From a virus: DNA of 33,005 nt. The first letter of the stretch is position 1. Each line of letters starts with the position of its first letter. The position numbers and the translations under genes were made by a program. The DNA lies in IMG/VR virus record IMGVR_UViG_3300034082_001244, positions 1-33,005 of that record; one strand, 5' to 3'. The notes under the pieces were generated by a model. The model did no database searches, was not told where the DNA came from, and saw only the letters and a program-made list of their open reading frames with translations. This document shows, in pieces, positions 1 to 33,005 of this stretch.

Positions 1-1
1 T

Positions 2-160
2 ACCTTAGTACCCGGGCTTGACGGAGAACGTGGTTTTGGCGGTGCGTGTTTTCCTAAAGACACTCAAGCATTTATAAAATATGCCAAGACTATCGACACA
101 CCTTTTAGTATTCTAGAAGCTTCGGTAGAATACAATGAAACGGTAAGAAAAAATGCTTGA
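2..160 (+). CDS. UDP-glucose/nucleotide-sugar dehydrogenase, 3' end (partial)
   Basis: Reading from base 2, the frame stays open to TGA at 158-160 and encodes the last 52 residues of a protein that begins before the window. It contains GFGGACFPKD, the catalytic-cysteine motif of UDP-glucose/GDP-mannose dehydrogenases. These enzymes oxidise a sugar C6 hydroxyl to a carboxylate with two NAD+. The protein stops about 36 residues after that cysteine, where cellular enzymes carry a further C-terminal nucleotide-sugar-binding domain. It is therefore a short form, which I believe phages often encode, or a truncated one. Its stop codon lies inside the -35 box of the next promoter. With the oxidoreductases and glycosyltransferases downstream it suggests nucleotide-sugar metabolism. 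The family call is firm; the substrate is unknown. Confidence 0.8.
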   Translation, partial: TLVPGLDGERGFGGACFPKDTQAFIKYAKTIDTPFSILEASVEYNETVRKNA

Positions 161-185
161 CATAATCAAAAAACCTAAGTATAAT
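157..185 (+). promoter_or_regulatory. sigma70-like consensus promoter upstream of the clamp gene
   Basis: TTGACA at 157-162 and TATAAT at 180-185 are separated by exactly 17 bases, a perfect bacterial consensus. The clamp start at 206 follows about 20 bases later, with GGAG at 196-199. This fits a strong early or middle phage promoter read by host RNA polymerase. The -35 box overlaps the stop codon of the preceding gene. Confidence 0.88.
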
Positions 186-205
186 CATAACATATGGAGA
201 ATCTC

Positions 206-937
206 ATGAAAGACTTTTTACAAGACCTAGTAGCACATACACATAGTTTGGGCTTTTTACCTTTGGTCAAGGTAAGTGCAACAGATAAAGAAACTACAAT
301 CGAATCTATGGCTGAAGATCGTAGCGTTATTTTAAATGCCAAAGCACACAACCCGGTTAGTGACTTTGAAGGTACATTTGGTATGCCTAACTTGAACAAG
401 TTAGATATTCATCTTAAGTGTCCAGAGTACAAAGAAGGTGCAACTATCAAGGTAGTTAAACAGCAACGTAACGGCGAAGAAATTCCAACTGGTTTGCATT
501 TTATCAATGCAACTGCTGACTTTGAAAACGATTATCGTTTCATGAATCAGGACATTATTAACGAAAAGTTAAAGTCGGCCAAATTTAAAGGCGCACAGTG
601 GGATATTGAATTCCAACCAGCTGTTGCAAGCATACAAAAATTAAAGTTTCAATCAAACGCACACAGCGAAGAAACGGTTTTCCAAGTTAAAACAGAAGAC
701 GGTCATTTGGTGTTTAGCTTTGGGGACTCAAGTACACACGCCGGTAGTTTTATTTTCCAAGCAAATATCAAAGGTAAATTGAAACAAACTTGGTCGTGGC
801 CCGTTAATCAAGTACAAAGTATTCTTGGATTGAGCGGCACTGCTACCATGCGTATTGCAGACGGCGGATTGTTAAACATCAACATTGACAGCGGTGTTGC
901 AGTATACGATTACATTCTTCCAGCGCAGAGCAAATAA
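206..937 (+). CDS. 45: T4 gp45-like DNA polymerase sliding clamp
   Basis: This 243-residue protein resembles the T4 gp45 processivity clamp (228 residues), the trimeric ring that tethers phage DNA polymerase and also activates late transcription. The N-terminal part has the pattern SDFEGTFGMPNLNKL, matching the DVAIYDLNGFLGIL region of gp45. The C-terminal half has the beta-rich repeat of the second clamp domain, ending in NINIDSGVAVYDYI. I chose ATG 206 over ATG 194 because GGAG (196-199) sits six bases before it and would overlap the earlier start. The gene is first after a perfect consensus promoter and overlaps the next gene by TAATG. Its neighbours are not the clamp-loader genes that normally accompany gp45. 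Confidence 0.8.
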   Translation: MKDFLQDLVAHTHSLGFLPLVKVSATDKETTIESMAEDRSVILNAKAHNPVSDFEGTFGMPNLNKLDIHLKCPEYKEGATIKVVKQQRNGEEIPTGLHFINATADFENDYRFMNQDIINEKLKSAKFKGAQWDIEFQPAVASIQKLKFQSNAHSEETVFQVKTEDGHLVFSFGDSSTHAGSFIFQANIKGKLKQTWSWPVNQVQSILGLSGTATMRIADGGLLNINIDSGVAVYDYILPAQSK

Positions 938-1290
938 TGAATAGTGTACAGATAATATCTGCATGTTTGGCATTCTTGGTACTATGTGGCGCAGTGTATG
1001 GTCACATAGGATTTGCAAAGATGAAAGAATGTTATGGCATGTGGTTTACAAAGGAATATTGGACTGACTATAATACGGTAGAGTTTGCCAGTTGGGCGGC
1101 GAAGGCTTGTATTATTATTCCTGGCTTAATATTTGGTATAAGCATTTGGTGGTTATATTTCTTTACTCTAGCAACAAGCCTAACACTTATCTGGGCCAGC
1201 GAAAAGAAACTGCTACCAACACTAGTAGGATTTAACACTATATGGGCGTGGATCAGTTGCATGGTATTAGCCCAGCACTTAGTAGGATAA
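937..1290 (+). CDS. small integral membrane protein, unknown function
   Basis: This 117-residue protein is mostly hydrophobic. A first segment covers about residues 4-24. Two or three more lie at roughly 54-85 and 92-115, with an aromatic, polar stretch (residues 30-50) between them. Three to four transmembrane helices are likely, so it should sit in the host inner membrane. I do not recognise a family. It is coupled to the clamp gene by a TAATG overlap and ends one base before the DpdA-like gene, so the three are probably co-transcribed. Nothing in the sequence ties it to DNA modification beyond position. Confidence 0.75.
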   Translation: MNSVQIISACLAFLVLCGAVYGHIGFAKMKECYGMWFTKEYWTDYNTVEFASWAAKACIIIPGLIFGISIWWLYFFTLATSLTLIWASEKKLLPTLVGFNTIWAWISCMVLAQHLVG

Positions 1291-1291
1291 A

Positions 1292-2989
1292 ATGAATAAG
1301 AATCTAACAGCACATCAAAGCGATTATGCGTATTTTTTACCGGCTACAAGTGGTTTCTATAGTACGTATATAGGCAAACAACGATACAATAACTACGTGG
1401 ATCCTGCACGTATTCCTGCCAGTTTTGGACCTATGGGTATTGAAGCTATGAACTACTTGAATCCCAATGCGGCATTTTACTTTGATCATTGTTTGTATTC
1501 AGCAGGACATGCTAACTTGGATTTGACAAAACCAGATCCAAGTGAGGACATGTTTCGAAATAGAGACCGTAGTACCAGTTGGGTATTAGGAGATTCTGGT
1601 GGATTTCAGATTGGTAAGGGCGTGTGGGAAGGTGAATGGAATGATCCAAATGGTCCAGTAGTTGCACAACGTATGGCGGAAGCTGTTGCTAAAGGTGTCG
1701 AACTTGTTCCGCAATTACATCCAACAGGACATCCTAAAACAGATAAGAATGGTAATCCTAAATATACCAAAATTGATCATGTTAAACTTTACCAAAACAA
1801 GCTAGATGCCGCACAAAAGAAGCGTGGACAAGTATTAGCATGGATGGATGCGCTCATGGACTATGGCATGGTGCTTGATATTCCAGCATGGGTTGGTCGT
1901 AGTCCGGTTGGTGCTAAAAATAGCGGTGTTGGAGACTATGATCAAGCAGTTGCAGCCACAAAGTACAATAACGAATACTTTATCAAACATCGTACAGGTG
2001 CTTGTAAATTCTTAAATGTGTTGCAAGGTGAGAATCACGCACAAGCAGATGATTGGTACGATCAAATGAAAGACTTTTGCGATCCAACAAAATACGACAA
2101 GCCATTTAACGGGTGGGCTATGGGTGGGCAGAACATGTGTGACGTGGATCTAGTGTTGCGAAGATTAGTGGCATTAAAGTTTGACGGATTGCTGGAAGAA
2201 GGGCATCAAGACTGGATGCACTTTCTTGGCACAAGTAAATTAGAATGGGCATTGTTACTGACAGATATTCAACGTGCTGTTCGTAAATATCATAATCCTA
2301 AATTTACAATTAGCTTTGACTGTGCATCACCGTTCCTTGCCACTGCCAATGGACAAATTTATGTGCAAACAGAAATTACAGATAGAGAAAAATGGCTTTA
2401 TCGTATGTTGCCAAGTTTAGACAATAAGAAATACAGCAAAGACACTAGACTATTCCAAGACGTAGTTGTACAAGATGGACATTTTAAATCTTTTACCACA
2501 AGTCCACTAATGGACGGTGTGGAAGTCAAAGACATTTGTATCTACGGGCCCACTGATATGAATAAGATTGGCAAAGTTGGCAAGACATCGTGGGATAGTT
2601 TTACCTACGCAATCATGATGGGTCATAATGTGTGGTTACATTTAAACAGTGTACAAGAAGCCAATCGTCAATACGATGCTGGATTATGTCCCGCTATGTT
2701 GGTGGATGAAAAGTTTCAACGTGTGTACTTTAAAGATGTAGTTGATGCTATTTTTAGCACTGACGATAGGGCTACAGCTATTGCTATTATTGACGGTTTT
2801 GATAAATTTTGGCAAGCTATTCCTGGCACACGTGGCGCAACTGGTAAGAAAACTATCAATGCATCAACTATGTACTCCAAATTCTTTGAAGAAGTAGAAG
2901 AAGATGCTGTACAATTAGACGACGAACCCGAATGGGGTGATGAAGAGGAATCAAAATTAAACCAGCTAGAATTACAGGTAAAAGAATGA
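1292..2989 (+). CDS. dpdA: tRNA-guanine transglycosylase-like protein, probable DpdA (7-deazaguanine DNA transglycosylase)
   Basis: This 565-residue protein has the landmarks of the TGT superfamily in order: DSGGFQ (101-106, bearing the conserved Asp), LDIP (195-198), NVLQGE (242-247), AMGGQN (276-281), HFLGTS (310-315) and SFDCASP (341-347), which holds the candidate nucleophilic Asp. TGT enzymes swap guanine for a 7-deazaguanine base in tRNA; DpdA relatives do this in DNA. It is much longer than bacterial TGT (about 375 residues). I see no CxCxxC zinc motif, and the C-terminus is very acidic. With FolE, a QueD-like protein and QueE in the same window, DNA modification is the likelier role. 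Membership of the TGT fold is solid. DNA as substrate is inference; an archaeosine-type tRNA enzyme is the alternative. Confidence 0.75.
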   Translation: MNKNLTAHQSDYAYFLPATSGFYSTYIGKQRYNNYVDPARIPASFGPMGIEAMNYLNPNAAFYFDHCLYSAGHANLDLTKPDPSEDMFRNRDRSTSWVLGDSGGFQIGKGVWEGEWNDPNGPVVAQRMAEAVAKGVELVPQLHPTGHPKTDKNGNPKYTKIDHVKLYQNKLDAAQKKRGQVLAWMDALMDYGMVLDIPAWVGRSPVGAKNSGVGDYDQAVAATKYNNEYFIKHRTGACKFLNVLQGENHAQADDWYDQMKDFCDPTKYDKPFNGWAMGGQNMCDVDLVLRRLVALKFDGLLEEGHQDWMHFLGTSKLEWALLLTDIQRAVRKYHNPKFTISFDCASPFLATANGQIYVQTEITDREKWLYRMLPSLDNKKYSKDTRLFQDVVVQDGHFKSFTTSPLMDGVEVKDICIYGPTDMNKIGKVGKTSWDSFTYAIMMGHNVWLHLNSVQEANRQYDAGLCPAMLVDEKFQRVYFKDVVDAIFSTDDRATAIAIIDGFDKFWQAIPGTRGATGKKTINASTMYSKFFEEVEEDAVQLDDEPEWGDEEESKLNQLELQVKE

Positions 2990-3231
2990 CATTACCAGAT
3001 GAAAGATACCGAGCAGTAGTACAGACTCAAAAGTTTTTAGTTGAGATTCTGTCTACTCCTCGAGTTCCTAAAGCAATCAAAGATCGTGCAAGAAGTTGTT
3101 TGCGTCATTATCCCAGCGACTGGGACATGAAACGGGCGGCTGATAGTGCTCCGGATGTATTCCAAGAACAAATGGAAGCAGTAACACGTTTATTTAAATC
3201 TTACGAAGAAAAGAAAAATGAGCAAGCGTAG
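2986..3231 (+). CDS. BPSL0761-like small protein
   Basis: This 81-residue protein begins with TLPDERYRAV and continues with RVPKAIKDRARSCLRHYPSD. The pattern closely resembles the small BPSL0761 family of unknown function known from proteobacteria, where it often starts with a PDER motif. It is predicted to be soluble and largely helical. It starts inside the stop of the DpdA-like gene (ATGA) and overlaps the next gene by 14 bases, so it is translated with them. A bacterial-type family member here may reflect gene transfer from a host, but the function is unknown and the family match is from memory. Confidence 0.6.
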   Translation: MTLPDERYRAVVQTQKFLVEILSTPRVPKAIKDRARSCLRHYPSDWDMKRAADSAPDVFQEQMEAVTRLFKSYEEKKNEQA

Positions 3232-4102
3232 TCTAGTCATCGGCATGGGTATTGGAAACTTGTATAAAGATGTGTTAACAAATCTCAAACACAAAGTTAT
3301 TACAGTAGATAAAGATTCTAGTAAAGGTGCTGACTTTACTAATGTCAAAGATGCTATAAGAGAATACAGCATTTTTGATACTGCTCACATTTGTACTCCA
3401 AATTTTACACACAAAGAAATTGCCGAACAAGTAGCACCGTATACTAAAATGGTGTTTATTGAAAAACCAGGATTTAAAACAAGTAATGAATGGACTGATA
3501 TGATTAAGACTAGACCGTTTACACGGTTTATGATGGTCAAAAACAACATGTGGCGGGACAACATTGCTGAGTTGAAAGAGTTAGCAAGTAAATCTAAAAA
3601 AGTTAATCTTAATTGGATTAATAAGGATCGCATACCAAATCCAGGTAGTTGGTTCACTAATAAAGAACTAGCATTTGGTGGAGTTAGCAGAGATTTAATG
3701 CCCCACTTGTTAAGTTGGTTTATAACACTGGCGCCAGAGTGGAGTAGAGCTAACTTGGTTAAACAAACTGCGTTTAAAAGATGGACACTGGGCCAGTTAA
3801 CAGGAACTGATTACGGAACTGTTAATGTTAATGGCATTTATGATGTAGACGATTTTTGTCAAATTAATTTTACAGACAAATGGCAACTAACAGCAGATTG
3901 GCGAGATCTAACATTGGATAAGAGAAATATTGAATTTGTCATGGAGGACAACAGTGTAGTCACTGTTGAATTAGGTCTTTGTCCAGAATATGCTTATCAA
4001 AATATGATTGCTGATGCTATTAAAAATATAGATAATCAAAGTTTTTGGCTTGAACAATATAAACAAGATTCTTGGATCCACGAAAGGATTGAAAACCTAT
4101 GA
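3218..4102 (+). CDS. Gfo/Idh/MocA-family oxidoreductase
   Basis: This 294-residue protein opens with a Rossmann strand and nucleotide loop, VIGMGIGN (7-14), in which an asparagine replaces the last glycine of GxGxxG. Next come CTPNFTH (59-65) and EKPG (82-85), the family's signature that carries the catalytic-region lysine. The C-terminal alpha/beta part begins near residue 120. Family members use NAD(P) to oxidise or reduce sugars, inositols or related alcohols. Its end overlaps the next gene, a dehydrogenase, by ATGA. Such a pair would fit two redox steps on one metabolite, perhaps a nucleotide sugar. The substrate cannot be read from the sequence. Confidence 0.75.
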   Translation: MSKRSLVIGMGIGNLYKDVLTNLKHKVITVDKDSSKGADFTNVKDAIREYSIFDTAHICTPNFTHKEIAEQVAPYTKMVFIEKPGFKTSNEWTDMIKTRPFTRFMMVKNNMWRDNIAELKELASKSKKVNLNWINKDRIPNPGSWFTNKELAFGGVSRDLMPHLLSWFITLAPEWSRANLVKQTAFKRWTLGQLTGTDYGTVNVNGIYDVDDFCQINFTDKWQLTADWRDLTLDKRNIEFVMEDNSVVTVELGLCPEYAYQNMIADAIKNIDNQSFWLEQYKQDSWIHERIENL

Positions 4103-4977
4103 CACGCTGTTTACAAACAACAGGGCAAGGCTATTTTGAAGAAGTAGAATATGAGCTGCCTCCATTAACTGAAAATGAAATTTGTGTCCGGGCTGTTATG
4201 ACCGGCGTGTGTCGTAGTGATATAGACATGATGTCTGGCAACTTTGGGCCATTACCGTTACACATGCAAGGTCACGAAGGATTAGGCGAGGTAATTGGCA
4301 TTGGTGCTAACATTACTAATGTAAATTTTGGTGACATTGTTGCTACACGCGGTGAACCAGCATACGCAGACTATTATAATGTACGCAAAGATGAATATGT
4401 ACAAGTTCCAGAGGCTCACCCACGTTATATTATTGAGCCGGTTGCTTGTGCTATTAATGCTGTAGATGTTGCTGAGTGTAATAGACAAGATAAAATACTG
4501 ATTATCGGCAGTGGGTTCTTAGCATGGGTGGCTTATCATACATTAACCAAATTTAAACATTGTGAAAGTGTTGATGTTATAGGATCAAGTAATATTGATC
4601 TATGGGGAGATACACTGTTACTGGGTACTACTGAAAGTTATGATGTAGTGATTGACTTGAGTGGCAAATATGAGCTTGGTATAGACATAAACCTAAATAA
4701 CAATGCCCTAATTGTTGATGCAGTCGGTAAAGCAGTCGGTAAAGAAGAAGCACAACAACAACTTTGGAAAGCAGTTACTACTATTAAACCAAGTCCACGT
4801 AATAGAAATTTTCATCAATGTATGAAAGATGCAGTTTGGATGATTGAAAACGGTTATCTTGAGGTTGATTCTTTCTGGACACGAGCATATAATAGAAACA
4901 TAGAGTGGCAACAAGCGTTTGCGGATGGTAAGGATCGTCCAAGCGGTTACAGCAGAGGCTATATTAAATGGGACTAA
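4099..4977 (+). CDS. zinc-type medium-chain alcohol dehydrogenase-like protein
   Basis: This 292-residue protein shows the catalytic domain of medium-chain dehydrogenases: GVCRSD (Cys38), GHEGLGEVIG (His59, Glu60) and EPVACA (Glu113), where catalytic-zinc ligands are expected. The cofactor loop IIGSGFLA (135-142) is a variant of GxGxxG. It is shorter than typical members (about 340 residues) and lacks the four-cysteine structural zinc lobe. It is translationally coupled to the Gfo/Idh/MocA gene and overlaps the next gene by 10 bases. The likely role is NAD(P)-dependent alcohol/ketone interconversion on a sugar or related compound. The family is clear; the substrate is not. Confidence 0.78.
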   Translation: MTRCLQTTGQGYFEEVEYELPPLTENEICVRAVMTGVCRSDIDMMSGNFGPLPLHMQGHEGLGEVIGIGANITNVNFGDIVATRGEPAYADYYNVRKDEYVQVPEAHPRYIIEPVACAINAVDVAECNRQDKILIIGSGFLAWVAYHTLTKFKHCESVDVIGSSNIDLWGDTLLLGTTESYDVVIDLSGKYELGIDINLNNNALIVDAVGKAVGKEEAQQQLWKAVTTIKPSPRNRNFHQCMKDAVWMIENGYLEVDSFWTRAYNRNIEWQQAFADGKDRPSGYSRGYIKWD

Positions 4978-5483
4978 ACACTGAAGAACGACAAGACGTC
5001 GTTTACTTTACAGGTTATGAAGTTGAGCATACTATTTGTCATGGTATGTTTACATTGTTTGTTGTAGGCACACCTCCTATCGAAGAAATCCTTACAAAGG
5101 CTAAAGAAGCTAATGTAAAACATATCTACTTTGGCACTAGTCAAAGTTTTAATCCAACGGCAATCAGCCACGAAGAATATAAAGTGTGGGATGAAGTTAT
5201 CATTGGCTGTCTAAAAGCAGACTACTGGGTTAGTTTAGACTTTGGTGTTGAACACATTGAAGGTGTATTGGAATCCGCATATAACGAATATCCCCGATTT
5301 GTTCCCATGATTAGTGTCAAGTTACCTTACATTAATCAACTCAACTATAATGCCACACTCAAACTGGACGACCGAACTTGGGGTGCTACAAATCCCGGCG
5401 TGTGGACACATCACTTGCAGAGCTTGATGAGTAAAGACAAGTATACTCATTGGGATCAGTACACTCAAGATACAACATTATGA
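4968..5483 (+). CDS. conserved phage protein of unknown function
   Basis: This 171-residue soluble protein has no catalytic motif that I can name. It contains FTGYEVEHTICHGM near the N-terminus, an HIYFGTSQSF segment at about residue 46, and conserved-looking VKLPYINQLNYNAT and NPGVWTHHL stretches toward the C-terminus. I recognise the pattern from T4-like cyanophage genomes as a conserved unknown. The alternating hydrophobic and helical spacing suggests an alpha/beta or TIM-like fold. It overlaps the dehydrogenase before it by 10 bases and the QueD-like gene after it by ATGA. A link to the pterin/deazaguanine branch or to the redox pair is possible but unproven. Confidence 0.7.
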   Translation: MGLNTEERQDVVYFTGYEVEHTICHGMFTLFVVGTPPIEEILTKAKEANVKHIYFGTSQSFNPTAISHEEYKVWDEVIIGCLKADYWVSLDFGVEHIEGVLESAYNEYPRFVPMISVKLPYINQLNYNATLKLDDRTWGATNPGVWTHHLQSLMSKDKYTHWDQYTQDTTL

Positions 5484-5875
5484 TTATTAAACAAGATATT
5501 AGACCTAACAAGATGATTTGGGTAACTTTTCGCAAAGAAGGTATCCACAAATATCCAGCGGCCGCAACAGATCCAAACTTAGCAACAGGAGATGAATATG
5601 ATGTTTCGTTTTTGGCTAGTCCTCATCGCCATATTTTTCATTTTAGGGTATGGCTTAGTGTCACCCACAATGACAGAGATGTGGAATTTATACAATTCAA
5701 GCGATGGCTCGAAAAACTGTATTCTAGCACACAAGGTGTTTTGTCGCTAGATTACAAAAGTTGCGAAATGATGAGTGATGAATTGTACACTCACATTTCA
5801 CAAAAGTATCCAAGCCGTGAGGTTTGGATTGAGGTCTCCGAAGACGGAGAAAATGGTTCATTTATTAAGTACTAA
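5480..5875 (+). CDS. divergent T-fold protein, probable QueD / 6-pyruvoyl-tetrahydropterin synthase-like
   Basis: This 131-residue protein matches the size and motif order of the 6-pyruvoyl-tetrahydropterin synthase/QueD family. His23 in KEGIHKYP lies where the first zinc histidine is expected. PHRHIFHF (48-55) supplies the HxH pair. DVEFIQFKRWLEKL matches the VxDFxxLK helix. SCEMMSDEL (94-102) resembles the PTSE helix, and EVSEDGENG (118-126) the terminal KETxxxG strand. QueD makes 6-carboxytetrahydropterin, the second step toward preQ0. The usual nucleophilic cysteine between the first His and HxH is absent, so its chemistry may differ. ATG 5480 overlaps the preceding stop; an in-frame ATG at 5450 would overlap more. 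FolE and QueE in the window support the reading, but it rests on pattern recognition. Confidence 0.6.
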   Translation: MIIKQDIRPNKMIWVTFRKEGIHKYPAAATDPNLATGDEYDVSFLASPHRHIFHFRVWLSVTHNDRDVEFIQFKRWLEKLYSSTQGVLSLDYKSCEMMSDELYTHISQKYPSREVWIEVSEDGENGSFIKY

Positions 5876-5888
5876 CTAAAAGGCTACT

Positions 5889-6137
5889 ATGGCTAAGAAT
5901 TACAAAGACATCAATTATTTTGAGACCCGCCCAGACATCGTTAAGTTGTTTGATGAACTGGAATCGTTCCTTAACTTTTGTAGGATTGAGTTGTTTCCCT
6001 ACAACGAAGCCGACTTGTACAATAGAGAAAGTTGGGTGTGGCGCAATTACGAAAAGAGCAAGCGTCCTAAGAAAGCATGGACTGGTGAGAAAAAACCTTA
6101 CCAAGGCACTCGGCCGTTTGTTAACAGAAATCAATGA
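5889..6137 (+). CDS. small hypothetical phage protein
   Basis: This 82-residue protein is rich in aromatic and charged residues (YFETRPDIVKLF, ESWVWRNYEK) and ends in a basic tail (KKPYQGTRPFVNRN). It has no signal peptide, membrane segment or recognised motif. A purine-rich stretch (aaaaggcta) precedes the ATG, and the end overlaps the glycosyltransferase gene by ATGA, which supports real translation. An overlapping frame (5920-6153) is its shadow. Function unknown. Confidence 0.65.
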   Translation: MAKNYKDINYFETRPDIVKLFDELESFLNFCRIELFPYNEADLYNRESWVWRNYEKSKRPKKAWTGEKKPYQGTRPFVNRNQ

Positions 6138-7204
6138 ACATATTCTTAGTTGATCTAGAAGCTGTTGAAACAAGGTACACGGGACAGTGGAAGTCCCATG
6201 TGCCTAACCTCTTACGAAAGGCAGGACACCATGTCAACATTATATCAGGTCCTACGGACATTCCTAGTGCTACCACTCCTGGGGCATTTCTCAACTTTGG
6301 CGGAACTAATATATACAAGGCTAGTCAAGTTGAGCAGATGGGTCGTTTATTTTGTAACGGAGCCGTTCATCCCGGCGATCACTTTATCTTTACTGATGCT
6401 TGGCATCCTGGTATCATAAACTTAAAGTACATGAGTGAGTTACTGGGCATTCCAATAACCACACATGGCCTATGGCATGCTGGTAGTTATGATCCTCAAG
6501 ACTTTCTCGGACGCCTTGTTGGTGATAAGCCTTGGGTACGCAATGCAGAGAAGAGTTTCTTTCATGCATTTGATCATAACTACTTTGCTACAGACTTTCA
6601 CATTGATATGTTCTGCTTAAATCTATTACGAACCTCATCGGGTTTTTATAAAGACTGGATCAATAGTGGAAAGATTGTTCGTACCGGTTGGCCCATGGAG
6701 TATATGGAGGACACGTTAACAATGTATAAGAACATGCCTAAACGTGATCTTATCTTGTTCCCGCATCGTATTGCTCCAGAGAAACAAGTTGAAATCTTTC
6801 GAGACTTGGCTACACACTTGCCTCAGTACGAGTTTGTGGTGTGTCAGGACCATCAACTTACAAAAAATGAATATCATAATTTGTTAGGCGAAGCTAAACT
6901 AGTGTTCAGTGCTAACTTACAAGAAACACTGGGTATTAGTTGTTATGAAGGTGCAGTGGTTGATGCTATACCATTAGTGCCAGATAGACTTAGCTATACA
7001 GAAATGTATTCGGATACATTTAAATATCCTAGTGCATGGACTGAGTCTTTTGAATCATATCAAACACATCGTACTAATTTATGTTTTGCAATTATGCAAC
7101 ACATGGATAATTACCAAACTAGAATACCACAGTTACGTAAACAAGCGGAGGCGTTACATGAGCAGTTCTTCTCAGCAACCGGACTCATCGATAACATTAA
7201 GTGA
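6134..7204 (+). CDS. GT-B fold glycosyltransferase (GT4-like)
   Basis: This 356-residue protein has two Rossmann-like halves. The N-terminal half begins NIFLVDLEAV and contains LLRKAGHHVNIISGP, a typical GT-B acceptor domain. The C-terminal half begins near KRDLILFPHRIAPEKQVEIF (about residues 204-224) and holds ETLGISCYEGAVVDAIPLV (about 261-279), which resembles the donor-binding E-x7-E element of GT4-type enzymes. It probably transfers a sugar from a nucleotide-sugar donor onto DNA bases, virion protein or a host glycan. It lies just downstream of the sugar-type oxidoreductases, and a UDP-glucose dehydrogenase lies upstream. It overlaps its neighbours by 4 and 47 bases. The fold is likely; the acceptor is unknown. 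Confidence 0.7.
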   Translation: MNIFLVDLEAVETRYTGQWKSHVPNLLRKAGHHVNIISGPTDIPSATTPGAFLNFGGTNIYKASQVEQMGRLFCNGAVHPGDHFIFTDAWHPGIINLKYMSELLGIPITTHGLWHAGSYDPQDFLGRLVGDKPWVRNAEKSFFHAFDHNYFATDFHIDMFCLNLLRTSSGFYKDWINSGKIVRTGWPMEYMEDTLTMYKNMPKRDLILFPHRIAPEKQVEIFRDLATHLPQYEFVVCQDHQLTKNEYHNLLGEAKLVFSANLQETLGISCYEGAVVDAIPLVPDRLSYTEMYSDTFKYPSAWTESFESYQTHRTNLCFAIMQHMDNYQTRIPQLRKQAEALHEQFFSATGLIDNIK

Positions 7205-7541
7205 CACTTACACTATTGATGTAAGCAATATGTCTACTTTTAATTTTACTAATAATGATACGATTACATTAACTGGTTATAGTCCCTGTACTGTGTCGTA
7301 CCCTTCATCATATCCAACATTAACTACTACACAACTTGGGTCAATAACTAGTATAGATACATCAGCGTTTACAATAAATTTTCCGGAAGAATGGGTTAAC
7401 TGCTTTCCAGACTTTAAACGTATTGAAAAAATGTGTGAAGAATATCCTGGATTAAAAGTAGCATACGAAAAATTTGTCACAACTTATAAACTAGTAACAG
7501 ATCATTATGATACTCCAAAAGATAAAAGACCTAAGCCTTAA
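7158..7541 (+). CDS. possible small structural protein, Ser/Thr-rich N-terminus
   Basis: This 127-residue protein starts at ATG 7158. The frame opens further upstream, but MSSSSQQPDSSITL is the more natural start, and longer starts lie deep inside the glycosyltransferase gene. Residues 1-75 are Ser/Thr/Asn-rich and beta-prone. The C-terminal 50 residues (FPDFKRIEKMCEEYPGLK onward) are helical and end in PKDKRPKP. That tail resembles the C-terminus of the protein encoded at 7946-8371 (ERDVILEKKHPKLKKLYDEY), so the two may be distant relatives. Similar proteins occur in T4-like marine phages as unknowns, possibly virion components. The first 47 bases overlap the glycosyltransferase gene in another frame. 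Confidence 0.6.
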   Translation: MSSSSQQPDSSITLSDTYTIDVSNMSTFNFTNNDTITLTGYSPCTVSYPSSYPTLTTTQLGSITSIDTSAFTINFPEEWVNCFPDFKRIEKMCEEYPGLKVAYEKFVTTYKLVTDHYDTPKDKRPKP

Positions 7542-7980
7542 TTGGTTAGAGCGGCTGGACCGCAAACGAGTTATTATGGATCGACAATGTAACGAGCCAT
7601 TGCTAACTCGTTACTATTTGTTTTTGAAGGAACGTAAACGTTTTCCGTTCAATGTGTTCTTGCACAAGTTTCATAAAGGTGATCCCGGGGATCAGCATGA
7701 CCATCCGTGGCCATACTTTACACTAATCCTAGCAGGCGGTTATTACGAATATACTCCTGTTATGTCATTTGGTAAAATGATTGGTGAGATAAAACATTGG
7801 CGTAGGCCAGGGCACTTTCGTATTTGCAGTGCGTTCAGCTATCATCGAATTGAATTAAAAGAAGGTGTTACGCCATGGACATTGTTTGTGCCAGGACCGC
7901 AAACAAGAGAATGGGGATTTCTCGTTGAAAATAAATGGATACACAATGACAACTACCTTGAAGAACGTAAAAACAGTTAA
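7507..7980 (+). CDS. cupin-fold protein
   Basis: This 157-residue protein contains a short cupin-type metal site: DQHDHPWPYFTLILAGGYYE (62-81), with His64 and His66 and the paired glycines of the first cupin motif. A second beta-rich segment follows (RPGHFRICSAFSYHRIEL), including His-112-region residues that could complete the site, then PWTLFVPGPQ. Cupins of this kind range from sugar epimerases and isomerases to dioxygenases. The start at 7507 overlaps the previous gene by 35 bases; ATG 7576 is the alternative. It sits between two possibly related structural-like genes. The fold is likely, the activity unassigned. Confidence 0.65.
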   Translation: MILQKIKDLSLNWLERLDRKRVIMDRQCNEPLLTRYYLFLKERKRFPFNVFLHKFHKGDPGDQHDHPWPYFTLILAGGYYEYTPVMSFGKMIGEIKHWRRPGHFRICSAFSYHRIELKEGVTPWTLFVPGPQTREWGFLVENKWIHNDNYLEERKNS

Positions 7981-8371
7981 TACAACTAGTCCCGGGTACG
8001 GTGCGGTTCCTCCCGGAGGGATAGGAGTAAGCCCGTTAACTATTGGCCAAGTCTATACTACTAGTGGTACTGCCGGACAGTTTTTAACAAGTGGATCTAA
8101 CGGTACTAGTCGGGCTAATTCAAATGACACTGTACTCAAGGTTAATCAAACCAATCCTCCTAGTATTGACGTCAGAGGTAAGATGATATTAAACGGTGTC
8201 GACTTAGAAGAACGGTTAGATACAATCGAAAAAGTCTTGCAAATTCCCGAACGTGATGTTATACTAGAAAAGAAGCACCCAAAGCTAAAGAAATTGTATG
8301 ATGAGTACATCACAGCATTGGGTAAGTATAGAACATTCGAAGCAATCAAAGGAGAAGATAATGTTGCATGA
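7946..8371 (+). CDS. possible small structural protein, Gly/Ser/Thr-rich N-terminus
   Basis: This 141-residue protein starts at ATG 7946 within the cupin gene's 3' end. Residues 1-65 are low-complexity, rich in Gly, Pro, Ser and Thr (PGYGAVPPGGIGVSP, TSGTAGQFLTSGS), and resemble phage fibre or head-decoration sequence. The C-terminal part (GVDLEERLDTIEKVL, then ERDVILEKKHPKLKKLYDEY) is helical and matches a pattern common in T4-like cyanophage unknowns. It resembles the C-terminus of the 7158-7541 product. A virion role is inference. The next gene starts within its last codons, preceded by GGAG. Confidence 0.62.
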   Translation: MTTTLKNVKTVNTTSPGYGAVPPGGIGVSPLTIGQVYTTSGTAGQFLTSGSNGTSRANSNDTVLKVNQTNPPSIDVRGKMILNGVDLEERLDTIEKVLQIPERDVILEKKHPKLKKLYDEYITALGKYRTFEAIKGEDNVA

Positions 8372-8588
8372 ATCAGTATCGCACACACTTAAAGAAGTGA
8401 CAATTAAGGAATCTGAAGGATTCCGTGTACGCTTGGTCAAACACGAAGTAATTAGTCCTAAAGGCTTGTTTAGTCTGGATATTATTCAAGAAAGTTTGAA
8501 AGACGGCAAAGTGCAAGACAGTCAAGCATACAATTTCTTTATGACCAAAGAAGAATTGCAAACATTAGCACATGGTTTAACTGCATGA
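8361..8588 (+). CDS. small hypothetical phage protein
   Basis: This 75-residue protein starts at ATG 8361, which has GGAG (8351-8354) just upstream; the longer frame from 8298 lacks such support. The sequence is a mixed-charge alpha/beta type, with EVTIKESEGFRVRLVKHEVI and a C-terminal MTKEELQTLAHGL helix. The helix matches a pattern I associate with small conserved cyanophage proteins. No catalytic motif is visible. The stop overlaps the phosphoribosyltransferase start by ATGA, so the two are translationally coupled. Confidence 0.68.
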   Translation: MLHESVSHTLKEVTIKESEGFRVRLVKHEVISPKGLFSLDIIQESLKDGKVQDSQAYNFFMTKEELQTLAHGLTA

Positions 8589-9076
8589 AGAAAATTCACT
8601 ACTCTTGGTCGCAAGTAGAAGGTGCGTGTTTAGAAATTGCTAGACAAATGCACATTCATTATTGGAGACCAGATTATATAGTGGGCATTACACGTGGTGG
8701 TCTTGTGCCTGCTAACTTGCTTAGTCAATATACAGGCATTAAAATGAATAGCCTAGACATTAGTCTACGTGACGGCGGTGATTGTGTTAGCAATCTTGGC
8801 ATGGCAGAAGATGCATATGCTGGTAAAAAAATTCTTATTGTCGATGACATTAACGATCAAGGATCTACTATTAATTGGATTAAGAATGATTGGCCGAGTG
8901 GATGTTTACCTGACGATCCTAAATGGGAAAGTATATGGGGAGATAATGTTAGATTTGCAGTATTAACACACAATCAATCAAGTCAGTTTAAAGATCCAGA
9001 TTATTATGTTTGGACTGTGAACAAAGCAGAAGAAGATTGTTGGTTGGTTTATCCTTGGGAGGATTTTTGGTTATGA
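8585..9076 (+). CDS. phosphoribosyltransferase
   Basis: This 163-residue type I phosphoribosyltransferase shows the PRPP-binding signature KILIVDDINDQGSTI (82-96) and the family's N-terminal GITRGGLVPANLL loop (34-46). Enzymes of this family join a base (hypoxanthine, xanthine, guanine) to PRPP, releasing pyrophosphate. Related small enzymes occur in T4-like marine phages. A salvage role for purine nucleotides fits phage DNA synthesis. Given the deazaguanine genes nearby, action on a modified purine is conceivable but unsupported. The C-terminal EEDCWLVYPWED is typical of the xanthine/hypoxanthine group. It is coupled by ATGA to genes on both sides. Confidence 0.82.
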   Translation: MKKIHYSWSQVEGACLEIARQMHIHYWRPDYIVGITRGGLVPANLLSQYTGIKMNSLDISLRDGGDCVSNLGMAEDAYAGKKILIVDDINDQGSTINWIKNDWPSGCLPDDPKWESIWGDNVRFAVLTHNQSSQFKDPDYYVWTVNKAEEDCWLVYPWEDFWL

Positions 9077-9270
9077 CATCAGCACTTATTAAATTGATTT
9101 TAGGCATTGCACTAATTGTTATTGTTATTGTATTTGGTCCGATTGTAGGAATTTGGAGTTTAAACACACTGTTTCCTGTGCTACAAATACCGCTAACATT
9201 AGAAACATGGTGTGCGTTTTTCTTACTATTTGGAAGCATAACAGGCTTGCGAATAGGTACTAACAAATAA
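9073..9270 (+). CDS. small two-helix membrane protein
   Basis: This 65-residue protein starts at ATG 9073, overlapping the phosphoribosyltransferase stop. It has two hydrophobic segments, about residues 4-28 (LIKLILGIALIVIVIVFGPI and beyond) and 39-58, joined by a short turn, and ends in RIGTNK. It should be an inner-membrane hairpin. It has no recognised family and no lysis-gene hallmark such as a dual-start motif, so I do not call it a holin. An opposite-strand frame over this region is a shadow. Confidence 0.65.
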   Translation: MTSALIKLILGIALIVIVIVFGPIVGIWSLNTLFPVLQIPLTLETWCAFFLLFGSITGLRIGTNK

Positions 9271-9280
9271 AGGAATAAAA

Positions 9281-9469
9281 ATGGAAAACCCGACTCCTCC
9301 AGAAATATTAATAGCTGATTTAAAAACTAAAATTGATATAGTTGAAAACGATATTAAAAAATTGCAAGCAGACGGCGGCGCTAGTCCACGCAAAGTCGAA
9401 GCATTAACAGAATATAAAAATTATTTAGAAGACCAGATCAGGTCTATGAATCATGGCAACGAATCTTGA
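9281..9469 (+). CDS. small coiled-coil protein
   Basis: This 62-residue protein is preceded by an AAGGA ribosome-binding site (9269-9273). Its centre is a heptad-like helix (LIADLKTKIDIVENDIKKLQ), and a second helix (KVEALTEYKNYLEDQI) follows a GGASPR turn, so it probably forms a helical hairpin that may oligomerise. No family is recognised. Its last 17 bases overlap the start of the HIT gene. Confidence 0.65.
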   Translation: MENPTPPEILIADLKTKIDIVENDIKKLQADGGASPRKVEALTEYKNYLEDQIRSMNHGNES

Positions 9470-9824
9470 AAGAGCACTTGATGAAAAAAGAGCACCGTGG
9501 ACTAGTATCGAATACAGAACAAAATCCTACTGGGTATTTAGAGATGCATACCCAGTCGCTGAAGGACATTTGTTATTTGTGCCAACCGAAGAAAACTGGG
9601 AACATTTATGGGACTGTTTCAAAGGCGCATACAAGTTTGGTCACGAAGGCGTCGAGTCGGGCAGGTGGGACGCTTTTAATGTCGGACAAAATTGTGGCGA
9701 GGCTGCTGGACAAACAGTAATGTATCCGCACGTACACATGATACCAAGGCGAGTAGGTGATATGCCCGATCCTCGTGGCGGTGTTCGTCATGTTATTCCA
9801 GAAAAAGGAAATTATAAAAAATGA
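9453..9824 (+). CDS. HIT-family nucleotide-binding protein
   Basis: This 123-residue protein has the histidine-triad layout. A GQTVMYPHVHMIPRR segment (86-100) aligns with the GQTVxHxHxHxIPR active site, and an upstream NVGQNCGEAAG strand (77-86) holds the conserved Asn and Gly. HIT proteins hydrolyse or transfer nucleotidyl groups (ApnA, adenylyl compounds). The middle, catalytic histidine (His93) and the third (His95) are present; the first is Tyr91. The function may be removal of dinucleotide alarmones or aberrant adenylates, which is inference. It overlaps its neighbours by 17 and 4 bases. Confidence 0.8.
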   Translation: MATNLERALDEKRAPWTSIEYRTKSYWVFRDAYPVAEGHLLFVPTEENWEHLWDCFKGAYKFGHEGVESGRWDAFNVGQNCGEAAGQTVMYPHVHMIPRRVGDMPDPRGGVRHVIPEKGNYKK

Positions 9825-10081
9825 GTAAAGGCAGTAGAGCAAGACCATTTAGCGTTGATCAATCAACATTTACAAGTAATTGGGATCTAGCATTTGGTAA
9901 AAAGGATAAAGATATGCAAATAAGAGTTAAAGAAAATCCAGAAGAATTTGGCAAATGCGGCTGTGGTCGTAGTCCAAACGGCAAGTGTATCGGTTGGCAC
10001 GGATTGAATGAAGATCAATACAAAGAAGCATTGGAAAAATATCTAACTAATCAAGAAGATACTGATGGAAATACTGTCTAA
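9821..10081 (+). CDS. small protein with a CDGSH-like cysteine/histidine motif
   Basis: This 86-residue protein has two parts. The N-terminal SKGSRARPFSVDQSTFTSNW segment recurs, as I recall, in several small T4-like phage proteins. The C-terminal part holds CGCGRSPNGKCIGWH (47-61): C-x-C-x2-S-x4-C-x-G-x-H. The CDGSH iron-sulfur signature is C-x-C-x2-S/T-x3-P-x-C-D-G-S/T-H, so this is one residue shorter and lacks Pro and Asp. It could bind a [2Fe-2S] cluster or zinc. It is coupled to the HIT gene by ATGA. No function can be assigned beyond metal binding. Confidence 0.62.
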   Translation: MSKGSRARPFSVDQSTFTSNWDLAFGKKDKDMQIRVKENPEEFGKCGCGRSPNGKCIGWHGLNEDQYKEALEKYLTNQEDTDGNTV

Positions 10082-10086
10082 AAAAG

Positions 10087-10671
10087 ATGTATAATATGGA
10101 TGTCCCTGTTGTTATTGAAAACTTCTTACCTCAGGATAAACTGAATTTTCTCCTCCAATATTCTCAAAACTCACAGGAGCTCTATGATTGTCATCAAAGT
10201 TCTGTTGAGTTTTGGAATAAAAGATGCATTTATTTTCATTCAATCTCAAATAAAAAAGTTCAAGATTTAGTTTTTGAATCAACAATTAAAATGAGAGATA
10301 TTATAAAATCTAATAATATTATTTGCACAAACTTTTTATATGCAGAGTATCCACAATTTGTAAAGTGGGAGCCAGGTTGGCAATTAACACCACATTGTGA
10401 TAATTGTGAGCCTGATGGTATTACTCCTAATGCAACACCTTGGAGGTCGCATGGAGGAGTGATTTATTTGAATGATGACTTTGAAGGTGGAGAAATATTC
10501 TATCCAAAATTGAACAAAGAAATTAGACCAAAACCTGGAATGATGGTTATTCATCCTGCTGGTTTACCATATCTGCACGGCATAAGAAAAGTCACGGAAG
10601 GTGTTCGACATACCATTAGTGTATTTTTTACTTATGAATCAATGCGTTCAAATCTTATCAAAGACTTTTGA
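10087..10671 (+). CDS. 2-oxoglutarate/Fe(II)-dependent dioxygenase (prolyl-4-hydroxylase-like)
   Basis: This 194-residue protein has the double-stranded beta-helix motifs of 2OG-Fe(II) oxygenases. His103 and Asp105 lie in TPHCDN, EGGEIFYP (133-140) follows, and His164 with GVRHTISVFF (172-181) carries the 2OG-binding arginine (Arg174). Such enzymes hydroxylate proteins, nucleotides or small molecules. ATG 10087 is used here; ATG 10096 is equally possible and neither has a strong ribosome site. Codon use differs from its neighbours (CTC leucine, TCT serine, mainly AGA arginine), suggesting more recent acquisition. It lies directly before the folE promoter. Confidence 0.82.
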   Translation: MYNMDVPVVIENFLPQDKLNFLLQYSQNSQELYDCHQSSVEFWNKRCIYFHSISNKKVQDLVFESTIKMRDIIKSNNIICTNFLYAEYPQFVKWEPGWQLTPHCDNCEPDGITPNATPWRSHGGVIYLNDDFEGGEIFYPKLNKEIRPKPGMMVIHPAGLPYLHGIRKVTEGVRHTISVFFTYESMRSNLIKDF

Positions 10672-10682
10672 GTGACAAACCG

Positions 10683-10711
10683 TAGACAAAACCTAAATAA
10701 ACCTGTATAAT
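10683..10711 (+). promoter_or_regulatory. sigma70-like promoter upstream of folE
   Basis: TAGACA (10683-10688) and TATAAT (10706-10711) are separated by 17 bases. An AGGAG ribosome-binding site (10720-10724) precedes ATG 10730. The promoter lies in a 58-base gap, one of the few real intergenic spaces on the plus strand. It would let FolE and the genes to 17471 be transcribed independently of the first operon. Confidence 0.8.
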
Positions 10712-10729
10712 ACAAACATAGGAGTAATA

Positions 10730-11566
10730 ATGAGTAACCCGACACCAAAACAATTTTTACCAGATCCGGTATTCCATTCAGATGCAGACAATAAATTTGT
10801 TGCAGAAGAATATAAACCTTTAGGCAAAGAAGTTTATGTAAAAGCCGCAGACATAATGTCTGATAAAGGTTACGAAGAAGCTTATTTTGCAGATGTGATT
10901 CGTACCAAAATGAAACGTGATAACAAACGTTTTTGGGCAGGTGACAACATTAGCGAATACTTGCACGAGGGCGATATAGAAAAGCTAATTGACGAAGCAA
11001 CACCGGCATTTGAACAAGTACTTGATAGTTTGCTTATTGATAAAGAAAACGACCCAAATAGTAAAGGTACAGCACGTAGGCTTGCTAAGATGTACTTTAA
11101 TGAAATAATGGCAGGAAGATATGAACAAGCACCAGACGCTACCGCGTTTCCAAATGATTCGGCGGACCGTTATGAAGGTATGTTGGTTGTCCGTAGCGAG
11201 CTTCGCAGTATGTGTAGCCATCATCATCAACCCGTTGTTGGGGTTGCTTATATTGGTATTATTGCCGCTGAGAAACTCATCGGACTTAGTAAGTATACAA
11301 GGATCGCTCAGTGGTGTGCAAGACGAGGAACTCTCCAGGAGGAACTTTGTAATGACATTGCTAGGGAAATACAAAAAGCCACAGGTGCAACAGACCTAGG
11401 TGTATATATTCAAGCTACACACGGATGCTGTGAAAATCGTGGCATTATGGCACATAGTAGTCTTACACAGACCACAGTACTCAAGGGTGCGTTTAAAGAC
11501 GACATGGGTACTAAGAAAGAGTTTATGGACAATATTAAAATGCAACAGGAGTTTGCACCTAGATGA
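10730..11566 (+). CDS. folE: GTP cyclohydrolase I (FolE)
   Basis: This 278-residue protein contains the type I GTP cyclohydrolase core: RSELRSMCSHHHQPVVG (155-171), with zinc ligands Cys162 and His165, GLSKYTRIAQWCARR (185-199), and the third zinc ligand Cys233 in HGCCENRG. It converts GTP to 7,8-dihydroneopterin triphosphate, the entry step for both folate and 7-deazaguanine synthesis. It is longer than E. coli FolE (222 residues) because of an N-terminal extension of roughly 50 residues. It has its own promoter and a good ribosome site. With a QueD-like gene and queE in the window, the preQ0 branch is the more likely use. Confidence 0.9.
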   Translation: MSNPTPKQFLPDPVFHSDADNKFVAEEYKPLGKEVYVKAADIMSDKGYEEAYFADVIRTKMKRDNKRFWAGDNISEYLHEGDIEKLIDEATPAFEQVLDSLLIDKENDPNSKGTARRLAKMYFNEIMAGRYEQAPDATAFPNDSADRYEGMLVVRSELRSMCSHHHQPVVGVAYIGIIAAEKLIGLSKYTRIAQWCARRGTLQEELCNDIAREIQKATGATDLGVYIQATHGCCENRGIMAHSSLTQTTVLKGAFKDDMGTKKEFMDNIKMQQEFAPR

Positions 11567-12228
11567 TTGTTCCATTAACTGTACAACAAACTATGGCCTT
11601 ACTTGGGCCTAGTTTTGTTGCTACTTTTCAAGCCGAGATGGATGCAATTGTTGCTCCATTAAGAAAACACATTGCGCTCGGGCGGCCACTAAGTATGGGT
11701 AAGGAATTATGGGAATATGTTGTTGCTGATAGCATACCTGGTGCTGTATGGAATGGTGCAGGACATAGTTTAATCGATGTCATGATTACTCCGGGCGTTG
11801 GAGCGGATGTTAAATCATTGAGCTATGGACCAAAATCAAAGCAAACTACCGAAGCTAGCATGTATCAAAATTTTGATCAGGATGCTAAACAATTTTTTAG
11901 TAATCAGGATAAGCAGTCATTATGGAATTTATACATTAATGGTTGGTTCAGTAAAGCACATACATTTAAAAAATATTATCTTATTGGCATACTTAGAGAA
12001 AAGGCAACACTAAATTGTAATATTTGTGCGTTTGAAGTTACCGATACTGTGCCGACATTTGCTGACGACTTGTGTACCTTTACTAAAAAAATGATGTACA
12101 TCACAGGTATTGCAGATCAAGATTTTCTTAAAATACGATACTATAATAGTAAGAGCAGATTAGAAATTTTATTTCAAGAAAAATGCTGGACTGATCCAGC
12201 ATACACATTACCAATTTATACATATTAA
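11563..12228 (+). CDS. hypothetical protein, possible PD-(D/E)xK-type nuclease fold
   Basis: This 221-residue protein overlaps the folE stop by ATGA. A central segment, HSLIDVMITPGVGADVKSLS (about 69-88), places an Asp, a turn and a DxK (Asp-Val-Lys) on adjacent strands, as in PD-(D/E)xK nucleases such as restriction enzymes. The remainder (KYYLIGILREKATLNCNICAFEVTD region) is alpha/beta. I see no other motif. If it is a nuclease, its position next to base-modification genes would be meaningful, but the assignment is tentative and rests on one short pattern. Confidence 0.55.
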   Translation: MIVPLTVQQTMALLGPSFVATFQAEMDAIVAPLRKHIALGRPLSMGKELWEYVVADSIPGAVWNGAGHSLIDVMITPGVGADVKSLSYGPKSKQTTEASMYQNFDQDAKQFFSNQDKQSLWNLYINGWFSKAHTFKKYYLIGILREKATLNCNICAFEVTDTVPTFADDLCTFTKKMMYITGIADQDFLKIRYYNSKSRLEILFQEKCWTDPAYTLPIYTY

Positions 12229-12237
12229 GGAAACCAT

Positions 12238-12456
12238 ATGACAACAGCTAAAGACTTGACAGATCATATAATTTATCGTGCAAAGAATTTGAAAGAATTT
12301 GTAGTGGAAAGAGAATGGGAAAGTATCCCAACTGGCATTGTTCGATTTAACATACAACATACACAAGGGCACCTTGCTCGATTGTTTGTTCCTGCACTTA
12401 CGCAAACGGAAGCTGAAGAAATGGTGGACGAATGGTTTGAAGAGGATGTGGAATGA
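12238..12456 (+). CDS. small acidic hypothetical protein
   Basis: This 72-residue protein has an AAGGAA ribosome site (12228-12233) just upstream. It is helical at both ends, with a middle strand (GIVRFNIQHTQGHLARLFVP), and ends in an acidic helix (EAEEMVDEWFEEDVE). No known family is recognised. It is coupled by ATGA to the 57-residue gene that follows. Confidence 0.65.
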   Translation: MTTAKDLTDHIIYRAKNLKEFVVEREWESIPTGIVRFNIQHTQGHLARLFVPALTQTEAEEMVDEWFEEDVE

Positions 12457-12626
12457 ATCCAAAATATCTTTATACTATTAAATGGACACAACCATATGCT
12501 ACTTACCGAATGCGTCCGTATCTTCGTCACTTGCGTAACGAATATGAAACTCAAATTGAAGCTAGGTTGGATCGTGGTGAGTTTGATGATGCAAAAACAG
12601 TAATAGAAAGGATCATGTCATTATGA
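12453..12626 (+). CDS. 57-residue hypothetical protein
   Basis: This short frame fills the otherwise empty gap between two coupled genes. ATG 12453 overlaps the preceding TGA, and its own TGA (12624-12626) overlaps the next ATG at 12623, so the ATGA chain is continuous. The product is basic and aromatic at the N-terminus (NPKYLYTIKWTQPYATYRMR) and helical after that (RLDRGEFDDAKTVIERIM). The perfect double overlap is the main evidence that it is real. Function unknown. Confidence 0.68.
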   Translation: MNPKYLYTIKWTQPYATYRMRPYLRHLRNEYETQIEARLDRGEFDDAKTVIERIMSL

Positions 12627-12940
12627 ACTGGTTTAAAAGAATTATAGTTAAATGGGTGCGTGAAGATTGGGATAACGCTAGAGATCAGGCAGATGATTGC
12701 TTTCCAAGTCCCAAAATGGGCCGAGGCAACCCTATCAGTACTATTAGTGGTCGTGCCAACGTTGACAGTGAACCCACACTTCAATTCAAAGTGTATAGTG
12801 CTGTTGGTGGTAAAGTTGTAGAATTTAATCGGTACGATCCAAAGTCTGACAGAACTGACCGTCAAATTTATATCATCGGCAAAGACGAAGACTTTGGCGA
12901 AAAAATTGCTAAAATTTCAATGTTGGAGTCACTAAGATGA
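12623..12940 (+). CDS. conserved phage hypothetical protein
   Basis: This 105-residue protein begins with a basic amphipathic helix (NWFKRIIVKWVRED). A strand-rich domain follows, with GGKVVEFNRYDPKSDRTDRQ (about 67-86) and IYIIGKDEDFGEKIAKI. The second half matches a pattern that recurs in T4-like marine phages, in my recollection. No catalytic residues are evident. It is coupled by ATGA on both sides. Confidence 0.68.
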   Translation: MNWFKRIIVKWVREDWDNARDQADDCFPSPKMGRGNPISTISGRANVDSEPTLQFKVYSAVGGKVVEFNRYDPKSDRTDRQIYIIGKDEDFGEKIAKISMLESLR

Positions 12941-13281
12941 AAGCACAAATACCAGCTGAAGGCATAATGAAAACAAACGACTGGGGTGACAGCAGAGTCT
13001 ACCGAATTGCTTGTAATTGCGGCGATGAAGATCACAATCACAACATGTGGGTAGAAGCAGATGACAGTGATATTGTTGTAACCATTTATACCACAGGTAA
13101 AACAAATTGGTGGAGTAAAAAAAGGTGGTATCATATTTGGACACTACTGACCAAAGGTTATATCGATACTGAATCAGCAGTGCATTTAACCAAACAACAA
13201 GCTCTTAACTATGCAAGTGTGTTACAATTAGCAATCGGTGATGTAGAAGAATTTAGGAAAGAAAAGAATGTCAAAAATTAA
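12937..13281 (+). CDS. conserved phage protein with CxC/His cluster
   Basis: This 114-residue protein has a Cys/His-rich segment, CNCGDEDHNHNMWVEAD (26-42), that could bind a metal ion. A beta segment with TTGKTNWWSKKRWYHIWTLL follows, then a C-terminal helix (TKQQALNYASVLQLAIGDVE). The same order of elements occurs in small conserved cyanophage proteins of unknown function. It overlaps the preceding gene by ATGA and queE by 14 bases, so it is translated with queE. A metal-binding role is inferred only from the residues. Confidence 0.7.
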   Translation: MKAQIPAEGIMKTNDWGDSRVYRIACNCGDEDHNHNMWVEADDSDIVVTIYTTGKTNWWSKKRWYHIWTLLTKGYIDTESAVHLTKQQALNYASVLQLAIGDVEEFRKEKNVKN

Positions 13282-14119
13282 AATTGCGGAACTGTTTTAC
13301 AGTATCCAAGGTGAAGGACGTTACATGGGTGTACCGTCTGTTTTCTTACGAACATTTGGATGTAACTTTACCTGTGACGGGTTTGGTATGCCTCGTGGCG
13401 AACAAAGTAAGGAACGGCATTTTATTGCGGCTGATATTAAAAAGTTTTTCAAATATGAAGACTTGCCGTTAGTGAGTTCAGGATGCGATAGCTATGCAAG
13501 TTGGGACCCACGTTTTAAAGATCTAAGTCCTGTAATGGAAACAGACGGAATTGCAGAACGCATTGTAGAAATACTTCCCCATAAAACATGGCTTGATGAA
13601 CATTTGGTCATTACAGGCGGCGAACCTTTGCTAGGTTGGCAACGTGCTTATCCAGATTTGTTGGATCATGTTTATATGAAACAACTGAAAGAAATTACTT
13701 TTGAAACAAACGGTACTCAACCGCTTACACCAGAATTCAAAGAATACTTGCAAGACTGGTCTATGCAGATTCCCGGTGAACGTTGTGTTACATTTAGTGT
13801 CAGTGCTAAACTACCAGCAAGCGGCGAGAATTGGTTTGACGCTATTAGACCAGAAGTTGTTTGTGAATACGAAGAAGTAGGACCTGTATATCTTAAATTT
13901 GTAGTAGCAACAGCGGAAGATATCATTGATGCAGAACATGCTGTAGAAGAATTTAGAGAAGCAGGTTTTGCAGGCTATGTATACTTAATGCCAGTGGGCG
14001 GTGTAGAAAGTGTATACACGCTTAACGCAAAGAATGTAGCACTGGCAGCTATGAATCGCGGCTGGCGTTATAGTGATAGATTGCAAGTGCCTTTATTTAA
14101 AAATGAGTGGGGTACATAA
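13268..14119 (+). CDS. queE: 7-carboxy-7-deazaguanine synthase (QueE), atypical cysteine motif
   Basis: This 283-residue radical-SAM protein has the QueE signatures: AELFYSIQGEG (7-17), VFLRTFGCNFTC (25-36), ITGGEPLLGW (115-124) and ETNGTQPL. QueE rearranges 6-carboxytetrahydropterin to 7-carboxy-7-deazaguanine. The usual CxxxCxxC cluster motif is broken. Cys32 and Cys36 are present, but the third position is Phe39, and the next cysteine is Cys73 in SSGCDSYASW. The third cluster ligand is probably Cys73 after an inserted loop. The C-terminal region (GYVYLMPVGG) resembles QueE. FolE and a QueD-like protein are nearby. I am sure of the family and less sure of cluster geometry. Confidence 0.85.
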   Translation: MSKIKIAELFYSIQGEGRYMGVPSVFLRTFGCNFTCDGFGMPRGEQSKERHFIAADIKKFFKYEDLPLVSSGCDSYASWDPRFKDLSPVMETDGIAERIVEILPHKTWLDEHLVITGGEPLLGWQRAYPDLLDHVYMKQLKEITFETNGTQPLTPEFKEYLQDWSMQIPGERCVTFSVSAKLPASGENWFDAIRPEVVCEYEEVGPVYLKFVVATAEDIIDAEHAVEEFREAGFAGYVYLMPVGGVESVYTLNAKNVALAAMNRGWRYSDRLQVPLFKNEWGT

Positions 14120-14553
14120 TGAAACAGTTTGTTAAACGTATTTTTGGTATTACTAAACTTGAAGAAGAAAAAGCAGAGCTTCAAGTAGCACGAGATAAAG
14201 CGGTTGCTGAAACAGTTCTGGCACAACAAGCAGAAGAACAAGCCAAATTAACTCCAAAAGAACGTGCCACGGCCAAAGGTGAGCCGTGGGTAGCTGTTTT
14301 GGATACCCATGTTAATAAAGACAATATTAGAAATGGATTCTTTGAGCTTGACTGGAACGAGATATTTGTGTTAGAATTGAAACGTGCAGGATACGGATAC
14401 GACGGTGATCCTGATGAAGAAATTGTGGATCGTTGGTTTAGAGATTTGGCACGAAACATGTTAGGTGAAGCCGGAGTAGCCGATCCTGGACGTGTGGGTG
14501 CTGGATATATTAATGTAACAAAACTTGCCGGTGGCAAAGCAGAGGTAGAATGA
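14119..14553 (+). CDS. conserved phage protein with N-terminal coiled coil
   Basis: This 144-residue protein starts at ATG 14119, inside the queE stop (TAATG). Residues 1-55 form a charged helix rich in Glu, Lys, Ala and Gln, probably a coiled coil. A compact domain follows: GEPWVAVLDTHVNKDNIRNG, FELDWNEIFVLELKRAGY, and DEEIVDRWFRDLARNML. This domain is familiar from T4-like marine phages but has no known function. It is coupled by ATGA to the exonuclease gene. Confidence 0.7.
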   Translation: MKQFVKRIFGITKLEEEKAELQVARDKAVAETVLAQQAEEQAKLTPKERATAKGEPWVAVLDTHVNKDNIRNGFFELDWNEIFVLELKRAGYGYDGDPDEEIVDRWFRDLARNMLGEAGVADPGRVGAGYINVTKLAGGKAEVE

Positions 14554-15536
14554 CACATATTATAGTTGATACTGCTAACACGTTCTTTCGTGCTAGACAT
14601 GTGGTGCAAGGCAGTGCTGATATTAAACTTGGCATGGCTTTTCATATTACTTTCAACTCTATTAAAAAAGCATGGCAAGACTTTGGCGGTAGCCATGTAG
14701 TGTTCTGTCTCGAAGGTCGAAGCTGGCGTAAGGATTTTTATACTCCGTATAAAGCCAATCGTAAAGAAGCTAGAGATGCGTTAACTGAAAAACAACAAGA
14801 AGAAGACAAGTTGTTTTGGGAAGCATTCGATGAGTTCAAAAAGTTTGTTACAGAAAAGACTAACTGTACTGTAATGCAACATCCTAATCTAGAAGCGGAT
14901 GATCTTATTGCCGGATGGGTACAAGCACACCCAAATGCAAAACACGTTATTATCAGCACTGATGGCGATTTTGCGCAACTTATTAGTAGCAATGTTAGCC
15001 AATATAATGGTGTAGGTGATTTACATATTACGCACGAAGGCACATTTGATGCTAAGGGTAAACCCGTTAAAGATAAAAAGACTGGTGAACCTAAGGCCGC
15101 ACAAGATCCAGAATGGATGCTGTTCGAAAAATGTATGCGAGGCGATACTAGCGATAATGTCTTCTCAGCTTATCCTGGTGTACGTACTAAAGGTTCTAAA
15201 AACAAAGTAGGCCTTACTGAAGCGTTTGAAGATCGTAAAAGCAAAGGATATTCGTGGAACAATCTCATGTTGCAACGTTGGACCGACCACAATGGACAAG
15301 AACATCGTGTGCTAGAAGACTATCAACGCAATATACAACTATGCGATCTTACAGCACAACCTGCAGAAATTAAAGAAAAGATTGTAGAAACTGTAAAAAC
15401 AAATGCTGTTCCTAAAAATGTAGATCAAGTAGGAATTCGTATGTTAAAGTTTTGTAATATTTGGGATATGAAAAAGATTGCAGACAATATACAAACATAT
15501 GCAGAGCCGTTCCAAGCAAAATATAAGGAAGAATAA
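14550..15536 (+). CDS. rnh: T4 RNase H-like 5'-3' exonuclease (FEN family)
   Basis: This 328-residue protein has the acidic metal ligands of phage 5' nucleases in order: Asp7 (HIIVDTANTF), Glu55 (VFCLEG), Glu115/Asp117/Asp118 (NLEADDLIAGW), Asp138 and Asp140 (ISTDGDFAQL), and Asp199/Asp202 (RGDTSDN). The arch-region helix has basic YKANRKEAR residues. In T4 this enzyme removes RNA primers and short DNA from lagging-strand fragments, so it would work at the replication fork with the clamp encoded at 206-937. Length and motif order match T4 RNase H (305 residues). It is coupled to both neighbours by overlaps. Confidence 0.85.
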   Translation: MTHIIVDTANTFFRARHVVQGSADIKLGMAFHITFNSIKKAWQDFGGSHVVFCLEGRSWRKDFYTPYKANRKEARDALTEKQQEEDKLFWEAFDEFKKFVTEKTNCTVMQHPNLEADDLIAGWVQAHPNAKHVIISTDGDFAQLISSNVSQYNGVGDLHITHEGTFDAKGKPVKDKKTGEPKAAQDPEWMLFEKCMRGDTSDNVFSAYPGVRTKGSKNKVGLTEAFEDRKSKGYSWNNLMLQRWTDHNGQEHRVLEDYQRNIQLCDLTAQPAEIKEKIVETVKTNAVPKNVDQVGIRMLKFCNIWDMKKIADNIQTYAEPFQAKYKEE

Positions 15537-16039
15537 TGTCTAGAGTATATCTAATCAAACCACTTGAAAAGAAAAGCATTGTATGGCACGTGGAGATGTA
15601 TCGTAAAAATGCAGATGATAGTATTAGTTGGTTTAACCTCGACGAAACTTATCGGTGGGGTCAAGGATTTATTGACTCAGAGTTAGACTGCAATCTACCC
15701 TGGGAAGGTGATCCAGTAGCCTATGCTACTAACACTGACGGTTGGGGCAGTGAATTTGATGACAGCATTAACATTGAATTAGAATTCAGTAATGATATTG
15801 ATGAAGAAGAACAAGAAGCTATTCGTGAAGCATACTATGAAGGTGGAGCCGGTTGGTTGTTTGACGGCGAGCATGACTGGCAAGAAGAAGATACTGCGGT
15901 ATATATCATTGCACCATATCAAGTGGATTTATGTGAAGATGACGGAACGGTAATTGAAGAAAATGTTAAACTAAAACAACGACCCGATTCAAACACTAGT
16001 TGGCCGTTTAGTAAAGAATTTCCTAAGGAAGAAAAATAA
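15536..16039 (+). CDS. acidic conserved phage hypothetical protein
   Basis: This 167-residue protein is strongly acidic and rich in Trp (EGDPVAYATNTDGWGSEFDD, then GWLFDGEHDWQEEDTAVY). It has no membrane segment or recognised catalytic motif. The acidic, aromatic composition would suit a protein that mimics DNA or binds a basic partner, but that is only a composition argument. It overlaps the RNase H stop and the next start by one base each (TAATG). Confidence 0.66.
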   Translation: MSRVYLIKPLEKKSIVWHVEMYRKNADDSISWFNLDETYRWGQGFIDSELDCNLPWEGDPVAYATNTDGWGSEFDDSINIELEFSNDIDEEEQEAIREAYYEGGAGWLFDGEHDWQEEDTAVYIIAPYQVDLCEDDGTVIEENVKLKQRPDSNTSWPFSKEFPKEEK

Positions 16040-16530
16040 TGACAGAGATTTATGCAAAACCGATTGTAGATGGAAAATTTTGGATCGTCGAACAAGACGG
16101 TTCTAAAATTGCCACACTACATAAAAAAGAAAATAATAAATTTATTTTGAGTAGCACCAATGGTGAAGTAATGTTTAACAAAAAGCAAGATTTAACCAAA
16201 CAGTTTGGTGATGGATTCTTTTTAACTAGTAGTAAGATCAAAGTAAAAGTTACTGCTACAGAAGAAGAAAATTTCGAATGTCATGGCTATCCAACATTAT
16301 GCGAACCGTTTAATAGTATGTATGATGTTCGTCGTAAACTAGCATTGTTTACAAAATCTAATGCCAGTAAAAGTTTGTATTGTGCAGGCTATTACATTAT
16401 TAAATTTAATAAAGGTTGGGTTAAGAGCTTTTGTCCAAAAGCTATTACTATCGAACGATATCCGTTTAAAGGTCCGTTTAAAGATAAACTAGAAATGAAG
16501 GCAGTGTTATCAAATGCAAAATCCTATTAA
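16039..16530 (+). CDS. conserved phage hypothetical protein
   Basis: This 163-residue protein has a beta-rich first half (GKFWIVEQDGSKIATLHKKE) and a basic second half (CHGYPTLCEPFNSMYDVRRK, then YYIIKFNKGWVKSFCPKAIT). The second half resembles a family common in T4-like cyanophages. It contains three spaced cysteines but no clear metal site. It overlaps the next gene by 17 bases. Function unknown. Confidence 0.66.
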   Translation: MTEIYAKPIVDGKFWIVEQDGSKIATLHKKENNKFILSSTNGEVMFNKKQDLTKQFGDGFFLTSSKIKVKVTATEEENFECHGYPTLCEPFNSMYDVRRKLALFTKSNASKSLYCAGYYIIKFNKGWVKSFCPKAITIERYPFKGPFKDKLEMKAVLSNAKSY

Positions 16531-16762
16531 CCTAACTCCCATAACGCAATTTGTTCAGTTACTTCGAGTAGCCGAACTCAATCAGCAAAAAGAAGTTAAA
16601 TTAACTATACAGCAGGCGCGACTCCTTAATCTTGCATTAACTGAAACATTGGATAAATTGAATAGAGATTGGGAAACGCTATATAGTGCTCTTAAAAATA
16701 CGCAAGAGACTGAAGTAATAACAGTTACCATGGACGGCGGCGGCTTCGTAGAGCCTAAATAA
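16514..16762 (+). CDS. small helical phage protein
   Basis: This 82-residue protein is predicted to be mainly helical, with heptad-like leucines in VQLLRVAELNQQKEVKLTIQ and in ARLLNLALTETLDKLNRDWE. The C-terminal strand ends in DGGGFVEPK. No family with a known function is recognised. Its start lies inside the previous gene, which suggests coupled translation. The following gap (16763-16800) holds a promoter-like motif and a hairpin. Confidence 0.62.
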   Translation: MQNPINLTPITQFVQLLRVAELNQQKEVKLTIQQARLLNLALTETLDKLNRDWETLYSALKNTQETEVITVTMDGGGFVEPK

Positions 16763-16764
16763 AA

Positions 16765-16772
16765 GATAAATA
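16765..16772 (+). promoter_or_regulatory. candidate late promoter motif (GATAAATA)
   Basis: GATAAATA fits NATAAATA, the late-promoter pattern of T4-like cyanophages related to T4's TATAAATA. It lies in a 38-base gap, 28 bases before ATG 16801. An inverted repeat (ATATGCGT at 16772-16779, ACGCATAT at 16792-16799) follows at once and would flank the GAGAG ribosome-site candidate at 16787-16791. Short AT-rich motifs recur by chance, so support is modest. Confidence 0.4.
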
Positions 16773-16800
16773 TATGCGTACTTATCGAGAGACGCATATT

Positions 16801-17085
16801 ATGAGCAGACCCAAACCTAAAGTATTGTTAGAATACACTAACAAAAAAACTTACAAATCTGAACAGATTTTAGAATCTGAAGCCATTTGGGCTGTGTTCT
16901 ATAAGAACGAGCCTTTTAATCTAAAATCGTTTAACAGCCTTACCAGCTATCCCGGACCTAAATACAAAAAGACCAGTTTTAGTAATCCCGGCCATGCATT
17001 AAATCTAGCCAAAAAATTAAACTTAACATTTGGTACTATAGATTTCCAAGTTGTTAAACTGACTCAAGGCACTACGGTAAAATGA
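16801..17085 (+). CDS. conserved T4-like phage hypothetical protein
   Basis: This 94-residue basic protein starts at ATG 16801 (MSRPKPKVLLEYTNK). An upstream in-frame ATG at 16774 would add nine unlikely residues. The body, NEPFNLKSFNSL and GPKYKKTSFSNPGHALNLAK, matches a pattern highly conserved among T4-like cyanophages, as I recall it, but its role is not known. A weak GAGAG site lies nine bases before the ATG. It is coupled to the next gene by ATGA. Confidence 0.7.
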   Translation: MSRPKPKVLLEYTNKKTYKSEQILESEAIWAVFYKNEPFNLKSFNSLTSYPGPKYKKTSFSNPGHALNLAKKLNLTFGTIDFQVVKLTQGTTVK

Positions 17086-17471
17086 TTGACAGAAATTCGC
17101 TAACCAAAATATTTTTACAGCAATGGGGTAAAAGTATAGATGATGCGAATGTTGAACTTTACAATAGAAAATGGTGGCAATCAAATCGAGTTAACAAGCC
17201 CAATGCATTTAGACTAAGTGACGAAGGTTATGAGTTTCTAACAACGATCTTAGAAATTCAAATGTACGAAATTCCTTTCACTGAGCCTATAGAGCTTAGT
17301 CCACAAACAATCATATTTTTAGAAAAATATATTGATTGCCCTTACTACTTAACAAACCAAAGTATTACAGTATTTTCCGAACGTAAGAGTTTTGAGCTGT
17401 ATTTGTTTTCGGACGATATTCGTAAATTTGGTTTGGTTAAGGCTATGACTGAACGTCAAAAAGAATCTTAA
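17082..17471 (+). CDS. conserved T4-like phage hypothetical protein
   Basis: This 129-residue protein contains FRLSDEGYEFL, a helix-strand segment, and near the C-terminus IDCPYYLTNQSITVFSERKS and FELYLFSDDIRKFG. The second half corresponds to a recurring unknown of T4-like marine phages. No catalytic motif is seen. It is the last gene before a 119-base gap that carries the next promoter, so it probably ends this transcription unit, though I see no clear terminator after it. Confidence 0.7.
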   Translation: MIDRNSLTKIFLQQWGKSIDDANVELYNRKWWQSNRVNKPNAFRLSDEGYEFLTTILEIQMYEIPFTEPIELSPQTIIFLEKYIDCPYYLTNQSITVFSERKSFELYLFSDDIRKFGLVKAMTERQKES

Positions 17472-17509
17472 ATTTTGGTTAGATTCAAGAATACTGCTTG
17501 AAAAATTGC

Positions 17510-17538
17510 TTGACTTAGTTGCGTTTAGGCCATATAAT
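17510..17538 (+). promoter_or_regulatory. sigma70-like promoter upstream of the MoxR ATPase gene
   Basis: TTGACT (17510-17515) and TATAAT (17533-17538) are separated by 17 bases within the 119-base gap 17472-17590. The leader to ATG 17591 is about 45 bases and includes ATAGGAAA as ribosome site (17577-17584). Nothing else in the gap looks like a gene. Confidence 0.85.
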
Positions 17539-17590
17539 ATACACATAGCTTAATTTTTTAACCCCGCTAACTTAAGATAGGAAATGTAAA

Positions 17591-18685
17591 ATGGCAGAAA
17601 TCATTAGCCGCACCGTAGGCCCTAAAGGTGCTAAAAAGTCTTTGCGCAAAGCGTTCAAGAATCAGCGTCCAATTTTCCTGTGGGGTCCTCCCGGAATTGG
17701 CAAATCGGATATTATTAAACAACTTGGTACTGAGCTAGAAGCTCATGTTATCGATGTTCGTTTGTCACTGTGGGAACCTACTGACATTAAAGGCATTCCG
17801 TATTTTGACTCAAACACTAGCAAAATGGTTTGGGCTCCTCCTAGCGAATTGCCCGACGAAGAAATGGCAAAACAACATAAGACCATTATTTTGTTCATGG
17901 ATGAAATGAACAGTGCCGCACCTAGTGTACAGGCCGCGGCTTATCAATTGATTTTGAATCGCCGTGTTGGTACTTACAAACTGCCAGACAATGTTGTTAT
18001 GGTAGCGGCAGGTAACCGCGAAACTGACAAAGGTGTTACATTCCGTATGCCTGCTCCGTTGGCTAACCGTTTTGTTCACTTGGAGATGACAGTTGAATGG
18101 GACGACTACTTTGAGTGGGCCGCTGAGAACAAGGTTCACAAGGACGTGGTTGGCTTCTTGTCTTTCTCAAAGAAAGATCTGTACGACTTTGATCCAAAGT
18201 CTAGCTCACGTGCATTTGCTACTCCACGTAGCTGGTCGTTCGTTAGCGAATTGTTGCACGACGATGACTGCGATTCAGATACTTTGACAGACTTGGTATC
18301 AGGTTCAGTTGGGGAAGGCCTTGCTCTTAAGTTTATGGCACATCGTAAACACGCAAGCAAAATGCCTAACCCAAGCGATATCTTGGCAGGTAAAGTTAAA
18401 AAGATGGACTCTAAAGAAATTAGTGCCATGTACTCTTTGACTGTATCCTTGTGCTACGAATTGAAAGAGTCTTGTGATAAGAAAGCCAAAAACTGGAATG
18501 AGCAAACTAACAATTTCTTCGAATTTATGATGAATAACTTTGAAACAGAATTGGTTATCATGGGAACTAAATTGGCACTGAGTACTTACAAACTGCCACT
18601 GGATCCAGACGAAATTGCTTGTTTTGATGAGTTCCATAAGAAATTTGGTAAGTACATTGCACAGGCCACTGACAAGAGCAAGTAA
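17591..18685 (+). CDS. MoxR-family AAA+ ATPase
   Basis: This 364-residue AAA+ ATPase has Walker A GPPGIGKS (33-40), Walker B ILFMDEMN (100-107), sensor-1 AAGNRE (139-144) and the MoxR-type RMPAPLANRF with its arginine finger (about 152-161). MoxR ATPases work as chaperones that insert metals or remodel partner complexes, usually with a von Willebrand factor A protein. That partner is encoded next, after a 73-base gap with its own promoter. Codon use is richer in TTG and GTT than in the preceding genes, consistent with strong expression. The role in the phage is unknown; virion assembly or host-complex remodelling are guesses. Confidence 0.85.
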   Translation: MAEIISRTVGPKGAKKSLRKAFKNQRPIFLWGPPGIGKSDIIKQLGTELEAHVIDVRLSLWEPTDIKGIPYFDSNTSKMVWAPPSELPDEEMAKQHKTIILFMDEMNSAAPSVQAAAYQLILNRRVGTYKLPDNVVMVAAGNRETDKGVTFRMPAPLANRFVHLEMTVEWDDYFEWAAENKVHKDVVGFLSFSKKDLYDFDPKSSSRAFATPRSWSFVSELLHDDDCDSDTLTDLVSGSVGEGLALKFMAHRKHASKMPNPSDILAGKVKKMDSKEISAMYSLTVSLCYELKESCDKKAKNWNEQTNNFFEFMMNNFETELVIMGTKLALSTYKLPLDPDEIACFDEFHKKFGKYIAQATDKSK

Positions 18686-18699
18686 TTAACATGTATCTA

Positions 18700-18728
18700 T
18701 TGACACCGCCTTCGGGCGGTGTTATAAT
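18700..18728 (+). promoter_or_regulatory. consensus promoter with a UUCG hairpin as its spacer (PeSL-like element)
   Basis: TTGACA (18700-18705) and TATAAT (18723-18728) are both perfect, with 17 bases between. An 8-bp perfect stem (18703-18710 with 18715-18722, arms ACACCGCC/GGCGGTGT) closed by a TTCG loop fills the spacer and overlaps the -35 box. Read as RNA from upstream, the hairpin would act as a terminator-like structure, although a weak U-run follows it. As DNA it is a strong promoter for ATG 18759, which has GGAG at 18751-18754. Promoter plus stem-loop cassettes (PeSLs) are described in T4-type phages. Confidence 0.85.
18703..18722 (+). terminator. UUCG-loop hairpin, probable terminator or attenuator after the MoxR gene
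   Basis: The perfect 8-bp GC-rich stem with an exceptionally stable C(UUCG)G loop begins 18 bases after the MoxR gene stop. It is followed by TATAATATATA rather than a pure T-run, so termination may be partial. It would separate MoxR transcription from VWA transcription while the overlapping promoter restarts it. Confidence 0.6.
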
Positions 18729-18758
18729 ATATACATACAGCAAACATTAGGAGCATAG

Positions 18759-19940
18759 ATGTCACATACAGATCCAATTATAGACAAAATTATTGTAGCC
18801 CGTGTGGGCCTACTATTGCGCCATCCATTCTTTGGTAACATGGCTACACGCTTAAAAATTGAAGAAGCAAGCGATTGGCTTCCCACTGCCGCAACAGACG
18901 GACGCACTATTTTCTTCAATAGAGAATTTTTTACACCCCTAACTACTAAACAAATTGAATTCGTTATTGCCCACGAAATTCTTCATAATGTGTTTGATCA
19001 CATGACTCGTGTGGAAGGTCGCAATAAACGCATTTGGAACATTGCCGCAGACTATTGTGTCAACGGACAATTGGTACGAGATCGCATTGGCGAACAACCG
19101 CCAGCAATTAAAATCTTCCACGATGCCAAATACTACGGCAAAGGTGCGGAAGAAGTGTATGACGAAATTTACAACAAGCATGACGAAGAAGAATTGGACG
19201 CACTTGGTCAATTGCTGGACGAACACGTTGACTGGGGAGATTCAGGTAAATCCGGACAGCCGCAATATAGCAAAGACGAACTAAAGAAGATTCGTGATGA
19301 GATACGTGAGGCTACATTACAAGCCGCTCAGGCAGCGGGTGCGGGAAATACGCCTGCAAGTATCCAAAGAATGATTAAAGAGCTCACTGAGCCTAAGATG
19401 AACTGGCGTGAGATTATTCGTCAACAGATTCAAAGTACTATACGTGATGACTTTAGTTTTATGCGACCTAACCGCAAAGGCTGGCATATGGGTGCTATTC
19501 TTCCAGGAACTAACTTCAAAGAAACTATTGATATCTGTGTAGCCATTGACATGTCAGGCTCAATTGGAGACGACCAAGCAAAAGATTTCTTAACAGAAAT
19601 CAAAGGCATTATGCAAGAGTATCAAGACTTTAATATTAAAGTTTGGTGCTTTGATACTAAGGTATACAACGAAGCAGACTACGACGGCTACTCGATGGAC
19701 GAGTTTGATGACTACGAAGTTATGGGTGGCGGTGGCACTGAGTTTGATGTCAACTGGGAATACATGAAAGCTAACGATATCCATCCTAAAAAGTTTATCA
19801 TGTTCACAGACGGGTATCCATACGGTTCATGGGGCGATGAAAACTACTGCGATACAGTGTTCATTATTCACGGTAATACTACTATTGTTCCTCCGTTTGG
19901 CGAGTACGCTTACTACGAAGAAGTAACTGAAGCCGCATAA
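18759..19940 (+). CDS. VWA/metallopeptidase-like protein, MoxR partner (DUF2201 type)
   Basis: This 393-residue protein has two domains. The N-terminal domain carries a zinc-metallopeptidase motif, HEILHNVFDH (72-81, HExxHxxxxH), and a downstream NIAADYCVN helix, as in the putative metallopeptidase domain that precedes VWA in DUF2201 proteins. The C-terminal VWA-like domain begins near 255 with the MIDAS motif AIDMSGSIGD (262-271); GGGGTEF and MFTDGYPYG follow. An acidic, charged linker (140-190) joins them. Such proteins pair with MoxR ATPases. The gene has its own strong promoter and ribosome site. Catalytic activity of the protease domain is plausible, the target unknown. Confidence 0.85.
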   Translation: MSHTDPIIDKIIVARVGLLLRHPFFGNMATRLKIEEASDWLPTAATDGRTIFFNREFFTPLTTKQIEFVIAHEILHNVFDHMTRVEGRNKRIWNIAADYCVNGQLVRDRIGEQPPAIKIFHDAKYYGKGAEEVYDEIYNKHDEEELDALGQLLDEHVDWGDSGKSGQPQYSKDELKKIRDEIREATLQAAQAAGAGNTPASIQRMIKELTEPKMNWREIIRQQIQSTIRDDFSFMRPNRKGWHMGAILPGTNFKETIDICVAIDMSGSIGDDQAKDFLTEIKGIMQEYQDFNIKVWCFDTKVYNEADYDGYSMDEFDDYEVMGGGGTEFDVNWEYMKANDIHPKKFIMFTDGYPYGSWGDENYCDTVFIIHGNTTIVPPFGEYAYYEEVTEAA

Positions 19941-19941
19941 T

Positions 19942-20229
19942 ATGAGTTTAAAAAATGGCAAACCTAATCCTTTAAATTATTTCGAATTACGTAGGGTTAG
20001 GGTTGCCTGCCCTCATTTTAAATATACTACTATAGAACGATATAATCCAATCTTGCTCAAGAATATAGACAGTTGGATCTTTAATAATTTAAATAGTAGG
20101 TACTATATTGGACAAATTATTGGGCTTGACCAATCTAATACAATTGTGCATAATACACGAATAGGATTCGAAAGCGAAAAAGAATTAAGTTTCTTCAGGA
20201 TTGCCTGCCCGCTTTTAGAAACGAGATAA
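19942..20229 (+). CDS. small hypothetical protein with a repeated RxACP motif
   Basis: This 95-residue protein starts one base after the VWA stop. It contains RVRVACPHF near residue 18 and FFRIACPLL at the C-terminus, so the two ends carry a similar Arg-x-Ala-Cys-Pro hairpin that might pair or bind a metal. Between them are tyrosine-rich segments (SRYYIGQIIGLDQSN). No family is recognised. Its TAA is followed by a 30-base gap with a strong ribosome site for the next gene. Confidence 0.6.
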   Translation: MSLKNGKPNPLNYFELRRVRVACPHFKYTTIERYNPILLKNIDSWIFNNLNSRYYIGQIIGLDQSNTIVHNTRIGFESEKELSFFRIACPLLETR

Positions 20230-20259
20230 TTAACTATGTACTTAACCGAAGGAGATACT

Positions 20260-20487
20260 ATGACTGAATCCGTACAAGAAAATCAAGAGCAACCACAAAC
20301 TGGAGCTCCAGCAGAAAATCCAAACGATTTAACTATCAACGACTTAAATGCAATGAAAGTTATCATCGACATTGCCAGTTCACGGGGTGCATTTAAACCA
20401 AATGAAATGACAGCAGTTGGGCAAACTTACACAAAATTAACAGCTTTTTTAGATCAAGTGGCTAAACAAGCTGAAGGACAAAAATAA
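20260..20487 (+). CDS. conserved T4-like phage protein, small
   Basis: This 75-residue protein starts at ATG 20260, chosen over ATG 20236 because GAAGGAG (20248-20254) lies just before it. The first 25 residues are Gln/Glu/Pro-rich and disordered. The rest is a helical domain (INDLNAMKVIIDIASSRGAF, then KLTAFLDQVAKQAE). It matches a small conserved protein of T4-like cyanophages found beside the gene that follows here. Role unknown. Confidence 0.72.
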   Translation: MTESVQENQEQPQTGAPAENPNDLTINDLNAMKVIIDIASSRGAFKPNEMTAVGQTYTKLTAFLDQVAKQAEGQK

Positions 20488-20488
20488 T

Positions 20489-21103
20489 ATGGCTGAACTT
20501 AAACACGTTGGTAGAGTAAAATCTACTAATAAAAAATGCGTTGTTGCATATCGAACATTGCCTGGCGATGCATACAACTGCTTAATTGTACCGACTGAAA
20601 ATCTACCAGACAGTTATCACGATGCTATTATTAATCTAGTAGAAAGTACAACTGGTCAAGATGCTCACGAATTTGCAGATGCGTTGGCAAGGGGCAATTT
20701 TCCAGATGGTAGCATTATGTTATCAGCATTGCATACACAGGGTAAGTTAGTTAAGATTTCAACAGATCAAGTTGAAATGCAACCAACAACATCTGTATCG
20801 ATCCTTTTATCAGAACTTAATCAAGTTATTGCAGAGCAACGTGGCGTAGCAATTGATGATCTTTCTGTTAAATCTAATATGCCAGATGCTAAACAAGCTG
20901 AAACTCCTAATACTAAAAAAACCGAAAGCGATGTTACACGAACAACATCAACGTCAGTTAATGAAACCGAAGCAGTTAATGCTAATTTAACTCCGGAAGA
21001 GCAGGCTAAAGAATATCGTAGCAAAGCAGACCGCTTGGCTAAAGATGCCGCAAATTTCCGTAGACTTGCTGAAGATTTAGTGCCGACTAAAAAACAAAAA
21101 TGA
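20489..21103 (+). CDS. conserved T4-like phage protein
   Basis: This 204-residue protein has a well-packed N-terminal domain (GRVKSTNKKCVVAYRTLPGD, then ENLPDSYHDAIINLVES; residues 6-100). A disordered Thr/Ser/Glu-rich linker covers 125-165. A basic helical tail (EEQAKEYRSKADRLAKDAAN, then FRRLAEDLVP) follows. The order of elements is the same as in a widely conserved unknown of marine T4-like phages. The gene follows the 20260 gene by one base and overlaps the next by ATGA. A structural or nucleic-acid-packaging role would fit the tail but is unproven. Confidence 0.72.
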   Translation: MAELKHVGRVKSTNKKCVVAYRTLPGDAYNCLIVPTENLPDSYHDAIINLVESTTGQDAHEFADALARGNFPDGSIMLSALHTQGKLVKISTDQVEMQPTTSVSILLSELNQVIAEQRGVAIDDLSVKSNMPDAKQAETPNTKKTESDVTRTTSTSVNETEAVNANLTPEEQAKEYRSKADRLAKDAANFRRLAEDLVPTKKQK

Positions 21104-21420
21104 TGTCTAAGGGAAAAGTCTTTCCCAAAGAAATCATTGAACATTGGCCTGAAGTATTTGGAGAAGTAAAACTCAACGTGTTACCTCTTGGGTATTTGCA
21201 TTCAGTTTTGGTTAATTTTAAAGATGGTAAAACGTGGGAAATTAAAGTAACTACACTTACACGTAACGAAGGATGGTCTAGTTTTGAATTGAATCTTCGT
21301 GAGCTTGTAAAAACTTACGAAGATTCTATTGATAATATAGATTTTAAACTTGACACTGAACGTGTTAAAAAAGATATTGTAAAATCAACCCAAAAATTTT
21401 TAAAGAAAAAGAAGTTATAA
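21100..21420 (+). CDS. conserved T4-like phage protein
   Basis: This 106-residue protein contains WPEVFGEVKLNVLPLGYLHS, a strand pair, and KTWEIKV; the C-terminus is very basic and helical (KKDIVKSTQKFLKKKKL). The layout resembles a conserved unknown of T4-like cyanophages. Two candidate starts (21100, 21103) are adjacent. The first overlaps the previous stop as ATGA and is used here. A role in nucleic-acid or transcription contact is suggested only by the basic tail. Confidence 0.7.
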   Translation: MMSKGKVFPKEIIEHWPEVFGEVKLNVLPLGYLHSVLVNFKDGKTWEIKVTTLTRNEGWSSFELNLRELVKTYEDSIDNIDFKLDTERVKKDIVKSTQKFLKKKKL

Positions 21421-21423
21421 ATA

Positions 21424-22086
21424 ATGAATGTTCGGCTACTATCCTATTCACAACCCACAACAGAATTTAGAGACTTGGGTCTCGCAGATGCGCAGGAACT
21501 CATTGCGTATTGCGCCCGTGTTAGCAATCCTTCCAATCAACTCAACACAGACACATCAGAAAAACTCATCAAGTACTTGGTCAAACACCAACACTGGAGC
21601 CCACTTGAAATGGTCTCTGCCTGTATTGAAATTACCACAACAAGAGATATTGCTCGACAAATCTTGCGACACCGAAGTTTCAGTTTCCAAGAATTCTCTC
21701 AACGCTATGCTGACCCAACGAAAGATCTCAATTTTGTTACAAGAGAAGCTAGATTGCAAGACGAAAAAAATAGACAGAACAGCGTCGAAGTCGATGATCA
21801 ACTGTTACAAAATGAATGGTTCCGTGCCCAACAACGAGTTATATATGCCGCTAAACGGGAATACGAGTGGGCTATTAAAAACGGCATAGCCAAAGAACAA
21901 GCTCGCGCTGTTCTACCAGAAGGACTTATCGAAAGTCGTTTATATATGAATGGTACACTACGTAGCTGGATTCATTTTATTGAATTGCGAAGTGCCAACG
22001 GCACACAGAAAGAACATCAAGAAGTTGCTATTGCCTGCGCTAAAGTAATAGCTACTATTTTTCCTCTAGCGGCCAGTCTCCTTTAA
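21424..22086 (+). CDS. thyX: flavin-dependent thymidylate synthase ThyX
   Basis: This 220-residue protein carries the ThyX motif RHRSFSFQEFSQRY (82-95), matching RHRxxSxxxxSxRY, with PEGLIESRLYMNGTLRSWIH at the dUMP-binding region (about 160-179). ThyX methylates dUMP to dTMP with methylenetetrahydrofolate, FAD and NADPH. This supports phage DNA synthesis and suits hosts or phages without ThyA. It is the last plus-strand gene. Its final 32 bases overlap the 3' end of the convergent minus-strand gene. The start at 21424 has no strong ribosome site of its own but lies three bases after the previous stop. Confidence 0.9.
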   Translation: MNVRLLSYSQPTTEFRDLGLADAQELIAYCARVSNPSNQLNTDTSEKLIKYLVKHQHWSPLEMVSACIEITTTRDIARQILRHRSFSFQEFSQRYADPTKDLNFVTREARLQDEKNRQNSVEVDDQLLQNEWFRAQQRVIYAAKREYEWAIKNGIAKEQARAVLPEGLIESRLYMNGTLRSWIHFIELRSANGTQKEHQEVAIACAKVIATIFPLAASLL

Positions 22087-22798
22087 ACGTTTTAGGCGGA
22101 AACATTTTGATGTGTCCGTTAAATTCAGATTCTAGCCAAGCATAATCGTTTATCTTGGCTAGGGTTGCAGTATCATCTTTATAAGTTTTTCCAAACCATT
22201 CTCCGGCACTTGCACCACCTTTAGCATATTCTCCAAAGGTTCTGTCGCCACCAATATGGGTCCATACTTTTAATCTATGTGCAGTTTCGTCGTCCAATTG
22301 ACCTAAAATAGTTCTGCTGGCTAACTTGGCACATTCTCTAAATGCGCTACGCCATGTACTTAACGGATCAATGTTAAATGCCGTTATATTTGAAACTGTT
22401 GTCATTGCTTTAAATCTAGTAGATATACTAGTAGTCATATCTGGTTTAGATAGATCCATAGTCAATGTCAATTCTCTTGGTAATAGTTTAACACCACCAT
22501 AACCATATTCTAAATCATTAATAGGATTAATACTTCTCCAAACATGTACAATATCCTCTTCGCTGGCATCTAACTTTATATTAAATTTAAAATTAGGTAG
22601 TATTCTTGCATCCGCATCAACTACCCAAAACATATTAGTCTTTGCAACTTTGGCTGCTTCTATATGCGCTTGGTGTATACCGTTAACTCCATGTATTCGA
22701 TAGACACTATTATCTAATGCCACAACGTGTTTTAACAAATCTAAATAACCTCTATCAGCATTAGGCTCGTTAAACGATATAAACACAATATCGTACAT
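22055..22798 (-). CDS. GT-A-like glycosyltransferase, first pair member
   Basis: This 247-residue protein starts IVFISFNEPNADRGYL, a nucleotide-binding strand and loop, and carries a DxD-type motif FWVVDADARI (57-66, Asp61 and Asp63). Such a motif binds a divalent metal and nucleotide sugar in GT-A enzymes. It is a close paralogue of the protein encoded at 22798-23697, sharing the ISFNEPNA/LSYDEPNA start and the IHGVNG/VHGVKG segment. T4-like marine phages often encode relatives near tail-fibre genes. Likely acceptors are virion fibres or host glycans. It overlaps thyX tail-to-tail and is the last gene of its operon. Confidence 0.65.
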   Translation of the reverse strand: MYDIVFISFNEPNADRGYLDLLKHVVALDNSVYRIHGVNGIHQAHIEAAKVAKTNMFWVVDADARILPNFKFNIKLDASEEDIVHVWRSINPINDLEYGYGGVKLLPRELTLTMDLSKPDMTTSISTRFKAMTTVSNITAFNIDPLSTWRSAFRECAKLASRTILGQLDDETAHRLKVWTHIGGDRTFGEYAKGGASAGEWFGKTYKDDTATLAKINDYAWLESEFNGHIKMFPPKTFKGDWPLEEK

Positions 22799-23697
22799 TA
22801 TCGCCTCCGAATAATTCGTGGAGAATTATTGTATACTGTTTTAAAAAATTTACTGCCGTTAGGATCTAACTCTGCAAGCTCTAACCTGCACTCGTGTTTC
22901 AGTGTCTCTCCTAATCCCATAATTTCATAGGGTAACATTTCTTCTGTAATTTTACTGTACTTTGTTTCCCACTCAGTAGTTAACCATTCAAAGTCTCGAA
23001 CATTCGCATAATCCCAGTCAGTACAGTTAGTAAGGTAAGCACCCTCTCTAGCACCGTACATACTCCACAGTCCGTTTTCCACGTCGGCACCAACGTTGCA
23101 CCATATTAGCATCCGATCATAATTTTGCCACCATATAGATTTTAAATCTGTTGTCTTAGCACCTTGATCCAATGACATTTTTACGCCTTCACGGAAGCCG
23201 GCACGCCAGGCTTGGAATGGAGTAGCATTGGTAAAGCTCTCACTGTAGTTTTCATTAAACTGGTAATATTTGTCATCAAAACAAAATTCAACCAACCCTT
23301 TTACGTCATTGGGATCTGAATTTTCATGTGTCCGCATACTGTTAACAAATTTACGTGTCCACAGTTTTAAACCACCATTACCGTACATAAGCCCATTGAC
23401 GTGAACTTTACCGCACCAACTGAACACATGATCTGATGTTAGTCCTAGTGAATCCAAGTCTATTTCAACTTCAAGGAATTTTGGATCAACAATATTATCG
23501 GCATCTACAGTAACAAAGTATTCAGTTTCGCTTAGTGCGGCACAGGCTTTGTGTGCGGCATCGCTACCTTTAACTCCGTGTACACGTTTTGCCCATGGTA
23601 CTTTGTTGCACAGGTCTGCATAATTTTTTTCGGCGTTAGGCTCATCATAACTTAGAAAAATAATGTCTTGTTCTATAATTTTAATAATGTTACTCAT
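22798..23697 (-). CDS. GT-A-like glycosyltransferase, second pair member
   Basis: This 299-residue protein begins similarly (IIFLSYDEPNAEKNY) and has FVTVDADNIVD (61-71, Asp65 and Asp67) as DxD motif. A conserved GNGGLKLW segment follows; its counterpart in the 22055-22798 product is GYGGVKLL. The pair shares order and spacing over about 200 residues and then diverges; this one has about 50 extra residues. It overlaps the next gene by one base (TAATG). The glycosyltransferase fold is likely; donor and acceptor cannot be inferred. Confidence 0.66.
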   Translation of the reverse strand: MSNIIKIIEQDIIFLSYDEPNAEKNYADLCNKVPWAKRVHGVKGSDAAHKACAALSETEYFVTVDADNIVDPKFLEVEIDLDSLGLTSDHVFSWCGKVHVNGLMYGNGGLKLWTRKFVNSMRTHENSDPNDVKGLVEFCFDDKYYQFNENYSESFTNATPFQAWRAGFREGVKMSLDQGAKTTDLKSIWWQNYDRMLIWCNVGADVENGLWSMYGAREGAYLTNCTDWDYANVRDFEWLTTEWETKYSKITEEMLPYEIMGLGETLKHECRLELAELDPNGSKFFKTVYNNSPRIIRRR

Positions 23698-24282
23698 TTA
23701 ATTTTTCCATGTTTGTATTCCGTAAGAGAAAAATGGATTCCTCGTAAAAATATTAACTTTTTTAATATCTAATTCATATTCAGATACAAATGGTATAACT
23801 GTTTTATCTTGAATCAAATTCTCTATATCGATTTTTATTTGTTGTATTAATATATTAGGCTCGTTTGCCACTGTAATATAAAATTCTACATTTTTATAAC
23901 GTATCTTTGAATCACGAATGTCTCCACTATATATACGTTGTCTAAATTCGTCTGTGATAATAAAGATCCATACTTTTTTAAAAGCATCCCAGTGTACTGT
24001 TAATTCTGGTGTAAGATTAGTGTTGTTTGTGATTCTTTCAAATAAGCTATTTTTGAAAAGTATATTTTGTTTTTCTTTTTGAACTAATTCAAATTCGCAA
24101 TCTATATTTTTTGTTCTACAAACTACCCAGTCAGAAAACTTTTCAATACCGCTAACAAATCTGTGATATTGTTCCTTAGTTACTTCTAATTTATATTCAT
24201 ATTCACTTCTAAGTTCATTAGAAAATGCCAATAGATTACCCGTGTCAATATCAAAATACGCATATAACTTAATATTTGCCAT
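23698..24282 (-). CDS. hypothetical protein within glycosyltransferase operon
   Basis: This 194-residue protein is rich in Ile, Asn, Lys and Phe, in line with the low GC of this operon. It opens with KLYAYFDIDTGNLLAFSNEL and has a helix-strand body (HWDAFKKVWIFIITDEFRQR). No catalytic motif is visible. It sits between two glycosyltransferase pairs and abuts or overlaps both neighbours, so it is co-translated with them. It could be a fibre-associated or chaperone-like protein; there is no direct evidence. Confidence 0.62.
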   Translation of the reverse strand: MANIKLYAYFDIDTGNLLAFSNELRSEYEYKLEVTKEQYHRFVSGIEKFSDWVVCRTKNIDCEFELVQKEKQNILFKNSLFERITNNTNLTPELTVHWDAFKKVWIFIITDEFRQRIYSGDIRDSKIRYKNVEFYITVANEPNILIQQIKIDIENLIQDKTVIPFVSEYELDIKKVNIFTRNPFFSYGIQTWKN

Positions 24283-25126
24283 CGGCTAGTTCCTCTAATT
24301 CTAATAACAAATTATCTGTTATGAACTCTTTTTCTACATAATGAAATAATTTATCTTGAGCAATATTTCCAACTACTAATTTTCCAGTAGATGTTAGATA
24401 ATGAGAAACTATATCTTGCCAACTTTCAGGAATAATAGACCATCCTTGTATAGGAGATTTCATATGAGTGAATTGTAAGGGAGAATTTACATCAATAATA
24501 TTGTATAACCCTGATAATTCTATTGCAATGGCACACGCAACATCCATACTTAACCAATTTTGATACTCGTTAGGCGTAAATTTTCCGTAACATAATTCCC
24601 AGTTACTTACCACATAGGCTAATACTTTATAAAAATCTCCGGCTTCGTCTGATTTTTTAAAGTAATGCAATGCATGATAAACATTAGGTAAGTTGTTTGT
24701 TACAAAAGTCTTTCGATGTACAGTATCAATGATAGTTTCTAGTTTGTAATTTGTAATTTTTGAACAAAATCGAATATTAAAATTAGCACAATATGTCCAC
24801 CATGTACTGATATCTTCTAACAACAACATATCTGCATCTAAAACAATGGTTTCGTAATAGGGACTAGCGTGATATAGTTTCCAACGATTTTCAATTTTCC
24901 ATTGTGTTTTAGTAGCATCGTCATTCCATGGTATTGGAATAATTTTATCAAATACTGCTTTATATTTTTTTGGAACTCGATTATTTGTAACTAATGATAT
25001 ATTAGTAACTTCCAACTGTGTCGATTTAATACTCAAGGCAAGTGCGTATGCTTGTTTGATATAATCAACACTCTTATTATTTTGAGCAAGAACTACGAAT
25101 CCCTTAGACACCCGAACCTCCGTCAA
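24269..25126 (-). CDS. GT8-like nucleotide-diphospho-sugar transferase
   Basis: This 285-residue protein starts KGFVVLAQNNKSVDYIKQAY and carries ETIVLDADMLLLED (92-105, Asp97 and Asp99), the DxD motif in the setting seen in GT8 enzymes. HMKSPIQGW follows near residue 229, where GT8 enzymes have a metal-ligand His-x-x-G/K pattern. It is a paralogue of the neighbouring 25104-25961 product (AQNNKSVDYIK versus AQNNSSIDYVK). The two genes overlap by 23 bases. A sugar transfer role is likely, the acceptor unknown. Confidence 0.7.
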   Translation of the reverse strand: MTEVRVSKGFVVLAQNNKSVDYIKQAYALALSIKSTQLEVTNISLVTNNRVPKKYKAVFDKIIPIPWNDDATKTQWKIENRWKLYHASPYYETIVLDADMLLLEDISTWWTYCANFNIRFCSKITNYKLETIIDTVHRKTFVTNNLPNVYHALHYFKKSDEAGDFYKVLAYVVSNWELCYGKFTPNEYQNWLSMDVACAIAIELSGLYNIIDVNSPLQFTHMKSPIQGWSIIPESWQDIVSHYLTSTGKLVVGNIAQDKLFHYVEKEFITDNLLLELEELADGKY

Positions 25127-25961
25127 TGAACCGTGAAAGGCTTAATTTATTCATAATATGAACATCAGTGTTGTTTAAGGAAACAGCAGTATACTCCCCT
25201 AAATAATTTTCTTTTTCGATTAAGAATTTCATCTTAATGTCATCTAGAGAAATTAATAAATCTCTATCGGAAATGTAAAACATTTTACCAGGTAATTCTT
25301 GGGCAAACATACCAGACGTCTTTGCGTTCATTAAATGAATAGCAATACTAAATGCAAAATCATTTCTAAATGTAGGAACTTCTATACTATATAATGTCCT
25401 AAAATATTGCCAATTGTTTTTAACATATTCAACTACAGTAAAAAAGTATTTTACTTCTAATGTTTTTTCAAAGATAAAAGTTGTGGCCCAATAAAACGGT
25501 ATAGAATATTGATTTATTCTAGTAAATTCAGTTGTGCCGCGCCACGACGACAGGCTAAAACAATCTTTATATATTTGAAAAGTATGCTCTGAATTTAAAG
25601 GGTTAGCTAATGCCGTTGAATTAATAATATAATCACTGTCAATAACTAGTGTCCTGTCGTAAGGAGTTAAGTCGTATACTGAATTACGGGCTAAGTTTTT
25701 CCATTCTAAAAATTTTGAAGATAAAGTTCCGTCATTAAATCTTTTTTGATTATAAGCGGATACATTTTCTATATGAAAAATTTGATCAAAAATCTTAGAT
25801 TCTTTAGGATATGTCTTTAGTAACCAGTCAGCCGAATCTGTTATAATACTGACTGGAATTTTTAAAAAACTTTGTAAACGCTGAGCCGCAAAAATAGCTA
25901 ACTTGACATAGTCGATGGATGAATTATTTTGAGCAAAAATTACAGCGCCAGTTGTTTTCAT
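25104..25961 (-). CDS. GT8-like glycosyltransferase paralogue
   Basis: This 285-residue protein begins TTGAVIFAQNNSSIDYVKLA and has RTLVIDSDYIIN (103-114; Asp108 and Asp110), so the metal-binding DxD is a DSD. The middle part (about 115-220) is divergent, with many aromatic residues. A possible HIMNKLSL segment near the end replaces the paralogue's HMKSPIQ. Identical length and overlapping arrangement with 24269-25126 suggest tandem duplication followed by divergence. Its start overlaps the previous gene's stop by ATGA. Function as above, less certain. Confidence 0.62.
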   Translation of the reverse strand: MKTTGAVIFAQNNSSIDYVKLAIFAAQRLQSFLKIPVSIITDSADWLLKTYPKESKIFDQIFHIENVSAYNQKRFNDGTLSSKFLEWKNLARNSVYDLTPYDRTLVIDSDYIINSTALANPLNSEHTFQIYKDCFSLSSWRGTTEFTRINQYSIPFYWATTFIFEKTLEVKYFFTVVEYVKNNWQYFRTLYSIEVPTFRNDFAFSIAIHLMNAKTSGMFAQELPGKMFYISDRDLLISLDDIKMKFLIEKENYLGEYTAVSLNNTDVHIMNKLSLSRFIDGGSGV

Positions 25962-26308
25962 AGATCAATTAAATCGCTTATTTTTCTTTTGGATTTAATT
26001 GCTAAGAATCTAGTGGAGTAATTGACAACGACTTCAAAATATTGGTTTGTAATACTATTAAAAAATTCTTGCACATCCGCTACTACAACTGGATTGCCGT
26101 TGTCATCAACAAACACAGCATCCGCAGTGCGGTTTAGATCAATCATTAATTTTGCAAAGTTGATTAGTGTGGGTGTGATTTTGAATGTTGCCCCGTTAAT
26201 GTAATAGATTAATTTTAGATTTGTTTCTTCACTCAACAAGCGTCGTTGATTTGACAGTGTTGCCATGTAGTTAACAACTTCAAATGCTTTTTGAATTTTT
26301 TCGTCCAT
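25958..26308 (-). CDS. conserved T4-like phage protein near tail fibres
   Basis: This 116-residue protein starts at ATG 26308 (MDEKIQKAFEVVNYMATL) because GGAG (minus strand, 26315-26318) lies six bases before it. The longer reading begins at a GTG (26338) inside the promoter palindrome. It includes LYYINGATFKIT-like and DDNGNPVVVADVQEFF segments, which I recall from conserved cyanophage proteins beside tail genes. It is the first gene of the glycosyltransferase operon. Role unknown; fibre-associated is a guess from context. Confidence 0.7.
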   Translation of the reverse strand: MDEKIQKAFEVVNYMATLSNQRRLLSEETNLKLIYYINGATFKITPTLINFAKLMIDLNRTADAVFVDDNGNPVVVADVQEFFNSITNQYFEVVVNYSTRFLAIKSKRKISDLIDL

Positions 26309-26322
26309 AGATAACTCCGAGA

Positions 26323-26340
26323 TAGTGTAATAATACACTA
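26323..26340. promoter_or_regulatory. palindrome over the -10 box, possible operator
   Basis: TAGTGTA and TACACTA form perfect 7-bp arms around a four-base centre, covering the -10 box of the 26353-26330 promoter. Placement over -10 and the start point is typical of repressor sites. A 5' RNA hairpin in the transcript is the alternative. No regulator is visible in the window. Confidence 0.5.
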
Positions 26341-26358
26341 CTTTAATTATCTAGTCAA
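26330..26358 (-). promoter_or_regulatory. sigma70-like promoter for the minus-strand glycosyltransferase operon
   Basis: On the minus strand, TTGACT (26353-26358) and TATTAT (26330-26335) are separated by 17 bases, 22 bases before ATG 26308. A 7-bp inverted repeat (TAGTGTA at 26323-26329, TACACTA at 26334-26340) overlaps the -10 box and probable start point, as an operator would. This gives the operon a promoter distinct from the late-type motifs before the fibre genes. Confidence 0.75.
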
Positions 26359-26381
26359 GACATTAGAAAATTTAAATTAGG

Positions 26382-28730
26382 CTATGCACGAAGAATTGAA
26401 TAGGTATAAGATCCGCCGGCATTAGATGAAACTGTCCATGTGAACGGGTTAGTGAGTGAGCTGGCTGGCCAAACTCCGCCACAGTTGACTGATTGACTCT
26501 GTCCTGCACTTAGGGGGAAAGACGAAGGACTCACATAGCCTGACGCAAAAGGTTGACCCGGTGACATAGTCATAGTTACTGTTCCGGATCCAGACGTACA
26601 CGTTACTGTGATTAGATCAACAAATCCTGCGCCACTTGACATTGTGGTCCCAAAAGGTTCTGTCCGACCGCGACTGCTTGGACTAACAGACGTAATAAAC
26701 GGTGGCGGTGGCGGTGGTGGTGGCGGTGGTGGTTTATTGCTTGGAACCCCAGTTCTTTTACTAAATGATGGTGTTATCGCAGGTGGTGGTGGCGGTGGTG
26801 GTGGCGGTGGTGGCGGTGCTGGAGTTGTGCTGGCATCGCCAATTGTTATGGTAGGACTAATTGCTACTTCCTGCCCTGAAGTACTGCCAGTTCTAATAGA
26901 CACTGAGAAACTTTCCGGGCCTTCTGTTGTGGAATCTGCGGTAGGTGTTACTGTGAACTGAGCCGCATTCGAATTGATCACTATAGCTCCGCTTGATGTA
27001 GAAAAATCTCCTGCATTGGTATTAATTGTCCAATATAAAGTAGTGGCGGAAGGTACATTTGAAGTAGTAACATACAATATCAAACTGTTGCCTTCGCTCA
27101 CGCTGTTTATACTCGGTGCTACACCATAAGTTGGTACTATAGGAGTAGTACTGGCGTCAACTACATTGACCGGACTGCTAGTCGCTAGCAACGGACCATT
27201 CACACTGGCTGAATGCAATTCTATAATGATGGTTTCAGGGCCTTCTGTTGTAAGGTCAGCTTCTGCTGATCGTGTGAGAGAAGCATTGCCGCCAATAATA
27301 GCAAAAGATCCATTGTTAATACCATTAAGAAAATCATTAGCGGAAGTAGTACCAACGTTGATCCAATATACCATAGTTCCGTTTGCAACGCCTGTAGTAG
27401 TGATAGTAAAAATAATTGGAAGTCCTTCGTCTTGCGAAGGAGTATTTGGAGTTATCGAATAACTAATAGGTGATAAAGATGAATCAGTAATTATTACAGT
27501 ATCTGCTGTTGTTACCAGATCTCCGTTGATTGATCCAGTTAGCAATTGTAAGATAACTGTTTCGTTAACAAACTCAGTTGTAAGATCTGCACGTACTAGT
27601 CTAGATACAATTCCAACGTTATTTGTTATAGTAACGGTTCCTGAATTGGCAGTATCAGTAAAATCTTGTCCGTTAGCAGTTCCTACATTTTTCCAATATA
27701 AGACAGTTCCGTTTATGATATTATCAGTACTGACAGTGTAAGTAACAGTACCGCCTTCGTTTACTAATGTAACATTAGGTCGCATACTATAACTTGGTGG
27801 CGGAGAAACATATGCTGAGGAATAAGTCCATCCAGATCCGCTAAATTGTACTTGTGGATATGCGACCGCTACATTAGATCCGGTGGCAATGTACATTTGA
27901 CAAAAACTATTTAAAGTTCCAGTCACTGGCTCAAATACTCTATAAGTGCCGTCGTTGCCTGCGTCAGTATAAGACCAAGTTGGCGTAAGTACCAATGCTG
28001 AGCCGCCTGATATTTTTGCATATAACGCATATTGATTAGGAGTATATAGCGTTGCTTCTACTAGTTTACTAAAAATTAGTTGGTTTGATGTTGTTAAATT
28101 AGCATATCCAATGTTAGTTGCAGGAGTTCCGGATCCAGTATTAGTGGTTGAAAAATTACTTAACTTTATTATTCCCATGGTCCTTAATAAAGTTTCCCAT
28201 GAAGAATTCACTAAAGCACTGTCACCTGACGTTTGATAGTTAGTAAGTGACGAGCTAAGTTGAAAATTACCACCTGAATTAAAAAACCAACGAAGATTAT
28301 CTGCTGATCCAAATTCTATAGTTAGTGTTTGATTAACGGTACTAGTCCAGCCAGATGATCTGTTTGATGTTATTAAAGTTACAAAGCTGGATTCTCCACT
28401 AGGAGGAGTAATGTTTCTGTTATCATTAATCAAAGTTGCCATGCTTAAATATGCCGCGCGGTCTGCATCGGATAATCGAATATCAAGCGTAGGAAGACCT
28501 AAATTACCAGATTCATCTACACCACTTTGGTGCTGTCTAGCTTTAAGTAGATCGTTTCTTAACGAATTCCATTGTGTAACTGAAACTATTGAATGTTGAG
28601 CAACTTGGCTACTAGTAACCGTTTGTCCATAGCCAGAATTGCCTGAACCTATGCCAAACACGTTGTTTATTATCGTTTGTATTTGATTGTAATCTAAATA
28701 TTCTACTTTAGATCCGACGCCTGCTGCCAT
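26382..28730 (-). CDS. large tail-fibre-like protein with Calx-beta-like repeats and polyproline tracts
   Basis: This 782-residue protein has four parts. Residues 1-300 resemble the whole product of the next gene upstream (28802-29683). Three Calx-beta-like repeats follow at about 313-420, 422-528 and 533-635, each with VxEG/QDEG near the start, an LYWxNVG/VYWINVG strand and a TTEGPE loop. Twelve consecutive prolines (639-650) and eleven (667-677) flank a short spacer. Residues 679-782 form a Ser/Gly-rich beta domain. Calx-beta-type modules act in adhesion. The protein is probably a fibre or tip adhesin that binds the host surface. It is preceded by a late-type promoter motif (28752-28759). 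Confidence 0.75.
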   Translation of the reverse strand: MAAGVGSKVEYLDYNQIQTIINNVFGIGSGNSGYGQTVTSSQVAQHSIVSVTQWNSLRNDLLKARQHQSGVDESGNLGLPTLDIRLSDADRAAYLSMATLINDNRNITPPSGESSFVTLITSNRSSGWTSTVNQTLTIEFGSADNLRWFFNSGGNFQLSSSLTNYQTSGDSALVNSSWETLLRTMGIIKLSNFSTTNTGSGTPATNIGYANLTTSNQLIFSKLVEATLYTPNQYALYAKISGGSALVLTPTWSYTDAGNDGTYRVFEPVTGTLNSFCQMYIATGSNVAVAYPQVQFSGSGWTYSSAYVSPPPSYSMRPNVTLVNEGGTVTYTVSTDNIINGTVLYWKNVGTANGQDFTDTANSGTVTITNNVGIVSRLVRADLTTEFVNETVILQLLTGSINGDLVTTADTVIITDSSLSPISYSITPNTPSQDEGLPIIFTITTTGVANGTMVYWINVGTTSANDFLNGINNGSFAIIGGNASLTRSAEADLTTEGPETIIIELHSASVNGPLLATSSPVNVVDASTTPIVPTYGVAPSINSVSEGNSLILYVTTSNVPSATTLYWTINTNAGDFSTSSGAIVINSNAAQFTVTPTADSTTEGPESFSVSIRTGSTSGQEVAISPTITIGDASTTPAPPPPPPPPPPPPAITPSFSKRTGVPSNKPPPPPPPPPPPFITSVSPSSRGRTEPFGTTMSSGAGFVDLITVTCTSGSGTVTMTMSPGQPFASGYVSPSSFPLSAGQSQSVNCGGVWPASSLTNPFTWTVSSNAGGSYTYSILRA
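26700..26732 (-). repeat. CCN microsatellite encoding 11 prolines
   Basis: Eleven successive CCA/CCG proline codons (minus strand) lie in the fibre gene. On the plus strand they read as GGTGGC-rich repeats. Triplet arrays of this kind can change length by slippage without shifting the frame. A longer one lies 48 bases away. Confidence 0.85.
26781..26816 (-). repeat. CCN microsatellite encoding 12 prolines
   Basis: Twelve successive proline codons, mostly CCA and CCG with one CCT, form the first polyproline linker between the Calx-beta-like repeats and the C-terminal domain. Similarity to the neighbouring tract suggests duplication or expansion. Confidence 0.85.
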
Positions 28731-28751
28731 TACTGTCCCCTATTATATGTG

Positions 28752-28759
28752 TATTTATT
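28752..28759 (-). promoter_or_regulatory. late promoter motif (AATAAATA) before the large fibre gene
   Basis: AATAAATA on the minus strand fits NATAAATA, the late-promoter pattern of T4-like phages, and lies 21 bases before ATG 28730 in a 71-base gap. The spacing equals that of the CATAAATA motif before the 31169 start. The rest of the gap holds a weak AT-only inverted repeat and no gene. Confidence 0.6.
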
Positions 28760-28801
28760 ATCAAAGTATTGGTACTAAAAAATACTTTAACTTACACATT
28801 T

Positions 28802-29683
28802 TTATAAATTAGTTGTAGAACTTGTTGGCGCAGTTACTGAAACATTTGAGCCAGTAGCAGTATATGCTTGAACTAAACTAGTTAGTGTACCGTCTGCTGG
28901 CTCAAAGAATCCATAATTCCCATCTTCAACATAACTCCATGTTGGAGTGAAAATAACAGAATTTCCAGATTTCCTTACATATAACTGGTATTGATTAGGA
29001 GTGTATTGATTGCCTGCTTCAACTAATTTGGTAAAAACTAATTGATTTGTAGTTGTTAAATTATAAAAACCAATTGCCTGCGATGTTCCTGTTCCAGACG
29101 ATGTAGTTGAATATGCATTAAAGCTAATAATTCCCATGTTTGCTAGTAACGTGGTCCACGATTGATTAACTAGCAAACTGACTCCAGCAGAGTATCCTGT
29201 CATCGATGCACTAAATTTAATTGAACTTCCACTATTAAAGAAAAATCTACTAGCATCTTCTGATGCAAAGGTTGTAGTTACTTGATGACTAATAGTGGTT
29301 GCCCAAGGAGCAGTTCGTGTGACTGTTTGTAATGTAGTTAATGATGCTTGAGAAGTTGGCGGTGTTACTAACCTATTGGTAGTTATTAAATTAGAAAATG
29401 TGCTGTAAGCCAATCTGTCGGCTTCTCTAATACGAGTAGTCGTTGACGCAATAGCTAACGCTCCACTTTCATCTACAGATGTTTGATGATTACGTGCTTT
29501 TAATAAATCATTTCTCAAAGCATTCCACTGGGCCACAGTAATCCTGTTGGTTCTAGCAACCTGACTACTAGTAACTGATTGGCCATAGCCGTAGTCTCCT
29601 GAACCGATACCTAATATGTTATTAACATTTGATTGTATAGTATTATAATCGGTTGCTAAGATTGCAGTATTTACGCCAGCCAT
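28802..29683 (-). CDS. tail-fibre-like protein, paralogue of the large fibre's N-terminal region
   Basis: This 293-residue protein matches the first 300 residues of the next gene downstream (26382-28730) throughout: GIGSGDYGYGQSVTSSQV against GIGSGNSGYGQTVTSSQV, QWNALRNDLLKARNHQ against QWNSLRNDLLKARQHQ, and YTPNQYQLY against YTPNQYALY. It lacks the Calx-beta-like repeats and ends shortly after the shared region. The Ser/Thr-rich beta composition fits a fibre or virion-attached protein. It lies 10 bases after the upstream fibre gene's stop and has AAGGAAC as ribosome site. Role inferred from context. Confidence 0.7.
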   Translation of the reverse strand: MAGVNTAILATDYNTIQSNVNNILGIGSGDYGYGQSVTSSQVARTNRITVAQWNALRNDLLKARNHQTSVDESGALAIASTTTRIREADRLAYSTFSNLITTNRLVTPPTSQASLTTLQTVTRTAPWATTISHQVTTTFASEDASRFFFNSGSSIKFSASMTGYSAGVSLLVNQSWTTLLANMGIISFNAYSTTSSGTGTSQAIGFYNLTTTNQLVFTKLVEAGNQYTPNQYQLYVRKSGNSVIFTPTWSYVEDGNYGFFEPADGTLTSLVQAYTATGSNVSVTAPTSSTTNL

Positions 29684-29693
29684 AATTGTTCCT

Positions 29694-31169
29694 TTATAAT
29701 ATTAAACATTCGACTAATTTAACTAAAGGATCAATATTACTTTCTAATGCTATAGCAAATGTGTCTGGATTTCCTGCCCCGGCAGACTGTGCTGTTCCAT
29801 TTGCGGCGGCAACTAAATGCTGACCTTTAACTATAGGTCCGGTAACCTTTACTGGAACTCTGCCTTTCAGTGCAATAGCTGTGCCGTTTTCTAAATCTTT
29901 ATTCATTAAGTAAGCAGGATTTGCAGATACAGGGCCAATTGCTCGGCTACCAATAGTACAAGCAGTAACTTCTTTTTCGCCGCCAATCATTAAAACTGTA
30001 CCAACTTCATAATCTGCATCAGCAAGATATTTTTCAGCTAAGTCTGCATAATTAGCTTGCGTTGCTACACCCGAGAATAAAATTGCAGAAAGTGTGCCTA
30101 CCGCATCTCTGGCAGCAATAGTATTAATTCCTGGGTCTGTGCTTGCGGATCTATAAGTACCGTTAACAGTTAGCTTGTCTGCTTGTTCAATTGTACCGTA
30201 TATATAGTTTGCATATAAGTTGTTAAACTTTAAAGTAGGAGAACCCAAGTTAGAAGTAAGGGTTACTCCAGGTACAATATCAGTACCTACTAGTTTCATT
30301 GGAGTTCTTTCAGCACTCGATACGGTTGTTTTAAAAACAATCGTGTCGCCTTGTTGATTATAAATGGTTGGAGTAGTGGCACTATCATTAAACACACGTA
30401 ATTTAACAACTGGGTTACCAACTGTGTAACCTACATCGGCAAAATTAATTGACGAGTTAAAGCTCGTTGCGCCGGCCAGCACAAATGAACTGATATCGTA
30501 TCCACCCAAGCGTTCCGAGTTAGTTGCTGTTCCAAAAAATCTATGATTACTTGTAGTTTGTCCTAATAACGGACCTTCTGAGTTAGTATAGCATAAAGTA
30601 ACACCCTGACGAATTTTTGTAAACCCTGTAATTGCATTTACGGCGTTATTTAAAGTAAAATCAGCATCAGCACTAATAGTAAATATAGTTTGTCCGTTTG
30701 AAATACCTTGAATAACTGCATGAGGTGCGCCATTAGTGTCTGTCAAACTAGCAGAACGCATCTGTGTCGTTGCTGATCCAGCAACGCCTTGCGGGCCAAT
30801 TAGTTCAAATCTAGTACCTGTCCATGCATGTAATTGTGTATTCGCTTTGTCCCACCAAAAATCACCTTCGGACAAGCCAGTTGGCGGAGTTGTTGCAACT
30901 TCTGCTCCTCCTGTTGTCTTAAATTTTGTTCCATCGTAGAATTTTAATTTGTTATTAGAACTATCAAACCATACTTGCCCCGAAAGCGGGCGAGGGGGTT
31001 GTGTAGGGCTAGCGAAATTTTCAAGCAAAAATACAAGATTTTCATTTTGAATTTCGCCGTATCCTGCGTAATTTTTACCAATTAATTTAACATCGAGCGT
31101 AGTATCAATAGTGCCGTCGGCGACTACTGTAATTTGTGCTCCATTATATCTGTTTATAGTGTATGCCAT
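29694..31169 (-). CDS. tail-fibre protein, paralogue of the 31211-32935 product
   Basis: This 491-residue protein shares its first 130 residues with the upstream gene's product: LIGKNYAGYGEIQNENLVFL, ENFASPTQPPRPLSGQVWFD, and LKFYDGTKFKTTGG. This is a recurring N-terminal module of marine phage fibres that probably attaches to the baseplate or a partner. The C-terminal part has YADLAEKYLADADYEVGTVL and GPVSANPAYLMNKD, a segment common in phage fibres. The middle is beta-rich and variable, as in receptor-binding shafts. A CATAAATA late motif and AGGAAA ribosome site precede the start. Confidence 0.75.
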   Translation of the reverse strand: MAYTINRYNGAQITVVADGTIDTTLDVKLIGKNYAGYGEIQNENLVFLLENFASPTQPPRPLSGQVWFDSSNNKLKFYDGTKFKTTGGAEVATTPPTGLSEGDFWWDKANTQLHAWTGTRFELIGPQGVAGSATTQMRSASLTDTNGAPHAVIQGISNGQTIFTISADADFTLNNAVNAITGFTKIRQGVTLCYTNSEGPLLGQTTSNHRFFGTATNSERLGGYDISSFVLAGATSFNSSINFADVGYTVGNPVVKLRVFNDSATTPTIYNQQGDTIVFKTTVSSAERTPMKLVGTDIVPGVTLTSNLGSPTLKFNNLYANYIYGTIEQADKLTVNGTYRSASTDPGINTIAARDAVGTLSAILFSGVATQANYADLAEKYLADADYEVGTVLMIGGEKEVTACTIGSRAIGPVSANPAYLMNKDLENGTAIALKGRVPVKVTGPIVKGQHLVAAANGTAQSAGAGNPDTFAIALESNIDPLVKLVECLIL

Positions 31170-31191
31170 TGCGCTCTTTTCCTTATTTCAG

Positions 31192-31199
31192 TATTTATG
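31192..31199 (-). promoter_or_regulatory. late promoter motif (CATAAATA) before the 491-residue fibre gene
   Basis: CATAAATA on the minus strand fits the T4-like cyanophage late pattern NATAAATA. It lies 22 bases before ATG 31169 in a 41-base gap, with an AGGAAA ribosome site between. Matching spacing before the 28730 start supports it. Confidence 0.6.
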
Positions 31200-31210
31200 C
31201 TAATTTGATG

Positions 31211-32935
31211 TTACAGCGGGCCACCGTATTGCCATTCTTTTTCATCGCCAGTGGTTGGGATTAAGTTAAATTGTTTATATCGACTCTCTAAACCAACTCC
31301 GCCTTCGGGTTTATCGGTGCAAATTAATCGTAAAATAGTATTACTTTCATGTTCATTTGGTGGGAATATTTTTGTAAGGATCGCCGAACCAATTTGCGCT
31401 GGTGTTAACCCTGTAGTATCTGCACTTAGTCCTACCGATGCTTTTCTAACTTTGCTATCAACATAATTTTTATTGGCAGCATCATATATGTAATCAATAG
31501 CTGAACCATTTAGTGGGTCAAATATTTCGCCTGGAAGAGCTGTTGCTACCCCGGTTATACGCTTGCTACCCACATCAACAGCTCCAGACCCGTTTGGAGT
31601 TAAGTTTATATTACCGTTAGCTGTTGTACTGGCTATGGTAGTACCGCTAAAATTTAAATTACTAACTTGCAAACTAGATAATGTTCCAACACTAGTTAAC
31701 CCTAGAGCACTTGCTACAGTTGTACCTAAACTAGTTTGACTTAGCACATCAAACCCATTTATTTTATACGTTTTATTAGTTGCTAAATTAAAATTTTCCG
31801 AAGACGACCAAGTTGACCCAATGTTTGACCAGGTAAGTGTTTTATCTCCATCTGTACCACCTTCCACCGAAATTCCGCCTCCATCAGCTGTAGAATTTGA
31901 AGGTGTTGCAACTTTTGCTAGTTCGATTAGTTTATCAGCTATTTCAACATTGGTAGTATTAACGGAAGTTAGATTTCCTTCTACTGTTAGACTGCCTCGA
32001 ATACGTGCATCACCGTTAACATCTAAAGTTGCAGTCGGCAGTTCTGTGTAAACTCCCATACGTTGAGTTGTAGCATTAATAAAAAATGCGGTTGTTAAAC
32101 CGCTTCCGCTGAGTAAATTAACGCCAAAGTTTTGATTGCTTGTATTTGATTTAAACTGGAATATTGATGTTGTGGCATTTATTTCAGTACTTGCACCTTC
32201 ACCTAGCACTAACGGAACAGCATTTTGAATAGATATTGTACCAGTTGTTGCAGAGTCATCTAATGTTGATAAAAAGTTTGCGGCCGTACGGGCTGTGCCA
32301 TCTGCCGCCAGTAAAGAATCTGCTTGTGATGCAGAAACTTTAAATTTTACACCAGCTAGTGTGCTAACGTTAAATCCAGTAGAAATACTTCCCGTAAATC
32401 CTGCAATAGTCGAAGCTGGTGTGAACGTATCTTTACTAAAGATTCCTAGTAAAGATTGTGCAACATATAATTTCAAAATAGTATGAGAAATTCCAACAGT
32501 ATCAATAATGTCTTCAACATTGAATCCTGTTATCCCTTGAGATGATGTATAAACTGGGCCTGCAAGTTTAGTTGATAATCCGTCATTAAAATATAGTTGT
32601 TGTCTAGTACTGTCAATCCAGATATCTCCAGCAGAAATTGAACTTGGAACAGTTTGAGAAATAATGGTGCCGCCACTTACTTTAAAATTATTTCCGTCAT
32701 ATACTTTTAATCTATTTTCAGTAGTATCAAACCATAGTTGTCCGGCTAGCGGGTACGGAGGCTGAGACGTGCTTGCAAAGTTTTCTAATAATTTAACTAA
32801 GTTTTCATTAATAAAAATACCATAACCCGAAAGATTTTTTCCTATAAGGGTTAAGTCTGTTGAAGTTTGATCTAAACTTCCGTCAACAATTTGTGTTATT
32901 GTCGTGCCGTCTGTTTTTGTAATTGTATAGCTCAT
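31211..32935 (-). CDS. tail-fibre protein with conserved attachment module
   Basis: This 574-residue protein opens with the same module (LIGKNLSGYGIFINENLVKL, ENFASTSQPPYPLAGQLWFD), followed by a long Ser/Thr/Ala-rich shaft. Near residue 290 it has TATLDVNGDARIRGSLTVEG, a repeat typical of phage and prophage fibres (DVNGDARI-type). The C-terminal 80 residues (NEHESNTILRLICTDKPEGG, then KEWQYGGPL) are distinct from those of its paralogue. The split between conserved N-terminus and variable C-terminus fits host-range evolution. It starts at ATG 32935, overlapping the previous stop by TAATG. Confidence 0.78.
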   Translation of the reverse strand: MSYTITKTDGTTITQIVDGSLDQTSTDLTLIGKNLSGYGIFINENLVKLLENFASTSQPPYPLAGQLWFDTTENRLKVYDGNNFKVSGGTIISQTVPSSISAGDIWIDSTRQQLYFNDGLSTKLAGPVYTSSQGITGFNVEDIIDTVGISHTILKLYVAQSLLGIFSKDTFTPASTIAGFTGSISTGFNVSTLAGVKFKVSASQADSLLAADGTARTAANFLSTLDDSATTGTISIQNAVPLVLGEGASTEINATTSIFQFKSNTSNQNFGVNLLSGSGLTTAFFINATTQRMGVYTELPTATLDVNGDARIRGSLTVEGNLTSVNTTNVEIADKLIELAKVATPSNSTADGGGISVEGGTDGDKTLTWSNIGSTWSSSENFNLATNKTYKINGFDVLSQTSLGTTVASALGLTSVGTLSSLQVSNLNFSGTTIASTTANGNINLTPNGSGAVDVGSKRITGVATALPGEIFDPLNGSAIDYIYDAANKNYVDSKVRKASVGLSADTTGLTPAQIGSAILTKIFPPNEHESNTILRLICTDKPEGGVGLESRYKQFNLIPTTGDEKEWQYGGPL

Positions 32936-33003
32936 TATAGGACACCAGTAAAAATTATATAATTTATAGTTGTATAAGGATTCATTATTGTAACTGCTGA
33001 CCC
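32935..33003 (-). CDS. 3' end of a minus-strand gene (partial)
   Basis: Reading the minus strand from 33003, an open frame of 22 codons ends in TAA at 32935-32937, which overlaps the ATG of the fibre gene as TAATG. The residues (GSAVTIMNPYTTINYIIFTG and two more) look like the end of a phage structural protein. The overlap and lack of any gap support a real upstream gene, probably another virion or fibre component, mostly outside the window. Confidence 0.45.
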   Translation of the reverse strand, partial: GSAVTIMNPYTTINYIIFTGVL

Positions 33004-33005
33004 TA

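Follow-up and report, generated by a model that had tools for sequence, protein, structure and literature searches.

A sigma70 promoter with a hairpin in its spacer as a probable fused terminator-promoter between the MoxR and VWA genes of a phage

Architecture of the MoxR-VWA junction

The window, that is, the whole 33,005-nt stretch of the IMG/VR record that was analysed and to which the copy counts for the phage under study refer (33 kb), carries on its + strand a gene for a MoxR-type AAA ATPase (17591–18685), recognised as an open reading frame with matches to the PHROG 1297 ATPase (E = 4e-101) and to Pfam AAA and AAA_3. It is followed on the same strand by a gene encoding a DUF2201 metallopeptidase-like and VWA-like protein (18759–19940; PF13203, E = 4e-37; PF09967, E = 2e-14; PHROG 1314), in the following referred to as VWA. 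In PHROG 1314 and in many RefSeq phage records the latter is labelled as an HNH or homing endonuclease, which, given its Pfam DUF2201 and VWA-like domains, looks like a widespread mis-annotation. Upstream of MoxR, a putative promoter (TTGACT-N17-TATAAT, 17510–17538, + strand) was assigned by consensus match only; it agrees with the consensus at 11 of 12 positions and has no hairpin.

Between both genes, 14 nt past the MoxR stop codon and 30 nt ahead of the VWA start codon, lies the element TTGACACCGCCTTCGGGCGGTGTTATAAT (18700–18728, + strand), which reads TTGACA-N17-TATAAT. Its −35 box (TTGACA, 18700–18705), 17-nt spacer (18706–18722) and −10 box (TATAAT, 18723–18728) constitute a consensus sigma70 promoter with 12 of 12 matching positions and a TG preceding the −10 box. 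The same letters form a hairpin composed of the 5′ arm ACACCGCC (18703–18710), a TTCG loop (18711–18714; UUCG and thus of the YNMG class as RNA) and the 3′ arm GGCGGTGT (18715–18722), the arms being delimited by folding and by compensatory changes across relatives. In this 8-bp stem both the spacer and the box edges take part: at its base the hairpin is built from the −35 ACA, and the last bases of the 3′ arm supply the TG of the extended −10, which is present because TGT pairs with this ACA. Two extra RNA pairs, G18702·U18723 and U18701–A18724, could extend the stem to ten pairs. RNA folding yielded a minimum free energy of −17.8 kcal/mol (z = −6.1), with none of 200 shuffles being equally stable, and the hairpin has the GC-rich character of a canonical intrinsic terminator. 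The initial annotation, which had reported a perfect TTGACA/TATAAT pair with a 17-base spacer and an 8-bp, TTCG-closed stem reaching into the −35 box, was exact in letters and coordinates and is borne out by the folding.

For a transcript arriving from upstream, the −10 box is also the start of an A/U-only tail behind the hairpin. Of the 8 nt that follow the stem, 4 are T; the tail is A/T-only for up to 11 nt, with no U-run, and the same count of 4 T in 8 was found in 86 of the 90 junction elements surveyed below. As a consequence of this tail composition, 18700–18728 was not listed by a terminator scan of the window. Further downstream, the conserved stretch ATATACATA (18729–18739, + strand), defined by column conservation, contains the transcription start predicted from spacing at about 18735, and the sequence TAGGAG (18748–18753, + strand) serves as the putative ribosome-binding site of VWA. 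By the same spacing, the predicted release point of RNA arriving from upstream would lie within a few bases of this start.

Perfect TTGACA-N15–19-TATAAT promoters occur twice in the window, compared with 0.09 expected per dinucleotide-shuffled window. The second one, at 157–185, has no hairpin, and 18700–18728 is the sole 12/12 promoter within 10000–29900. Scanning the window for promoters with a hairpin in the spacer returned 18700–18728 and one weak 9/12 site on the opposite strand, while shuffled windows contained 0.5 such sites on average. Searches of the window for Rfam families and tRNAs gave no hits.

Conservation and covariation among relatives

Relatives of the VWA protein were found across 768 phage records that include many jumbo phages; in the majority of the records examined, VWA lies directly or a few genes behind an AAA ATPase. 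Among named phages, the closest in VWA sequence are jumbo phages, with identities of at most 44%. As the relatives of the window encode a T4-type Gp23 capsid (PF07068; present in G001, G002 and G005, and also in PA5oct), this lineage can probably be placed within the T4 superfamily in its wide sense. A survey of 140 loci among the VWA relatives afforded 90 distinct junction elements, and in nearly all relatives the element is located directly between MoxR and VWA. The −35 box is invariant in all 90, the −10 box reads TATAAT or TATACT across nearly all of them, and the hairpin is present in 88, the exceptions being L048 and L099.

Comparison of these elements revealed that the promoter boxes are invariant or nearly so, while the letters of the stem vary and their pairing persists. 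In a set of 40 distinct MoxR-VWA elements, pairing is kept in 99.5% of the pair cells, and covariation scores 0.363, compared with 0.084 for shuffled and at most 0.12 for slid alignments. On a tree built from the coding flanks the outer stem pairs changed about 13 times, and both arms changed together in 10 of 10 independent comparisons. The loops belong to the YNMG class in 85 of the 88 hairpin elements (UUCG, UACG, UGCG, UUAG, CGCG and others), a class of RNA tetraloops (PMC5633025). The stem covariation, the YNMG loop and the occurrence of G·U but never A·C wobbles place the hairpin at the RNA level; and because the promoter's own RNA begins downstream of the hairpin, the folded RNA would have to be a read-through MoxR transcript. 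These findings point to selection on the hairpin of the + strand RNA, made in the direction of the promoter from upstream, and the boxes and the position of the element are conserved along with it.

In the MoxR-VWA lineage (e.g. L190–L264), the two outer pairs are either CC/GG or GG/CC, with no intermediate form, and the state of the loop carries no phylogenetic signal. Such recurrent switching may possibly have arisen via gene conversion between co-infecting phages.

Unfused counterparts and other genomic contexts

In L048 and L099, whose MoxR and VWA share 66% and 54–55% identity, the junction features a GC-rich hairpin followed by TTTTT and then immediately by a hairpin-less TTGACA-N17-TATAAT, while both bear the fused form at a different junction. 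A canonical terminator behind MoxR was also observed in CBB, XaC1, Atu_ph07, Phosso and PA5oct, with an additional, separate promoter-like sequence in Phosso; SCTP-2 and Vibrio phage 2.275.O exhibited no obvious hairpin directly ahead of VWA. The fused element occupies the place that a terminator and a promoter take in these relatives. At the same MoxR-VWA junction, the canonical terminator and separate sigma70 promoter of L048 and L099 would perform the same job and are its sequence-level equivalent, the difference being that they are two consecutive elements with a U-run, whereas the window has one 29-bp element. It is mainly due to these counterparts that we read the hairpin as a terminator despite the missing U-run. 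The earlier proposal that one piece of DNA can close off the MoxR transcript and launch that of VWA is plausible. Since terminator and promoter stand unfused at this junction in sister lineages, the fusion can be tested directly against its separate parts.

To place the element in a wider context, IMG/VR was searched with the pattern TTGACA-N5-TTCG-N5-TGTTATAAT, in which ten stem bases (five pairs) were left free, and at least 119 stretches matched. Among the matches listed, all five free pairs were formed in 66 of 78 distinct hits after removal of duplicates; 9 of these 66 palindromic hits, again among the matches listed, had one G·U wobble and none had A·C, although few cells enter this count. 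In contrast, a control with the reverse-complement loop (CGAA) was fully paired in 0 of 45 cases, and bacterial genomes yielded 2 fully paired cases in 71, approximately the level for unselected spacers. Based on the paired IMG/VR hits and these two controls, the hairpin can be regarded as a phage feature that is read in one strand only, namely in the transcript from upstream. An any-loop pattern gave a GC-rich paired stem in 4 of 133 distinct hits among the matches listed, with spacers mostly unpaired, and GNRA loops were rare (9 of 122 paired), some of them AT-rich and possibly due to chance. When 45-nt variants of the element were compared with named phages by BLAST, the hits were chiefly ordinary terminators. 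Besides these, Aeromonas phage Ahp1_CNU-2021 matched exactly over 26 nt, with a poorer −10 box, and cyanophage S-T4 has a similar element.

In settings unrelated to this junction, most −35 boxes begin no more than 10 nt past the preceding stop codon, and a gene usually comes within about 25–60 nt. Fused elements were located between a gp59-type helicase loader region and a gp32-type SSB (L028), at an SSB-like position (L083), ahead of a gp44-type clamp loader (L004 and kin), behind a CobS-like ATPase (L037) and ahead of an NAD-dependent ligase (L038). Some lineages combine GNRA loops with multiple copies, as in L545 with three sites in 10 kb. The element of L047 (3024–3052, − strand) is situated directly upstream of a putative tRNA gene.

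Proposed function and competing readings

Promoter-early stem-loops (PeSLs) are said to have been described for the T4-type phages RB49/phi1, PST and nt-1 by Arbiol et al. in 2010 and Comeau et al. in 2014, the latter reportedly calling them composite promoter-terminator motifs in the title. RB49 is a phage in which PeSLs were described; their stem-loops terminate transcription, and they are characterized by many copies per genome, a high density in variable regions and module exchange between otherwise unrelated neighbours. The element of the window shares with them a consensus sigma70 promoter, a hairpin in the 17-nt spacer and a position in the gap that separates a stop codon from the following gene, and it likewise joins a strong sigma70-like promoter and a stem-loop in one small element. 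The likeness to T4-type PeSLs noted in the initial annotation holds, as the same scan recovered 12 promoters with a hairpin in a 17-nt spacer in RB49. The RB49 hairpins differ in having mixed loops of 3–5 nt, whereas the stem in the window reaches into both boxes and is closed by a YNMG loop. The element thus has PeSL anatomy, and its probable role is that of a terminator and promoter fused into one. A comparable joining of a promoter box with an inverted repeat is found in the haloarchaeal virus HGTV-1, where inverted-repeat promoter motifs precede many genes and were likened to PeSLs by its authors (PMC3950731); there, however, the promoter is of the archaeal TATA type and present in many copies, and the virus is unrelated.

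We consider it likely that terminator and promoter are fused in this element and that it keeps the transcripts of MoxR and VWA insulated from each other. According to this model, a host-type RNA polymerase would transcribe MoxR from its promoter at 17510, and the RNA of 18701–18724 would fold into the UUCG-capped hairpin, which, together with the A/U-only tail, would end, or at least define and protect, the MoxR mRNA near 18735. As double-stranded DNA, the same base pairs would act as a sigma70 promoter of consensus type, with 17 bp between the boxes and an extended −10, that initiates the VWA operon at about 18735, with VWA as the first gene of the downstream transcript. The fusion would allow a short intergenic gap to insulate both transcripts. 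That RNA both ends and starts at the element, and with what efficiency it ends, we infer from the sequence, and as no U-run is present, intrinsic termination may be partial. The covariation shows a single 29-bp sequence to be under constraint both as promoter DNA and as an RNA hairpin, and the motif could be used for locating transcript boundaries in uncultured phages.

Alternatively, the hairpin might serve as a stabiliser or processing site at the mRNA 3′ end that shields read-through or trimmed MoxR RNA, with the promoter overlap merely saving space. Selection at the RNA level, the YNMG loop and the missing U-run fit this reading as well as they fit a terminator, and we grant it a minor but real chance. 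It is the relatives that speak against it, since their hairpins at the MoxR-VWA junction have T-runs and are canonical intrinsic terminators, which implies that the ancestral job at this place was termination. A further elaboration of the fused terminator-promoter assumes recycling at zero distance: bacterial RNA polymerase can remain on DNA after hairpin-dependent termination (PMC11347151), and as the predicted release point overlies the next start site, a retained polymerase might immediately reinitiate on VWA and couple both outputs. We regard this coupling as speculative and rather unlikely; if true, it would explain the fused form at core junctions (MoxR-VWA, gp59-gp32, and before the gp44-type clamp loader) across lineages.

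The initial annotation had gone on to suggest a mobile cassette, i.e. a full PeSL that exchanges gene modules by recombination. The hairpin-in-spacer geometry shared with the 12 RB49 promoters and the fast turnover of the stem sequences are in line with this idea, as is a 192-codon ORF (L195, 6999–7577; PHROG 2954, labelled ferrochelatase) that sits directly behind the element and ahead of VWA in this sole relative, and which the promoter of the element would now drive. Apart from this insertion, the search for module exchange among relatives found the two neighbouring genes conserved nearly throughout. Relative records of 165, 98 and 94 kb, which are possibly incomplete genomes, contain one strong copy each, compared with 12 in RB49. 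In addition, the correlation of genetic distances is about as high across the element (0.781) as within MoxR (0.753) or VWA (0.794), and this comparison of flanks among relatives gave no recombination signal at the element. Copy number, conserved neighbours and correlated distances therefore lend the suggestion of mobility no support, and we deem it improbable; in contrast to a PeSL, the element appears as one copy fixed at one junction with no sign of shuffling. The PeSL literature couples two ideas, a composite promoter-terminator and a recombination cassette; they can be separated here, with the composite being held in place by selection and showing no sign of mobility.

Even less probable is a hairpin that acts as DNA, either as a cruciform or as a single-strand hairpin promoter of the kind used by the virion RNA polymerase of phage N4. 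N4 promoters also have a hairpin inside the promoter; theirs forms in DNA and is used by a phage polymerase, and sigma70 boxes are lacking. A perfect inverted repeat within the promoter would suit such a mechanism, and covariation by itself does not separate DNA from RNA. The specificity for the RNA-sense strand nevertheless argues against it, as seen in the YNMG loops of 85 of 88 hairpins, the G·U but never A·C wobbles on the + strand and the 0 of 45 paired CGAA loops, which set the element apart from N4-type promoters; with sigma70 boxes at consensus, a special polymerase is moreover unnecessary. The chance coincidence of a good promoter and a palindrome has practically no likelihood, being refuted by the CGAA control and the bacterial genomes and by an element whose conservation and covariation extend over dozens of relatives and which was found independently in several lineages.

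Several other features of the window were recorded. The hairpin-less promoters at 129–185 and 17482–17538 have in common a AAAAATTGCTTGAC-like upstream stretch (repeat D2), and promoters sharing this stretch probably form a phage promoter class. The presence of GTP cyclohydrolase and QueE-like genes (10730–11566 and 13268–14119) suggests 7-deazaguanine DNA modification, and tandem paralogous genes with repeats about 960 bp apart were observed on the − strand at 28053–29074 and 28599–29650.
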